This document shows positions 1 to 61,464 of a stretch of 61,464 nt of DNA, piece after piece. The notes beneath the pieces were generated by a model, which saw only the letters and a program-made list of their open reading frames with translations, did not search any database and was not told the DNA's origin. The translations under genes and the position numbers were made by a program. Positions within the stretch are counted from its first letter, which is position 1. Every line of letters begins with the position of its first letter. The DNA comes from Alcanivorax sp. 24 (lineage in GTDB: Bacteria; Pseudomonadota; Gammaproteobacteria; Pseudomonadales; Alcanivoracaceae), in assembly GCF_004360225.1 (NCBI RefSeq), contig NZ_SNUA01000022.1, positions 1 to 61,464 on the forward strand. The letters are read 5' to 3'.

Positions 1-120
1 TGTAGGTGCGGGGTGGGGTCATTTCTCCCACGGTCTGTACCCGAAGGGGTCAGAAGCTGCCTAGGTCCCGCCACCCCGACAAGTCTCTCTGCCTACTATC
101 GACTTGCCACGCCAACATAC

Positions 121-438
121 AAGCTGCCTTGGCAGCGAGTCTTGGGCAACGGGAGTCAATTCGCTTGCAAGCAAGCTTCCCACCGCGACTTCGTAGCGCT
201 AACTGTGGCAGCCAGCTTGCAGGCAAGCTACCCGGCTTCGCGGCAATCTCTGTTGGATCTCTAATCCAGGGGTCATCACTACAAAGTCGCTGTGGGAAGC
301 TGCCTTGGCAGCGAATCATGGGCAACGGGAGTCAATTCGCTTGCAAGCAAGCTTCCCACCGCGACTTCGTAGCGCTAACTGTGGCAGCCAGCTTGCAGGC
401 AAGCTACCTGACTTCGCGGCAATCTCTGTTGGATCTCT
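121..438. repeat. Two direct copies of a 142-bp repeat
   Basis: Positions 121-262 and 297-438 are nearly identical 142-bp segments separated by 34 bp and differing at only a few bases. Each contains palindromic cores such as ttcgcttgcaagcaagcttc and agccagcttgcaggcaagct. These belong to the same REP-like family found elsewhere in the window as 'ctgtgggag(c)ttgcttgcaagcgaa'. The rest of 1-668 shows no convincing gene: the long open frames there are readings through the repeats. The promoter of purEK probably lies between 440 and 660. Confidence 0.85.
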
Positions 439-668
439 CCGTGAAGCCCGGTTCACGGTGTAGAATGGCCTCCCGCATGGCGCCGGTTCTTGCGCGCCGC
501 CGCGGAATCAGTAGAGTGTGCGCCTTCCGGGCCCGAAAGCGGGTCCATGGGACGTCGGGTAAGCCATTCAGGGTGGGCTGGCGTCCCTCTAATCGGAGCC
601 CAGGCACGGTCACGCCGGGAGCGGGCTCCACAATGGCCGGCCGATGACCGCCGGCACATGGGAGTGAA

Positions 669-1163
669 ATGATGACCGTACCCGTAGCTGTTGTAATGGG
701 GTCCCAGTCCGACTGGGACACCATGAAAGAGGCCTGTGACGCCCTTAGCCAATTCGCGGTGGGCTGGAAAGCCCAGGTGGTATCCGCCCACCGCACACCC
801 GAGCGCCTGTTCGAATTTTCCCGCAATGCCGCCGACGAGGGCTACCGCATTATCATCGCCGGCGCCGGCGGCGCCGCCCATCTGCCGGGCATGATCGCTT
901 CCATGACGCCGCTGCCGGTGCTGGGCGTGCCGGTGCAGAGCCGTGCTCTGTCCGGTCTCGACAGTCTTCTGTCCATCGTGCAAATGCCCAAGGGCGTGGC
1001 GGTGGGCACCCTGGCCATCGGTACCGCCGGGGCCTATAACGCCGGCCTGCTGGCGGCGCAGATGCTGGGCAGCCACGATGACGCGCTGCGCCAGCGCATC
1101 GCCGAGTGGAAAGCCGCCCGCGCTGATGAGGTACTGGCCAACGCGGATCTGGGGCAGGGCTGA
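669..1163 (+). CDS. purE: N5-carboxyaminoimidazole ribonucleotide mutase PurE
   Basis: This 164-residue protein is the class I PurE mutase, which converts N5-CAIR to CAIR in cytoplasmic de novo purine synthesis. The family signature GSQSDWDTM is at residues 11-19 and the active-site SAHRTPER is at 39-46. The length matches bacterial PurE. A ggagtg ribosome-binding site at 661-666 precedes tandem ATG codons at 669 and 672, and either could be the true start. The stop overlaps the purK start by one base, so the two are translationally coupled. PurK makes the substrate of PurE. Confidence 0.97.
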
Positions 1164-2266
1164 TGAATCGGGTACTGGTATTGGGTGGAGGCCAATTGGG
1201 CCTGATGATGGCGGAAGCCGGGGCCCGGCTGGGTCTGGTGGTGGATCGTTACGATCCGGAGCGGGCCTTGTTGCTGCCTGGCACGTCCGACCTGCCGGTA
1301 CCCATTGATCTGCAGACCTGCCTGGACCGCTATCCGGTGATCACCGTGGAACGGGAAGCCTTTCCCGATAGCGGTCTTTCCGCCGAGCTGGCCCGCAGCG
1401 ACCGCTGTGTGGCCCGGGGTGCCCTGAAGGTCATTCCGGACCGCTTCGATCAGAAAACCATGCTCGACAAACTCGGCATTCCCACCGCCGAATGGATGAA
1501 TCTGGATCGCGCCGAGGATCTGGACGCCGCCATTCAGCGTTTTGGCGGTGTGGTGGTGAAAGCGCGCAGTGGCGGCTACGACGGCCGTGGCACCTGGATT
1601 CTGGATGCCGGTGACGACACCTCGGTGGTGCCGGTGACGGAACTGGCCGGCCAGGCCATCATCGAGCGGAAAGTGCCGTTCCGGCGTGAACTTTCCATCG
1701 TCGGAGCGCGCAATTTGCAGGGCGATACACTGTTTTACCCGTTGACCCGCAACTGGCACGTGGATGGCATTCTGCGCTTGAGCCTGGCACCTGCCCGTGC
1801 CTGTGAGACCTTGCAGCAACCCGCCGAAGCCATGCTCAAGGGCATCATGGAAGAGCTGGATTATGCCGGCGTGATGGCGGTGGAGTTCTTCGAGGAAGAC
1901 GGCCAACTGGTGGTCAACGAGATCGCACCGCGCGTGCACAATTCCGGCCACTGGACCCATGAAGGCGCCGACTGGTCGCAGTTCGACCTGCACGTGCATG
2001 CCCTTGCCGGGGTGCCATTACACGCGGTGAACGTGCACGGCCCTGCCGCCATGGTGAACCTGATCGGCACGCCGTTTGACCAGGCCTGGCTGCAACATCC
2101 GGGGGTGGTGCATTGGTACGGCAAATCCGTGCGCCCAGGGCGCAAGCTGGGGCACGCCAATCTGGTGGCCGACACCCTGGAAGAGCTGCGCGAAGGGCTG
2201 CGCGCCTGGGCCGACGTGCTGCCGGAAGGGTTCGAGGCGGTGCTGGATTCGGAACTGGGGCTCTAG
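1163..2266 (+). CDS. purK: N5-carboxyaminoimidazole ribonucleotide synthase PurK
   Basis: This is an ATP-grasp ligase of 367 residues, the normal PurK length. It makes N5-CAIR from AIR, ATP and bicarbonate and hands it to PurE. The N-terminal VLGGGQLGLM loop (about residues 5-14) is characteristic. The ATP-grasp core follows, with VVKARSGGYDGRG and the metal-binding NEIAPRVHNSGH segment around residue 250. Its start shares a base with the purE stop (TGATG). A REP-like repeat follows downstream. Confidence 0.97.
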   Translation: MNRVLVLGGGQLGLMMAEAGARLGLVVDRYDPERALLLPGTSDLPVPIDLQTCLDRYPVITVEREAFPDSGLSAELARSDRCVARGALKVIPDRFDQKTMLDKLGIPTAEWMNLDRAEDLDAAIQRFGGVVVKARSGGYDGRGTWILDAGDDTSVVPVTELAGQAIIERKVPFRRELSIVGARNLQGDTLFYPLTRNWHVDGILRLSLAPARACETLQQPAEAMLKGIMEELDYAGVMAVEFFEEDGQLVVNEIAPRVHNSGHWTHEGADWSQFDLHVHALAGVPLHAVNVHGPAAMVNLIGTPFDQAWLQHPGVVHWYGKSVRPGRKLGHANLVADTLEELREGLRAWADVLPEGFEAVLDSELGL

Positions 2267-2295
2267 AGATCGCGGCCGTGGACCGCTGGCACGCT

Positions 2296-2358
2296 AAGCC
2301 CGCTTCCCACAAGAGGGCTACAGGGTCGCTGTGGGAGCTGCTTTAGCAGCGAATAGCG
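2296..2358. repeat. REP-like inverted repeat downstream of purK
   Basis: The segment contains cgcttcccac and gtgggagctgctttagcagc, arranged as imperfect inverted arms around a short loop. It belongs to the repeat family also seen near 121-438, 7291-7374, 9755-9851 and 23648-23700. It lies between the purK stop and the end of a convergent gene, where it could act as a bidirectional transcription or mRNA-stability signal. Confidence 0.7.
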
Positions 2359-2439
2359 TGCCAGCGTGTTGCGTGTAAGCGTGTCTGCGAACGGTGGCAC
2401 ACCACCCGCTCACAGACCGCGATTACTCTTCCAGTTCAA

Positions 2440-3861
2440 TCAAGAGCAGGTGGGCAGGCCAGGCCGGTCCTCGCTGGTGAACTGACACCCGTAGTTGGGA
2501 CTGGCCACCGTGGCCGGGTCGAGAATCTCATCCCCCGTCGGCTTCACCGAGTTTTGTTCCCAGTCGATCATGTCGGCGAAGGCCGCTTCCTGTTCTTCCT
2601 GGGTGAAATCACAATGCCCCGGAGATCGCAGTGCCCGCTGCACCAGCCAGGTATCGCTGCCGTTGGCCGTGGCACGCTCGCGGTAGATTTGGGCATGGCG
2701 GAACGGCACGTACAAATCCCCCAGGCCCTGCAGGCTTACCACCGGAATGGTGAATTCGCCGTTGACCACCGGAATCCAGCGCAGACCGTCACTGCGCAGG
2801 CCATTGGCCGCAGGGTTCTCCTCCACTCTCAGGATGGTGTCGTTGAAGGCCTGTTCCTCGGCGGTGAGAGCGGGGTCGTTATCAAACTGATAGGTGACGC
2901 CGGCATTGCCGGTGAGATTGTCGGCGAGGATGCCGTTGACGGTGCCGTCGCGTCCGCCGGTGCCCATCACCACACCCCAATAGTAAGTGCGGAAACCAAT
3001 GTCCGCGATGGGCCGTTCGCCGCCGGACAGATGGCGGGAGAGCGCCATCATTTTCTCGCCTTCCTCCGAGGGTGTGCCCAGGGTGGCGGGAGTGGGAACC
3101 TCGTCCCACAGCACGGCATTGATGGCATCCACATCGAAATTGGTGGCCGGCATGCCTTCCAGCGGTGGCACGCTGTTGTCCGCGGTATGCGCCAGATGCT
3201 GAGCGGCCATGGTGAACCAGGCCAGATAATTGAACTCAAGCGTGTCCGCCACCACGCCGCACATGGGTACGGCGCCGTCGTAGTGCACGACGTTGTTGGC
3301 GGTGTCGTAGGTTTCCTGCTCGATGGCGGCGGCGGTGACATGGCCGCCCATGGAATGGCCGGTGATATAGATCTTGCTCGGAGGATCCAGATCGCGGCTG
3401 TTGGCACTGGCTATCTCGTTGAAGGCCAGAGCCAGTTCGTTGGTGTCCTCCACGCCGGTGCGAACGTCATAGTAGTTGGTGGAGTAGCTGGAGGCCGCCC
3501 AGGCGTAGCCGTTGTCCAGGAACCAGGCCCGCAGGCTCGGGTTGGACACGGTCAGGGTCTCGCCCTCGCCACGATAACCGTGAGCGTACATCACCAGTTT
3601 GCCGTTCCAGTTTTCCGGCACTTCCATTCGATAACCGGCGCCGCTGGGCCTTACACCCCACCAGCGACTGGCGTTCTGATGACCTTCCTGGACTTCGAAC
3701 GGCAGGCTGGTCTCGTCTATCGTGAAGGTGCGCTCATCCTGAGCGCGGCTGGGATCGGTGGGGGGTGGATTCCGGTCACTGTCACTGCCGCAGGCGATGA
3801 GGCCAGCGGCGAGCAAGCCTATGGCCAGAGGTTTAAGAGATATAACGAAATGCGAGTCCAT
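2440..3861 (-). CDS. Secreted lipoprotein alpha/beta hydrolase
   Basis: This 473-residue protein starts with a lipoprotein signal peptide. The lipobox LIAC puts the lipidated cysteine at residue 24, followed by an Asp/Pro-rich linker. The nucleophile elbow GHSMGGH places the serine at residue 170. A later GLGDLYVPF segment (Asp) and SPGHCDF (His) near the C terminus could complete a catalytic triad. The fold is alpha/beta hydrolase with an esterase or depolymerase look, but the substrate cannot be told. The next gene upstream on the same strand is a second lipoprotein hydrolase, so the pair may degrade an extracellular ester or polymer. Confidence 0.8.
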   Translation of the reverse strand: MDSHFVISLKPLAIGLLAAGLIACGSDSDRNPPPTDPSRAQDERTFTIDETSLPFEVQEGHQNASRWWGVRPSGAGYRMEVPENWNGKLVMYAHGYRGEGETLTVSNPSLRAWFLDNGYAWAASSYSTNYYDVRTGVEDTNELALAFNEIASANSRDLDPPSKIYITGHSMGGHVTAAAIEQETYDTANNVVHYDGAVPMCGVVADTLEFNYLAWFTMAAQHLAHTADNSVPPLEGMPATNFDVDAINAVLWDEVPTPATLGTPSEEGEKMMALSRHLSGGERPIADIGFRTYYWGVVMGTGGRDGTVNGILADNLTGNAGVTYQFDNDPALTAEEQAFNDTILRVEENPAANGLRSDGLRWIPVVNGEFTIPVVSLQGLGDLYVPFRHAQIYRERATANGSDTWLVQRALRSPGHCDFTQEEQEAAFADMIDWEQNSVKPTGDEILDPATVASPNYGCQFTSEDRPGLPTCS

Positions 3862-4057
3862 CTGATGTCTCCCTGTCTTTATTGGTGTTATATAAATAAT
3901 TTTTTATGATGTTTCGCTCTGCGGAATAGTCTTTCTATAAAACGAAACGCACTCAATATGAGAGGCGGTTACAGTGGCGTCAACCTGTGAAAGGGAAGAG
4001 GTGGGATCTGAATCGCAACCCGTCGCCGAATCACAAACGGTGGCTCGGGATCGACGT

Positions 4058-4083
4058 GAAGGGGGCGTCTGAGAGCCCCCCTT
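4058..4083 (-). terminator. Hairpin after the second lipoprotein hydrolase
   Basis: The arms gaagggggc and gccccccttc form a GC-rich hairpin just beyond the stop of the minus-strand hydrolase at 4096. There is no clear T run, so it may be a weak or Rho-assisted terminator. Confidence 0.5.
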
Positions 4084-4095
4084 CGCGAACCGGTT

Positions 4096-5880
4096 TTAAG
4101 GCTGGAAATCCACGCGTTGCATCGCCAGATCGGTGATCTGAACCGTGCCGGCGGCGGTTTGGTCGAACACCAGCTCCACCGCGTTGAGGTGGGTGAAGTC
4201 CACACCTTCGAAGGCGGTCAACGGGATGTCGACGGCGTTCAGAGTGGTTTTTTGCGAGCCGTGATTGGCATCGTCGTAGAAGGTGTGCCCCGGCGGGTAG
4301 AACAGGCCGTTGCCGTAATCGCTGGCGACCACTGCGGCACGATTGCCGTCCATGTCCTCAAGCACCACCTGGAAGTCCTGGCCGTCGATATTGTCGGTAT
4401 CACCGTGGGAGATGCCGACACGCACCGACAGCACCTGATAACCGGTGGCGTCAGTGCTCAGCAACTCGGAGCGATAGGTGGCGGCGGTATCCCAGACCAT
4501 GAACAGCTGTTCGGCGATGTTGAAGGTTGGCGTGGCCACGTCGCAGCCTTCGCCGGGGCGGCCGTTGGTCTGGCAGATGCCGAAATTGGAGAAGCCGTCG
4601 AACCGCACCGCGCCGCCAAGGTTGTTGGTGGTCAGGCTGGCGGGATCCAGCGTGTCGTCAATCACCAGCCGTTGCGCGGCGGGTGCGTGCACGCTGAGCA
4701 GGAAGCGGTCATCGCAGGAGGTCTCTCCGGCCGGGCAAAGCGTTTCCGGCACCGGTGTCCGACCATTCCAGTAGGCGCCGAATTCGTCCTCGCCGCCGAT
4801 GAAGTAGCGGAAGAAGGAAGCGATGAAAAACAATCCGTGGGCCTGCTGCATTTCCGGTGTATCGCGGCCGTTGCCGGCGGCGTTCTCGCCGCACCAGGGG
4901 TCATCGCCGTCGCTGTCCAGAATGGTCCAGTCATCCGGGCGGGTATCGGTGGTCCAGACGGTGTTGTAGTAATTATGGTTGGCGCCCATCGGAATCAGCT
5001 GGAATTTGGCGTAGGGGTCGTTGTCCACGGCGTAGCGGCTGGTGTCATAGGCGAAGTTGCCCATAAGGTCTTCCACGTCACCATCGCAGTACCCGGCCAG
5101 GGACAGAAAGTTAACGTTGCTGACGGTCTGGGTGTTGTAGTCGGTGGGAGCCAGGGCGAACACCGCCGTGATGTTGTGAGGCTCGGGTTGAGCGCGGTTG
5201 TACAGCACGGTCTGGTTGACCCCTTCGCCGCCCCGGGAGTGCCCCATGATGCCGATCCGGCTCATATCCAGCTTGCCCATCAGGTCGTCCAGACCGTTAC
5301 CGCCGGCCTGGTTGATGGCACGAAACTCATCCAGATGGCGGACCACCAGCATGGCTCGCGCCAGGGCACCGGTGTCGCCGTTGCTCGGGCCGCTGTCATG
5401 GTCGTTGATGTCGTTGGCGTCCACGGAGATGACGGCATAGCCGTGGCTGGCCAGATTCTCTGAAATGTACTGGTAACCCCGATAGCTGGGGATCGGGTTT
5501 TCGCAGTCGTCATCGTCGATGCCGCGACCGTCGTAACAGGTGCCATGGCGGCCATGCAGGAACAGCACCACCGGGAAGGGGCCGGCTTCGTTCTCGGGGT
5601 ACTGGATATAGCCGTGAATGTCGGTTTCGTAGCTGTCGCCGTTCTTGTTGTCGACGACGGTCATTCGGCCGAACTGGTATTCGTTCTCCGAAACGCCATA
5701 GTCGCCAGTGGCGGCGGCATCGGCGGCCACCGTGTTGGTGATCGGGTCCGGTTCGGTCTTGGCGACCGGTGGCGCGTTGTCGGAGGAGTTGCCGCCACCA
5801 CAACCGCTGAGAAGCAGAGAGATAAAAAGATAAAAGGCGCCCGCGCCCTTGGCTGACACGGGCGGTATATTGATGCTCAT
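4096..5880 (-). CDS. Secreted lipoprotein alpha/beta hydrolase with C-terminal beta domain
   Basis: The start is taken at 5880 (MSINIPP) because aaagggg lies about 8 bases upstream; the frame is open 13 codons further, without a better site. The 594-residue product has a signal peptide with lipobox LLSGC followed by GGGNSSDN. The nucleophile motif GHSRGGEG puts the serine at about residue 215, and GANHNYY supplies a candidate catalytic histidine. The topology recalls the chlorophyllase/cutinase-like dienelactone hydrolase group. Residues from about 390 onward look like a beta-sandwich domain of unknown role. The substrate is unknown. The neighbouring hydrolase at 2440-3861 has the same orientation and cell location. 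Confidence 0.78.
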   Translation of the reverse strand: MSINIPPVSAKGAGAFYLFISLLLSGCGGGNSSDNAPPVAKTEPDPITNTVAADAAATGDYGVSENEYQFGRMTVVDNKNGDSYETDIHGYIQYPENEAGPFPVVLFLHGRHGTCYDGRGIDDDDCENPIPSYRGYQYISENLASHGYAVISVDANDINDHDSGPSNGDTGALARAMLVVRHLDEFRAINQAGGNGLDDLMGKLDMSRIGIMGHSRGGEGVNQTVLYNRAQPEPHNITAVFALAPTDYNTQTVSNVNFLSLAGYCDGDVEDLMGNFAYDTSRYAVDNDPYAKFQLIPMGANHNYYNTVWTTDTRPDDWTILDSDGDDPWCGENAAGNGRDTPEMQQAHGLFFIASFFRYFIGGEDEFGAYWNGRTPVPETLCPAGETSCDDRFLLSVHAPAAQRLVIDDTLDPASLTTNNLGGAVRFDGFSNFGICQTNGRPGEGCDVATPTFNIAEQLFMVWDTAATYRSELLSTDATGYQVLSVRVGISHGDTDNIDGQDFQVVLEDMDGNRAAVVASDYGNGLFYPPGHTFYDDANHGSQKTTLNAVDIPLTAFEGVDFTHLNAVELVFDQTAAGTVQITDLAMQRVDFQP

Positions 5881-6111
5881 GATGTTTTTCCCCTTTAACT
5901 GATATCGGCAAGCGTCCAAGAAGGACCGGGCGAATAAGGCAATAGAGATGCCATTTCCTGGATGGTGTCAGGGGAAAACAAACCGGAGAGTAGGTAAGGT
6001 TCTGTTTTAAAAGTGGATTCTGTTTTCGGAAAAACCGAAGGGGTTGCTTTCCGGTGAGATGAGGAGCGGCTGGAGAGAAGCAAGCGCGGCGATAAGCCGG
6101 TGCAGAGGAAC

Positions 6112-6139
6112 GAAAAAAGGGCACCCCATGGGATGCCCC
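6112..6139 (-). terminator. Rho-independent terminator of ridA
   Basis: Read on the minus strand, gggcatccc and ggggtgccc form a stem and are followed directly by TTTTTT (the aaaaaa at 6113-6118). It lies 39 bases past the ridA stop, at the end of that transcription unit. Confidence 0.85.
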
Positions 6140-6177
6140 TGACTAAAAGCGGTGCAAGGATATTGCCATTAAATCGG

Positions 6178-6564
6178 TCAGGCGATATCCATGATGCCGT
6201 CCATTTCCACCCCGGCGCCTTTCGGCAGGGCGGCCACGCCGATGGCGGCGCGGGCGGGATAGGGTTGCTGGAAGTAACTGGCCATCACTTCATTGACCAA
6301 AGCGAAATGGCTGAGGTCGGTGAGGAAAATGTTGAGTTTGACGATGTCCTGCAGACCGCCACCAGCGGCCTGGCAGACCGCCGCCAGATTGTCGAACACG
6401 CGGCGGATCTGGGCTTCCATGTCGCCTTCCACCAACGTCATGGTGGCGGGGTCCAGCGGAATCTGGCCGGACAGGTACACCGTGGAACCGGCCTTGATGG
6501 CCTGGGAATAGGTGCCGATAGCCGCCGGCGCCTGGTCGGTATTGATTACGGAACGATTGGACAT
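6178..6564 (-). CDS. ridA: RidA family enamine/imine deaminase
   Basis: This 128-residue protein belongs to the YjgF/YER057c/UK114 family, which hydrolyses reactive 2-aminoacrylate-type enamines released by PLP enzymes. Conserved parts include the early AIGTYSQA segment, [10 protein letters not shown], and the Arg of PARAAIGV that binds the substrate carboxylate. The start at 6564 (MSNRSVI) fits the family length; the frame upstream of it is not family-like. In Pseudomonas ridA follows spoT directly, whereas here ychJ lies between them on the other strand. A good terminator follows. Confidence 0.95.
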
Positions 6565-6814
6565 GGTAATTCGATACTTGCGTGTGAATGACGGCGCCCC
6601 GATAACCCGGTGACGCGGAACAAAGAAGCTATGCTGGCATGCGAGGCCAGGAGGCGCAATAGACCGCGGTGTCGCCGGCCCGCCGCCTGGACCAGGCTCC
6701 TGCGGCGGCTTCGTGGTCCGTTTCGCTGCGAATTGCGGGATAACCGTGGCCCACTGGTGAGGCGCATCCCTTATAATGGCGCTCACCAAAGCCGCTGTTT
6801 TGATCCACCTTGCC

Positions 6815-7255
6815 ATGCCTTTGTGCCCCTGCCAGTCCGGCCTTGATTACGAGCAATGCTGCCAGCCCCTGCACCGGGGGGCTCCGGCGCCCACGCCCGA
6901 AGCGCTGATGCGTTCCCGCTACAGTGCTTTTGTCCTCAACGATGGGGCCTACGTAAAGGCCTCCTGGCACCCGTCCACCCGGCCTGAATCCCTGACGCTG
7001 GAAGAGGGCGATCAATGGCTCGGCCTGGAGGTGGTAAGCAGCGAGCAAAACGGGGATGAGGGCCGGGTGCGTTTTCGCGCCACCTGCCGTGAGGGCGCTG
7101 GCTTCGCCGTGCTGGAAGAGCGCTCGCGGTTTCTGCGTGAAGACGGTCATTGGCTCTACCTGGACGGAGAACACGAAGTCCGGCCGCTTAAACCCGGCCG
7201 GAACGACCCGTGTCCCTGTGGCAGCGGCAAAAAGCATAAGAAGTGCTGCGGGTGA
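6815..7255 (+). CDS. ychJ: YchJ family SEC-C motif protein
   Basis: This 146-residue protein matches the UPF0225/YchJ family. An N-terminal zinc-binding [13 protein letters not shown] motif is followed by LMRSRYSAF and WHPSTRP, and the C terminus carries the SEC-C motif [17 protein letters not shown]. The start at 6815 is chosen because E. coli YchJ begins just before its first Cys pair. The frame runs 13 codons further upstream. The exact role is unknown; SEC-C is a metal-binding module also found at the end of SecA. It is transcribed against spoT and ridA and interrupts their usual adjacency. Confidence 0.92.
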
Positions 7256-7290
7256 AAGGTTTTCCGCATTGAATCCAGAGATGGCTACGC

Positions 7291-7374
7291 AGCCACTGTG
7301 GGAAGCTTGCTTGCAAGCGAATGGGGCTCACTCAGGTGTCTTATTCGCTTGCAAGCAAGCTTCCCACAGTGGCT
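7291..7374. repeat. Perfect 32-bp inverted repeat (REP-like hairpin)
   Basis: Arms 7291-7322 and 7343-7374 are perfect reverse complements of 32 bases around a 20-base loop. They contain the family core gggaagcttgcttgcaagcg. The element sits in the 145-bp gap between the convergent ychJ and spoT stops and would form a very stable RNA hairpin on either transcript. Confidence 0.92.
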
Positions 7375-7400
7375 TCGTGGTCAGGCCTGGGGGAAGAGCC

Positions 7401-9509
7401 TCACAGCCGGTGAATGCGAACGATGTTATCCAGTACCCGCAGGCGTTTGATGATGCGCGCCAGATGGATGCGGTCCTTCACCGTGAGGGTGACATTGAGA
7501 AGGGATAGCGTGGGGTCCTTGTCGGACATGTCGATGGTATCGATGTTGGAACCCAGCTCGGTGACGCTGTTGGCCAGAGTGGCGAGCACGCCGCGTTTGT
7601 TGACCAGTTCGATACGCAGGCCGGCGGTGAATTCCTGCTCCGCTTCCCGCTCCCAGCTCAGAGCGATGCATTTTTCCGGCGCGTTGCGCATCTCCGCCAG
7701 CAGATTCTTGCAGGTGTCGCGGTGTACCACGATGCCGCGTCCCGCGCTGAGATGGCCCAGAATGGTATCGCCGGGCAGCGGGTAGCAGCATTTGGCGTAG
7801 GTCACCATCAGGCCTTCGCTGCCGCGGATCGCCAGCGGCCGCCGGTCGTCCTCTTCCTGCCGGGCCTCACCGTGGTTGCCCATCATCTTGCGGGCCACCA
7901 GCGGTGCCAGCCGGTTGCCCATGCCAATGTCTTCCAGCAACTCGTCCAGGCTGTGTTGATCGTTGCTATCCAGCTCGGCGCGGATCACCGTTTCCGGCAG
8001 ATGCTCCAGGCTGCTTTCGTAGGCCGCCAGGGCCTTGTCCAGCAGTCTTTGCCCCAGTTCGCGGGCGTCTTCCCGGCGCTGCTGCTTGAGGAAGTGGCGA
8101 ATATTGGAGCGGGCCTTGCCGGTGACGACAAAGTTGAGCCAGGCTGGATTGGGGGTGGCGTTGGGAGCGGTGATGATCTTCACCGTTTGCCCCGACTCCA
8201 GCGGCGTGGACAGCGCCGCCAGCTTGCCGTCCACCCGGGCCGCCACGCAACGGTTGCCCACCTTGGTGTGTACCGCGTAGGCGAAGTCCACCGGGGTGGC
8301 GCCGGCGGGAAGCTCCTTGATGTCGCCTTTGGGAGTGAACACGTAGGCTTCGTCGGGGAACAGGTCGACTTTGACGTTTTCGATGAACTCCATCGAGTTG
8401 CCGGCCTTTTGCTGCATCTCCAGCAGCCGCTGCATCCAGGACTGTGCCCGGGTGTGTGTCGGGGAGCCGGGCTTCTCCTCGGTCTTGTACAGCCAATGGG
8501 CGGCGATGCCGTTGTTGGCCATCGCTTCCATTTCCTCGGTGCGGATCTGGATTTCCAGCGGAATCCCGGAGTGGGCCTTCAGGGTGGTATGCAGGGATTG
8601 GTAGCCGTTGGCCTTGGGGATGGCCACATAGTCCTTGAACCGGCCCGGAATCGGAATGAAATAATTGTGCACCGCGCCGAGCGCCCGATAGCAGGTGTCC
8701 ACGCGGTCGACGATGATGCGGAAGCCAAACACGTCCATGATTTCCGAGAACGGTTTGTGCTGCTCCTTCATCTTGTTGTAAATGCTGTATAGGTGTTTCT
8801 CGCGCCCCAGCACCCGGGCTTCAATGCCTTCCTGCTTGAGGCAGTGTTCGATGCTGGTCTTGATCGAGGAGAGGATTTCCTTGCGGTTGCCCCGGGCGGA
8901 GCGCACCGCCTGGCCGATCAATCTGGCCCGCATCGGATGGATGGCATGGAAGGCCAGATCCTCATACTCCACTCGCATGTTGTACATGCCCAGGCGGAAG
9001 GCGATCGGTGCGTAGATTTCCAGGGTTTCGGTGGCGATACGGCGCCGCTTGTCGGGATTCATCACATGCAGCGTGCGCATGTTGTGCAGGCGATCAGCGA
9101 GCTTCACCAGGATCACGCGGATGTCCCGCGTCATCGCCAGGATCATCTTGCGCAGATTTTCCGCCTGCTGCTCCGCCTTGGACTCGAACTTGATCTGGGC
9201 GATTTTGGAGACACCGTCGACCAGCTCCGCCACTTCCTCACTGAACTCCGCCGCCAGTTGTTCCTTGGAGACGCCGGTATCCTCGATCACGTCGTGCAGC
9301 ATGGCCGCCATCAGCGAGGCATGGTCCATATGCATATCGGTGAGAATGTTGGCTACCGCCAGGGGGTGCGTGATGTACGGGTCCCCGGTCCGTCGATACT
9401 GGCCCTCGTGAGCGGTCTCGGCGAAATAGTAGGCGCGCACCACCGGGGCGATCTGCTCGTCCGTCAGGTAGCTGCGCAAACGTTTTTCCAGGTTATGGAT
9501 GGTGGACAA
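7401..9509 (-). CDS. spoT: Bifunctional (p)ppGpp synthetase/hydrolase SpoT
   Basis: At 702 residues this matches SpoT of gammaproteobacteria. The HD hydrolase domain at the N terminus retains the catalytic pair in LHDVIEDT (H72, D73). The RelA/SpoT synthetase domain follows, with YHSL-type YQSLHTT and EIQIRTEEMEAMA. A TGS domain comes next (VFTPKGDIKELP). The C terminus carries a zinc-finger-like CCYPLPGD region and an ACT domain. It balances the stringent-response alarmone. It belongs to the gmk-rpoZ-spoT gene group, although a 375-bp gap holding a REP element separates it from rpoZ. Confidence 0.97.
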   Translation of the reverse strand: MSTIHNLEKRLRSYLTDEQIAPVVRAYYFAETAHEGQYRRTGDPYITHPLAVANILTDMHMDHASLMAAMLHDVIEDTGVSKEQLAAEFSEEVAELVDGVSKIAQIKFESKAEQQAENLRKMILAMTRDIRVILVKLADRLHNMRTLHVMNPDKRRRIATETLEIYAPIAFRLGMYNMRVEYEDLAFHAIHPMRARLIGQAVRSARGNRKEILSSIKTSIEHCLKQEGIEARVLGREKHLYSIYNKMKEQHKPFSEIMDVFGFRIIVDRVDTCYRALGAVHNYFIPIPGRFKDYVAIPKANGYQSLHTTLKAHSGIPLEIQIRTEEMEAMANNGIAAHWLYKTEEKPGSPTHTRAQSWMQRLLEMQQKAGNSMEFIENVKVDLFPDEAYVFTPKGDIKELPAGATPVDFAYAVHTKVGNRCVAARVDGKLAALSTPLESGQTVKIITAPNATPNPAWLNFVVTGKARSNIRHFLKQQRREDARELGQRLLDKALAAYESSLEHLPETVIRAELDSNDQHSLDELLEDIGMGNRLAPLVARKMMGNHGEARQEEDDRRPLAIRGSEGLMVTYAKCCYPLPGDTILGHLSAGRGIVVHRDTCKNLLAEMRNAPEKCIALSWEREAEQEFTAGLRIELVNKRGVLATLANSVTELGSNIDTIDMSDKDPTLSLLNVTLTVKDRIHLARIIKRLRVLDNIVRIHRL

Positions 9510-9754
9510 GGGCTCTCATCACGCCGCCAGGGCGAATCCATGTATGCAAAGGACGCTTCATGCATCCGCGCTGATCATCGCGGTATGCGGTATACAGTCC
9601 TAGCTTAAGGTTTGCCGCGACAATTTGTCTACGTTATTGCCGTGAGTCATTGAAAAGGCAACGTTTTTTGCCGTGATAGGCCAAAGCTATGCGCGTTGGT
9701 GGGAAAATGGGCGGAGATAGAGGGGGATCGCCACGGGTTGCCGGGCTCGGCGTT

Positions 9755-9851
9755 GGCCGCGAAGCCGCTGTGGGAGCTTGCTTGCAAGCGAAGGGCTAAC
9801 GGCCGAGGGGGCATTCGCGGCCAAGGCCGCTTCCCACAGCGGTTTCGCGGT
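9755..9851. repeat. REP-like inverted repeat between rpoZ and spoT
   Basis: The arms around gaagccgctgtggga and tcccacagcggtttc are nearly complementary and enclose a second gcttgcttgcaagcg palindrome. The repeat fills most of the rpoZ-spoT gap (9510-9885), which has no other recognisable gene. It could attenuate transcription between rpoZ and spoT. Confidence 0.8.
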
Positions 9852-9885
9852 CCGGCCCGTGCAAAGGCCGGGACCACGATTTTGC

Positions 9886-10149
9886 TTATTCGCCGAAGGA
9901 GCGGGTCAACAGCGCCAGATCATCGACTTCGCTGTCATGCTCCAGGGCGGCGGCATCCAGGCTTTCGCTGGTCACATGCCCTTCGGCGATCTCACGCAGC
10001 GCCACCACGGTGGGCTTGTCGTTCTCCCAGGCTACCCGCGGCTCTTTGCCGCCGGTCTGCAGCTGGCGCGCGCGCCGGCTGGATACCAGTACCAGCTCAA
10101 AGCGGTTGTCCAGCTGTTCCAGGCAATCTTCTACGGTTACACGGGCCAC
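9886..10149 (-). CDS. rpoZ: RNA polymerase omega subunit
   Basis: This 87-residue protein is the omega subunit, which chaperones the beta-prime subunit and forms part of the ppGpp-binding site on RNA polymerase. The conserved [10 protein letters not shown] start, [16 protein letters not shown] and [13 protein letters not shown] segments are all present. It lies 50 bases after gmk on the same strand and upstream of spoT, the order known in Pseudomonas and enterobacteria. Confidence 0.96.
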
Positions 10150-10199
10150 GGTGTTCTCCTCCGGTTGGTCATCATCGACCAGACATAAGGGCGGGGATT

Positions 10200-11972
<1,773 letters not shown>

Positions 11973-11991
11973 TCGCCTCCCGAGTTGGGGG

Positions 11992-12882
11992 TCACCACTT
12001 CAGATGCTCGCTCACAAAGTCGATAAAAGCGCGGGTTTTCTCGGGCATGAACGCATGGTTTGGAAACAGCAACTGAATCGGTTGCCGGGGTAAGCGGTAA
12101 CTGGGAAGCAGTGTGACCAGACGGCCCGCCACCAAGTCGTCCTTGACCAGCCATTGCGGACAAATGGCGATTCCGAGGGACATAAGCGCCATTTCCCGGA
12201 TCGCGCTGGCCGAGTTCGAGGCGTGGCGAATATTTCCCGGGGTGATATTGATGCGTCGACCGTTCTTGTGATGCAACGTCCAGGTGGTCTGATGACGCAG
12301 GTTGCTATGCCCGATCCAGGGCGCCTGATCAAGGTTGCCGGCTTTGTTGAGACGATGGGTGGCAACACAATCCGGTGTGGCGACCATCAGAATATCGTAC
12401 TCGCCGATCTTCCGGCTCTTCATGCCGCTATCTGGTAAATGGCCAAGGCGTACCGCCACATCCAGATGCTCGCTGATCAGATTCCGCGGTGAGGCGTCCA
12501 ACTGGCAGTCGACGTTGAGAGCCGGGTATTGCTGACAGAAACGTCCCAGCAAGGGAAGCAGAAGAAGGCGCCCGAAATCGTGCGTCGCGGCGATACGCAA
12601 GGTGCCGTGTAATGCCGCGGGGCCGGGGCTGGCCCGTTCGAGGGCCTGATCAATTTGATGTTGGATGGCCTTGAAATCCTGGTAAACCTGTCTTCCTTTT
12701 TCAGTGAGTGCCATGCGGCGGGTACTGCGCACCAGCAAGGTGGTTCGCAGTTGAGTCTCTAGCTGTTTTATCGCCAGGCTTACCATGGAGCGTCCCAGGT
12801 CCAGCTGAGTCGCTGCCTTGGTAAAAGAGCCAGCCTCCACCACCTGAAGGAATATCTGCAGCTTGCGTAAGTCCGTTTTCAT
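11992..12882 (-). CDS. LysR family transcriptional regulator
   Basis: This 296-residue protein has the N-terminal winged helix of LysR regulators (LRKLQIFLQVVEAGSFTKAA at the start, then LGRSMVSLAIKQLE). A periplasmic-binding-like effector domain follows. It is divergent from the MFS transporter gene with about 100 bases between the starts, including an inverted repeat that fits a LysR box. It most likely controls that transporter and the small gene behind it. The inducer is unknown. Confidence 0.92.
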   Translation of the reverse strand: MKTDLRKLQIFLQVVEAGSFTKAATQLDLGRSMVSLAIKQLETQLRTTLLVRSTRRMALTEKGRQVYQDFKAIQHQIDQALERASPGPAALHGTLRIAATHDFGRLLLLPLLGRFCQQYPALNVDCQLDASPRNLISEHLDVAVRLGHLPDSGMKSRKIGEYDILMVATPDCVATHRLNKAGNLDQAPWIGHSNLRHQTTWTLHHKNGRRINITPGNIRHASNSASAIREMALMSLGIAICPQWLVKDDLVAGRLVTLLPSYRLPRQPIQLLFPNHAFMPEKTRAFIDFVSEHLKW

Positions 12883-12892
12883 GGGATTCCGG

Positions 12893-12915
12893 ATTGTTTG
12901 ATTATATTAAACAAT
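12893..12915. promoter_or_regulatory. Candidate LysR operator
   Basis: ATTGTTT (12893-12899) and AAACAAT (12909-12915) form a 7-bp inverted repeat with a 9-bp AT-rich centre. This is the spacing and T/A ends typical of LysR-type boxes. It lies between the divergent LysR regulator and MFS gene. Confidence 0.6.
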
Positions 12916-12983
12916 GATATTGATTTGATTGCATCGACGCTGCTGTGCCCCGGGCCTAGGATGTCGCCGATTTGGAGACATTC

Positions 12984-14342
12984 ATGGACTATCGTTGGCG
13001 AGTCACCATTGTTTTTCTGCTGGGTTTTTTTCTTGATTGCATCAATATTTTCATGTCGGCTATCGCGCTGCCGGACGTGGCGCAATCCCTGGCGGTCGGG
13101 CCGTCCCTGGTCGGTTGGGTTGGCAATGCCTATATTCTCGGTCTGGTCGTGGTGATGCCGATCAGCAGCTGGTTGTCCGGCTGGCTGGGAGCGCGCCGGC
13201 TGTTGGCATTATCCATGCTGTTGTTTTCCGTCGCGGTCTTGGCATGCGGAAACGCCAATAGCTTTGCCGGGCTCATTGTCTGGCGGTTTATACAAGGCCT
13301 GGGTGGCGGCTTGCTGATTCCCGTGGGGCAGGCTCTGGTCTTTAATCTGTTTCCCGGAGCCCAGCGTGGCCGGGTGTCGACCGTCATCATGGCGACGGCG
13401 CTGATCGCACCGGCATTCTCACCCACTCTGGGAGGGATCATCGTTGATCACGGTTCATGGCGTTGGGTGTTTTTCGCCAACGTGCCGTTCTCTTTACTGA
13501 CCGCGGCCCTGGCCTGGTTCTGGGTCGAGAAAGGACGGGGCACGTCGGCGACAAAGCCCGATTTGAAGGGGCTGATACTGATCGGCCTGGTTTTGGCCAG
13601 TGTGCTGATTGCTCTTTCTTTGTACGCGGACCGGGGGGGCGGTATCGATGTCATTGCCGGGCTGGTTGCGGCTCTGATTTGCGGTACCGCTTACGGGTTG
13701 CACCAGAAGACAACACGCCACCCTATTGTTGATATTGGTCTGATGGGCAACCGCAGGCTGGCCGCGGCCATGCTTGTTTACCACGCGGTGCCCGGTGTGT
13801 TCACGGGCGTTAATCTGACGGCGATTTTCTACTTTCAAACCGTGCTTGGGTTTAGCGCTCAGTCCACGGGGCAATTCATGTTGTTCTATGCGGCGGGTGC
13901 CATGGTGGCCATGGTCGCGGGGCAACGAGCCTACGGCAGCGTTGGCGCACGCGCCCTGCTGGCGTTTGGTGTCACTCTGCACAGCCTGGGCATTCTATGC
14001 CTGGTCGGCGTGCATGCGGCCGGTCAGATTCCTCTGTTGATGGCGGCCTACACCATGATGGGGATCGGGGGCGGATTGAGTGCGAATACGGCGCAGACAA
14101 TAGCGCTACTGGATTTCAAAGGCCGCGATCTGGAACAGGGCAGCGTGATCTGGAACCTGAATCGGCAGATCGCATTCAGTCTCGGTGTGGCGGTGATGGC
14201 ACTGGTGTTTGCCCTTGCCAAGCGCTGGTTTCCGGCCGTGTCGCCGTACCCTGTGACCTTCCTGTTCGCCACCGTGCTGTGCCTGAGTGCGTTCAGCGTG
14301 CTGCCTTCCCTGAATCCCCCTTTATTGGAGAGAGAATCGTGA
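12984..14342 (+). CDS. MFS transporter, DHA2 (EmrB/QacA-like) family
   Basis: This 452-residue membrane protein has the length and hydrophobic pattern of a 14-helix drug:H+ antiporter. It includes ISSWLSGWLGARRL (motif A-like), WRFIQGLGGGLLIPVGQAL (motif B-like) and a motif C-like ALIAPAFSPTLGG. The ATG at 12984 is preferred over a TTG at 12972 because ggaga sits just upstream. It exports an unknown compound, probably under control of the divergent LysR regulator. Its stop overlaps the GTG start of the next gene. Confidence 0.88.
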   Translation: MDYRWRVTIVFLLGFFLDCINIFMSAIALPDVAQSLAVGPSLVGWVGNAYILGLVVVMPISSWLSGWLGARRLLALSMLLFSVAVLACGNANSFAGLIVWRFIQGLGGGLLIPVGQALVFNLFPGAQRGRVSTVIMATALIAPAFSPTLGGIIVDHGSWRWVFFANVPFSLLTAALAWFWVEKGRGTSATKPDLKGLILIGLVLASVLIALSLYADRGGGIDVIAGLVAALICGTAYGLHQKTTRHPIVDIGLMGNRRLAAAMLVYHAVPGVFTGVNLTAIFYFQTVLGFSAQSTGQFMLFYAAGAMVAMVAGQRAYGSVGARALLAFGVTLHSLGILCLVGVHAAGQIPLLMAAYTMMGIGGGLSANTAQTIALLDFKGRDLEQGSVIWNLNRQIAFSLGVAVMALVFALAKRWFPAVSPYPVTFLFATVLCLSAFSVLPSLNPPLLERES

Positions 14343-14761
14343 CCGTTACCAAGTCAGCCATCGCCAAGGAAAGCGTCCTGGAACTGCATGAATGGATCGC
14401 CGAGGTCTTTCAAAGGAAAGAGTCATCCAATGCTTTAAAAAAACTGTACGGAGCCTTTCATCGTGATTTCCGTATGACCACGATTAATGGGCAGGTCTGG
14501 GATCCGGGTCAGGTTCGGCAACTGTTCACTGATCGTCAGGGTGCCCGTCCCGGTCTGCGCATCAGCATCGAGCATATCGCTGTTATTGCCGACTATGGCG
14601 ATGATATCTGGGTTCGCTATCAGGAAACCCATGACGAGGGTGGAGAGCAACTGGTGCGTCAATCCACCGCGTGCGTCCAGGTCATCGGGCGCGAGTGGTG
14701 CTGGCGTTACCTGCAGGAAACACCAAGCACGCTGGCGCGAAACGCCGGGTCGTCCAGATAG
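14339..14761 (+). CDS. SnoaL/DUF4440-like small protein
   Basis: The GTG start at 14339 overlaps the transporter stop by four bases (GTGA), with ttggagaga upstream, so the two are co-translated. The 140-residue product has the pattern of an NTF2-like fold: an N-terminal helix pair (LELHEWIAEVFQ), then YGAFHRDFRMTT, and late beta strands ending in WCWRYLQETPS. A role in binding or modifying the exported compound is possible but not shown. Its 3' end overlaps the convergent MocR gene by 55 bases. Confidence 0.65.
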   Translation: MTVTKSAIAKESVLELHEWIAEVFQRKESSNALKKLYGAFHRDFRMTTINGQVWDPGQVRQLFTDRQGARPGLRISIEHIAVIADYGDDIWVRYQETHDEGGEQLVRQSTACVQVIGREWCWRYLQETPSTLARNAGSSR

Positions 14762-16104
14762 GCGACGTTGAGGCGGGTCCAGGGCACGATCTTTTTCCTG
14801 TCGACGGAAAAGATCGAGCCCGGCGCCAGCATCACTCCTTTGTCCAAACAGCGCCGGGTCAGTTCATTGGCGTCGTCGATGCCGGGGAAGCGGGCCCAGA
14901 CATAGAGGCTCTGGTCGGGGCGGTGGAACACCTCGGCACCGAGCTCATCCAGTACCGCCAGACCCCGTTCCGTGGCTTCCCGGAGTCGTTTCTGTAAACG
15001 CGCCAGATGCCGAAGATAGTGACCTTCGCGCAGAATAATATTGACCAGTCTCTCCGAATACTCGGCGCCGCTGGTGTGCAACAGCATCTTTACGTCCGCC
15101 AGTTCACTGATCAGCCCTTCCTCGCCGGCGACGAAACCGACTCTCAGTGCCGCTGAAACCGGTTTGGAGAAGCTGCCGACATAAAGAGTGCGTTGGAGTT
15201 GATCCAAGGCGGACAGTTTTGTGCAGGAACTGAGTTTGAAGTCCGCCATGGCGTCGTTTTCCACAACGATCAGATTATGGCGTCGGGCCAGCGCCAGAAT
15301 TCGTTCCGCCTTGGTAGTGGAAAGGTCGGTGCCGGTGGGGTTGTGGCCGACCGACTGCATGAAGAACAAGCGCGGCTTTTCACGGGCCAGGAGCCGGGCG
15401 AGCTGTTCGGTGTCCGGTCCGTCCACCTGCCGGGTAACCGGCAGCATGCGGGCCCCCTGAAGTTGCAGCTTGCCGAACAGCGGATAGTACCCCGGGCTTT
15501 CCACCAACACCGGGTCTCCGGGTTTGACGAACCGCCGGATTACCAGATCCATGCCATGGTTGGCGCCGAAAGTGGTGGCGATCTGTGCGGTGGTGGTGCT
15601 GATGCCGTAGCCGGCCAGCTTTCTGACCAGTTGTTGTCGCAAATTGATATTGCCCAGCCGGTCACCATAGCGGAATAGCGTGGCCACGCCGCTGCGCACC
15701 ACCTGGCGGCTGAACTTGTCCAGCCGCATATCCATCAACCACTCCACTGGCGGAAACCCTTCGCCCAAATGGGAATGCCCGGGCTCGCGCACGAATTGCT
15801 GACGCATCATCCAGATCGTGTCCAGAGCGCGGGCATACGGGGGTGGTTCGGGGCCGGTGTCGTCATTGTTCTCCGGCGGCGCGCAGACGAAAAAGCCCTT
15901 GCCGTGCCGTGCCTCGATGAGCCCCTCCGCGGCGAGGTACTCGTAGGCGGTGATCACGGTGTTCTTGGAATGACCATGCAGGCGCGTGTATTCGCGCAGG
16001 GAGGGCAACTTGTCACCCTGGCGCAGCGCGCCTTCGGCGATCTGTTCGGCGATGTTGGCGGCGACCCGTTGGGCCAGCGTTTGGCGATGCAGGGGAAGGG
16101 CCAC
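14707..16104 (-). CDS. MocR-type GntR/aminotransferase regulator
   Basis: The 465-residue protein joins a GntR winged helix (residues about 8-76, with LPSLREYTRLHGHSKNTV) to a class I aminotransferase-like domain. The PLP lysine is K314 in GSFSKPVSAALRVGF, and the cofactor-contacting VENDAMADF is retained. MocR proteins usually sense an amino acid or PLP adduct and regulate a divergent operon. Here the divergent genes are the HMG-CoA reductase and TRAP transporter cluster, with a palindrome between them. It overlaps the preceding convergent gene by 55 bases. Confidence 0.92.
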   Translation of the reverse strand: MALPLHRQTLAQRVAANIAEQIAEGALRQGDKLPSLREYTRLHGHSKNTVITAYEYLAAEGLIEARHGKGFFVCAPPENNDDTGPEPPPYARALDTIWMMRQQFVREPGHSHLGEGFPPVEWLMDMRLDKFSRQVVRSGVATLFRYGDRLGNINLRQQLVRKLAGYGISTTTAQIATTFGANHGMDLVIRRFVKPGDPVLVESPGYYPLFGKLQLQGARMLPVTRQVDGPDTEQLARLLAREKPRLFFMQSVGHNPTGTDLSTTKAERILALARRHNLIVVENDAMADFKLSSCTKLSALDQLQRTLYVGSFSKPVSAALRVGFVAGEEGLISELADVKMLLHTSGAEYSERLVNIILREGHYLRHLARLQKRLREATERGLAVLDELGAEVFHRPDQSLYVWARFPGIDDANELTRRCLDKGVMLAPGSIFSVDRKKIVPWTRLNVAYLDDPAFRASVLGVSCR

Positions 16105-16153
16105 GGGGAGTTCCGTTGTGGTTGTGGCGGGTTGGGAGGACTGTTTGCCGTAA

Positions 16154-16176
16154 CTGTACCTTTTTGATGGGTACAG
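16154..16176. promoter_or_regulatory. Candidate MocR operator
   Basis: CTGTACC (16154-16160) and GGTACAG (16170-16176) are perfect inverted arms with a 9-bp spacer. They lie between the regulator start at 16104 and the HMG-CoA reductase start at 16267. Placement and symmetry suggest the binding site of the MocR protein. Confidence 0.6.
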
Positions 16177-16266
16177 GTGAAGCTATCGTAACGATCAATC
16201 CGGCGTGTGCGATTCCGCCAAGCCAACGCCAACCACCTAACAACAATGACGTCACAGAGGTGACCC

Positions 16267-17571
16267 GTGAGTTACAGTTCCCTGCTTCCCGGTTTTCGCA
16301 ACCTGTCTCCCGCCGAGCGGTTGGATCATCTGCAATCCCGGCTGGATCTGTCCGACGAGGAGTTGGATCTGCTGCGTAATGCCGGCGCTCTGCCGTTGGA
16401 AATCGCCGATGGCATGATCGAAAACGTCATCGCCAGGTTCGAGCTGCCCTTGGCGGTTGCCGGGAACTTCCTGGTTAATGGCAAGGAGGTGCTGGTGCCC
16501 ATGGCGGTGGAAGAGCCCTCGGTGGTGGCGGCGGCATCCTTCATGGCAAAGCTGGCGCGTCCGGCGGGTGGCTTCCTGACCTCCTCCAGTACCCCGCTGA
16601 TGCGTGCGCAGATCCAGATCATCGGTGTTTCCGATCCGGTCAACGCCCGTCTCAGTCTGCTGCGTCACAAGCAGCGCATCCTCGACCTGGCCAACAGCAA
16701 GGACCAGCTCCTCAACCAACTCGGTGGCGGTTGCCGCGATCTCGACATTCACACCTTCGCCGACAGTCCGCGCGGACCGATGGTGGTGGCTCATCTGCTG
16801 GTGGATGTGCGGGATGCGATGGGGGCTAACACCGTGAATACCATGGCCGAGGCGGTGGCGCCGCTGATGGAAGAGATTACCGGCGGCACGGTGCGGCTGC
16901 GGATTCTCTCCAACCTCGCCGATCTGCGGTTGTCCCGTGCCCAGATACGGATTGCTCCGGAGCATCTGGACACCGCGGATTACAAAGGTGAGGACGTGAT
17001 CGAACGTATTATTGATGCTTACGCTTTCGCCGCCGTGGATCCATACCGGGCGGCCACCCACAACAAAGGCATCATGAATGGCATTGACCCTTTGATCGTC
17101 GCCACCGGTAATGATTGGCGCGCGGTGGAAGCGGGCGCCCATGCCTATGCCTGTCGTGACGGTCATTACGGTTCCCTCACCACCTGGGAGAAAGATCGGG
17201 AAGGCGCCCTGGTGGGGACCATTGAAATGCCAATGCCGGTGGGCCTGGTGGGGGGCGCCACCAAAACGCACCCTCTGGCGCGACTGGCGTTGAAAATTCT
17301 CGGCGTGTCCAGTGCTCAGGAACTGGCGGAAGTGGCGGTGGCCGTGGGGCTGGCTCAGAACCTGGGGGCGCTGCGAGCGCTGGCGACGGAAGGCATTCAG
17401 CGCGGCCATATGGCCCTGCACGCCCGCAACATCGCGCTGTCGGCCGGCGCCCGTGGTGAGGAGATCGCCTACGTGGTGGAGCGTATGGTCAGCGCCCGGG
17501 ACGTGCGCGCCGATCACGCGGAAGCGTTGTTGAGGGATAAACGGTTGCACGAAAAACGGCAAAGCGAGTGA
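16267..17571 (+). CDS. mvaA: Hydroxymethylglutaryl-CoA reductase, class II (degradative type)
   Basis: This 434-residue class II HMG-CoA reductase aligns with the Pseudomonas mevalonii enzyme so closely that the catalytic residues fall at the same numbers: E83, K267 (THNKG), D283 (TGND) and H381 (RGHMALHAR). [13 protein letters not shown] is at 183-195. In P. mevalonii the enzyme oxidises mevalonate to HMG-CoA. The GTG start has gaggtgacc upstream. It opens a gene cluster with a CoA-transferase, hydratases and a TRAP transporter. No HMG-CoA lyase or isoprenoid gene is in view, which favours a catabolic role. Confidence 0.93.
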
Positions 17572-17657
17572 GACAGCGTCTATGATCGGTTCGCGGGTGG
17601 CGCCGATGAGCGGCGCCGTCCGTGAGCATCATAATGACAACAAGACGAGGAGGCCCC

Positions 17658-18887
17658 ATGCCCCATCAAACCGATATTCCCGTTGCATCAGAAGGTCCGC
17701 TCAAGGGCGTCGTTATCCTTGACCTGACCCGGGTCGTGGCGGGCCCCTATTGCGCCATGTTGCTGGCCGACATGGGGGCGACGGTGATCAAGATCGAACA
17801 TCCTCTGGATCCGGACCTGACACGGGAATTCCCGCCTTTGGTGGATCAGGCCGGCGCGGCGATCAGCGGCTTCTTTGCCCAGTACAACCGCAACAAAATG
17901 GCGGTGAGTCTGGACCTGAAAAAAACGGAAGGTCGTGACACCTTTTTACAAATGGTGGCCAGAGCGCACATCGTCATCGAGAACTTCCGGCCCGGCACGC
18001 TCGATAAACTGGGGTTGGGCTACGATGTGCTGGCCGAGGCGAATCCCGCCATCATTCTCACCTGCATCAGCGGCTTTGGGCAGACCGGTCCGAACTCGCC
18101 GCGCCCGGCGTTTGATAGCAGCGCCCAGGCCACCGGCGGACTGTGGTCCATGAACGGTACGGTGGAAGAACCGATGCGGGTGGGCACCGTGCTGGGTGAT
18201 CTGAGCGCGGCCCTGTACGGCGCCATCGGCACTTTGGGGGCCCTGCGTCAGGCGGAACAAACCGGCATCGGTCAGCGCGTGGATATTTCCCAGCAGGATT
18301 CCATTATCTCGCTCACCGAGAACGCGCTGGTGACCTACACCGCATCCGGCAAGATCACGGTGCCCGAAGGTAATGGGCATCCTTTCGTCAAGCCCTATGG
18401 CCGATACGCCTGTAAGGACGGCTATGTGTTCTTTGGCGCCTACACCGACAAATTCTGGCGCGAGGCCTGCATTGTCTTCGGTGACGAGCACCTCCTCGAT
18501 GACCCGGAAATCAACACCATGGCCAAGCGCTTTGATCAGGACGTCTATGAGCGTCGGGTGAAACCGCTGGTGGAACAATGGTGCGGCCGTCATACCAAGG
18601 CGGAACTGGAAGAAATGACCGGCGCCCGTTTCCCGTTGTCACCGATCAAGAGCATTGACGAAGTGGTGGCGGACCCTCATGTGCGGTTACGCGACATGGT
18701 GATCCCGGTGCAATACCGGGGCGTGGATTTCGAGGTGTTCGGCAATCCGGTGAAGCTGTCCGGCGGCACCCGAGAAATGAACGCGGCGGCACCGGAAGTA
18801 GGTGAACACAACGAGCGGATTTATCGGGACTGGCTGGGCAAGGATGATGACGAATTCGAATCCCTCAAACGGAACGGCGTGATCTGA
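17658..18887 (+). CDS. CaiB/BaiF family (class III) CoA-transferase
   Basis: This 409-residue class III CoA-transferase starts at 17658, where AGGAGG (17648-17653) is ideally placed. The N-terminal LKGVVILDLTRVVAGPYC and the catalytic Asp in RPAFDSSAQA (D153) are family hallmarks. Such enzymes move CoA between carboxylic acids. One described member, the SUGCT type, uses HMG-CoA and succinate, which would fit the HMG-CoA reductase next door. The true substrate is not shown. It is 86 bases downstream of mvaA. Confidence 0.88.
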   Translation: MPHQTDIPVASEGPLKGVVILDLTRVVAGPYCAMLLADMGATVIKIEHPLDPDLTREFPPLVDQAGAAISGFFAQYNRNKMAVSLDLKKTEGRDTFLQMVARAHIVIENFRPGTLDKLGLGYDVLAEANPAIILTCISGFGQTGPNSPRPAFDSSAQATGGLWSMNGTVEEPMRVGTVLGDLSAALYGAIGTLGALRQAEQTGIGQRVDISQQDSIISLTENALVTYTASGKITVPEGNGHPFVKPYGRYACKDGYVFFGAYTDKFWREACIVFGDEHLLDDPEINTMAKRFDQDVYERRVKPLVEQWCGRHTKAELEEMTGARFPLSPIKSIDEVVADPHVRLRDMVIPVQYRGVDFEVFGNPVKLSGGTREMNAAAPEVGEHNERIYRDWLGKDDDEFESLKRNGVI

Positions 18888-18929
18888 CGCCGTTCCCATT
18901 AATTATTAAATAACAAAGGAAACCACACT

Positions 18930-20069
18930 ATGAAACGCTTAGTGATTGTGGCGCTGGCCATGCTCAGTGGGGTGGCCGCGCTCTCCGTCGAGGCCAGAAC
19001 CCTGCGTTACGCCATTGGCCACCCTCCCAGTTCTTTTGTCGTGGACGTGGCAAAGCAGTATGCGGAATCCGTCAGTGAACTGACCGAAGGTGATTTGAAG
19101 GTCCGTGTCTTTCCCATGTCCTTGCTGAATTTCGCCGAGACGTCCGGTGGTCTGCGGGACGGCATGGCGGATATCGGCTTTGTGCTGACGTCCTATTTCC
19201 CCGCCGAATTTCCGCACAGCAACGTGGCGGTGGAATCGTCCATGTTGCTGGGTCTGCTGGGTGACAAGGTGCGCGGCAAGGAAGGCATGGTCTTCATGGG
19301 CGCGCTCTCCGAGTTTACTTTTTTCCACTGTCCGGAATGCAACCAGGAGTTCGCCAAACAGAATCAGGTGTACACCGGGAGCACCGGCGGCTCTTCCTAC
19401 GGATTGGTATGCAACCGGCCAGTGGAAAGTGCGGCGGACCTCAGTGGCATGCGTCTTAGAGTCGGGGCCGCTAACTGGTCACGCTGGACCGAGGCGGTGG
19501 GTGCCTCTCCGGTGACCATGTCCGCCAATGAAATGTATGAGGCGTTGAGTCAAGGCGTCGTGGGTTGCATCGTATTGGCTTCACCGGAGATTCATAATTT
19601 CGGGCTCGCGGATGTGGTGACCGACATCAACATGGATGTGCCCGGTGGCCCGATGCCGGTAGCCGGTACCAATATCAACGCCGACACCTGGAAGTCCCTT
19701 TCTCCGCAACAGAGAACGCGGATGCTGCGTGCCGCCAGCGCGTTCACCGCCGGTATTCCCTGGATCTACCACCAGCATGAAGACCGTATCCTGTCGGAAG
19801 CGGAACAACGCGGCGTCAAGATTCATCACGCCGACCCGGACCTGGTGGCGAAGACCAATGCTTTTATCGAGAAGGACATGGATTTCATCGCCACCGACTA
19901 TCAAAAACGGTACAACGTCAGTCGAGGCCAGGAGATGATCGCGGATTTCCGTGAACTGTTGGAGAAATGGGCCGGCCTGGTTCAGAGCGTGGACAGTGAA
20001 CAACAGCTCGCCGACCTGTACTGGAATGAAATTTTCTCCAAAGTGGATGTCTCCAAGCACGGCCTCTGA
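18930..20069 (+). CDS. dctP: TRAP transporter substrate-binding protein (DctP family)
   Basis: The 379-residue protein has a clear signal peptide (MKRLVIVALAMLSGVAALS) and a DctP-type periplasmic fold. That fold normally has a conserved Arg contacting a carboxylate, here probably in the LRVGAANWSRW stretch. It captures an organic acid for the membrane subunits encoded at 21045-22927. Two hydratase genes lie between binding protein and permeases, which ties transport and metabolism into one transcript. A stem-loop follows the stop. Confidence 0.9.
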   Translation: MKRLVIVALAMLSGVAALSVEARTLRYAIGHPPSSFVVDVAKQYAESVSELTEGDLKVRVFPMSLLNFAETSGGLRDGMADIGFVLTSYFPAEFPHSNVAVESSMLLGLLGDKVRGKEGMVFMGALSEFTFFHCPECNQEFAKQNQVYTGSTGGSSYGLVCNRPVESAADLSGMRLRVGAANWSRWTEAVGASPVTMSANEMYEALSQGVVGCIVLASPEIHNFGLADVVTDINMDVPGGPMPVAGTNINADTWKSLSPQQRTRMLRAASAFTAGIPWIYHQHEDRILSEAEQRGVKIHHADPDLVAKTNAFIEKDMDFIATDYQKRYNVSRGQEMIADFRELLEKWAGLVQSVDSEQQLADLYWNEIFSKVDVSKHGL

Positions 20070-20077
20070 TCCGATAC

Positions 20078-20094
20078 GGGCGGCCTGGCCGCCC
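20078..20094 (+). promoter_or_regulatory. Intercistronic stem-loop after dctP
   Basis: gggcggc and gccgccc pair around a 3-base loop, 8 bases after the dctP stop. There is no T run. A stem in this place commonly stabilises the upstream mRNA so that the binding protein is made in excess over the permeases. Confidence 0.5.
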
Positions 20095-20123
20095 GGTTTA
20101 CACCAACCTGACCGAGGTGCGTC

Positions 20124-20579
20124 ATGACTGTGCTTACCGAGGAACTCAAGAACCATGTCGGTGCCGAGCTTCCGCCTTTTGAGTTTGAAATCTCCCGTGG
20201 TGACCTGAAGAAGTACGCCGTGGCCACGGGCCAGCGGCTTGAGCGTTACCTCAGTGGTGACGAGGCCCCACTGCTTTACCTGTTCGCGGCAATGATGCCA
20301 GTGGTACCGCTGGACCGGCTGTTGCCGGACGGCCGCCAACCGGACAGCGGCCTGATGCCGCCATTGCCGCTTAACCGCATCATGGCCGGCGGTAGTGAAT
20401 ACCAGATACACCGCAAGGTTTACGCCGGGGATACCCTGGTTTGCCGGCAGAAATTCGTTGAGGTGTTTGAGAAGACCGGGGCCGAGGGGCCGTTGCTTTT
20501 CCTGGTATTCGAAAACCGATTTGAAACCCGTGATGGCGAACCGGTGGTTACCGAACGTCTGACCCGGATTGCGAGGTGA
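20124..20579 (+). CDS. MaoC-like dehydratase, N-terminal (FAS1-type) subunit
   Basis: The 151-residue product resembles the FAS1-like dehydratase half of MaoC proteins: FEISRGDLKKYAVATGQ near the start, the LNRIMAGGSEYQ region, and YAGDTLVCRQKF. Alone it should be a non-catalytic hot-dog subunit that pairs with the next gene. The stop overlaps a possible GTG start of that gene. Split hydratases of this type hydrate enoyl-CoA esters such as itaconyl- or mesaconyl-CoA in known pathways. Confidence 0.75.
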   Translation: MTVLTEELKNHVGAELPPFEFEISRGDLKKYAVATGQRLERYLSGDEAPLLYLFAAMMPVVPLDRLLPDGRQPDSGLMPPLPLNRIMAGGSEYQIHRKVYAGDTLVCRQKFVEVFEKTGAEGPLLFLVFENRFETRDGEPVVTERLTRIAR

Positions 20580-20584
20580 CAACG

Positions 20585-20995
20585 ATGATGAAAAAGCGTA
20601 TTGAGGCCGGCGAAAAATTAACCGGGCGGACCTGGCATGCGGATACCGTTCAGCTTTTTCTGTACAACGCCGCCATCTGGAACCCTCACCGCATTCACTA
20701 TGATCTGCCCTACACCCAGGAAGCTGAAGGGCATCCGCAACTGTTGATCGATGGTCCTCTGCAAGGTGACTGGCTGACCCAAATGGTCTACGAGTGGCTG
20801 GGCGGGAACGGGACCCTGACAGCATTCGCTTACAGCAATCGCCGTGCCGCCTATGTGGGTGACGTGCTGAGCACCACCGGCGAAGTGACCGGCGTTGATG
20901 GAGACATCGTTACCCTGGATCTCAGGATCATCAATCAACGTGGGGAGGCCACCACCGTGGGCAGTGCCACCGTGGTCATCGAACCCAGCCGTTAA
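20585..20995 (+). CDS. MaoC-like (R)-hydratase subunit
   Basis: The ATG at 20585 is chosen, with a GTG at 20576 as alternative. The 136-residue protein carries the hydratase-2 motif region YNAAIWNPHRIHYDLPYTQ, in which N and H stand where the Asp/His catalytic pair of R-hydratases usually lies. LLIDGPLQGDWL follows in the overhanging segment. With the preceding gene it probably forms a heteromeric enoyl-CoA hydratase or dehydratase. HMG-CoA/3-methylglutaconyl-CoA interconversion is an inference from the neighbourhood. Confidence 0.75.
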   Translation: MMKKRIEAGEKLTGRTWHADTVQLFLYNAAIWNPHRIHYDLPYTQEAEGHPQLLIDGPLQGDWLTQMVYEWLGGNGTLTAFAYSNRRAAYVGDVLSTTGEVTGVDGDIVTLDLRIINQRGEATTVGSATVVIEPSR

Positions 20996-21044
20996 AAGGT
21001 ATCACCGGCTTTCACTTCGTATTCCCGGTTCTCGAGGAAAGACT

Positions 21045-21623
21045 ATGTATCGGTTGGGGCGTTATCTCTCCGGGGTGACGGACATGACGACGCTGGTGGG
21101 CGGGCTCGCCATTGCTTTGATGATGATCCACATCAGCCTGGACGTATTGCTGCGTTATCTTTTTTCAACACCGATTCCCGGCACCATCACCTATGTGTCC
21201 AACTACTACATGATCGTCGCCGCCTTTCTGCCCCTGGCTTACGCGGAAAAGCTGGGCGCCCATATCAGCGTGGAAGTGGTGAGCGAACGGCTGCCACAAC
21301 GGCTCCAGTTCCATCTGGCCCATTGGCTGATCCTGCTGTCGGCGATCATACTCGGCTTCATGACGGTGAAAACCGGAATAGAAGCGGTGTCCCGTTATCA
21401 GATGGGAGCGGCCCTGGTGGAAGGCGGCACTTCCATCATCATTTGGCCGGGCTATTTTGTTCTGCCCATCGGGCTGGGGCTTATGGTGCTGACGCTGCTC
21501 TACAAATTCCTGATCTATGTCATCGGCGGCGAATCCGGGTTCGACGGACCCGGGCAGCAGCGGAGCGCCGATGACGCGCGGAGACCGAATGGTACCCACC
21601 GCGCCACGGGGGAATCGGCATGA
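21045..21623 (+). CDS. dctQ: TRAP transporter small permease (DctQ)
   Basis: This 192-residue membrane protein has the four-helix DctQ pattern, including the typical RYLFSTPIPGTITYVSNYYM region and AEKLGAHISVEV. The start at 21045 has cgaggaaag upstream; the longer open frame overlapping the previous gene is not used. The stop overlaps the DctM start (ATGA), indicating coupled translation. It bridges the binding protein and the large permease. Confidence 0.9.
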   Translation: MYRLGRYLSGVTDMTTLVGGLAIALMMIHISLDVLLRYLFSTPIPGTITYVSNYYMIVAAFLPLAYAEKLGAHISVEVVSERLPQRLQFHLAHWLILLSAIILGFMTVKTGIEAVSRYQMGAALVEGGTSIIIWPGYFVLPIGLGLMVLTLLYKFLIYVIGGESGFDGPGQQRSADDARRPNGTHRATGESA

Positions 21624-22927
21624 CCGAAGTCCAGATTGGCCTTGGTGGCCTGGTGGTGTTGTTCGCGCTGATCGCCTTGCGCATGCCGGTGGGCATCGCG
21701 CTTATCGGCGTCTCCTTCGGTGGGTTGTGGTACCTGATGGGGTGGGGCATCGCCTGGGGATCGTTGGGGCTGATCCCCTATCAGTTCTCCGCCAACTGGG
21801 TGCTCAGTTCGGTACCCATGTTTCTTTTGCTCGGCTACGTCTGTTTCCACGCCCAACTGACTCAGGGATTATTCAGGGCCGCGCGGCTGTGGCTGTCCTC
21901 GGTGCCGGGCGGCCTGGCGGTGGCCTCCATTTTCGGAACCACCGGCTTTGCCGCGGTATGCGGTTCCTCCGTGGCCTGCTCCGCCGCCATGGGGCGCGTT
22001 GCCGTGCCGGAGATGATTGACCAGAAATACAATTCGGGATTGGCGACCAGCACGGTTTCCATCGCCGGCACCGTCGGTGCTTTGCTACCGCCATCGATCA
22101 TCATGATCCTCTACGGCATCATCGCTCAGCAGTCGATCAGCAAATTGTTTCTGGGTGGGATCGCCGCCGGCCTGATTACCGTGGCGGGTTACATCGCGGT
22201 GGTGATGCTACGTGTGAAGCTGGATCCGTCGCTGGCGCCGCGTACCGATTCGCGAGTGTCACTGAAAGAAAAGGTGGCGGCGCTGTGGGATATCTGGCCG
22301 ATCCTGCTGATCATGGTGGGCATCTTCGGTGGCATGTTCGCCGGATTGTTCACGCCCACGGAGGCCGGCGCGGTAGGCGCGGCGCTCTCCTGTATCGTGG
22401 CATTGTGCAAGCGCACCCTGACTTGGGCCCGGTTTCGCGCGGCGATACAGGAAACCTTACTGACCACCGGCGCCCTGCTGATTATCGCCATGGGCGCCAG
22501 CCTGCTGACCCGCTTCTTGTCCTTATCCGGCGCCGGCGACTATCTTTCCTCGCTGGTGCTGAACGCCGGCGCCGACACCGTGGCGATTCTGCTGATTATT
22601 GTCTGCGTTTATCTTTTGCTGGGCATGTTTCTGGAACCTATCGGCGCCATGCTGCTCACCCTGCCGATCGTTTTGCCGATCATCGACAGCGCTGGCCTCA
22701 GTCTGATCTGGTTTGGTGTGGTGCTGACCAAGCTGTTGGAAATGGGCATGGTGACGCCTCCGGTGGGCATGAATATCTTCGTGATAAAGAGCGTGGTCGG
22801 CGACCTGGTATCCACCAGCGCCATTTTCAAGGGGGTGTTCTGGTTCCTGGTGATGGACGCCGTGGTGTTGTTGCTGTTGATGGGGGTGCCGGATCTGATC
22901 TTGTTCCTGCCGGAAAGGTTTGGTTGA
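21620..22927 (+). CDS. dctM: TRAP transporter large permease (DctM)
   Basis: The 435-residue protein has the repeated hydrophobic helices of the TRAP large subunit, with landmarks GLYFTPTEAGAVGA-like GLFTPTEAGAVGA and MVTPPVGMNIFVIKSV. It is the Na+-coupled channel subunit for organic acid uptake. It ends the plus-strand cluster, 27 bases before the convergent marC stop. The substrate is probably the acid metabolised by the enzymes encoded from 16267 to 20995. Confidence 0.94.
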   Translation: MTEVQIGLGGLVVLFALIALRMPVGIALIGVSFGGLWYLMGWGIAWGSLGLIPYQFSANWVLSSVPMFLLLGYVCFHAQLTQGLFRAARLWLSSVPGGLAVASIFGTTGFAAVCGSSVACSAAMGRVAVPEMIDQKYNSGLATSTVSIAGTVGALLPPSIIMILYGIIAQQSISKLFLGGIAAGLITVAGYIAVVMLRVKLDPSLAPRTDSRVSLKEKVAALWDIWPILLIMVGIFGGMFAGLFTPTEAGAVGAALSCIVALCKRTLTWARFRAAIQETLLTTGALLIIAMGASLLTRFLSLSGAGDYLSSLVLNAGADTVAILLIIVCVYLLLGMFLEPIGAMLLTLPIVLPIIDSAGLSLIWFGVVLTKLLEMGMVTPPVGMNIFVIKSVVGDLVSTSAIFKGVFWFLVMDAVVLLLLMGVPDLILFLPERFG

Positions 22928-22954
22928 GCGTACCGCCCGCGGCGGCCTGGGGAG

Positions 22955-23569
22955 TTAACCGGAAGAGGTGAAATGCACCGCGCCCTGGATGCCGGCGATC
23001 AGCATTTGCGTGCCGATCACCGCCAGGATCAGCCCCATCAGGCGCGTCACGATACTCAGGCCGTTCTGGCCGATGACGGCGATGATCCGCGCGCTGAACA
23101 AAAAACAGATGAAAGTGATCAGGCAGAGCGCCAGAAAGACCAGGCAAGTGATGATGATCGCCGCCCAGCCGCCGGAGGCGGAATAATTCATTGCCGTGGC
23201 GATGGTGCCCGGCCCGGCCAGCAAGGGGACCGCCAGAGGGGAGACGGCAATATCCGAGTCGCCGTCGTCCGGTTCCGTATGCAGTTTGGAATTGCTGCCC
23301 TGCAGCATGTGATAACCGACCAGGAAGACCAGTATCCCCCCGGTGATCCTCAGCGCCGGCAGCGTGATGCCGAACAGCTCGAAAATGGATTTGCCCAGAG
23401 CCGCGAACAACAAAATGATCACAAAAGTGATGATCAGCGCCTTGGTGGCGATACGCTGCTGCTCGGTCTGGCTCTTATCCCCGGTGAGACCGGCGAACAC
23501 CGCGGTATTGGCGATCGGGTTCATGATCGCGAAGAACGCCAGGAAAACGGTGATGGCATGCTCGACCAT
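22955..23569 (-). CDS. MarC family integral membrane protein
   Basis: This 204-residue protein shows the six-helix UPF0056/MarC pattern: FLAFFAIMNPIANTAVFAGL at the start, the GGILVFLVGYHML segment and PLLAGPGTIAT in the middle. The family's function is unsettled; older links to multiple antibiotic resistance have not held up. It faces dctM tail to tail. Twelve bases upstream of its start lies the first copy of the yicC-tail-like 14-mer, so marC may be the last gene before stacked islands. Confidence 0.88.
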   Translation of the reverse strand: MVEHAITVFLAFFAIMNPIANTAVFAGLTGDKSQTEQQRIATKALIITFVIILLFAALGKSIFELFGITLPALRITGGILVFLVGYHMLQGSNSKLHTEPDDGDSDIAVSPLAVPLLAGPGTIATAMNYSASGGWAAIIITCLVFLALCLITFICFLFSARIIAVIGQNGLSIVTRLMGLILAVIGTQMLIAGIQGAVHFTSSG

Positions 23570-23581
23570 AGCGGCTCCGGT

Positions 23582-23595
23582 TACTCGATATTCTG
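23582..23595. other. Candidate attachment core (yicC 3'-end-like), left copy
   Basis: TACTCGATATTCTG reads on the minus strand as cagaatatcgagta, the codons for QNIE plus stop that end YicC proteins. The same 14 bases occur in direct orientation at 31551-31564, with further matches flanking the core. No other part of yicC is present here. This is what a displaced gene tail at the far side of an integrated island would look like. Confidence 0.5.
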
Positions 23596-23647
23596 AATTT
23601 CTGGTGACGGTTTAGGTATCACCCGCGCGGCAAAGCCAAGTAAACCA

Positions 23648-23700
23648 CTTCCACAGCAGGGCGACCCTAAGCCGCTGTGGGAGCCAGCCCTGCTGGCGAA
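23648..23700. repeat. REP-like inverted repeat upstream of hipBA
   Basis: acttccacagcagggc pairs imperfectly with gccctgctggcg, around gccgctgtgggag, the family signature seen at four other places. It lies in the 208-bp gap between marC and hipB. Confidence 0.65.
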
Positions 23701-23737
23701 TCTTTTGGCCATCATAATATCTATTATTCTCTGATTG

Positions 23738-23763
23738 TGTCATCATTGGACACAGTAATGTCC
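23738..23763. promoter_or_regulatory. Candidate HipB operators
   Basis: Two overlapping palindromes are visible: TGTC-N6-GGACA beginning at 23738 and GGACA-N6-TGTCC from 23748 to 23763. They lie directly upstream of hipB and resemble the half-site pairs used by HipB-type antitoxins for autoregulation, although the half-site differs from the E. coli one. Confidence 0.55.
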
Positions 23764-23777
23764 ATTTTTGGCGGAAG

Positions 23778-24065
23778 ATGATCTCTTTGCTCGATGACAT
23801 CGATGTACAGCAAGCCTTTGCTGCTCACCTGCGGCGTTTGCGCAAGCAGGCCAAGCTGTCTCGCGATGCCCTGGCCGAGCGGAGTGGAGTGCCGGCCTCC
23901 ACCATCAAGAAATTCGAACTCACCGGGCAGATCTCGTTCCGGCAGCTGCTGTTTCTCTGGCAGAGCCTGGATGATCTGCGCCGCCTGTACGCGTTAACCC
24001 GTCATTCCCCTGGGGAAGCCGGGATGCCCTCCAGTATCGATGAGGTATTGAAGGATGACCTTTAA
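23778..24065 (+). CDS. hipB: HipB-like antitoxin (XRE helix-turn-helix)
   Basis: The 95-residue protein is a Cro/CI-type helix-turn-helix regulator. The motif lies at about residues 23-46 (LSRDALAERSGVPASTIKKFE). It overlaps hipA by 11 bases, the normal coupling in HipBA systems. It should bind the palindromes upstream and neutralise HipA. Confidence 0.88.
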   Translation: MISLLDDIDVQQAFAAHLRRLRKQAKLSRDALAERSGVPASTIKKFELTGQISFRQLLFLWQSLDDLRRLYALTRHSPGEAGMPSSIDEVLKDDL

Positions 24066-25338
24066 ACCGGTTCGCAAGCTGATGGTGACACGTACGCTGG
24101 CTACCGGACAGGCGGTAACCGTGGGGGCGTTGGCGCAGAACCGGCAGGGTGTGTTCTTTCAGTACGATGCCGACTATCTGGGGCGATTCGGCAACCTTTC
24201 GCCGTTTGGGTTAAAGGCAACCACGGAACTGCAGATGGCACCCAGAACACCACACATGGGTCTGCATGGTCTTTTCGCGGACAGTCTGCCCGACGGCTGG
24301 GGGGCTCTGTTGCAGGATCGCGTGTTCCGCCAGCATGGGGTTCTCCCTGCCCAGATCAGCGCCATGGATCGTTTGGCATTTGTTGGTGCCTCTGGGATGG
24401 GCGCTTTGTCATTTGCTCCCACCTCTGAATATCAAGTCGCATCGACAGGGGAGATCGATCTGGCGACTCTGGGTATGGAGGCGCAGGCCTTTTTCGATGA
24501 TCAGACGGAGGATGTGCTGGCGGATTTGGTGGCTGCCGGAAGTTCCGGCGGTGCCAGGCCCAAGGCGCAGCTGTTTATCTCCCCGGATGAGCCGAATCGC
24601 TGCCACACAATGGCAAGGCCCGGGGATGAGGCCTGGCTGGTCAAGTTCACCTCGCGGAATCTGCCACTGGGCCATGAGGAGGGGCTTTGTGAAGCCGCTT
24701 ATCTGCACCTGGCCGGAAAATTGGGACTGCAGCCGCCGCAGTGGCGTCTGTTCGATGCGCCGGAGCAAAGCGGGGCCCGTGCCTGGCTTGGGGTGAAGCG
24801 GTTTGACTGGGTGAGTCACCCGCAAAAGGCCGGACGCCTTCACATGCACAGTGCCTGCGGCCTGCTGGATGCGGATTTCCGGACGCCGAGCCTGGACTAC
24901 GAAGACCTGATCAAGGCCAGCCGTCACCTTTGTCGGTCGCCGGCGGTGGGTAAACTTCAGTTCCGCCGGGCCATGTTCAACCTGTTCGCCTGTAATCAGG
25001 ATGACCACAGCAAGAACTGGGCTTTTCTTCAGGATGATGCTGGCGAGTGGGCGCCGGCGCCTTTCTATGACGTGACCTTCAGCCCTCATCCGTTCCAGGA
25101 GCACGCTACCGCCTATGCCGGCTTCGGTAAAAGTCCGTCATTGCAAGCTATTCAGACATTGGCGGAGCGTGCGGGCTATGGCAAATGGGAGCAGGCACGA
25201 CAGGATATTGCCGAAATCGTGGAGGTACTTTCTGATTTCGCTTCGGTTGCTGGAGACTTCGGGGTGAGCCGTCGTGTTGGGGAATTGATTACCCGCCAAC
25301 TTGCTGAGTTGAGGGAAGAGAACAGGATGGACGGTTAG
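24055..25338 (+). CDS. hipA: HipA-like serine/threonine kinase toxin
   Basis: The 427-residue kinase toxin has the HipA N-terminal domain (VGALAQNRQGVFFQYDADYL, then GLFADSLPDGWG). It also has the glycine-rich loop SSGGARPKAQL (163-173), the catalytic segment NQDDHSKNW with D316, and the metal-binding D339 in FYDVTF. All key residues look intact, so an active toxin is likely. E. coli HipA phosphorylates GltX and triggers persistence; the target here is unknown. It overlaps hipB at its 5' end. Confidence 0.92.
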   Translation: MTFKPVRKLMVTRTLATGQAVTVGALAQNRQGVFFQYDADYLGRFGNLSPFGLKATTELQMAPRTPHMGLHGLFADSLPDGWGALLQDRVFRQHGVLPAQISAMDRLAFVGASGMGALSFAPTSEYQVASTGEIDLATLGMEAQAFFDDQTEDVLADLVAAGSSGGARPKAQLFISPDEPNRCHTMARPGDEAWLVKFTSRNLPLGHEEGLCEAAYLHLAGKLGLQPPQWRLFDAPEQSGARAWLGVKRFDWVSHPQKAGRLHMHSACGLLDADFRTPSLDYEDLIKASRHLCRSPAVGKLQFRRAMFNLFACNQDDHSKNWAFLQDDAGEWAPAPFYDVTFSPHPFQEHATAYAGFGKSPSLQAIQTLAERAGYGKWEQARQDIAEIVEVLSDFASVAGDFGVSRRVGELITRQLAELREENRMDG

Positions 25339-25380
25339 GGCGCTGTTGGTCTCGAAAAAGAAAACCCCCGGAGAGCCGGC

Positions 25381-25407
25381 GAACACAGGGCGTATTGTCC
25401 TGTGTTC
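25381..25407. terminator. Hairpin between hipA and czcA
   Basis: gaacacagg and cctgtgttc form a perfect 9-bp stem with a 9-base loop between two convergent stops. There is no T run next to it, so a bidirectional terminator is plausible but not certain. Confidence 0.55.
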
Positions 25408-25425
25408 ACATGTATGCCGTTTACT

Positions 25426-28551
<3,126 letters not shown>

Positions 28552-29781
28552 TTAGTGGTGGTGGGCCGCGCCCGCTTTGAGAATGTCGGCCTTGATCAGG
28601 TAACTGTTCTCGACGACGTAGTGATCACCCGGCTTGAGTCCGTCGAGCACTTCGCTGAACCGGTTGTCCCGCCGGCCAAGCGTGACTGTACGGCTTTCAT
28701 AGGCATTCCCTGCGTGAAGGAAGACCACGGTACTGCCGTTCATTTCCTGCAGGGCACGGTTATCGACACGGAGCGGAACCTGCTCGCTGGCGATGACGAT
28801 ACGGGCATCCACAAGATCGCCAGGCACCAGGCTGTCATCCCCATTGTCCACGGCCACCCGGGCAATAACGGTGGCGACCGGGGCATCGCGGGAGGAGGGT
28901 GTCAGGCTGGTAATCCGGCTTTCAAACTGTCGCTCACCAGACTGCAGGGTGACGGGCTGGCCGGCTTGTACGGCGCCACGTTGTTGCGGGAACAGGGTCA
29001 GTTCCGCCCACAGGGTGTCGGTGTTGATGAGTGTAAACAACGCCTCTTGGCCGGTAACTTCGCCCGCATTGGCATGGCGCTGTTGAATCACGCCATCGAA
29101 AGGGGCGCGCAGGCTGTAGGCACGCAGGCTGTCATTGGATTCGACGACGGCCAGTACATCGCCCTTGGTGACGGCGTCGCCCAGCGAGGTTTTCACCGAG
29201 GTGACCAGGCCGGGGAAGCGCGCGTGAAGAGTGGCCCGCCGCTCGGGTGGAATGGTCAGTCGTCCGTAGGCCTGAATCTCGGTGTCGATGGCGCCGCCGC
29301 TGGCTTCCTGGGTGACGATGCCGGCTTTTTTTGCCGCGGCCTCTGAAATCTCGGCGCGTCCCTCGTACGATTCCCACTGCCACTCATGGCGCTGCCCGCC
29401 GAGCATCAGCTCAAGGCTGATATCGAAGGAGTGGGGAGGTTGAATTTTCTGCTGGCCAAGCCAGTGTGAGCCTTCGTGGCGGAACCTGACCGTCTCCTGG
29501 TCTCCGCCCAGTCGTGTCAGTGTGGCTGACAGCGCCAGCTTGTTAACCGCTTTCCCGGCGCGGGTGACCCATGCCTGCATGGTAGCCAGGCCCCCATGCT
29601 CGGATTTCAGTATCTCGACGGTTATCTCGTCTTCTTCCAGCAACAGGCCACCATGGGGGCCGGTGGTGGTTTCTTCGTGGGGGCTATGTTGGTCTTGTTC
29701 ATGACCATGGCCTCCGCTCGCAAGCACTGGCAGGGAGAGTGTCAAAAGACAGGCAAGAGACAAGGGGGTAAGCATTCTCAT
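28552..29781 (-). CDS. czcB: Efflux RND periplasmic adaptor, CzcB-like
   Basis: The 409-residue membrane-fusion protein has a signal peptide (LACLLTLSLPVLA) followed by a His-rich stretch (SGGHGHEQDQHSPHEE) and a His-rich C terminus (AGAAHHH). Both could capture metal ions. The barrel and lipoyl parts are recognisable (HARFPGLVTSV, then LRAPFDGVIQQRHANAG). It links the CzcA pump to the CzcC channel. The start overlaps the czcC stop by four bases. Confidence 0.9.
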   Translation of the reverse strand: MRMLTPLSLACLLTLSLPVLASGGHGHEQDQHSPHEETTTGPHGGLLLEEDEITVEILKSEHGGLATMQAWVTRAGKAVNKLALSATLTRLGGDQETVRFRHEGSHWLGQQKIQPPHSFDISLELMLGGQRHEWQWESYEGRAEISEAAAKKAGIVTQEASGGAIDTEIQAYGRLTIPPERRATLHARFPGLVTSVKTSLGDAVTKGDVLAVVESNDSLRAYSLRAPFDGVIQQRHANAGEVTGQEALFTLINTDTLWAELTLFPQQRGAVQAGQPVTLQSGERQFESRITSLTPSSRDAPVATVIARVAVDNGDDSLVPGDLVDARIVIASEQVPLRVDNRALQEMNGSTVVFLHAGNAYESRTVTLGRRDNRFSEVLDGLKPGDHYVVENSYLIKADILKAGAAHHH

Positions 29782-31076
29782 GGAGTGTCCTCCTGGTTGC
29801 CGACCCGGGAAAATGGCAGGCCGGTGAGGCGTTCCAGTTCGTTGCGTTGCAGATGAAACTGGGCGGCCAGATCAATGGCCCGGTGTTCGAGTGTCAGCTG
29901 TTCCTGCTGGGCATTGATCAGTTCAAGCAGGCTGTATCTACCGGTGCGGTAGCCGCTTTCGATACCGGCATACAGCTGTCTGGCCAAGGGGAGGGCGGTT
30001 TCCTCGATAAGGGCAAGTTCCTCACGCAACAGCTCCAGCGAGCGGTAAAGCGATTCCAGCGTGGCCATCAGTTCAATCCGGCGGGCCCGCAGCCGCGCTT
30101 CGCTGGCTGCAAGCTGGGATTCAGCACGGGCAATATTACCGCGATTGGGGTTTTTCAAATTCAGCGGAACGGAGACGCCCAGCACCAGGGTGTTGTTATC
30201 TCCCTCCCGGTCGTGGCGAGCACCGACGGACACGGTGACGTCACGGCTCCCCCGGGCGCTGGCGAGCCGGCTCTGTGCCCCATGCAAACGGGTTTCGCTT
30301 GCCAGCCTGAGCAGGTCCGGCGCGTGCTCCAGCCGATTCATGATCTCGTCCAGTGGTGCCAGGGTGGGTAGCGGCCGCAACGCCGTGGCGGGGTGCAGTT
30401 GATCGGCGCCCTGCTGACCCCAGAGCGCAGCCAGTTGCTGACTGGCACGACGGCGCTCCATCTGCGCACGGCGGAAGGCAATATCCGCATGACGGGTAGC
30501 AAGTGTCATTCGGGTCAGATCCGCCTCCGGGGCCGCGCCGGCGCGCACGCGGCGGCGGGCGGCGCCTTCCGCCTTTTCGGCCAGGGCAAGCGTGCGTTTT
30601 GCCAGTGCCAGCTCTTCTTCATGTCGTGCCAGGGCAATGTAACGCGTCACCGCTTCGCCCAGCACCTCGAGTCGGGCGATGGCATAGCCCTGCTGTTCCG
30701 TGTCGAGTGCGCGGCTGGCCACGTCATTGCGCGACTCGCGCTTGTTGCCAAGCTCAATCAACTGACTGAGCGCAACGGTAATCTGGGCCCCTTCCACGCC
30801 ATTCAGAGGCGCCTTTCCGGCGATGTTTTCCACTTCCAACGACAATTCGGGCTGGGGCCTGAGGCCCGACTGCAGCACCGCCGCATCGGCGGCCCTGAGC
30901 CGGTAGGGATAGGCGGTGAGTCCAGGGTTTTGTTCCAGGGCAAGGGTCAGTACGGCTTGCAGGGGTAGGGCGGTGCCTGGCGATACGGCCGGGGTGTCGG
31001 CGATGAGCAGGCCGGGCACAGCCAGGCACAGCATGGCCGACACGGCGAGGCGCCAGCCAGGGGTTCGGCTTTTCAT
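29778..31076 (-). CDS. czcC: Outer-membrane efflux channel, CzcC-like (TolC family)
   Basis: This 432-residue protein has a signal peptide and the duplicated long helices of the TolC family, with alternating LARHEEELALAKRTLALAEK coiled-coil stretches and the late YRTGRYSLLELINAQQE repeat motif. It provides the outer-membrane exit for the Czc pump. It is the first gene of the three; a small secreted protein gene lies just upstream on the same strand. Confidence 0.9.
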   Translation of the reverse strand: MKSRTPGWRLAVSAMLCLAVPGLLIADTPAVSPGTALPLQAVLTLALEQNPGLTAYPYRLRAADAAVLQSGLRPQPELSLEVENIAGKAPLNGVEGAQITVALSQLIELGNKRESRNDVASRALDTEQQGYAIARLEVLGEAVTRYIALARHEEELALAKRTLALAEKAEGAARRRVRAGAAPEADLTRMTLATRHADIAFRRAQMERRRASQQLAALWGQQGADQLHPATALRPLPTLAPLDEIMNRLEHAPDLLRLASETRLHGAQSRLASARGSRDVTVSVGARHDREGDNNTLVLGVSVPLNLKNPNRGNIARAESQLAASEARLRARRIELMATLESLYRSLELLREELALIEETALPLARQLYAGIESGYRTGRYSLLELINAQQEQLTLEHRAIDLAAQFHLQRNELERLTGLPFSRVGNQEDTP

Positions 31077-31122
31077 TTCAATCTCCCAGAAACGGATTAC
31101 GGCGAAGATCGCCGAGCTGAAA

Positions 31123-31476
31123 TCAGATCAAACCGTTGCTGTTGGGAGGTGGCACAGGAGGGCGAATGGCCAGGGAGGGAGCATGTGCATGGGCAGGGAA
31201 ACGCCATTTAGCTGCGGAACCCTGACTGACCGACAACGGTGGATGGGTGAGGGTGGCGCTTGTGCCATGGGGCAGGCAGCACTGGTGACGCTCACAATCC
31301 GAGGTGTGGATTTCTACCGTTTCAGCACGCTGTTCACCAGCGGAAACATGGATCAGGCATGATGCATCAACATTCACCGAGTAGGGTACCTCAATGGCAC
31401 CTGCCACGGTGCTGCTCAGCATCAAAAAGCTGAGCAGCAGGGCGGTGATCGAATGTCTTGTCTTGCTGCAATTCAT
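31123..31476 (-). CDS. Small secreted Cys/His-rich protein upstream of czcCBA
   Basis: The 117-residue product begins with a signal peptide (ITALLLSFLMLSSTVAGA). The mature part has the Cys/His cluster SDCERHQCCLPHG, a separate Cys, HAHA, and a proline-rich tail. I do not recognise a named family. The position before czcC, with the same strand and 46 bases apart, recalls CzcI, a small periplasmic protein of the Cupriavidus czc operon. Metal binding or sensing is an inference. Confidence 0.55.
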   Translation of the reverse strand: MNCSKTRHSITALLLSFLMLSSTVAGAIEVPYSVNVDASCLIHVSAGEQRAETVEIHTSDCERHQCCLPHGTSATLTHPPLSVSQGSAAKWRFPAHAHAPSLAIRPPVPPPNSNGLI

Positions 31477-31550
31477 GTTTTGCCAGCTAGGAGGTGCTGA
31501 GAAGAACCAAGGAGCATACTAGCAAGCCGCTCCCCGACGCCAGGGGACTC

Positions 31551-31564
31551 TACTCGATATTCTG
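31551..31564. other. Candidate attachment core (yicC 3'-end-like), second copy; island junction
   Basis: TACTCGATATTCTG repeats the 14 bases at 23582-23595. On the minus strand the frame reads FRDKQIQNIE-stop, very like the end of YicC. Base composition changes here: sequence to the left is GC-rich, while 31565-31675 is AT-rich and has no gene. I take this as the boundary between the hip/czc block and the mosaic island. Confidence 0.55.
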
Positions 31565-31675
31565 GATCTGCTTATCGCGAAAAATAAATAAAACCTTATA
31601 AAACAATGGGTTGCTTATTTTTAAGAGTGGATTGTTGAGTGCTGCCCACCGTATTGCCCACCAGTTAGCCGAGGC

Positions 31676-32539
31676 TTACTCGAAAGGCCTGGATTTCACT
31701 GCTTGTGAGAGCAGGTCTTCGATGATGCGATTCTTTGACTGTTTTCGGGCTTTTTCGAGCTGTTCAAGGTGGCGTCTGGCCTCGTCGCTTAACGAGAAGT
31801 ATACCTGCTTCTTCGCCTTCTCGGACTCCCGATATTTCTTCTGGGACCAAGTCTTTCTTATCTTCGTTATGAAAAGCTCTTGGGCATCAGGGCTTAAACT
31901 GTATAAATGATCCAAAAAGCCAAGGATATGTGCGTGCTTATCTTTCGGATTGTCCGTGTGAGGGAAAGAGAACCTAGTCCGGCCTTGCTGTCGGAGATCG
32001 CATCTTTTGATGTAGTCGATAGCCCAATCCATTTGGTCATTATTCTTTCTGTCAAGCCATCTGCTCTGTCTGCCTGCTATTTTTGATTTTCCCCATAGTA
32101 GCCTGACGTCCCCAACGAATGCTCGCTTTTTTTCAATGCTTAACGGCCAATCATCGATTGTGGCAATAATGCGACTATAGCGATTCTCGGGCTGCGTGGT
32201 TTCAGGATGGGGAAAGTATCGAAAAGGCGGCGTGTTTGGCAAAGGGTACTTTGCCAGGTCGTTAATGAGCCAAATTAACTGTCTTTGATCGCTGGCTGAT
32301 ATCCACTCCAACTCATTATCGGGGAGGAAGTGTCTTTCCCTCCATCCACTGACCAAATCAGTGATCCCTCTGTCACTCCATCGGTCAGATAAGTCCTCAT
32401 CTATTGTTTCGATGCTCATTATTTCGTTGTGGAACCCAAAAGGAAGCGCCTCAGGGTTAAATTCCAAATGGGCGCGCAGCCAATACTTCTCTCTGATGGT
32501 TAGTACAGGGGCTGCTGACTTTCTGCTGTTTGCGTACAT
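31676..32539 (-). CDS. Island protein of unknown function with basic helical C terminus
   Basis: I do not recognise this 287-residue protein. It is hydrophilic, rich in Trp, Arg and Lys, with no membrane segment. The last 60 residues (KQVYFSLSDEARRHLEQLEK, then NRIIEDLLSQAV) look like a strand-helix-helix unit of the kind found in ribbon-helix-helix DNA-binding proteins. It is the first gene of the mosaic island, next to the candidate attachment core, so an accessory role in element maintenance or excision is possible. Confidence 0.5.
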   Translation of the reverse strand: MYANSRKSAAPVLTIREKYWLRAHLEFNPEALPFGFHNEIMSIETIDEDLSDRWSDRGITDLVSGWRERHFLPDNELEWISASDQRQLIWLINDLAKYPLPNTPPFRYFPHPETTQPENRYSRIIATIDDWPLSIEKKRAFVGDVRLLWGKSKIAGRQSRWLDRKNNDQMDWAIDYIKRCDLRQQGRTRFSFPHTDNPKDKHAHILGFLDHLYSLSPDAQELFITKIRKTWSQKKYRESEKAKKQVYFSLSDEARRHLEQLEKARKQSKNRIIEDLLSQAVKSRPFE

Positions 32540-33081
32540 TCTTGTAATCTACATGTAGAAATTCACGTATAAATTACAGAGAATAAAAACAATAATCAAG
32601 AGGAAGTTTAGGGAGTGCAATTGCTGTCTGAAATGCCTTTATTCTGGGATGAAAGCACTATTGATTACTGAAAATAGAGACAGTGGCACGGGTAGCCTTG
32701 GGTAGATTTTCCTAATGGGAATGAAATACTTTCTGGAGGAGCGTTCCTGATCGACGGCTTCTATCGCTATGTCTAAAGAGGGAAATGGTCTAATCCGGGA
32801 GGATGGAAAAATGCTTTGAGTAAGGAGGGCAATGGAATGTGGTCCAGGGTAATGCCGGTATATAGTTATGCTGCGCATCCTATTCTGGGAGGGTTATTGG
32901 GAATATCTACTAATATGCGCTGTTCGACCGGTTCGTCGTCATTGGTATTGATCTTCTTCGTATGAATGGAAAATAAGTAAGAAAATGAAGAGGTGCTGGC
33001 GATGTGGTTGGGAGGTGAGAAGATAAAAATATAAATGATGGCTCGCTCCTATGAATACTACTGTTCTGAGGAGCATTAAAA
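32540..33081. other. Gene-free AT-rich stretch
   Basis: About 540 bases without a convincing gene lie between the first two island genes. One 79-codon open frame on the minus strand (32639-32878) lacks coding character. gaggagc at about 33067-33073 is the ribosome-binding site of the next gene. The stretch probably holds promoters and possibly replication or regulatory sites of the element. Confidence 0.4.
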
Positions 33082-33834
33082 ATGCGAAAACGTAATCACG
33101 ATAATACCAATCTCTCCCTTCATCACTCAGGCCCTTGGCAAGGCTACGATGTTCAGCTTCAACGAGGACCTCTCTTTATCCCCTATTTAGAGCGAATTCA
33201 CGAAACGATGACACGGGCTATCCACAGCCAGCCAAGAACTATGGCTGTGCGGGTGGATCTTGCTCTGCCGGTAAATGGGTATTATCGCCGAGGGGATCTA
33301 ATAGAACGGTTTATACAGTCATTGCGAGCTCAACTAGAGGCTGAGCTGATGAAACGTAAGCGGGATGGAAGGACAGCACCTCGGTGTCGACTCGAATATG
33401 TTTGCGTGAGAGAGCAAGGCGTGTCTCATCAGCACCACTTTCATGTGTGCTTGTTTCTGAACGGGGATTGCTACCGAGGCCTTGGCGAAATGCCGCGAGC
33501 AAATGGGATGGGCGAGTTCGATCCTGATATCCCGGCGGACCCTCGCATTGCAAGTCCAGATGGTTTGGCAAAACGTATTGTCGCGGCTTGGGCCCGTGCG
33601 TTGGGGTGGACTATGGAGCAAGCGGTGGGGTTGGTGCATTTTCCGGAAGGCGGTGTCTACCGGATAAAGCGGCATTCGGTAGTGTGCGATAGTCAGATAG
33701 CAGGATTATTTAACCGACTTAGTTATTTGGCCAAAGAGGACACAAAGCAGTTTGGAGATGGTTTCCGGAACCTTCGGTGCAGTCGGGGGGAAGGTCGTAA
33801 CGGTTATATTTTACCGCCAAGCCCTATCGCATGA
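33082..33834 (+). CDS. Inovirus Gp2 / YagK-YfjJ C-terminal domain protein
   Basis: The 250-residue product matches the inovirus Gp2-like (YagK/YfjJ) family carried by P4-like satellites and prophage remnants. Visible landmarks are RVDLALP near residue 56, LEYVCVREQGVSHQHHFHVC with a His cluster around 113-123, and the late GVYRIKRHS and FNRLSYLAKEDTK. The His-hydrophobic-His cluster recalls rolling-circle replication initiators, so a replication role is plausible. An AlpA-type regulator gene follows on the same strand. Confidence 0.8.
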   Translation: MRKRNHDNTNLSLHHSGPWQGYDVQLQRGPLFIPYLERIHETMTRAIHSQPRTMAVRVDLALPVNGYYRRGDLIERFIQSLRAQLEAELMKRKRDGRTAPRCRLEYVCVREQGVSHQHHFHVCLFLNGDCYRGLGEMPRANGMGEFDPDIPADPRIASPDGLAKRIVAAWARALGWTMEQAVGLVHFPEGGVYRIKRHSVVCDSQIAGLFNRLSYLAKEDTKQFGDGFRNLRCSRGEGRNGYILPPSPIA

Positions 33835-33859
33835 GAAAAATACCGAGGCGTTAATCATC

Positions 33860-34066
33860 ATGAAGATCATGCGGTTGAAAGAAGTTATGGATACCACCGG
33901 GCTGAAGCGGTCAGCCATTTATAAAGCGATCTCTGAAGGGCGCTTTCCCAAACAAGTCAGTTTAGGCGCGCGTGCAGCAGGCTGGGTGGCTGATGAAATA
34001 GAGTCTTGGATTGTGGAACGGATACAAGAACGTGACATGGCGTACGAAGGAAAAAAGAAAAGCTGA
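33860..34066 (+). CDS. alpA: AlpA family regulator
   Basis: This 68-residue protein is an AlpA/MerR-like winged-helix regulator (MRLKEVMDTTGLKRSAIYKA, then EGRFPKQVSLGARAAGWVAD). In E. coli AlpA controls expression of the integrase or excision genes of a cryptic P4-like prophage. It starts 25 bases after the Gp2-like gene. A possible target is the integrase now truncated at 60952-61343. Confidence 0.9.
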   Translation: MKIMRLKEVMDTTGLKRSAIYKAISEGRFPKQVSLGARAAGWVADEIESWIVERIQERDMAYEGKKKS

Positions 34067-34075
34067 TAGTGAGAA

Positions 34076-34099
34076 GGGCCTCTATCGATGTAGAGGCCC
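34076..34099 (+). terminator. Hairpin after alpA
   Basis: gggcctcta and tagaggccc form a perfect 9-bp stem with a 6-base loop, 9 bases past the alpA stop. No strong T run follows. Confidence 0.6.
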
Positions 34100-34153
34100 G
34101 GATATTGGTGCTGGTGAGGTTGTGTTCTTCGGTAGTTTATCGGTGAGCTTAAC

Positions 34154-34600
34154 TTATTGATTTTCTTCGATCTCTATGGCCATGCCCACGATCCCAAGAA
34201 TTGCAAGAATAAACACGATGTAAACATAGTGCTTTATATCGTAGCCAGATGTGGTCTTGTTCAGGAATGAAGTCAGGACAGCGTACTCGAGAACCCACTT
34301 TGATCCTGCCAGGATAGACAAGATAAGGGCTGACACCTTTATCTTGGTGGTGGACCCTATATAGGTGAAATAAGCTATCGCGATGACAGAGATGAGAATT
34401 CCCGTCTTTAGAGAACTGTAGAGGGCGTGTGGTGCCATGCCTGGCTCTAACATCAACGCCTTTAGATATGAAGAGGCAAAAAGTCCTTCGAGGAAGCCGT
34501 CGCTTTCCGGGGATATTATGATTCGGGATGCTGCCAGGTAAGCGATCACCATGGCAACGTAGATGGCGTTTGTCTGTTCTTTGTGTTGTTCATTTTTCAC
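34154..34600 (-). CDS. Small integral membrane protein, unknown
   Basis: The 148-residue product has about four hydrophobic segments (for example YVAMVIAYLAASRIII, ISVIAIAYFTYIG, VSALILSILAGS and YVYIVFILAILGIVGMAI) and charged ends. I recognise no family. It lies downstream of a lipoprotein gene on the same strand and has lower GC than its neighbours. It may be part of a small envelope-related cargo unit. Confidence 0.55.
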   Translation of the reverse strand: MKNEQHKEQTNAIYVAMVIAYLAASRIIISPESDGFLEGLFASSYLKALMLEPGMAPHALYSSLKTGILISVIAIAYFTYIGSTTKIKVSALILSILAGSKWVLEYAVLTSFLNKTTSGYDIKHYVYIVFILAILGIVGMAIEIEENQ

Positions 34601-34665
34601 TGTCTTTTCTCGGTTTGTGCTATGAAAGGAGGAATTGAACGACGGTCCTTGGTGGTAGCTGGCGT

Positions 34666-35328
34666 TTATCCGTCAAAGGTGTAGGTGCCAGAGCCATGAT
34701 CTGTGACGATTTGGGCTTCGATAATGTTACATTGATGATCGACTTGTATTTTGAGTGTCTCACCGTATTTTATTTTCTTGGGTAGAGGGTGCCGAAGGCT
34801 CCCACCAGGGCCCTCCATTACCCGATAAATACGGCAGTTCCCCCGATTCACAGTTAGTTCTTTAATTTCAAGCTCATCGACCAGGCTCAAAATGTTGACG
34901 AACTTGAGTTCGGAGCGATATCCGGAGAAGTACTCGGGTTCGTAGTGTCTTGAGACCTTCATGTAGTTTGAGGGCTTGAATTTATCCGGGTTTTGGGCTT
35001 TGTAGTCCTGATATTCCTGATGTGCCGCCATTTCCTCGGCAACAATGCTGTCTATGCGTGCTTTGTGTTCCTGTGTGACCTCCAGGATTTCGGCGGCGGT
35101 CAGCCCATGGAGATCTTCGAGGTCATTGACGTAGACGTGACCACCTATCTCGTATTCCTCGAGGTATTTGATGACAAGAGCGTCGAACTCCTCCTGTTGA
35201 TCCTCGGGAAGGCTGTTCAAGAGTGCCAAGTACGAGGTTTTCCGGGATTCCCGGGTGCTGATGTCCAAAGTAGGATCGAAGCAGCCGGATAGCAGCGTAA
35301 GCACGCAGAGGGTCCATATGAGTCTCAT
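34666..35328 (-). CDS. Lipoprotein of unknown function
   Basis: The start at 35328 is chosen because MRLIWTLCVLTLLSGC is a complete lipoprotein signal with the lipidated Cys at residue 16. The upstream extension of the frame lacks such a feature. The 220-residue product is acidic and mostly helical in its first half (EDQQEEFDALVIKYLEEYE), with beta-rich sequence towards the end. The ATG overlaps the stop of the small membrane protein gene upstream. The function is unknown. Confidence 0.65.
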   Translation of the reverse strand: MRLIWTLCVLTLLSGCFDPTLDISTRESRKTSYLALLNSLPEDQQEEFDALVIKYLEEYEIGGHVYVNDLEDLHGLTAAEILEVTQEHKARIDSIVAEEMAAHQEYQDYKAQNPDKFKPSNYMKVSRHYEPEYFSGYRSELKFVNILSLVDELEIKELTVNRGNCRIYRVMEGPGGSLRHPLPKKIKYGETLKIQVDHQCNIIEAQIVTDHGSGTYTFDG

Positions 35329-35576
35329 GGGTTTTTTCTCTTTGATGTTGAGGGCTTGCCCTCTGTTTGGTCGGAATGAGGCGGGTCCAGAGGAGGTTGG
35401 CGCCATAGCTGTGAGGCGCCGATGATCCCCAGGATCAGGGCGCCGGAAGCGGCGAGCTTGCCGATCTTCTCATCGGTTGCTCCGAAGAGCAGGGCAACAA
35501 GTAAAGCGGCCACTCCCAGCCCCACAATCACGATTGCGAGGGCGCTCTCCCGTCTCGGGTTGCGATGGGGTTTCAC
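35325..35576 (-). CDS. Small membrane protein, unknown
   Basis: The 83-residue protein has a hydrophobic pair (ALAIVIVGLGVAALLVALLF and LAASGALILGIIGAS) and a basic, proline-rich cytoplasmic tail. Its stop overlaps the start of the lipoprotein gene by four bases, so the two form a unit. No family is recognised. Confidence 0.5.
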   Translation of the reverse strand: MKPHRNPRRESALAIVIVGLGVAALLVALLFGATDEKIGKLAASGALILGIIGASQLWRQPPLDPPHSDQTEGKPSTSKRKNP

Positions 35577-35710
35577 TCAGTATTCCTTTTCCGAGTTGTT
35601 GCACTAGGACTATTCGTACGTTTATTGGGGGTTCGTCCCCGAGATCTAGCACAAGCAAACTGGCCGATTGCCTTCGCACTTTACTTGTTGCGGAATAGCT
35701 GGCAGGCGGA

Positions 35711-35740
35711 AAGAGCCCGGGAGAAATTCCCCCGGGCGTT
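35711..35740 (-). terminator. Terminator of the PKD-repeat lipoprotein gene
   Basis: gcccggg (35715-35721) and cccgggc (35731-35737) form a strong stem. On the minus strand tcttt follows it. It lies 17 bases past the stop of the gene at 35754. Confidence 0.7.
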
Positions 35741-35753
35741 CTAGTTGTAGAGT

Positions 35754-37751
35754 TCAGATCCTGAGAGTCAGAGTGATGTTGGATTCAAACCGTTTTCCTG
35801 TCTCCACGACATCGAATGAGAACCGCACTTTGACTTGATTGACGTTGATACGGCCTACGTTCAAGTCGAAGCTGACCGTACTGCCTTTGGTGATCGTTTG
35901 GCCCGTATAGAGCCCATCGATCAGCGGGTTGAGGTGATCGTAGCCTGGCGTGATGACGACGGCTTCTACGTTGTCGAGCGTGTAGTCTCCTCCGATGGCG
36001 GTAATCCGATACTCTTCGAGAGTGACGTAGTTCGGGCAGGAGCCCACGCACGTCTCGGTCTTAGACATTGACCCGTTGGAGACATACGACAATGTCTCAT
36101 CGTTCCAACTGCCGAAGGAGTAGGACTCCAGTTTCAGACCGTCTATAAGCGGATCCACAGCCGTGACTTTCACCGTAACCGGATCACTGTCGTACTCGCC
36201 GTCGTTAACAACCAGTTGGACGATGTAGTCTCCTGCGATGTCAGGGGTGAAGGAAGGCGCGACACTGGTGGGGTCAGTCAGTTCAGTAAGGTCGCTGCCC
36301 GTCGGCGTTGAACGGAACGACCAGCTGTAGCTGATGACATCGTCGTTGGGGTCGATGCTGTTAGAGCCATCGAGCGTCACGAGATCGCCGATATTGACGG
36401 TCTGGTCCTCGCCTGCGTCTGCGGTAGGTTTACGGTTCAGCTCGGTTGCCGTGATAACGACGCGCGCCGGTTCGCTTTCTTGTCCTCCTTCGGTGACGAT
36501 GAGTTCAATGGTGTACGAACCAGCAACGTCGGTCCGGATACTAATTTCCCTCCAAGTGTTAATTTTGGTATCAATCTCCGCATTGGAGCCTTCCGGCCTT
36601 GAGACCAGCGTCCAGGTCCCTCGGAGAATGCGTCCTTCCGGATCGTAGCTGCCATCAGCATCAAGGTTAACGACCTCGCCCACCATTGCTGACGTAGTGC
36701 TAGCGTTGATGACTGCGACCGGCGGCAGGTCTACTTCTTGTGCCGTGATCGTAACGTTGGCGTTGTCGCTGTCTTCTTGACTGTCATTGACAACCAGACT
36801 TACTACATAGTCCCCTTCGACATCTGCCGTGAAGCTCGGGGATACCGTGGTGTCACCAGAGAGCTCTGCATTGCTTCCCGCAGGCCGGGTTACGAAGTGC
36901 CACTGATAGGTGATCTGATCGTTGTCGGCGTCGTGACTGCTGCTGCCATCCAGAGTAACGGTGTCGCCGACATTAACGGTCTGATTACCGCCTGGGTTAG
37001 CGACGGGCTTGCTGTTGGGCGTACTGGCAGTAACTACAACTTCGTCAGGGGTGCTGTCCACCACGCCGTCGTTCACCACCAGTGACAAACGGTATTCACC
37101 GTCCACGTCCGGAGTGAATGCGGCCACGACGGAACTCGCGTCTTCCAGTACCGCCGCACTGCCGTCCGGCACGGATACAAACGACCACTGGTAGGTCAGA
37201 AGATCGCCGTCGGCGTCTTGGCTGTCACGGCCGTCCACCTCGACCCGTTGTCCGGTCTTCACGGATTGGTCGTCACCAGCGTGCGCCGTGGGTGCGCTAT
37301 TGGCAGAGGCCACCGTGATGGTGACGGTATCCGCTTTGCTGTTGGCCTTGCCGTCGCTGACGATCAGTTCGACCTCGTACGTGCCTTCCATGTCCGCAAC
37401 GAAGGTCGGTTTGACGGCACTCTTATCGCTCAGCTCCGCGCTTGTGCTGCGATCCGGTACAAAGACGAACCTCCAGCGATAGGTCAGGGGATCGTTATCC
37501 TCGTCAAAACTGGCGGAGCCATCGAGGGTAACGGTATCCCCTACCTTGACGTTCTGATCCGGTCCGGCATCCGCCTTGGGATACACGTTAATGGTGCCGG
37601 GCGGTGGTCCGTTGTCGTCTCCGCCGTCGTCGGGATTAGTGGGTGGGGTGCCGCCGTTATTACCAGGGTGGCTGCCGCCACCGCTGCCACCACAGGCGGT
37701 GAGAATCAAGCAGGCCAGGATAAGACTGAGGCCGGTCCATCGTTTGATCAT
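35754..37751 (-). CDS. Surface lipoprotein with five PKD-like repeats
   Basis: The start at 37751 (MIKRWTGLSLI) has aaaggag upstream. The 665-residue protein begins with a lipobox (LILTAC, Cys22), then a Gly/Asn/Pro-rich linker. Five tandem domains of about 95 residues follow, each with the pattern A-G-x-DQ-V-G-D-V-LDGS-S, then YxWxFxxxP-GS and GxYxVxLVVNDG. These are PKD/REJ-type immunoglobulin-like repeats. The fourth is divergent. A final unique domain (about residues 500-665) contains a CVGSC pair. It should be exposed on the cell surface, where adhesion or polysaccharide binding is plausible. Confidence 0.8.
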   Translation of the reverse strand: MIKRWTGLSLILACLILTACGGSGGGSHPGNNGGTPPTNPDDGGDDNGPPPGTINVYPKADAGPDQNVKVGDTVTLDGSASFDEDNDPLTYRWRFVFVPDRSTSAELSDKSAVKPTFVADMEGTYEVELIVSDGKANSKADTVTITVASANSAPTAHAGDDQSVKTGQRVEVDGRDSQDADGDLLTYQWSFVSVPDGSAAVLEDASSVVAAFTPDVDGEYRLSLVVNDGVVDSTPDEVVVTASTPNSKPVANPGGNQTVNVGDTVTLDGSSSHDADNDQITYQWHFVTRPAGSNAELSGDTTVSPSFTADVEGDYVVSLVVNDSQEDSDNANVTITAQEVDLPPVAVINASTTSAMVGEVVNLDADGSYDPEGRILRGTWTLVSRPEGSNAEIDTKINTWREISIRTDVAGSYTIELIVTEGGQESEPARVVITATELNRKPTADAGEDQTVNIGDLVTLDGSNSIDPNDDVISYSWSFRSTPTGSDLTELTDPTSVAPSFTPDIAGDYIVQLVVNDGEYDSDPVTVKVTAVDPLIDGLKLESYSFGSWNDETLSYVSNGSMSKTETCVGSCPNYVTLEEYRITAIGGDYTLDNVEAVVITPGYDHLNPLIDGLYTGQTITKGSTVSFDLNVGRINVNQVKVRFSFDVVETGKRFESNITLTLRI

Positions 37752-37960
37752 GATGACTCCTTTAGGTATTGAAGCTGCCAATCGGCAAAAGGGACCCGAA
37801 CCGGGTGCAGGGGGAGGTCCTCTGTGTGCTCTTCCGTGCCGTATCACCGCTTATGTGGCTTTGCCGTTTCTCCCCAAAAGGTGGTCAGCCGGGCAATGAC
37901 GCCAGAGCGGTGTTTTGAGTTATTTCAAGTTCGGAAAGTGAGGGCTGGTTCACGGATTCC

Positions 37961-38035
37961 GTACTAATTAAGTATGGTATAAATATACTTTTGAGGTCTA
38001 TTTATGCCATACGACAAAAGTATGGATATTCCATA
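37961..38035. promoter_or_regulatory. Cluster of palindromes upstream of the XRE regulator
   Basis: Several related palindromes lie together: TACT-N5-AGTA (37962-37974), AAGTAT...ATACTT (37970-37990) and the perfect TATGGA-TAT-TCCATA (38021-38035), with tatgccata between them. They occupy the 318-bp gap between the divergent PKD lipoprotein and XRE genes, and look like multiple operators for the XRE protein. Confidence 0.6.
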
Positions 38036-38069
38036 GTGTGCTAGGGGTCATCCATGCTGAGGCCCCCTA

Positions 38070-38405
38070 ATGTCAGGCTTTCACACGCGTCTGAAGTCAG
38101 CCCGGCGACGCCTGGGAATGACCCAGGAACAATTGGCCTTTGAGCTGGAGGTGACCAAAGCCTCCGTGTCTGCCTGGGAAAATGACCGGGAAAAGCCGGG
38201 CTTTCGTTTACTGCACAGGCTGAGCATGGTGCTCGGCGTCTCGTTGGACGAGCTGGTCTACGGCGAGGGGGAGGGCGGTCTGCCGGAAACCCCGAAGGCC
38301 TTGTCGGCACGCAATGATGCGGAGGAAGCGTTGTTGCTCTCCTTCCGTCGCATGCCGGTCAAGCGACGCCAGGCCCTCCTGGCCTTGATGGAGACGCTGG
38401 ATTAG
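38070..38405 (+). CDS. XRE family transcriptional regulator
   Basis: The 111-residue protein has a Cro/CI helix-turn-helix in its first 60 residues (RRRLGMTQEQLAFELEVTKA, then VSAWENDREKP). The C-terminal part is short and helical, without a protease or dimerisation domain that I recognise. It probably represses its own promoter through the palindromes just upstream. Its 3' end overlaps the convergent directionality-factor-like gene by 47 bases. Confidence 0.85.
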   Translation: MSGFHTRLKSARRRLGMTQEQLAFELEVTKASVSAWENDREKPGFRLLHRLSMVLGVSLDELVYGEGEGGLPETPKALSARNDAEEALLLSFRRMPVKRRQALLALMETLD

Positions 38406-39303
38406 CGTCGGAGGGATGAGCCAGTCCCAGCTTTTGGCGCAGCCCGGAGGGCGGTACCTCACCTGACTTGGGACCGCTCTTATGCGGTTCGGAGCCGGAA
38501 GCGTCCGGCGGGAACTCTTCCACCACCTCCAGCCCTTCATCCTCACTGTATTCAAAGGCCCCGTTGGCCAGCCCCGCTCTGGCGGCGGCATCCAGGGCAG
38601 CCTGATCGAACCCGCGAGCCGCCAGGGTCTCCGCCAGATCGCGAGCCTCGACCAGGGCCACGTCGAGAGGCTGCTCTTCACGCAGGGTCAAATCCACGTA
38701 GTAGATCGCGGTGCCGTGACTTTGCCGGGTGCTCTTGCCGCGCAGTTTCAGACACAGCGGCAGGGTGGCGAGGTGCCCGCCGGACAGGGCGTGGTAATAG
38801 TGCAGCCGGGCGGTGAGGGTACGGATGCTGTTGTAGCTGGTGGTTCGAAACAGAAACACACCGACATCATCGTCATCGCCAATCCGGACGCTCAACCGGG
38901 CGTAGGGTTTGCAAGCGCCCTCGCCGGCCAGCGGGCACGCCTCCGGCCCGGGACAGGGTAAGGACTGAACGCCGTCCTCGGTCCGCCGCCGGCAGGTTTC
39001 CCCATCCCCCACACACAGAGGACGTCCCGTGTTGCGATCGAAACGGGTGTAATCGGCTCTCAGGTTGAGATCCGGATCGTTGAACAACAGCCGCACGGGT
39101 AGGCTCCGTAGCTTGCCGCCGGGGGCGTCCGCACGCAGCTGTCCGTCCAGAGGGTGGGTGACCCAGCCCTGGCGGGTCTGGATCTGGGTGGTGAGCGTGA
39201 ACTGATCGTCTTTTTCCGGCCGACGTTTGCCGTCTTTTTCGACGATGCGGCCGATGCTGATCCGGCCGATCACGGGCGGCGTGATGGAAAGACCTTTAAT
39301 CAT
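38359..39303 (-). CDS. Gp3-like recombination directionality factor-like protein
   Basis: This 314-residue protein resembles products often labelled 'hydrolase or metal-binding protein' on Pseudomonas and Xanthomonas integrative elements. They are related to phiC31 Gp3-type directionality factors. A Cys cluster spans about residues 97-131 (CVGDGETCRRR, then CPGPEACPLAGEGACKPYARL), probably binding zinc. The C-terminal 60 residues are disordered and proline-rich. It belongs to the minus-strand block with YqaJ, DUF932 and RadC. The family call is moderately confident; the role in excision is by analogy. Confidence 0.6.
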   Translation of the reverse strand: MIKGLSITPPVIGRISIGRIVEKDGKRRPEKDDQFTLTTQIQTRQGWVTHPLDGQLRADAPGGKLRSLPVRLLFNDPDLNLRADYTRFDRNTGRPLCVGDGETCRRRTEDGVQSLPCPGPEACPLAGEGACKPYARLSVRIGDDDDVGVFLFRTTSYNSIRTLTARLHYYHALSGGHLATLPLCLKLRGKSTRQSHGTAIYYVDLTLREEQPLDVALVEARDLAETLAARGFDQAALDAAARAGLANGAFEYSEDEGLEVVEEFPPDASGSEPHKSGPKSGEVPPSGLRQKLGLAHPSDANPASPSRPGGPGVA

Positions 39304-39479
39304 GGGGAGTTATCCTCTTGAATATTAGGTGTTTGGGCCGAAAAGTAGATACCGATTCGGAAAATGCCGTGTGACGTGGGTGGGAGGCCTCCGTGGAGTA
39401 AGCGAGGTAACCGCCTTGTTTTCTTGATCGCCTCGGGTTTTCTGGTTGGGAGCACCGGTTTGTTCTATAGGGGGGATGC

Positions 39480-40799
39480 ATGTCCGAAAGCTACAGGGCG
39501 CCTCACCAGCCTCATATTCCGTACGCGCTATTAGCTGAAGAGTCGGAAGAAGAGCGGTTGATCTCGATCGAAGCGCTTGCCCAAGATCAAGTATTTGGGT
39601 TTCGGGTAAGAAATATGGCTCGAATCCAAAAGGCTAAAGGGGGCGATGACGCGGTCACGTTGCGCTGCCCGGTATGTTTTTCGGCGCTGCAGGTCCATTC
39701 CAAAAAGCTGAAGATGGGCGGTGATCATGTCCTCTATTTCTCTCACGCTCCGAATACGGCTAAGGGCTGCGATCTGGCCAGAGAGTCGGGGCTTGCAAGG
39801 GGTGTGATCGAGGCGCTGATCTATGATGGTGTTCGCGAAAGTGAAAAGCACAGAAAACTGAAGGAATGGGTCGCCAAGCTGGTTCACATCAGCCCAGGGC
39901 TGGAACTTGAGTCTCTTGATACGCGCTACGTGACTGGTGTTGGGAATGACGGTCGGAAACATCGCAGAAAGCCAGATGTCCTGCTCAAAAAGGGCGGCAA
40001 GAGGGTTGCGATAGAGCTTCAGGTAAGCCCTCTGTTTACCCAGGTTATCGCGGATCGGCATGTTGCCTACAGTGAGTTGGACATCCCATTGGTTTGGGTG
40101 GCGGAGAACTTTACGCCGGGAAGAGAGAGCGCCTTCCATAAAGACATCACCGAGCAGAATGGAGGCTTTATTTTCTCTCTGGACGATCAGGTAAGGTCAT
40201 TATCAGAAGAGAAAGGCCGGCTGTTTTTGAGGATGTGGCGGCGGCTCTATCTGCATCATAGGGATGGCTACTTTTGGAAACAGGCCCTGGTTGAACTGTC
40301 GGACCTGGATTTGCACCTGCTTCAGAGCGGAAGTGAGCAGTATTTCGATGTTCAAGCGGGGCTTTCAGTGGGGCTGTTGGCTCAGATTGAAGAGCGGATC
40401 ATTGAAGACAGCGAGCCGGGCGAGTTCGACTATGGGATATATCATTCAAGGCTGGAATCCTTGGGGATTGGAGATGTTGATAGCTACCATTCGCTAATAA
40501 AAATCCTGCTTTCTATTAGGGATGGTCGGGTGTATAGCCGCCAATCATGGAAGTGGCTGGCTAATCAGGCCTTGAATCACCAGGCTGAGCACATACGGCT
40601 CATCGCGTACGCAGCAAAGACGTATGATCGTGATGCTGACCTTTTTCCAAAGGGGGCGAAGCAGTACGCAAGACTTTCAGGTCTGTGGAGCGGGGCGCGG
40701 TCTTCGGTGTCCGAGCCGATGGTAAAACTGCTGCTGGCTCTTCTGCCTGAACTAAAGCCCTTGGAAGCCAAGGTTTTTTCTCGAAATGAGGCGGGTTAG
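39480..40799 (+). CDS. CoiA-like / DUF6035-type nuclease protein
   Basis: The 439-residue protein resembles CoiA-like competence nucleases and the DUF6035 group. An N-terminal Cys pair (LRCPVCFSAL) may bind zinc with the following His (YFSHAPN) and Cys. A nuclease core then reads RRKPDVLLKKGGKRVAIELQ, the D...ExQ arrangement of PD-(D/E)XK enzymes. The C-terminal half is helical. It lies on the opposite strand between two members of a conserved element block and has lower GC than both, so it is probably inserted cargo, perhaps for defence or DNA uptake control. Confidence 0.65.
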   Translation: MSESYRAPHQPHIPYALLAEESEEERLISIEALAQDQVFGFRVRNMARIQKAKGGDDAVTLRCPVCFSALQVHSKKLKMGGDHVLYFSHAPNTAKGCDLARESGLARGVIEALIYDGVRESEKHRKLKEWVAKLVHISPGLELESLDTRYVTGVGNDGRKHRRKPDVLLKKGGKRVAIELQVSPLFTQVIADRHVAYSELDIPLVWVAENFTPGRESAFHKDITEQNGGFIFSLDDQVRSLSEEKGRLFLRMWRRLYLHHRDGYFWKQALVELSDLDLHLLQSGSEQYFDVQAGLSVGLLAQIEERIIEDSEPGEFDYGIYHSRLESLGIGDVDSYHSLIKILLSIRDGRVYSRQSWKWLANQALNHQAEHIRLIAYAAKTYDRDADLFPKGAKQYARLSGLWSGARSSVSEPMVKLLLALLPELKPLEAKVFSRNEAG

Positions 40800-40834
40800 C
40801 CGCAATGCTAAATGGCCGTCCGCCCCGGAAGAGA

Positions 40835-41836
40835 TCATGTACGTATCAGAAATCGGCGTGTGCCCGGTTTGACTTTCCCGTAGCGCTTGAGCAATCCGGG
40901 ATGGACCTGGAGCAGCCGTTCATTGTCCAGCACGGTACTGTCGGCGCTGCGCTTCCAGGACACCTCGCCGTTACCAAAAAGGGCGCGGGATGCGTGGCCC
41001 ATGGCCTGTTGGAGGCGTTGCTTGAGCCGGGATTCCCGCGCCTGTAGCCGGGCCAGGTGCTCGCGCAGATCCAGCAGCTCGTCGAAATCGCCGCACAGTC
41101 CGGCGTCGTCGGTGAAATCCAGCACCGCCCCGTCGTCGTGGGGGTAGAGCGCCCGCAGGGCCCGGTCCGACGAGGCGCTGCCGTCCACGGGGGGCGGCGT
41201 GTCGTTCTCGACGTGGCGCCAGAACGTCCGCTCCCGTTCGATCAATCGCTCGATCACGGCGTCGTCCCGTGGGATGCGGAAGATTTTCATCTCATGGCCG
41301 CAGAGCAGCACGCAGACATCGGCCGCCTGTTTGCCGGTGACGGCCAACTGGTGTTGGACCTGGCATTGAACGTAGTCCGGTACCCCGTCCCGCCAGAGGC
41401 GGGCGCCGTACTCTCCGGCGGTCTTGCACTCCAGGATCTGGACGTCGGGATGCCCGACCACGGTGTAGTCCAGATTGGCGAGCATCCAGGCCTTGTCCGA
41501 ATCCGGATGTTGCAGGACCGCGTGGACGCGGCGCACCTTGCGGCCGGTGTGACGGGCGTAGGCGTCGGCCACGATGGGTTCCAGCACGGTGCCCCAATAC
41601 AGGGGGGAGGCGAGGTCGTCCTGAGGCGCGGTGGGCAACGCGTCCTCCCTCCCGGTTTTGATCATCCACAGCTCCAGGGGGGACTGATAGGGATTGAGGC
41701 CGATGGCGCTGGCGGCGTCGCTGCCACCCAGGCCTTGTTTGCGGACTTCGAGCCAGTCTGCTCGGCTGAGACGTTTGGTGGAGACTAGGCGCAGAGCCGG
41801 GCGGCGCCGTTGTGGGCGATGAGGGTGAGGGTTCAT
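40835..41836 (-). CDS. YqaJ family viral recombinase/exonuclease
   Basis: The start at 41836 (MNPHPHRPQ) has ggagtacg upstream. The 333-residue product carries the YqaJ/lambda-exonuclease signature: RKQGLGGSDAASAIGLNPY, then LEPIVADAYARHTGRKVRRV, and ILECKTAGE with the catalytic E-x-K. VQCQVQHQLAVTG follows. It should resect double-strand ends for recombination of the element. The C terminus is a coiled-coil (LREHLARLQARESRLKQRLQ). Confidence 0.9.
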   Translation of the reverse strand: MNPHPHRPQRRRPALRLVSTKRLSRADWLEVRKQGLGGSDAASAIGLNPYQSPLELWMIKTGREDALPTAPQDDLASPLYWGTVLEPIVADAYARHTGRKVRRVHAVLQHPDSDKAWMLANLDYTVVGHPDVQILECKTAGEYGARLWRDGVPDYVQCQVQHQLAVTGKQAADVCVLLCGHEMKIFRIPRDDAVIERLIERERTFWRHVENDTPPPVDGSASSDRALRALYPHDDGAVLDFTDDAGLCGDFDELLDLREHLARLQARESRLKQRLQQAMGHASRALFGNGEVSWKRSADSTVLDNERLLQVHPGLLKRYGKVKPGTRRFLIRT

Positions 41837-41933
41837 GGGGCGTACTCCATAACCGGGCCGTGCGGCAGCCGCTCGGCTGTCGCAGGGCTTGGATCGAGAA
41901 GGGAGAGAGAAGACGAGATCGGGGAAGAGTGGG

Positions 41934-42365
41934 CTACGCGGACGCGGAAGGCCCCGACGGATACCGATAAAAAAACGCGGTGACGAGATCGTGGATGACC
42001 GCTTCCGCTTCAGTGTCCGAGGGCCACTGCCCCTGGTGCAGAACCAAATGGTAACCGAGCAGTTCACCGAAGGGGCGTACCACGTCCGCTTCGAAGGCCC
42101 CGTCCTCCGGTGCGCCCGGTGGCCAGTAGCGCCGGCAACAGGTCCAGAGCGGCGCCAGATAGCGGGTGCTGGCGCAGATCAGATCGATCCATTCGCCGTG
42201 CCCGCAGGGCCGAAGACGCGGGCCGCGACCGGGGACTTCCGGTGAGCCCATCAAGCCGTCGAACAGGGCGGCTCCCCAAACGGCCGCTACCCCCGTGGGT
42301 AAGGTCTCACTGACCCGGTCCGCCGCCTGTCCACAAGGGCGGAAATACAGTGGGGTCGTTTTCAT
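41934..42365 (-). CDS. Conserved element protein, unknown
   Basis: The 143-residue product has four cysteines (RPCGQA, RLRPCGHGE, DLICAS, and WTCCRRYW) that could bind a metal. I do not recognise a named domain. Genes of this size between yqaJ and DUF932 are common on related elements, which supports it being real. It has the same high GC as the block and is followed by yqaJ after 97 bases. Confidence 0.6.
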   Translation of the reverse strand: MKTTPLYFRPCGQAADRVSETLPTGVAAVWGAALFDGLMGSPEVPGRGPRLRPCGHGEWIDLICASTRYLAPLWTCCRRYWPPGAPEDGAFEADVVRPFGELLGYHLVLHQGQWPSDTEAEAVIHDLVTAFFYRYPSGPSASA

Positions 42366-42389
42366 TATCGATTATCCTCCATAACAACG

Positions 42390-42416
42390 CCCACCAGAGC
42401 CTACCGCTCTGGTGGG
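42390..42416 (-). terminator. Hairpin between the DUF932 and 143-residue genes
   Basis: cccaccagag and ctctggtggg form a perfect 10-bp stem with a 7-base loop, 28 bases past the DUF932 stop on the minus strand. It is a good terminator or attenuator structure, although the T run is short. Confidence 0.6.
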
Positions 42417-42443
42417 GGTATGGCATGTCGTGGGCAAAGGGCG

Positions 42444-43415
42444 TCATGCCGTCAGCCGCAGTGCCTGGTCCAGCGCCTTGCGTTTGAGGGTGGCGCCCTG
42501 GCCGAACCAGGCGGAGTCCAGGCGATGATCGGCGGTGCGGCTGCGCCGTTCGTGATCGACGAACTCGGTGACCGCGTTCAACAGGCCATAAGCGGTGCGG
42601 TGTGAGGAGGGCAAATGAGCGCCCCGGCCCCGGCCGTCGTACAGGGCCCTGACCGTTTCCATGGCGCGTTCGTTGACGGGCGTGATCGTCGCCTTGGCCC
42701 GTTGGGCGGTTTCGTCCTGAAAGACGCCTCGGAGGAAGGTCCGTACCTCGGTGTCCTTGACCTGGCGCTCGCTCAGCCGCTTGAGGCGGTACATGAACTC
42801 GTCCCAGGCGGACACGGAAATCCCCAGCTGGCGCTTGACCGCGTCCGGATCGAACACCGATCGGTGGGAGACCTTCACCGCCTGGCTCTGGCCGTTCAGC
42901 GCCACCGCCAGCGTGTTGTTGCAGACCACCCGAACACTGGTGAACTGGGCCGTGGTGGCCATGGTGCCGTCACAGGCGGTGGCCAGCAGGACGTAGGCGT
43001 CGGTGCGGTCGCTGCCCTTGAGCACGCCGGTCTGGCCGGTGCGGGCCAGCGCCCAGATCTTGCGGCCACCCCTGAGGACTCCGGCGGTCTCCAGCTCGAA
43101 GCCGGACACCTCGGTCAGATCCCGGTAGAACTCCAATATGGCCTCCGGCTGCACCACCTTGTAACGCTGGCTGACCACGGAAAGCGGTGCGCGGCTGTCG
43201 GAGCGATAGAGCACCTTATGATCCTCGAAGGACAGGATCTCCCCGAGGCCGCCGCGCGGGCTGTCGATAAAACGGACCGGGGCTTCTTCGATGTGCCAGT
43301 CCAGGCCGGCTTGGTGGCGCCAGACCTCAAGCGGTTGATGCGGGGTTAAACGATTGCCCAGGCCGTGCCAGGGCGTTTGGCCGACATAGGCCATGTTTTC
43401 GACAAGATGTGCCAT
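42444..43415 (-). CDS. DUF932 (phage/plasmid-like, TIGR03299) protein
   Basis: This 323-residue protein matches the DUF932 family found on phages, plasmids and integrative elements: AHLVENMAYVGQTPWHGLGN at the start, YRSDSRAPLSVVSQRYKVVQ, and TSVRVVCNNTLAVAL in the middle. The biochemical function is unknown. Linkage to YqaJ-type exonucleases suggests a part in element recombination or replication. It is transcribed with the radC, 143-residue and yqaJ genes. Confidence 0.9.
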   Translation of the reverse strand: MAHLVENMAYVGQTPWHGLGNRLTPHQPLEVWRHQAGLDWHIEEAPVRFIDSPRGGLGEILSFEDHKVLYRSDSRAPLSVVSQRYKVVQPEAILEFYRDLTEVSGFELETAGVLRGGRKIWALARTGQTGVLKGSDRTDAYVLLATACDGTMATTAQFTSVRVVCNNTLAVALNGQSQAVKVSHRSVFDPDAVKRQLGISVSAWDEFMYRLKRLSERQVKDTEVRTFLRGVFQDETAQRAKATITPVNERAMETVRALYDGRGRGAHLPSSHRTAYGLLNAVTEFVDHERRSRTADHRLDSAWFGQGATLKRKALDQALRLTA

Positions 43416-43547
43416 GATGACTTTCCTTAATGGAGAGCAATAGGGATTGCCGTCGGATGACGGGCCGGCAAGAAAGAGAAGAAACGAAGGTGGGCAAGGC
43501 CGTCAGACAGGTGGGTGGGGCGCGGGACGACGCCCGCTCAAATCCAC

Positions 43548-44045
43548 TTAAAGAAACCCGAGACGGCCGAGACTGGTCCATTCGGTGGGGGTCACGATCA
43601 GATGATCCAGGACCCGGACGTCCACCAGCTCCAACGCCTGCGTCATCCGGCGGGTACTGGTGCGATCCGCCGTCGAGGGCTGGGAACAGCCGGACGGATG
43701 GTTGTGGGCCAGGATCACCGCCGCCGCGTTCAGCGCCAACGCCCGTTGGGCGATCACCCGGGGATGGACGGTAGTGGTGTCGATGGACCCCTGAAAAAGG
43801 TGCTCGTAGGCGATCACCCGGTTCTTGTTGGTCAGGAACAGCACGCCGAAGTGCTCGGTGGGGTGCTGCGCCAGGGTCAGCTTCAGGAAGTCCACCGCCT
43901 CCTCGGGATCGGACAGGCGGTCCTGACTGACCAGGTCCTCCAGTAACAGCGCCGAGGCGGTGTTAATCAGTTCGTCGCGGGACAGATAACACGGCACGCG
44001 GTGAAGTACGCTGTCCTCGCACGTGGAAGGGACATCTTTGGCCAT
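43548..44045 (-). CDS. radC: RadC family JAB-domain protein
   Basis: The start at 44045 (MAKDVPSTCED) gives 165 residues. The JAMM metal site is seen as VILAHNHPSGCSQPSTADR, with the His-x-His-Pro-Ser-Gly motif and the distal Asp. Many integrative elements encode such a RadC paralogue. Despite the name, a DNA-repair role is not established. It is the second gene of the minus-strand block, following a clear terminator. Confidence 0.92.
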   Translation of the reverse strand: MAKDVPSTCEDSVLHRVPCYLSRDELINTASALLLEDLVSQDRLSDPEEAVDFLKLTLAQHPTEHFGVLFLTNKNRVIAYEHLFQGSIDTTTVHPRVIAQRALALNAAAVILAHNHPSGCSQPSTADRTSTRRMTQALELVDVRVLDHLIVTPTEWTSLGRLGFL

Positions 44046-44060
44046 AGCGGTCTCCAAACA

Positions 44061-44084
44061 TAAAAAAGCCCGCAAGCGCGGGCT
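44061..44084 (-). terminator. Rho-independent terminator before radC
   Basis: On the minus strand agcccgc-gctt-gcgggct is followed by TTTTTTA (the taaaaaa at 44061-44067). It ends the transcript of the zinc-ribbon gene at 44112, so radC needs its own promoter or read-through. Confidence 0.85.
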
Positions 44085-44111
44085 GAACAAGACAAGAGGG
44101 GAAAGGGGACA

Positions 44112-44480
44112 TCAATCCCTGGAAGGCGGAGGCTGGGCCGGAGCCGGAAAGCGATGACCGCACTCCAGACACTCCTGGCTGTCGAGCACCAGATCATCGA
44201 GCATGTCGCCGACCAAGGCACCGGCGGAACCACCGGCAAAGCCGCCGGCGAGGGCTCCTACCAGGGCCCCCGCCAGACCGCCCACCGCCGGGCCAAATCC
44301 CACCGCCGGGCCAAATCCCACCGCCAGGGTACCCACGACCATGCCGGCGCGAGCGCCGGACAGCGCGGCGGAAAAACCGCCGGCGGCACCGGCTGCCGAG
44401 CCCAGAGCGCCGCAGACCTTGCGGCCGTCGTGATGCCGGAGGGTTCGGGAAGAGCCGCATTTGGGGCAAATGGGGAACAT
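44112..44480 (-). CDS. Zinc-ribbon protein with glycine-zipper core
   Basis: The start at 44480 (MFPICPKCGSS) has ggagacgg upstream. The 122-residue product begins with a CPKC/C zinc ribbon, continues with a long Gly/Ala-rich glycine-zipper stretch that could insert in a membrane or form a helical bundle, and ends with a second Cys pair (QECLECGHRF). The coding DNA contains an 18-bp tandem repeat giving GFGPAV twice. The function is unknown. The 440 bases between it and 44923 hold no convincing gene. Confidence 0.6.
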   Translation of the reverse strand: MFPICPKCGSSRTLRHHDGRKVCGALGSAAGAAGGFSAALSGARAGMVVGTLAVGFGPAVGFGPAVGGLAGALVGALAGGFAGGSAGALVGDMLDDLVLDSQECLECGHRFPAPAQPPPSRD

Positions 44481-44922
44481 ACCGTCTCCATATTGGGGGA
44501 TGAGGGAAAGAGCAGGACAAGAAGCCACACCGGGGGCTCCGTCATGACGGTGGTATGTATCTGAAATTTGCTTGAGTAGAGGTGTTTGGCGCCCATTCTC
44601 ATTGTCATCCCGAATGAAATAGCTGGTTCCGTGGTGCTGGAATCCCCGTGGCGAGAGAGAATCCTTCGCATCGAATTGTGGAGCATCGTTCTTATCCATC
44701 CCGATTGTTTGTCGTCTGCTAATGGCATCGCTGGCCGGTGGCGGAACATGATTTGGCTCGGACGCGATAATGCGAGTATGGATGCTGGGGGCGACAGTTC
44801 CTGTCGCGAAGAAAGTGGGAGCTGTCGGACTGGCTCAAACCAACGTATGTGATAAAGTTCACACTCGTACAACGAAAAGCCCCGCGCCAGAAAGGCGCCG
44901 CCAGGCCGCGATTGGGGACGGC

Positions 44923-45545
44923 ATGGCAAAAAGGGACAGCAAAATGGAAAGCCGACACCACAACCTGAAAACCCGGCAGCGCCGGGAGCGTCACGGCTAC
45001 CCGGACAGTCTTTCCCTGCGTGTCCACTGCGCCTTTATCTGGCATATATGGGATGGCTTGTCCGGCGACTTCGCGGCCTCGGTCAACTACCACAAGCTGG
45101 ACCGCAAGAACCTGGAAACCCTGATCTACACCTACCTGGGCGACTGGATCAGCCGCCAAAAGCAGGACCTAGCCAGCGGCGTCGACGGCTCCGAAGAACG
45201 CCGGGCCGCCGCTGAATCCCTGAAGAAGAAACTGGAACAGATCCTCGAAGGCAAAGCCCCCTACGACATCTTCGTCCGCTGGAAGCCTATTGAACAGCAA
45301 TCCATAGGCTGGGACCCGGACCTCAACGACGGCGTCCGCCTCAACATCCGCCCCTTCATGACCGTAGGCGACGCCAAAAAAAAGGCGCTGGCATCCTGCG
45401 CGACAAACCCAACATCAAATGGACCAAAGACCGCGGTAAGGATGTGGAGTCAGCGCCCTGGTACCAAACCTTCAAAGGTGAGCGCATCAACGATTACCAT
45501 GTGACCCTAGTTGAGAAACGGACTGCTCGGGAGGCGGTCAAATGA
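44923..45545 (+). pseudogene. pglX: Chimeric remnant: HEPN-type N terminus fused to the BREX PglX C terminus, frameshifted
   Basis: Residues 1 to about 35 (MESRHHNLKTRQRRER, then DSLSLRVH) resemble the start of a HEPN-domain protein. From about 45030 the frame becomes the C-terminal end of BREX adenine methyltransferase PglX: IWDGLSGDF, LIYTYLGDWISRQ, PYDIFVRWKP, GWDPDLNDGVRLNIRPFM. A run of eight A at 45376-45383 shifts the frame. The correct frame then resumes as GAGILRDKPNIKWTKDRGK and ends at 45545. The methyltransferase core is absent, so this is a deletion scar. The stop overlaps the start of the next, intact gene by four bases. Confidence 0.75.
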
Positions 45546-46837
45546 GTACAGCTGTCAAGATCGCCAATTGGGTCAAGAAAAAGCCTATGATCTTGATTCG
45601 CCTCGATGAGGCGTTTTCTGAATCCCTGCACAATTCACGGCAGGGGTTTGAACATCTCACCATGGTTAAACCCCACTTCATCTTCCAGGTTGTCAAACTG
45701 CCAACGCCCTGCCTGCTTGAGGTTCACGACGACGATGCAACCAAGTGTTATCTAGCCACAGTCACCCGTAAAACTGCGGTTAGTACATTTGACTCACGAA
45801 TAACCCTCAAGAAACTTAGAGTGTTGAAACCCGACTCAATTGAGAGTTTGGAGAGCTTGGTTGCCGACTCTCGAATGAAGCGCTTACTGAGGGACCGTCT
45901 TCCAGATGAGGGGGGAGTTACAAATCTTTCGCCCAAACTCAGCGCACACTTAGTCGAACTCTTGGCTGCTGATTACCGGAATCAGACTGCGCTGGATACA
46001 GCTCTCTCCCTTTTGCCAGGTTTGAGGCGTGTAACTAACACCACCTGGGCACAGGAAGATGCCATTAAGTCCGCAATGGTCGCTTTTGGAATCCGGAGCA
46101 GTGCCTTGCCGGATCAGTTAATCCTGAAGAGAGGTGCATCATCTGGCCTCGGTCTAATCGGAGCTCACCTCTACGAGGATAACGTGGTGCATTCAGATGC
46201 ATCGCGTCTGCCTGGGTTCGACGCTGTTTCCACTGACGTGACAGGGCGAGCTGTCTTTAGAAAAGGAGATGAGCGGCTGGTAATTTACACCGCTAACAAA
46301 CTGCCCTTGGAACAAATGCTTGGCGTTGATCTCATCTATATTAACGAAACCCTGGGCAACATAGTGATGGTCCAGTACAAGATGCTGGAAGAAGACAAAA
46401 AGGATAAAGACAACCGTGATTGGATATTTCGGCCTAACCAGCAATTGCGCGATGAAATCGCCCGGATGCAGCTCCCCAACTTGGCAGGTCCTTTCAGTGA
46501 CTACAGGCTGAGTCGTAACCCATTTTTCTTCAAGTTTGTGAAGCGAAAGGTCATAGAAGATACTCACCAGTCGTTTTTTGTCTCCCTTGATCATCTGAAC
46601 AAAATACTTGCGGCCCCTGAAGCCAGAGGCCCTATGGGCGGGGTTCGCCTCAGCTACGAAGCCCTGAATGGAACCTATCTCCGAGAAGCCGACATGCTTA
46701 GCTTGATTCGTTCCGGTTATGTTGGAACGCACAAGACCGAGACAGCGGCACTGGCAACAATCATTCAAGAGGTGGCTAAAGGGAACAAGGCCATAGTGCT
46801 GGCATGGCAGCAGAGAATTCAGGAGGAAGTAAGATGA
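45542..46837 (+). CDS. Predicted nuclease-like protein coupled to the pglX remnant
   Basis: I do not recognise a named family for this 431-residue protein. The segment MLGVDLIYINETLGNIVMVQ continues into YK, giving D263 and Q278-x-K280. This is the D...QxK arrangement of Mrr-like PD-(D/E)XK nucleases, and E212 upstream could be the helix Glu. The N-terminal 130 residues may be a beta-rich domain. The ATG overlaps the pglX stop (ATGA), and the next gene overlaps its own stop, so it was built into the BREX operon. GC is lower than in flanking blocks. Confidence 0.6.
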   Translation: MSTAVKIANWVKKKPMILIRLDEAFSESLHNSRQGFEHLTMVKPHFIFQVVKLPTPCLLEVHDDDATKCYLATVTRKTAVSTFDSRITLKKLRVLKPDSIESLESLVADSRMKRLLRDRLPDEGGVTNLSPKLSAHLVELLAADYRNQTALDTALSLLPGLRRVTNTTWAQEDAIKSAMVAFGIRSSALPDQLILKRGASSGLGLIGAHLYEDNVVHSDASRLPGFDAVSTDVTGRAVFRKGDERLVIYTANKLPLEQMLGVDLIYINETLGNIVMVQYKMLEEDKKDKDNRDWIFRPNQQLRDEIARMQLPNLAGPFSDYRLSRNPFFFKFVKRKVIEDTHQSFFVSLDHLNKILAAPEARGPMGGVRLSYEALNGTYLREADMLSLIRSGYVGTHKTETAALATIIQEVAKGNKAIVLAWQQRIQEEVR

Positions 46838-47814
46838 GCAAGCGGATTCGACGTGTTGGTTCCATTAAGGGCGAACTCTTAAAAAAATCTCGAGAGGCTG
46901 CTCTTGCTGCTGTGCAAATTTTCAACAACCCGAATATCAGCTTCAAGTCGGAATCCTATGTGGTTCTGATGATTATTGCTTGGACGTATCTTCTCCATGC
47001 TTATTTCAGGGATCAGAAAATTGAGTATCGATATTACCAGCAGAGAGGACAGCGGCGTGAATTCGACAAAACCAAACATGGTGCTTACAAGTACTGGGAG
47101 CTTGAGCGCTGCCTGAATGATGCCGATTCTCCATTGGATAAAGACACGTCTAATAACCTGCGTTTTTTGATCGGATTGCGTCACGAAATCGAGCATCAGA
47201 TGACAACACGGATAGACGATGTATTAAGCGCGCGCTTTCAGGCATGTGGGCTTAACTATAATGAATACATAAAACAACTGTTTGGAACTGACAAAGGAGT
47301 CGAAAGACATCTTTCTTTTAGTCTGCAGTTTTCAACGATATCTACTGAGCAAAAAGAGTTGTTGGAAGATCAGCCGGGATTGCCTTCAAATATACAGAGT
47401 TACATTCAGAGCTTTGATTTGGGGTTGTCAGATGAAGAGTTTTCTAATCCCCGCTATGCATATAGGATTCTGTTCGTCCCTAAAACGGCAAATCGTAAAG
47501 GGCAAGCTGATCGTGTTATCGAGTTTGTTAAAAGTAACTCTCCTCTAGCAGAGACTATTAATAAAGAATACGCAGTAATTAAAGAAACTGAAAGAATGAA
47601 GTACCTGCCAAAACAAGTTGTGGACTTGATGAAAGATCAAGGTTATTACAAGTTTTCACTTCATAATCACACAGAATTATGGAAGCAACTTGATGCGAAG
47701 AATCCAGCCAAAGGATACGGTGCTTTGGTGGCAGGAAAATATTGGCATTGGTATGAGCGCTGGGTTGAAGTTGTAAGACAGCATTGTCAGGAGAATCGGG
47801 ATAAGTATTCGTGA
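46834..47814 (+). CDS. DUF3644 family HEPN-like protein
   Basis: The 326-residue product matches DUF3644: a start rich in basic residues (LLKKSREAALAAVQIFNNP), then SFKSESYVVLMIIAWTYLLH. The segment LRHEIEHQ gives the Rx4H motif (R116-H121) typical of HEPN ribonucleases. Such proteins occur in defence loci, and RNA cleavage is a reasonable but unproven activity. AGGAGG precedes the ATG, which overlaps the stop of the predicted nuclease gene by four bases. Confidence 0.75.
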   Translation: MSKRIRRVGSIKGELLKKSREAALAAVQIFNNPNISFKSESYVVLMIIAWTYLLHAYFRDQKIEYRYYQQRGQRREFDKTKHGAYKYWELERCLNDADSPLDKDTSNNLRFLIGLRHEIEHQMTTRIDDVLSARFQACGLNYNEYIKQLFGTDKGVERHLSFSLQFSTISTEQKELLEDQPGLPSNIQSYIQSFDLGLSDEEFSNPRYAYRILFVPKTANRKGQADRVIEFVKSNSPLAETINKEYAVIKETERMKYLPKQVVDLMKDQGYYKFSLHNHTELWKQLDAKNPAKGYGALVAGKYWHWYERWVEVVRQHCQENRDKYS

Positions 47815-47921
47815 CCAGAACCCAAATCTTAAAAGGGCTCTGCGTAGCATCATCAGCGGTGATTAGATAAATGACAGCCATCTGATTTTGGTTGAAGAAA
47901 GGTTTGTATAGGAGAATATAG

Positions 47922-50900
47922 GTGAGCAAGCTGAGCAATCCCTTTTCAACAGGCGGAGGAGGACTGCATTTTGAGGCGCAGGTGCAGGCCTCGTTCGTTG
48001 CTCTAATGCTGACCGGTGGATTCGCGCCCAGTTTACCGTGCTGGCCCATTAGTGAAATCAAGCTGCAAGGCAAGATCGATGGGTATGATACCGATGACTT
48101 GATCGTCTACGTTAAGAATACAGACCTCAAAGAGCGAAGAAAGCTTATTGGTCAAGTAAAGCACGCTATCTCAGTGACCAAGCGGGATGCTGTTTTCGGA
48201 GAGGTCATTCAGTCCGCTTGGAATGACTTTAATAATCCGGCCACGTTTTCACAGAATAAAGACGTAATTGCATTAATAACTGGCCCTTTGAATGGGGTCG
48301 ACGCCAAGAATGTTCCTTGGCTTTTGAATCAAGCAAGACATACAAAAAACGTTGACGAATTCCTCAGAAACGTAAAGCAAGCTAACTTTAGTCCATCCAA
48401 AAGCGTTGAAAAGCTAGAGGCCATTAAGCATCATTTGAAGGTTGCAAATGGCGGGACTGATGTTAGAGAAGCGGATTTATATAGCTTTCTACGGCACTTC
48501 CACTTGTTGGGCTATGACCTAGGCGGTGAAGCGGGAGTAATCATATCACTGCTTCACTCTCATATTTCACAGTTCCACCCTCAATATCCCCATTGGCTCT
48601 GGTCTCGGCTTGTAGATATCGTTCAGTCCTGGAATCAGGATGCGGGAACCATCACACACAACAACTTGCCAGAAGATGTCATAGATGCGTTCAAGCAAAA
48701 GGTCGTTACCGAAGTGCCCGAGCGGCTTAGGGCAAGCAGGGAGACTCATGAGGCAAACTGGGAGCAACATCCGGACGCGTCTTATATAGCGCTCGCTACT
48801 CTTATTGGTTCTTGGAATGAGAACCAAGAGTGCGACGTACGTACGCTGACTGCATTGCTCGGCATAGATTACGACGACTGGATTAAGAAAGCGCGCGAAA
48901 TACTCCATCAATCAGGTAGTCCATTGTCCCTTAAGAACGGAGTTTGGAACGTTCTCAATCGATCAGAGCTCTGGCGGCAACTCGGCTCTCGAATTCTCGA
49001 TCAAAACTTGAATATTTTTAAAGAACTGGCTGTATCCATTCTTAAGGAGTCAGACCCAGCTTTCGAACTGCCTTCAGATGAACGCTACGCTGCCAGAGTT
49101 CACGGGAAAGTTCCGAATTGGTCCCCAGCGATTCGGCAGGGCGTTGCTGAAGGGCTAGCGATCCTTGGGGCTCTGCCAGAGTATTGTAACAATTGCTCTC
49201 AGGGAAATGCTGAAATCACTGCCGTTCTCGCTATTCGGGAGATCTTTGACGGAGCTGACTGGCGCCTGTGGGGTAGCCTTAACAACCTTCTCCCCTCGCT
49301 GGCCGAAGCAGCACCCAGGGAGTTTCTTGAGGCGGTTCAAAGAGCCCTTCGGCTGGAGCCCAGCCCTTTTGATGAACTCTTTGCGCAGGAGGGCAACGGC
49401 TTCAATGGGAGCAACTACATGACAGGGTTGCTTTGGGCTTTGGAGGGCTTGGCTTGGGAGGAACAGTTTCTCGTTCCCGTATGTGATCTACTTGCTGAGT
49501 TGGCAAGTCATGACCCCGGGGGCCAATGGGCAAACCGTCCTGGAAATTCATTGACGGATATTTTGCTTCCCTGGATGCCGCATACTCTTGCGAGCATTGA
49601 AAAGCGCAAAGTGGCGGTACAGACCGTTCTCAGTGAATGGCCAGATGTCGGCTGGAACCTGCTCCTAAGCCTATTACCCAATCAACATCAGACTACTAGC
49701 GGCACCCACAAGCCAAAATGGAGGGAAGCCATCCCGGACGATTGGGAAAAAGGGGTCACTACGAACGAGTATTGGCAGCAAACCTCGACCTATGCAGAGC
49801 TTGTGGTGAGTGCCGCGGGACAGGATGTTGGAAAGCTTTCCGATTTGATCGATCGCTTTGAGAGCCTGACAAAGCCTGCTTTCGATCAACTCATAGAAAC
49901 TCTTTCTTCAGACGCCATTAAAGGCCTTCCAGAGGAGCAGAAGCAGTCTCTGTGGCGTCGACTCAGCAAGTTCACTAAAAAGCACAGGCGCCACGCTGAC
50001 GCTAAATGGGCTTTGCCTAACGAATTGATAGCGCCAATTGAGGTGGCCATGGAAGGACTGGCCCCAACCGATCCGTTTCTTTTATACGCAGAACTGTTTT
50101 CCGGTCGGGACTTCGATCTCTATGAGGAATCTGGAAACTGGAAAGAGCAGCGCATAAAGCTCGATGAGCGGCGAACATCAGTTGTCCAAAAAATTACGGA
50201 ACAATATGGCATCGATGGAGCAATTCGGTTTGCCGAATCAGTTACATCACCTCGCGATTTTGGCGCCGCGTTGGCTGCCATAGCGACACCAGAGATTGAG
50301 AAAACACTGTTGCCGGATTTCTTGGATTCGGAGAACGAAAAGCACTTGGATGTGGTGAGTGCCTTTATATGGCGTCGCCGTCATGATGAGGGTTGGGCTT
50401 GGTGCGACAGATTAAATAGAGCGGAATGGAGCCACAGACAAATAGGACAATTTCTGGCTTGTTTGCCTTTCACTCGAGATGCTTGGGAGCGAGTAGGCCA
50501 GTGGCTCGGCAAACATGAGGGTCAGTACTGGAATCGGGCAAGTGCTTTTCCCTACGAGGCCGAGGAAGATATTGGATATGCCATTGATAAGCTACTCGAA
50601 TACGGGCGGCCACACGCTGCCATAAACTGTCTGGAAAGAATGCTGCACTCGAAGAATACAATTGATCCAAGTCAGTGCGTACGTGCTCTTCTTGGAGCAC
50701 TGAAATCCAGCGAGCCAAACCATGCCATGGATAGTTATCACATGGTTGAGCTAATAAAGCACTTACAGTCGGATAGCTCCGTTAGTGATGATGACCTTTT
50801 CAGAGTTGAATGGGCTTATTTGCCATTACTTAATCAACTCGATGGGAACAAACCTGTTTTTCTACATCGGAAATTGGCCAATGAGCCTGATTTTTTCTGC

Positions 50901-51455
50901 GAAGTGATTCAACTTATTTACCGTTCGAACAAAGAGGGAGACAAAGCCGAAGAGCCTTCTGATGAACAAAAGGCTATAGCCACCAACGCCTACCGATTGC
51001 TCAGTGAGTGGACTAGACCGCCTGGACTTAGGGATGACGGAACGTTTGATTCTGGGCACTTAAAAGGTTGGCTTCAAAGGGTTAGAGAGGTCTGTATAGA
51101 GACAGGTCATTTGGAAGTTGCACTTATCAACATTGGCGAAGCCTTAATTTATTCACCTGCCGATGAAGATGGTTTATGGATCAACAAAACCGTGGCTGGA
51201 GCGCTGAATGATCGCTACTCGGACGAGATGCGTGATGGTTTCAGAACCGCTTTGTACAACTCTCGCGGTGTTCACACGGTTGACCCATCCGGTAAGCCGG
51301 AAATGGATCTAGCTGAGAAGTACGGGAAGAAGGCCGAGGATGCTGAGAACGCAGGCTTCCACAGGTTAGCAGTGACCTTGCGGGGCTTATCAGAAAGCTA
51401 TGTCAGGGAGGCAGAGTGGGTGAGGTCAGATTTTGGAAAGGATAACGATGAATGA
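47922..51455 (+). CDS. Giant nuclease-helical repeat protein, candidate phage sensor-effector
   Basis: The 1177-residue protein starts with GTG after taggaga. Its first 180 residues look like a PD-(D/E)XK nuclease: FSTGGGGLHFEAQVQASF with E18, IDGYDTDDLIVYV with D59, and LIGQVKHA with Q78-x-K80. The remainder appears helical and repeat-like, including WANRPGNSLTDILLPWMP, a phrase I associate with large STAND-type (Avs-like) proteins. I see no Walker A motif, so an ATPase domain seems to be lacking. The 107-bp gap after the HEPN gene has no terminator. It is the last gene of the intact trio. Confidence 0.65.
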   Translation: MSKLSNPFSTGGGGLHFEAQVQASFVALMLTGGFAPSLPCWPISEIKLQGKIDGYDTDDLIVYVKNTDLKERRKLIGQVKHAISVTKRDAVFGEVIQSAWNDFNNPATFSQNKDVIALITGPLNGVDAKNVPWLLNQARHTKNVDEFLRNVKQANFSPSKSVEKLEAIKHHLKVANGGTDVREADLYSFLRHFHLLGYDLGGEAGVIISLLHSHISQFHPQYPHWLWSRLVDIVQSWNQDAGTITHNNLPEDVIDAFKQKVVTEVPERLRASRETHEANWEQHPDASYIALATLIGSWNENQECDVRTLTALLGIDYDDWIKKAREILHQSGSPLSLKNGVWNVLNRSELWRQLGSRILDQNLNIFKELAVSILKESDPAFELPSDERYAARVHGKVPNWSPAIRQGVAEGLAILGALPEYCNNCSQGNAEITAVLAIREIFDGADWRLWGSLNNLLPSLAEAAPREFLEAVQRALRLEPSPFDELFAQEGNGFNGSNYMTGLLWALEGLAWEEQFLVPVCDLLAELASHDPGGQWANRPGNSLTDILLPWMPHTLASIEKRKVAVQTVLSEWPDVGWNLLLSLLPNQHQTTSGTHKPKWREAIPDDWEKGVTTNEYWQQTSTYAELVVSAAGQDVGKLSDLIDRFESLTKPAFDQLIETLSSDAIKGLPEEQKQSLWRRLSKFTKKHRRHADAKWALPNELIAPIEVAMEGLAPTDPFLLYAELFSGRDFDLYEESGNWKEQRIKLDERRTSVVQKITEQYGIDGAIRFAESVTSPRDFGAALAAIATPEIEKTLLPDFLDSENEKHLDVVSAFIWRRRHDEGWAWCDRLNRAEWSHRQIGQFLACLPFTRDAWERVGQWLGKHEGQYWNRASAFPYEAEEDIGYAIDKLLEYGRPHAAINCLERMLHSKNTIDPSQCVRALLGALKSSEPNHAMDSYHMVELIKHLQSDSSVSDDDLFRVEWAYLPLLNQLDGNKPVFLHRKLANEPDFFCEVIQLIYRSNKEGDKAEEPSDEQKAIATNAYRLLSEWTRPPGLRDDGTFDSGHLKGWLQRVREVCIETGHLEVALINIGEALIYSPADEDGLWINKTVAGALNDRYSDEMRDGFRTALYNSRGVHTVDPSGKPEMDLAEKYGKKAEDAENAGFHRLAVTLRGLSESYVREAEWVRSDFGKDNDE

Positions 51456-51539
51456 TAACCACTGCTAATCCGGGGCCTTACAAGTGAAAGTGGTCGATAC
51501 CTTGTTAAAGGTTATCCGAGACGTCGCCATATTTAACCC

Positions 51540-51971
51540 AGACATCCAGGTAGCCCTGCCAGCGTCCTCTAGCAGACCGTGACCTCCACTGGCACGGCGG
51601 TGGTTGCACCGGTCCGGGATAAAATTCGGGGGGAAGATGGCAGCGCGGATTTCGGGTCCGCCGTGGCAGCGACCGGCCAGTCCCTGAAAGGCGGTTATCA
51701 CCTCAAGAAACGGCTGGAGGACGTCAGCTGGACGCTGCTGGGTAAAATAGAGGAGAGCCAGGGGAAGGTTTCGACTAGTGTGAGTCTGGTGACATTGACG
51801 ATGAAGGCCACGACCGTGACTGGAAGCGAGTGTGCGTCGTTACCGATCACGGTTGGCCGCTTCTGCCCCGGGGGCTCCCCAAAGTTGACTTGCCCAGCGT
51901 ACTGGCTGAGAGCAAATGGGTTCGCTGCGGCGTGCCCAAAGCCGGTGAGGAAATCCAGGAGCGATTGTTCC
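51540..51971 (+). pseudogene. pglZ: Decayed BREX phosphatase gene pglZ (type B-like)
   Basis: Two frames hold fragments of one protein. From 51579 one frame reads TAVVAPVRDKIRGEDGSADF and SLKGGYHLKKRLED. From about 51782 another reads ESGDIDDEGHDRDWKRVCVV, TDHGWPLLPRGLPKVDLP and VLAESKWVRCG. The VVTDHGW...LPKVDLP block is what I know from PglZ. Residues seem to be deleted between GHDR and WKRV. The frame is cut at 51971 where an IS66 end begins. In BREX type 1 pglZ follows pglX, as it does here with three genes between. Confidence 0.6.
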
Positions 51972-52841
51972 GTAAGCGTCCGGCAGTCACATCTTGTTAG
52001 TGATGACCGGTTGTCAGTTGTGCGGCAGGAGTTCGCCAATGGGCATCGGCAGCCGGTTAAGCACGTCCTTCAGATGGGCGTAAGGATCGTGGCCGTTCAG
52101 CTTTGCCGATTGGACCAGGCTCATCACGCTGGCCGCTGTGTAGGAAACCGGCGAACAGCCAGTTATTGCGCCCCAGTCGCCCAGGGCCGGATCCGGTTTT
52201 CCACCTGGTTGTTGTCGATCGGCACCGCCCCATCATCCAGGTAGCGCATCTGCGCCGTCCAGCGTTTCAGGCTGTAATCCAATGCTCTGGCAGTACCCGA
52301 ACCGCCCGGCACCTTCTGCCGTTGCAAGATCATCCATTGGTACAGGGCTTGGGCAATGGGCCGGGCTTGTTCGTCGCGTAGACGCTGTCGGTCTTGATCC
52401 GGGAAGTCCTTGAGTTCCCTTTCGATGCCGTTTCACGCCCGGATGGCCAACTTGCTCTTGCTGGCCGCATGTAGGTCGTGGAAATTGCGCCGCGCGTAGA
52501 CCTGGCACTGATGGGCCTGCTTATCAGGCCATTCCTCGACGCGAGAGCCGTCTGAGCGAGCCACTTCAATGCGGATGTGGTCGTGTCGATCCCCGGGTCG
52601 GGGCCTTGTGAGCGACGCCGATGCTGAAGTGGGCGACACCGCCAAGGGCACTAAGACCGGCGATACCTCATTACAGGTTTGCTGCGCTTCCCGAATCCAT
52701 CACTGGACCAGATTGGCGTTGAGTTGATTGTCCAGGGCAATCTGGGACGTGGACATGCCATGTGGCCACGATGTGGGCCTTGAACTCACGGGAAAAGTGA
52801 CGGCGACGTTGGCGCTGGTTTTGGGGTTGAGGTACGCTTAC
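51972..52841 (-). mobile_element. IS66-family element remnant
   Basis: Both ends carry the IS66-type terminus: GTAAGCGTCC at 51972 and its inverted counterpart ending ...ACGCTTAC at 52841. Inside, minus-strand fragments of transposase genes appear in several frames: REFKAHIVA (TnpA-like), EEWPDKQAHQCQVYARRN, RYLDDGAVPIDNNQVENR and the C-terminal LPMPIGELLPHN. The 870 bp is far shorter than a full IS66 (about 2.5 kb). No matching 8-bp target duplication is seen (attgttcc left, tacgaagc right). The stretch 52842-53024 shows nothing recognisable. Confidence 0.8.
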
Positions 52842-53024
52842 TACGAAGCGTTCAGTGCGAATTGAAAAAATCGCACATCCGGATTCCCTACTCTCAGGGC
52901 AAGGCTGTAAAAGATAGTTCGATGTATGCCATCGTCCGGAATAGGAAAGAAGCCGCGCTCTTTCGAGCTATCTTTACCAGATATCCGTCTCTGATTCTCT
53001 AATCTAAGCCAACGGACCGGGTTG

Positions 53025-53819
53025 CTAGTTTTCGTCTAATTCTGACCTTATGAGGGCGGTTTCATCTTCCCACCAAACCAAAGAGAGAACGGAGCCTCTC
53101 CCAACTCGCACGGAATCCTCAACAACCACATAGTGTTCGACACCAGCATGATTGACCCATTCATCCGCATCCACAGTGGTGGGGCCTGGGGAAGCTATAC
53201 TGGCATCCACTCGGAGGCTATGAGCTACTGAATTCCTGCCAATCAGTCTGTTAACGCGTATTGAAAGAGGTATGTCGGGATGCCTCCAGCTCCAACGGTA
53301 TCCTCCGTTGTTCGAGCAGACAACAATTGCAGGAAAGCTACCCAGTTCAACCAAGCGTATCGCAGCTGCGGTCAAACTGACTCGAAATTGCCTTCCTAGG
53401 GCGGAGGCGTTGGCCATGGTGGCAGCCATGCCTCGAGCTGCTTCTTTGAAAAGGTAAGTAGGCATCAATAGCTCAACCGCAAACCGATTTGCGGCCGCTT
53501 CTCTGTCACCCTTATAGTCCTTAAGTTTAAACGGCGTCAGGTCCTTGGAGCGGCAACTGACGGAAACTTGCCCATGATCTTGAGCCCAATGCCCCAATTC
53601 GTGAGCGATTGAGAATCTCTGTCGCTCAATTGATGCATCTTGATCAACCGTGATGATAGCCTTGTTGCCCTTCCCTACGATTCGAGCAGCACAGCTGGTC
53701 AGCTCTCTGTACTTAACTCGTACGCCACAGAAGTACGCCATGACTTCTATATCAACGTCGTCAGGGCTCAGGATTCCCATCTCCTGCCAGAGCCTTTCTG
53801 GCGTAATATTTCGCCTCAT
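53025..53819 (-). CDS. ImmA/IrrE family metallopeptidase
   Basis: The 264-residue protein has the gluzincin-type motif in RFSIAHELGHWAQDH (H73, E74, H77) and later zinc-ligand candidates in the YKGDREAAANRFAVELLMP stretch. ImmA-type peptidases cleave phage or ICE repressors, and IrrE-type proteins act in DNA-damage responses. Its ATG shares a base with the stop of the preceding gene. It ends a three-gene operon with a sigma-like factor. Its 3' end contains one copy of a 17-bp repeat that recurs upstream of the operon. Confidence 0.88.
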   Translation of the reverse strand: MRRNITPERLWQEMGILSPDDVDIEVMAYFCGVRVKYRELTSCAARIVGKGNKAIITVDQDASIERQRFSIAHELGHWAQDHGQVSVSCRSKDLTPFKLKDYKGDREAAANRFAVELLMPTYLFKEAARGMAATMANASALGRQFRVSLTAAAIRLVELGSFPAIVVCSNNGGYRWSWRHPDIPLSIRVNRLIGRNSVAHSLRVDASIASPGPTTVDADEWVNHAGVEHYVVVEDSVRVGRGSVLSLVWWEDETALIRSELDEN

Positions 53820-54238
53820 CAGCTGTCACCTTCGCCGTTTAGCTCGGCGAGATCTTCCAATATACCGGCGATTTCTTCGTCGGATAAATCGGAGGGGTCA
53901 TCCAACTCTCTGAAAGCCAGAGTTGCTGAATCTGACCAGCGATGCCCACCGGTCAGTATTAGGGTGAGCAACGAGCGCCGCTCTTCCGCCGTTCTTGGCA
54001 AGCTCGACTCTCTAATAATGAATTTCTCTTTATCCAACGCGTCTCTCGTAGCTTCATAAGGCGTAACGTTGACGTCGCCGACTGAATGCCGGATAAGATT
54101 TCTCACAATACTGCTTGTCTGGTCCGCATCCGCACCAAACTCCCGCATAATCATTTTATCTGACATTTCGGCAGTTTCATCTGACAGTGCATCCAAGACA
54201 GCATGCCAGCGTTCTAGATCGCTTCGAGCTCCCGTCAT
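53819..54238 (-). CDS. Unknown protein between sigma-like factor and ImmA/IrrE peptidase
   Basis: The 139-residue product is acidic and helical (DALSDETAEMSDKMIMREFGA, then ELDDPSDLSDEEIAGILEDL). No domain is recognised. Its start overlaps the sigma-like gene by four bases, and its stop shares one base with the peptidase start, so all three are tightly coupled. By position it could be an anti-sigma factor or repressor cleaved by the peptidase. That is an inference only. Confidence 0.6.
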   Translation of the reverse strand: MTGARSDLERWHAVLDALSDETAEMSDKMIMREFGADADQTSSIVRNLIRHSVGDVNVTPYEATRDALDKEKFIIRESSLPRTAEERRSLLTLILTGGHRWSDSATLAFRELDDPSDLSDEEIAGILEDLAELNGEGDS

Positions 54239-54813
54239 GGTGCGTTCTCCTCGGCAATTAACCTGCTGACGACACGGCGGAGTCTTTTTCGCGCAGAGTC
54301 GTACTGATTCTGAGACATGTGGAACTGGGATTGGGTTTCACTAGCTGTCAAGCCCTCGCCGAGGGCAAGTGCTAGCGCCTGTGCATGCGGGTCATTAGCG
54401 AGCTTGCTTGCGACCTTCTCAAGCATCTCATGCGCGTACACCTCATCGGCTGGATCAGAGTTTGTGCCGGCTTCTGTAGTGAAATCACCGGCATCCGGAT
54501 TTCCAGACGGATCTACTTCAACAGTCACCTCATGTTGGCTAACAAGGACCGCGTGTTTGGCTTTGGATGAGACGATGCTGCCAAAGACCATCCGCATAAA
54601 AGTCGCTGTTTCAACGCCTCTTGGCCACCGTCTGACACCTGAGATCACTCGGTCGAGCCCTTCAGCTAGTAAATCGTCAGGGTCGCAATCTCGAAGCTTA
54701 TGTGCCTGGAGCTCCGCTATGCGTCTTAGCCGTAGGAGGTCCGCTTTCAACAGACATGATAGCTTGGCGTTCACCTCGTTCGTGCTGAGATAGTCTTCCT
54801 CACTACGCGTCAT
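54235..54813 (-). CDS. Sigma-70-like transcription factor
   Basis: The 192-residue protein has the layout of an ECF-like sigma factor. A region-2-like part reads CDPDDLLAEGLDRVISGVRR, a linker follows, and a region-4-like helix-turn-helix reads GLTASETQSQFHMSQNQYDS with RKRLRRVV. The first part is divergent, so it may be an accessory regulator rather than a full sigma factor. It heads a minus-strand operon with an unknown protein and an ImmA/IrrE peptidase. Confidence 0.65.
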   Translation of the reverse strand: MTRSEEDYLSTNEVNAKLSCLLKADLLRLRRIAELQAHKLRDCDPDDLLAEGLDRVISGVRRWPRGVETATFMRMVFGSIVSSKAKHAVLVSQHEVTVEVDPSGNPDAGDFTTEAGTNSDPADEVYAHEMLEKVASKLANDPHAQALALALGEGLTASETQSQFHMSQNQYDSARKRLRRVVSRLIAEENAP

Positions 54814-54964
54814 CCCCCCCCTCCTAGACAGTTACTTCTCTCTAGTTTCCTGATTTGGACATGATGATGAGCGTCCAAATTTCCCTTCTCAGGAGAATAC
54901 ACCTCATAAGGGGCGGTTTCATCTTCCGCTCCTTTCCAAAATGACGTGTTTAGAGGTAAAAGGC

Positions 54965-55237
54965 ATGGTAATTGAAAGAGCAGTATTTCAGACAGCGAAA
55001 GACAGAGATGGCGATATCACAGCATTGTGCAACTCCGGACAGTTTTGGTCGCCCCGACGGAAAGCGGATGCGATTAGGGACATTGAGGGTGGTGCGTATA
55101 AGTACTACGTTCCAATGAAGGACGGATCAAGAACACCGATTCGAGTGGTTGATGGCCCAAATGGGAAGTATCTTAGGTCCGATTGGGACAAAACCGAACG
55201 AAATAATCTTGATCATCTGCCTGATTGCACCTGCTAA
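54965..55237 (+). CDS. DUF3892-like small protein
   Basis: The start at 54965 (MVIERAVFQTAKD) has a gaggtaaaa site upstream; an ATG at 54941 is an alternative. The 90-residue product resembles DUF3892: DGDITALCNSGQFWSPRRKA, then AIRDIEGGAYKYYV and a Cys-containing tail. The function is unknown. A DUF2188 gene follows after 15 bases, and the pair is divergent from the sigma-like operon. Confidence 0.75.
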   Translation: MVIERAVFQTAKDRDGDITALCNSGQFWSPRRKADAIRDIEGGAYKYYVPMKDGSRTPIRVVDGPNGKYLRSDWDKTERNNLDHLPDCTC

Positions 55238-55252
55238 AAAGGGGGCTGAGCA

Positions 55253-55489
55253 ATGACGAAGAAACGGAATATCCACATCGTCCCACACAAAGATGGCTGG
55301 GCTTCCCGGCGTGAAGGCGGTTCCCGGGCATCAAGTGTTCATCGTACGCAGGCTGAGGCTATGCGGCAGGGGCGCGACATGGCCAAGAAAGATCGGGTGG
55401 AGTTGGTCACGCATGGCAGGGACGGTCGAATCCGGGATTCTGATAGTTACGGTAATGATCCGAATCCTCCGAGAGACAGAAAGCACTAA
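55253..55489 (+). CDS. DUF2188 family small protein
   Basis: The 78-residue basic protein matches DUF2188: HIVPHKDGWASRREGGSRAS, then TQAEAMRQGRDMAKKDRVEL and GRDGRIRDSDSYGNDP. These proteins are short, widespread, and of unknown function. A gctgagc-type purine stretch lies upstream of the ATG. It is probably co-transcribed with the DUF3892 gene. Confidence 0.85.
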   Translation: MTKKRNIHIVPHKDGWASRREGGSRASSVHRTQAEAMRQGRDMAKKDRVELVTHGRDGRIRDSDSYGNDPNPPRDRKH

Positions 55490-55859
55490 TGGGTTACACA
55501 GCCAGGGACGGCTCTTGGAACATTGCGGATGACGTGGATGGAAGGCATCTATCCTGTAATAACGACGCTTGTAGAATCGAAGTAATGCTCCTGCAGTTGC
55601 GCCATGCTCTTATAAGGTCTCTGGAGATTTGACAGTCTCTGCCAAGAGAGCCTTTGCGACGTTAATGGCAGAACCGTTTGCTCCTCTGTTTTCGTCCTCC
55701 GACGGGATGGAGAAAATGGGAGGCGTTGACTGGTGGCCGCGCCACGTTCGGGTAGCCCTGTATGAACCGCTCTGGGGCACAAGCCGCGCATTAGACCTGT
55801 CCGCAAATGTGGATCTCCGTAAAGGCCACTGACGATCTAAACCCTGTTACGGACACCGA

Positions 55860-56400
55860 GCAGTGATGAAAACCGGACAATCTAAATTGATGGAATGCGG
55901 TCAAACCGCGCTGACGTTGACATGCCCAAGCGCCCAGATCCGGATTTGGTCTTCCGCCCAGTTGTTTGTCGATCGGCACCGCACCATTGTCCAGGTGGCG
56001 CGTCAGCACCGCCCAGAGTTTCAGGCTATGGTCCAACGCCTTGACCCGTCCGGGACTTTTTGCCGTCGCGCGATCATCCATTGGTGCAGGATGCCGGCTA
56101 TGGGCTGGGCCTTTTCGTGTCAGTACCGCTGCCGGTCTTAGTCGGGCAGGTCCTTGAGGTCGCGTTCGATGCTATACAGCGCGTGGGCGGCCAGCTCACT
56201 CCTGTTGGCCAGGTGCAGCTCGTGGAACTTACGATGAGTGAGGGGCAGGCAGCCGATTTCAGTGATGCCCTCGCCGAAGCCCGCCTTGTAGCCAGCGTAA
56301 TCGTTATACACCAGCTTGCCCGTTACCAAGACAAATTTCTACCATGGTGGTTTTGCCGTCTGTGTTCAGATGCTGATTTAATGGGCTTGTCTGGACTTTA
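55860..56400 (-). mobile_element. Second IS66-family transposase remnant
   Basis: Minus-strand fragments in several frames correspond to the same transposase region as in the 51972-52841 remnant: VYNDYAGYKAGFGEGITEIG, KFHELHLANRSELAAHALYS, IERDLKDLPD, then QWMIARRQKVP. Stops and shifts interrupt it. No clear GTAAGCG terminus was found, so the ends are approximate. The rest of the gap 55490-56452 contains nothing I can identify. Confidence 0.75.
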
Positions 56401-56452
56401 ACATCGTTTGCCATCTTGCAACCTCCCACCGGGGTTCCCTGTAACGCTGAAA

Positions 56453-57115
56453 TCAGGTTCTGTGCTGAATTGGTCTGACGTAGTGATTGTGGAGCTCTGC
56501 GAAAAGGTGTGTGAGCATGGGAAGGTTGTTAACGCAATCCGTTGCTAACTCCTCTGTAGCCTGCCATGCCGAACCCGTGTGCATAAAGTCGTTCCGCACC
56601 TCAGACGCTATTATCATCAGCTCTGAAACCGCGACGAAACTACAGCCTTCGGTCGAGACTTCTTCTACCGCGACACGCCATTTTGAGCCGACGACGGACT
56701 TGAAAAGTTGCCCGAAACGTTGGTTGGCCAGCTTGTTGTCGCTGAGCAGCCGGTCGATTATTCCTTGTGGCAACTGTTGGGCCTCCATGTGTTCTTTAAG
56801 GAACTGAACCAGAAGAGCCTCCCGTAGAGCACAGAAGAATACGATTGTTCCAACAGCGCCCGTTTGCGGGCCATGAATTGGGCCGACAGGGGCATTTGAG
56901 TGATAGGCCTGATGAACGAGGTCGACTAGAATGTGGATAGTCACCGGGAAGTATAGGCGCCCGCTTTCACTAGGTAGCCCGCAAGACTTACACGCGTTAC
57001 CGGGCCGCATACGCTGCATGTCGCGGTCCACCACTCCGCAATGCCCGCATAAGAACCAAGGGCATGCAAGCAGGCTCGCGTCTTGATCTTTGATTAATGC
57101 AAGAGAGGTTTCCAT
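56453..57115 (-). CDS. Zinc-ribbon plus HEPN-like protein
   Basis: The 220-residue protein has a zinc ribbon (CGHC at 23-26 and CKSC at 42-45) followed by a helical domain with SEVRNDFMHTG. This gives the Rx4H motif R174-H179 of HEPN proteins. It has no signal or membrane segment. It is the last of five same-strand genes of similar low GC. RNA cleavage or binding as a defence activity is an inference from the motif and neighbours. Confidence 0.6.
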   Translation of the reverse strand: METSLALIKDQDASLLACPWFLCGHCGVVDRDMQRMRPGNACKSCGLPSESGRLYFPVTIHILVDLVHQAYHSNAPVGPIHGPQTGAVGTIVFFCALREALLVQFLKEHMEAQQLPQGIIDRLLSDNKLANQRFGQLFKSVVGSKWRVAVEEVSTEGCSFVAVSELMIIASEVRNDFMHTGSAWQATEELATDCVNNLPMLTHLFAELHNHYVRPIQHRT

Positions 57116-57196
57116 AGACTTTAATGCTTGCAGAATGCGTGTTGTTGGAATGGCTGTGAAGCCGTCATGGAAAAAGTATCTCCGTGCCTTCGATGA

Positions 57197-57997
57197 TTAG
57201 GCATGTGTTCCCTCCAAGTGCATCGGGGTATTATTTAAAATAACGCTTCCTATATCCGGTCTTTCTTTCATCAATATTTTGGAAAATACACTTTGAAAAA
57301 AAGGAGCAACCCAGTATTGAGAATTCTCTGGTGGGGTCACGCCGCACTCAAGATGATCTAGGTAGTCACTAGATGTCATGTAGTACTGGCAGATAGTACA
57401 AATGTAAGACAAGTGAAGAATGAATATAGATCTTACATCTTCCGACAGCTCATCTAAAGAGCTAGCTCTGTCTTTCAAATAGATGTCCCTGTCGTTAAGA
57501 AGAACATTTTGAAAATAGTTGTAATGCGTGTGGTTGTTGCAGCGTTTCCTGATTTTTCTGTATGAATCGTCGATATATAGAAGGTCGTTTATTTCTTTAA
57601 GATCCCTGCTATTCCTTATGTACTGTGACATTATCCTGTATTCTGGGATTCGCTCCTTTCCATGCAGCCAGTTATTGACTTTTTCTACTATGTGGTTCTC
57701 GATATCTCGATGGTCCCTGAGATATAAATTTGAGTAGGCGTTTATAATGACTGAATCAAAATACTTCCTGATTAGGCTATAGCAATCATTGATTCTTCCT
57801 TTTTCAAGAAGAACCCTTATCGAATCAACCGTTCCCTGGATTGACGAGTACACGTAAGTATCCATACTTACGAAAGCCGTAATGCCTATGGCGGCGAAAC
57901 TCATGACGGACATGGACAAGCTATGATAAAAATCAATATACTTATCCAGCTCGGAAAACACCTTATGCCCGCGATACTGTTCGTCACTCACCATCAT
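57197..57997 (-). CDS. Helical protein with HEPN-like motif, unknown
   Basis: This 266-residue AT-rich gene encodes a mostly helical protein. An early hydrophobic stretch (SLSMSVMSFAAIGITAFVSM) could be a buried helix or a membrane segment. IRKRCNNHTHYNYF supplies an R-x5-H spacing (R152-H158) that would fit the looser HEPN pattern. The fit is weaker than in the two neighbours. It lies 23 bases after the 213-residue HEPN-like gene on the same strand. The function is unknown. Confidence 0.5.
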   Translation of the reverse strand: MMVSDEQYRGHKVFSELDKYIDFYHSLSMSVMSFAAIGITAFVSMDTYVYSSIQGTVDSIRVLLEKGRINDCYSLIRKYFDSVIINAYSNLYLRDHRDIENHIVEKVNNWLHGKERIPEYRIMSQYIRNSRDLKEINDLLYIDDSYRKIRKRCNNHTHYNYFQNVLLNDRDIYLKDRASSLDELSEDVRSIFILHLSYICTICQYYMTSSDYLDHLECGVTPPENSQYWVAPFFQSVFSKILMKERPDIGSVILNNTPMHLEGTHA

Positions 57998-58020
57998 ATA
58001 AAAGCTACTCTTTCTTGAGC

Positions 58021-58662
58021 CTAACGCCAGTCGCAGCTTTTTAGGCCGCCCCCGTGACCTTTAAGAAATGCCTCTCTATCTTCTTCAGGAATCTGCTCAG
58101 CCAAAAACTTAACTCGATGCTGAAATAGTCTATTGAATTCGCGGCATAACCAGTAAAATGCGACAGTGTGACAATGCATGTCTTCATCTGTGACCTGAAT
58201 ATCATAGTACGTTCTTGGATGGGTGAGACGGTTCCGGGCGTCTTTTGCCTGAAGAAAATCTCGATAGCTTTCGCCTCCAGCATCAAGTTGGAATTCAGCT
58301 AGGCCCCAAGTCTTGGCCGCAAGCTTAAATGTAAGCTTGAGGTTGTCTTCTAGGGGCAGGAACTTCTGATCCCTGGGTCCAGGAGTAATAGAAAGGCCAC
58401 CTAGAACGCCTAGCTCTTTCTGGGATAGACGATCTTTACCGCCCTCCAGTCTAAGAGTTGAGCGTATCTCTGACTTTATGATTTCCGCCGAAGCTTCTAT
58501 AAGGGCAAATATTGCTCGAACGGTTGTCCGACGCAGGAACTGAGAATCTCTCCGTTCTTCCAGCACCTTATAAGCGCGCGTGACATCCGCTTGCAACTCC
58601 TCGAAGAGCTCGTAGGTTCGAACAAGGCCCTCTTTTTTGCTGATGTCTGGTTTGGTTGGCAA
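58021..58662 (-). CDS. HEPN-like protein
   Basis: The 213-residue product has an N-terminal helical part (YELFEELQADVTRAYKVLEE), a central helix IFALIEASAEIIKSEI and the motif KDARNRLTHPRTY, a clear Rx4H (R143-H148) followed by the Pro often seen in HEPN domains. It contains no other domain. The gene is 23 bases upstream of the 266-residue gene and 123 bases downstream of the 183-residue gene. It is a candidate ribonuclease toxin or defence effector. Confidence 0.65.
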   Translation of the reverse strand: MPTKPDISKKEGLVRTYELFEELQADVTRAYKVLEERRDSQFLRRTTVRAIFALIEASAEIIKSEIRSTLRLEGGKDRLSQKELGVLGGLSITPGPRDQKFLPLEDNLKLTFKLAAKTWGLAEFQLDAGGESYRDFLQAKDARNRLTHPRTYYDIQVTDEDMHCHTVAFYWLCREFNRLFQHRVKFLAEQIPEEDREAFLKGHGGGLKSCDWR

Positions 58663-58785
58663 AGATTCCCTCTTTGGTTACTAAAACGCGGTTACAGCAT
58701 CAAAGTGTAGCTGGCACTTTGATGACATCTACCACAAGAAATCTCAGCGAAACGGAGGTCGCACATGAGACGATTGTTAGCTGAC

Positions 58786-59337
58786 TTAATTATTATTACG
58801 ACGCTTAAACTCGTGCAGCTCCCATTGAGCAATACTTTTTCCTCGTTTCTTTGCTATGTTTTCCAAGGATATAACTGCAGATTTATACTCTTCAATGCAG
58901 TCACTTTTGATCCAATCATAGCTGAAAGATGGATCACATATCTTTGCTTTATCTCGGATTATACCATCAATCGGGCAATGAGGAGGCTCGCTAATCAAAT
59001 TCGAACACCAAAGATACTTTAAATGCATATTAATTAGCTTTTGGGTAATACCAATTCTAAATCTATCTCCCTTTAAATATTTGCCTATCTTATCGGTAAG
59101 TTTTTTTGCTGTATTCTCAATGTGCTTAGCGTGATCCTCAGGAAACAATACAGGCGAGTACATGATCTCAATTTCGTCTAGCACTTCGCGAATAGCCTCC
59201 TTCGCAGGGGTTCGCTGATGCGACTTTATCGTTTCCTTATATACTGTAAATTCTTTATCTCTGGTTGATAGCGCAGCCTTTATAGTTAAAAGCCCGAGCT
59301 CGTAACTTATGAATCTATTTTTATGTTCAGACGGCAC
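58786..59337 (-). CDS. Helical protein of unknown function
   Basis: The 183-residue protein resembles hypothetical proteins I have seen on phages and islands with the phrase KLINMHLKYLWCSNL followed by PPHCPIDGII. A late WELHEFKRR ends the protein. There is no known domain name or catalytic motif. It lies between the TIR gene (64 bases upstream) and the HEPN-like gene on the same strand. Confidence 0.55.
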   Translation of the reverse strand: MPSEHKNRFISYELGLLTIKAALSTRDKEFTVYKETIKSHQRTPAKEAIREVLDEIEIMYSPVLFPEDHAKHIENTAKKLTDKIGKYLKGDRFRIGITQKLINMHLKYLWCSNLISEPPHCPIDGIIRDKAKICDPSFSYDWIKSDCIEEYKSAVISLENIAKKRGKSIAQWELHEFKRRNNN

Positions 59338-59401
59338 GAGAGCTCCTTTCAGATAACGCCACGCTCAGTGGCTTGTCCGCTGCAATGCATTGTTGTGCGA
59401 T

Positions 59402-60277
59402 TTACATTCCATAGTATTTTGAACTAAATCCAACTGTAAGCGGCGCGCCATCATAAAGGCACGAGACACTAACCTTGATCTGTCTTCTGTGGTCATAGTA
59501 GGTGTGGCAATGAGTTTTCTTCCTCTTCAAATCAAGTTCCGGTAACCCAATGCTTAAAGAGCCAAGAACCGGTTCTGAATCAAATTCTTGATTTAGATTG
59601 TGTGGAGCAGTGGATTTCAGATCAATCTCTACATAGCTAATAAAATTTCCTTCAGCCTCGAGAAGCATCCTGCAATTATCATTCTCCACAATAATGTTGC
59701 CTACGGCGTTCGCTGTGGCCCCAACCTCGGTTTCAGCTTTATGGATAGGCATTCCCATATATTGAAATGGCCTATGAAAAGGCTTGGGCATTAAGGGTAA
59801 GCTTTTTAAAAAGGCTTTATCTAGCGCAGTGCCAAGATTGTTTGGGATTATTTCAGAATTCATGACGCTCTTATTGAAGACCAAACCGATACTGTTAATG
59901 AGCTTTCTGAATGAATCTTCGTACTGATCGTCGATCCGGAAATCGCCATACACTTTCCCAACAAGGAAGCCCGGTGGCTCACACTCTTTGAGCAAGATTG
60001 GAAGAATCTTTATAGGTTTTCCATTGATCTGATGATTCATGGCAACATCAAGCTCGTTGACAACCCAGGGTGCCTCAACAGAATTAGGAGACAGAATGAC
60101 GGCAAAGAAATCTACAGAATCAATACCTTCTCGTATCTTCTGTATCAATGAGTCACCTATTTTCATTTCCGCTTCATCAAGCCAATAACGAACACCATGA
60201 CTTTCCAAGTCTCTCGCAAGCGTTCTCACAAAACTCTTGTCTTCATGGTTGTGGCTTAAAAAAACGCTTATCGTCAT
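59402..60277 (-). CDS. TIR-domain protein
   Basis: The 291-residue protein has an N-terminal TIR domain of about 125 residues: ISVFLSHNHEDKSFVRTLAR, then YWLDEAEMKIGDSL, FFAVILSPNSVEAPWVV. The candidate catalytic Glu of NAD-cleaving TIRs is E75 in VVNELDVAM. The C-terminal 150 residues are beta-rich and unrecognised; they may sense a trigger. Bacterial TIR proteins deplete NAD or make cyclic ADP-ribose signals on phage infection. It heads a minus-strand series of HEPN-like genes. Confidence 0.85.
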   Translation of the reverse strand: MTISVFLSHNHEDKSFVRTLARDLESHGVRYWLDEAEMKIGDSLIQKIREGIDSVDFFAVILSPNSVEAPWVVNELDVAMNHQINGKPIKILPILLKECEPPGFLVGKVYGDFRIDDQYEDSFRKLINSIGLVFNKSVMNSEIIPNNLGTALDKAFLKSLPLMPKPFHRPFQYMGMPIHKAETEVGATANAVGNIIVENDNCRMLLEAEGNFISYVEIDLKSTAPHNLNQEFDSEPVLGSLSIGLPELDLKRKKTHCHTYYDHRRQIKVSVSCLYDGAPLTVGFSSKYYGM

Positions 60278-60951
60278 CTATAATCTTCCTTTATTCATGT
60301 TGCAGGTATTAGGCCCTGTTCACGTACATTGAATAACGACGCGGGTGGCAAATTGCGGTGTCAACGTTTCTTCAAGCTGATCGAACGGACAGGCTATTAA
60401 AGAATAAAACGTGACCCGCGTCACAAGTCAACACTTATATCCGTCTGCTGTGAAAGTATAAGTAGGTAGTGGGAGACCACTAAGAGTGATGCCTTACTGG
60501 CGCGTACGGCCTCTTTGCTTTAAGCGCCGCGGTTGGTCCATTATCCGTTTCCCGCTCCATGAGGCTGTTGGGGGCGACGTAGGTCGCCAACGGTAATGAT
60601 ATGTTGCGACTTTTAGCATAGCGGGCCTTTAAATGAGTGTTTGAGGGGGGGGGTGATGGCGAGGCCTCGATGCCGTGATATTAAAGATGAAATTGGTATT
60701 GTGGATATCCAGTCTACTGAGCATCCGCAGGAATGATAGGCGGAGCGCCTTTGTTGGGAAGGAAGTCGGCACTCTGTGGATAGGTTGACTACATCCACCG
60801 ACGCGAAGGCGGTGCTGGACCTGATGGATCGTCTTGAGTCGGCGTTTTGCGTGAACGGGATCTATGCGCACCGGCTGGCTAAGTGTCGATGTTTGGGCCT
60901 GGCTTCAGCGGTGACGGCGCGAGGTGTTTGGGGGCGCTTCTACTTTCGTGG
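60278..60951. other. Gene-poor stretch between TIR gene and integrase remnant
   Basis: No convincing gene is seen in these 674 bases. Notable points are a GTGAC-CCGC-GTCAC palindrome at 60411-60424 and a run of nine G at 60645-60653. A plus-strand open stretch around 60788-60957 (KAVLDLMDRLESAFCVNGIY) may be a remnant of an unrecognised protein. Confidence 0.4.
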
Positions 60952-61343
60952 TTAAACCAGAGCGGCTACTGCATTCGCCACGTTTCGATGCGCCTCTCGC
61001 CGCTCCTCAAAATAATCATACCGGTCATAAACGCTCTCAACCCCCTTCAACTTGTGATTCAAACACCGTTCCGCCACATGACTCGGCACACCTTCCGCAG
61101 CCGCGAGGCTGCGGAAGGTGCGTCGCAGGTCGTGGACGGTGAAGTGTTCGAGGTCGCCCATGTGGTTGGGGGGCTGTTTCTTGCGGCCAGGCTCCCGGCC
61201 AAATTGCTTTGATATCGCCCGATTGAGGGTGTCTGGTCCCATGTGTGGACGCTTACTGGTACGGCGTGCGGGGAAAACGTACGCAGATCCGTAGGCGGCG
61301 ATTTGTAGGGTTTTCAGCCATTCAATGGCTTGGGTGGTGTAGT
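60952..61343 (-). pseudogene. Tyrosine integrase, C-terminal fragment
   Basis: The frame encodes the last 130 residues of a P4-type tyrosine recombinase. FTVHDLRRTFRSLAA carries the H-x-L-R box, AERCLNHKLKGVESVYDRYD supplies the second His and the catalytic Tyr, and RRTSKRPHMGPDTL lies before them. Upstream the frame stays open to 61343, where an IS3-family end begins, so the N-terminal two thirds are missing or displaced. The original start would point to the right, where the attachment site is expected. Confidence 0.85.
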
Positions 61344-61464
61344 TGCCCCCGCTAAACCGGACACCACCTCATTCGTTTGATGCCAGTTCCGCCCGGTACT
61401 CCCAGGGTGATTTCATTTTCAGCCCCTTGTGCGGGTGGCTGCGATTATAGTCTTCGATCCATTC
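61344..61464 (-). mobile_element. IS3-family element, one end (cut by window edge)
   Basis: The minus strand encodes the C terminus of an IS3-type transposase (WIEDYNRSHPHKGLKMKSPW, then EYRAELASNE and stop) from 61464 to 61369. Beyond the stop the sequence tgtccggtttagcgggggca ends in CA at 61344, as expected for an IS3-family terminus. The element continues outside the window and interrupts the integrase gene. Confidence 0.8.

Follow-up and report, generated by a model that had tools for sequence, protein, structure and literature searches.

Two probably independent defence cassettes stacked inside a decayed type 1 BREX operon of Alcanivorax sp. 24

The window analysed here is a 61,464-nucleotide stretch of Alcanivorax sp. 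24 (contig NZ_SNUA01000022.1, positions 1 to 61,464). Between positions 45542 and 51455 it contains three open reading frames on the plus strand, with a relic of pglX on their 5′ side and a relic of pglZ on their 3′ side. The features of the locus are:

44809–45025, plus strand: segment of 217 bp that is repeated within this genome, on contig C8, at 94%
45025–45545, plus strand: relic of pglX, the BREX type 1 methyltransferase (PADLOC PglX, 2e-63)
45542–46837, plus strand: gene 1, N431, a putative PD-(D/E)XK nuclease of 431 aa with an N-terminal region of ~200 aa
46834–47814, plus strand: gene 2, a DUF3644 HEPN protein (PADLOC PDC-S19), with Pfam and PADLOC matches
47849–47902, plus strand: scar between cassettes 1 and 2, which scores as a degraded PglX C-terminal tail with one internal stop (score 51)
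47922–51455, plus strand: gene 3, 1177 aa from a GTG start, with a nuclease-like head and a phrog_18693 body
51484–51970, plus strand: relic of pglZ (PADLOC PglZ, 5e-6)
52043–52300, no strand assigned: repeated stretch, found again on contigs C27 and C16 and with a partial copy at 55925–56039; presumably an IS66-type transposase relic

Both BREX genes are fragmented, as a preliminary description of this DNA had stated. The pglX relic comprises the C-terminal ~170 aa in two frames (pieces 45025–45369 and 45387–45542); a single frameshift falls within about 45369–45411. The pglZ relic retains the N-terminal 24 aa and then, in two frames, aa ~484–644; most of the gene is gone, and the remainder is damaged by stops and a 25-aa deletion. 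Searches with PglX and PglZ across the 99 contigs of the assembly found only these relics, and a working BREX type 1 system, taken as intact pglX plus pglZ, is lacking. The 217-bp repeat ends at 45025, the very position at which pglX is broken on its 5′ side and its homology begins. The same description had placed three open frames on one strand, as is the case, and had joined them to one another and to pglX by four-base overlaps. ATGA overlaps are indeed found between pglX and gene 1 (45542–45545) and between gene 1 and gene 2 (46834–46837), whereas gene 2 and gene 3 are uncoupled, with 107 bp between them (47815–47921). The residue pairs it had proposed for catalytic mutants, D263/K280, R116/H121, and D59/K80, are all present in the proteins.

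The PD-(D/E)XK motif consists of a conserved acidic residue and a (D/E/Q)-x-K element. N431 carries both, and its residues E257, D263, Q278, and K280 are identical in all 27 proteins of the alignment; it also keeps all 46 columns that are invariant in the 26 other N431 proteins. No model for the family was found in Pfam, PADLOC, or NCBIfam (E up to 0.05) or in PHROG (0.01), and a profile search of PDB sequences with N431 returned no nuclease among its matches; by sequence, none of genes 1–3 has a convincing relative in the PDB. The N431 family looks new within the literature searched. Its members are also found after HsdS (L016, L018, and L021) and after GajAB-like genes; among 143 relatives N431 is present in the window's own genome only, and none of four candidate stretches in viral contigs was confirmed. 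Shedu proteins have an N-terminal region followed by a C-terminal nuclease, and N431 is similar to SduA in size and in this order. The N-terminal modules of Shedu are described as variable (PMC12839542). N431 proteins differ from Shedu in having no SduA_C match (0 of 27), and an hhalign comparison of N431 with four SduA proteins gave a probability of 0.3%; we rejected membership in Shedu.

Gene 2 belongs with the DUF3644/PDC-S19 proteins, with a PADLOC match of 2e-170 that spans almost the full length. Its product has 326 aa if translation begins at the ATG in the overlap with gene 1, and 336 aa if it begins further 5′, at the ATG at 46804. The HEPN motif R-x4-6-H is present as R116 and H121, both invariant in nine of nine aligned proteins, and all 77 columns that are invariant in eight other DUF3644 proteins are kept. 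PDC-S19 is a single-gene phage defence candidate of PADLOC (the S, we take it, stands for single gene), whereas gene 2 is here coupled to N431 as the second member of a pair. No paper on DUF3644 with BREX, or on PDC-S19, was found in the literature searched. The epithet undescribed, given earlier to the candidate three-gene system, fits only in part: DUF3644 was placed in HEPN in 2013 (PMC3710099) and is already a PADLOC candidate.

The pair recurs in other genomes. N431 adjoins DUF3644 in 4 of 28 N431 loci (L015, L017, L019, and L020), all of them intact BREX loci in which the two genes lie between PglX and PglZ in the same slot and the same order. L016 is a type I RM locus in which HsdS and N431 are followed directly by a 70-bp 5′ stub of DUF3644, then by a DSR2 gene, a copy of the HsdS tail, and a full DUF3644. 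The pair is not obligatory, since DUF3644 is absent from the examined DNA of 23 of the 28 loci, some of which extend over only 4–6 kb. N431 and DUF3644 could be working parts of BREX, that is, auxiliary and back-up nucleases set off by BREX proteins, now idle and not yet decayed, a reading in keeping with the four-base coupling to PglX in the window, L017, and L020, with the four intact BREX loci that hold the pair, and with the recruitment of such nucleases described for BREX (PMC12839542). We nevertheless consider it unlikely, given that N431 also follows HsdS and GajAB-like genes, that DUF3644 is found without N431 on plasmids and in viral contigs, and that signs of relaxation are seen in the pglX relic and not in the guest genes.

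Evidence on this last point comes from relative-rate tests, used because the window's guests have diverged strongly from their closest relatives at codon position 3 (0.43–0.54). The pglX relic shows an excess of change at codon positions 1+2 of +0.026 [+0.002, +0.051] over 164 codons. The corresponding values for the guests have intervals that span zero: +0.005 for N431 (against L015), −0.011 or −0.003 for DUF3644, and +0.007 or +0.005 for gene 3. The contrast with the relic is significant for DUF3644 (bootstrap P 0.009 and 0.031) and lies above 0.05 for N431 (sister L015, P 0.083, with 164 relic codons) and for gene 3 (P 0.109 and 0.086). Window-only to sister-only changes in the relic number 8:1 at positions 1+2 and 1:2 at position 3 (Fisher P 0.13); N431, with 25:7 and 18:11 (P 0.26), leans slightly the same way. 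A comparison of N431 with sister L019 (excess −0.059, contrast P 0.0) was set aside, L019 being a more diverged protein. Since signs of relaxed constraint appear in the relic and not in the guests, the latter probably still work after the decay of the operon, as far as these modest tests can tell. The earlier claim that the guests were retained to work on their own stands to that extent: they look defence-related and, unlike the relic, give no sign of lost constraint, at modest significance. That BREX died recently, so that open guest frames say nothing and everything is decaying alike, is distinctly unlikely; the closest pglX, from L106, does resemble the relic (residue difference 10% in piece A, 19% in piece B) and the rate tests are of modest strength, yet several lesions lie in about 1 kb of relic and none in 5.8 kb of guests, the 46 and 77 conserved columns are complete, and the excess at positions 1+2 is confined to the relic.

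Gene 3 has an N-terminal nuclease-like domain (about 1–258, with D59 and Q78-V-K80) and a body of ~890 aa that belongs to family phrog_18693. Its N-terminal ~250 aa resemble, at 23–30%, the N-termini of L060–L062, which match the Avs-like PADLOC model PDC-M54A (L060 also Avs4); gene 3 differs from Avs-like proteins in its phrog_18693 body and in having no recognised NTPase domain. L060 has sub-threshold NACHT/nSTAND matches. We rejected an Avs/STAND assignment for gene 3, in which no central NTPase domain was recognised and which has no Pfam match at E 0.05, and likewise PD-Lambda-4 A, for which it has no PADLOC match at 0.05; partial PD-Lambda-4 A matches are seen in its relatives L008, L054, and L055 (3e-4 to 9e-4). 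Six viral contigs, at 59–60% identity, and a plasmid of Shewanella, at 48%, carry gene 3 at full length, with N431 and DUF3644 absent from the examined DNA in each case. The L067 copy is present in 8 of 5426 E. coli genomes, seven of them covering at least 80% of it. In a phage collection, gene 3 had no match at 1e-5.

Genes 1+2 are thus the unit that recurs, and gene 3 is a separate one with a pglX-tail scar of its own on the 5′ side. The system of three genes first proposed, nuclease, HEPN protein, and sensor, in which gene 3 would sense phage and genes 1 and 2 execute, is very improbable: the genes are contiguous on one strand and intact beside relics, and L015 holds all three families in one slot (1 of 28 N431 loci), but in L015 their order differs, scars lie between them, and gene 3 has another N-terminus, gene 3 occurs apart from the other two in the viral contigs and on the plasmid, and no conserved three-gene order emerged elsewhere: when the three genes were searched for in 398 genomes of the phylum, only the window's own genome appeared in more than one of the three lists. 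Among the plasmid matches listed (10 of 10, 27 of 27, and 30 of 38), the genes share no accession. Some link between cassette 1 and the gene 3 body may still exist, since L015 holds all three families.

The position between pglX and pglZ, already pointed out as one where BREX loci carry extra genes, is occupied by cargo in 10 of the 11 PglX-selected loci that show both borders. Scars made of pglX and pglZ ends lie between cargos, and the slot therefore looks like a recombinational cargo slot. L015 has 491-bp pglZ-head/pglX-tail repeats (97%) in the spaces between its three cargos, and in L135 a 120-bp copy of the pglZ head (89%) lies between cargos. The score of 51 for the window's scar is reached by 0 of 2000 dinucleotide shuffles (mean 23) and by none of 1515 other sampled plus-strand 107-bp stretches of the contig; the best shuffle, however, falls only narrowly below it (49), and plain tblastn gives E 4.5. 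Of 14 occupied slots, no more than two show scars of the locus's own tail or head, which counts against stacking. A plasmid search with the chimeric scar of L015 returned PglZ-like heads only, in five records, none covering 80%. We discarded weak PglX-tail-like matches in L131 and L132, which scored no higher than shuffled sequence. Within the literature searched, the stacking scars look new.

Taking together the separate occurrence of the two units, the slot, the scars, the conserved motifs, and the absence of relaxation in the guests, we propose, with a probability of roughly 0.7, that this defunct type 1 BREX operon carries two independent defence cassettes in its slot, stacked there and intact while the operon decayed. 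Cassette 1 would consist of N431 and DUF3644, linked by translational coupling to one another and to the preceding pglX. N431 may be a DNA-cutting, restriction-type nuclease riding on host systems, BREX methylation or type I RM among them, with DUF3644 as its putative partner, a predicted HEPN RNase serving as a back-up that would stop translation if the attack on DNA fails. Cassette 2 would be a one-gene system in which the phrog_18693 body detects some product of infection and in response sets free the nuclease at the N-terminus. Both may have entered and been stacked by homologous recombination via the pglX 3′ and pglZ 5′ ends, a route we infer from sequence.

Embedded defence genes are already known, and the pair looks new within the literature searched. 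Embedded defences were reportedly described by Payne et al. 2024. BrxU-like GmrSD genes likewise form an independent nuclease gene within a BREX operon and lie in the same slot in L019, L106, L110, L131, L134, and L135. BrxU of pEFER protects alone (PMC8565348); it differs in lying between brxC and pglX, and no similarity to genes 1–3 was seen. Rakesh and Krishnan 2026 (PMC12839542) describe auxiliary and back-up nucleases of BREX, with PD-(D/E)XK and HEPN proteins in core loci; the main text mentions neither DUF3644 nor recombination. DarTG2 lies as cargo between hsdS and hsdR of a type I RM locus, a site called a potential recombination hotspot in the RptR study (PMC12255303), where the cargo is a different one and the accessible part of the article does not mention tail copies.

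We tentatively suggest a wider picture, an integrase-free recombinational cassette slot in BREX and type I RM operons. Cargo with copies of the pglX 3′ and pglZ 5′ ends, or of the hsdS 3′ end, would be added serially, leaving chimeric head-tail scars, so that the operon becomes an array of unrelated cassettes able to outlive it, and N431 would represent a new and widespread family of nucleases that travel this way. For the locus itself, a presumed three-protein machine becomes two separate units for testing, which avoids one wrong experiment, and a nuclease family that had no model in four searched libraries now has a name. The scars offer a testable route by which defence islands may grow inside operons, with duplicated core-gene ends as landing sites. 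If this is general, scanning for copies of pglZ heads and pglX tails, or of hsdS tails, would uncover new embedded defence genes and order their arrivals.

The three open frames between the pglX and pglZ relics of the window read best as two independent defence cassettes stacked in the slot (the space between pglX and pglZ) of a dead BREX type 1 operon, a reading to which we assign a probability of roughly 70%. The layout is as follows.

45025-45369 and 45387-45542, + strand: pglX relic, C-terminal end, two pieces in different frames, upstream of gene 1
45542-46837, + strand: gene 1 (N431, 431 aa), open frame
46834-47814, + strand: gene 2 (DUF3644 protein), open frame
47922-51455, + strand: gene 3 (nuclease-like head and phrog_18693 body), open frame
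51484-51970, + strand: pglZ relic, pieces in several frames, downstream of gene 3

Genes 1 and 2 make up cassette 1, and gene 3 is cassette 2. The pglZ relic carries stops, lacks its middle and has a 25-residue deletion, and searches of the window's own assembly (4.76 Mb, 99 contigs) found no PglX or PglZ beyond these relics. A 217-bp segment with a 94% copy on another contig, C8, ends where pglX is broken at its 5' side (45025). The preliminary description had every gene coupled by a four-base overlap; gene 1 does share an ATGA overlap with pglX on one side and with gene 2 on the other, but genes 2 and 3 lie 107 bp apart. Elsewhere in the window, three genes overlap at 53025-54813 (- strand); in tests of the outer two, one proved to carry an ImmA/IrrE-type M78 peptidase domain (6e-16). 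A second defence cluster may lie at 59402-60277 and 56453-59337 (both - strand), where a TIR-domain protein adjoins four small ORFs that match no model of PADLOC or NCBIfam; the protein itself matches PADLOC PDC-S66 (6e-24) and, short of the model cut-off, the NCBIfam retron-TIR model (5e-18).

The trio had also been proposed to act as one nuclease-HEPN-sensor system, and its distribution speaks against this. Searches of 398 genomes of the phylum gave 6 genomes for N431, 7 for DUF3644 and 17 for gene 3, of which 6 matched through the head alone; the window's own genome counts in every list, and no other genome appears in more than one. Plasmid records number 10, 27 and 38, respectively, with no accession shared between any of the lists among the matches listed (10, 27 and 30 of the 38); none of the 27 DUF3644 records is among the 10 for N431, and DUF3644 also occurs without N431 in three viral contigs. 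A scan covering 84,980 species genomes gave 28 N431 loci (L015-L042). DUF3644 adjoins N431 in four of these, the four intact BREX loci, is present but apart in L016, and was not seen in the DNA covered around the other 23 (only 4-6 kb in L018, L021 and L025). The gene-3 body is found in one of the 28, L015, where it ends ~2.6 kb upstream of N431 with another cargo and two scars (copies of operon-gene ends) in between. It is very probable that the two cassettes are separate units. L016 also carries a full-length DSR2 (9364-13092, PADLOC score 1664) between N431 and DUF3644.

N431 has no match in Pfam, PADLOC, NCBIfam (E 0.05) or PHROGs (0.01), and no Pfam family was hit by more than one of 27 N431 proteins. 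The alignment comprises the window and 26 of the 28 loci; L031, which equals L030 in ORF map and match values, and L037, nearly so to L036, were left out. Residues E257, D263, Q278 and K280 are invariant in all 27, the signature motif expected of a PD-(D/E)XK nuclease, and N431 is a putative member of that group. All 46 columns invariant in the other 26 proteins are retained by the window's copy. N431 occupies a BREX slot in four loci (L015, L017, L019 and L020) and follows an HsdS-like gene in three, assigned by Pfam and PADLOC in L021 and by similarity to that gene in L016 and L018; in L016 HsdM precedes the HsdS-like gene. GajA/GajB-like genes precede N431 in five loci (L026 and L027, tested directly; L028, L040 and L035, placed by clustering), L029 has a member of this GajA cluster after N431, and a cytosine-methyltransferase-like gene precedes N431 in L022.

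Gene 2 matches DUF3644 (3e-59) and PADLOC PDC-S19 (2e-170), and Anantharaman et al. 2013 (PMC3710099) placed DUF3644 in the HEPN superfamily. The nine aligned proteins do not vary at R116 and H121, and gene 2 retains the 77 columns invariant in the other eight (77/77).

Residues 281-1165 of gene 3 match phrog_18693 (6.5e-116), yet the protein had no match at 1e-5 in the phage collection. The head varies between homologues. That of the window is nuclease-like (D59, Q78-V-K80) and recurs in six proteins from viral contigs (59-60% identity) and in one from a Shewanella plasmid (48% identity along the full length); similar heads are found on the larger proteins of L060-L062, which match PADLOC PDC-M54A, L060 additionally matching Avs4 and, below cut-off, NACHT. 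An HTH head above cut-off is present in L053 and L055, and a weak DUF4145 head, under the Pfam cut-off, in the L015 homologue; no head was recognised in L008, L051, L056 and L057. Searches for N431 and DUF3644 found neither in the DNA examined around the six viral copies, nor on the Shewanella plasmid, whether close to its gene-3 copy or farther away. Of 5426 E. coli genomes, 8 carry the L067 copy, 7 of them over 80% or more of its length. We read gene 3 as a one-gene effector-sensor protein. A DUF6035/CoiA-nuclease gene lies in the window at 39480-40799 (+ strand), and a DUF6035 gene is also found upstream of the gene-3 homologue on Shewanella plasmid pSBAL11702.

The three guests are likely retained by selection, as judged from frame lesions (none in 5.8 kb of guests versus several in ~1 kb of relic sequence) together with relative-rate tests at codon positions 1+2. 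Against intact L106, the pglX relic (164 codons) shows an excess of +0.026 (interval +0.002 to +0.051), whereas no excess was observed for N431 (sister L015), DUF3644 (L019 or L015) or gene 3 (L067 or L070). The contrast with the relic is significant for DUF3644 (P 0.009, 0.031) and only suggestive for N431 (P 0.083) and gene 3 (0.109, 0.086). Window-only change counts by themselves are not decisive: changes at positions 1+2 versus 3 are 8:1 in the window and 1:2 in the sister for the relic (Fisher P 0.13), and 25:7 and 18:11 for N431 (P 0.26).

As a mechanism, N431 would be the DNA nuclease of cassette 1 and DUF3644 an RNase halting the cell as a second line behind it, which fits the auxiliary and back-up nucleases proposed for BREX in PMC12839542; in gene 3 the body would act as sensor and the head as nuclease. 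Taken jointly, these proposals are tentative, at slightly less than even odds.

Embedded defence genes are known, including nucleases inside BREX (PMC12839542), BrxU (PMC8565348) and DarTG2 in RM (PMC12255303). Within the literature searched, neither the N431-DUF3644 pair nor tail/head scars turned up.

The slot was surveyed in 14 PglX-chosen loci from 13 genomes; one search contributed the 5 best of its 28 other genomes, and a second those of its 12 other genomes that were new. None of the 14 loci contains N431, DUF3644 or gene 3 on either strand (E 1e-3). Both borders are present in 11, with a PglX-PglZ spacing of 1.2-9.8 kb in 10 and 18 bp in one. Among the slot genes that were tested, one or more match a PADLOC model or the L019 BrxU in nine of the 10 occupied slots; the matches include Ppl, HEC-01, PDC-S02, BrxU-like Orf5/HEC-06, PtuA/PtuB and HerA, and the one ORF tested in L136 had none. 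L110 has a 95-bp perfect direct repeat within pglX (1537-1631 and 1907-2001), near a frame change.

The L015 slot holds three cargos, the gene-3 body with its DUF4145-like head, a HEC-02 pair and N431-DUF3644. A 491-bp repeat, present twice (97%), sets them apart; it begins with the first 201 bp of pglZ (90-91%) and closes with 82-93 bp from the end of pglX (82-88%), with ~200 bp of different sequence in the middle. A pglZ-start copy (120 bp, 89%) separates two cargos in L135, a 43-bp HsdS-tail copy accompanies a DUF3644 stub in L016, a type I RM locus, and a brxL 3' end copy (157 bp, 88%) lies downstream of brxL in L017 (16015-16170), as if cargo can also land there. When the PglX tail and PglZ head of each locus were sought in its own slot and set against 60 shuffles, a clear signal came from two of 14 occupied slots, L015 and L135. 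In the window, the 107 bp preceding gene 3 read like a PglX tail containing a single stop. They score 51; 2000 shuffles averaged 23 and peaked at 49, and 1515 further + strand stretches sampled from the contig also all stayed below 51. Because plain tblastn gives this tail only E 4.5, the scar call rests on position as well as score. On this sequence evidence, gene 3 probably arrived with its own pglX end.

Homologous recombination via pglX/pglZ-type ends would be the simplest route for cargo entry. The window scar beats its best shuffle only narrowly, which limits confidence both in the two-cassette reading and in the broader proposition, which is possible though rather doubtful, that BREX and type I RM operons may contain an integrase-free recombinational cassette slot.
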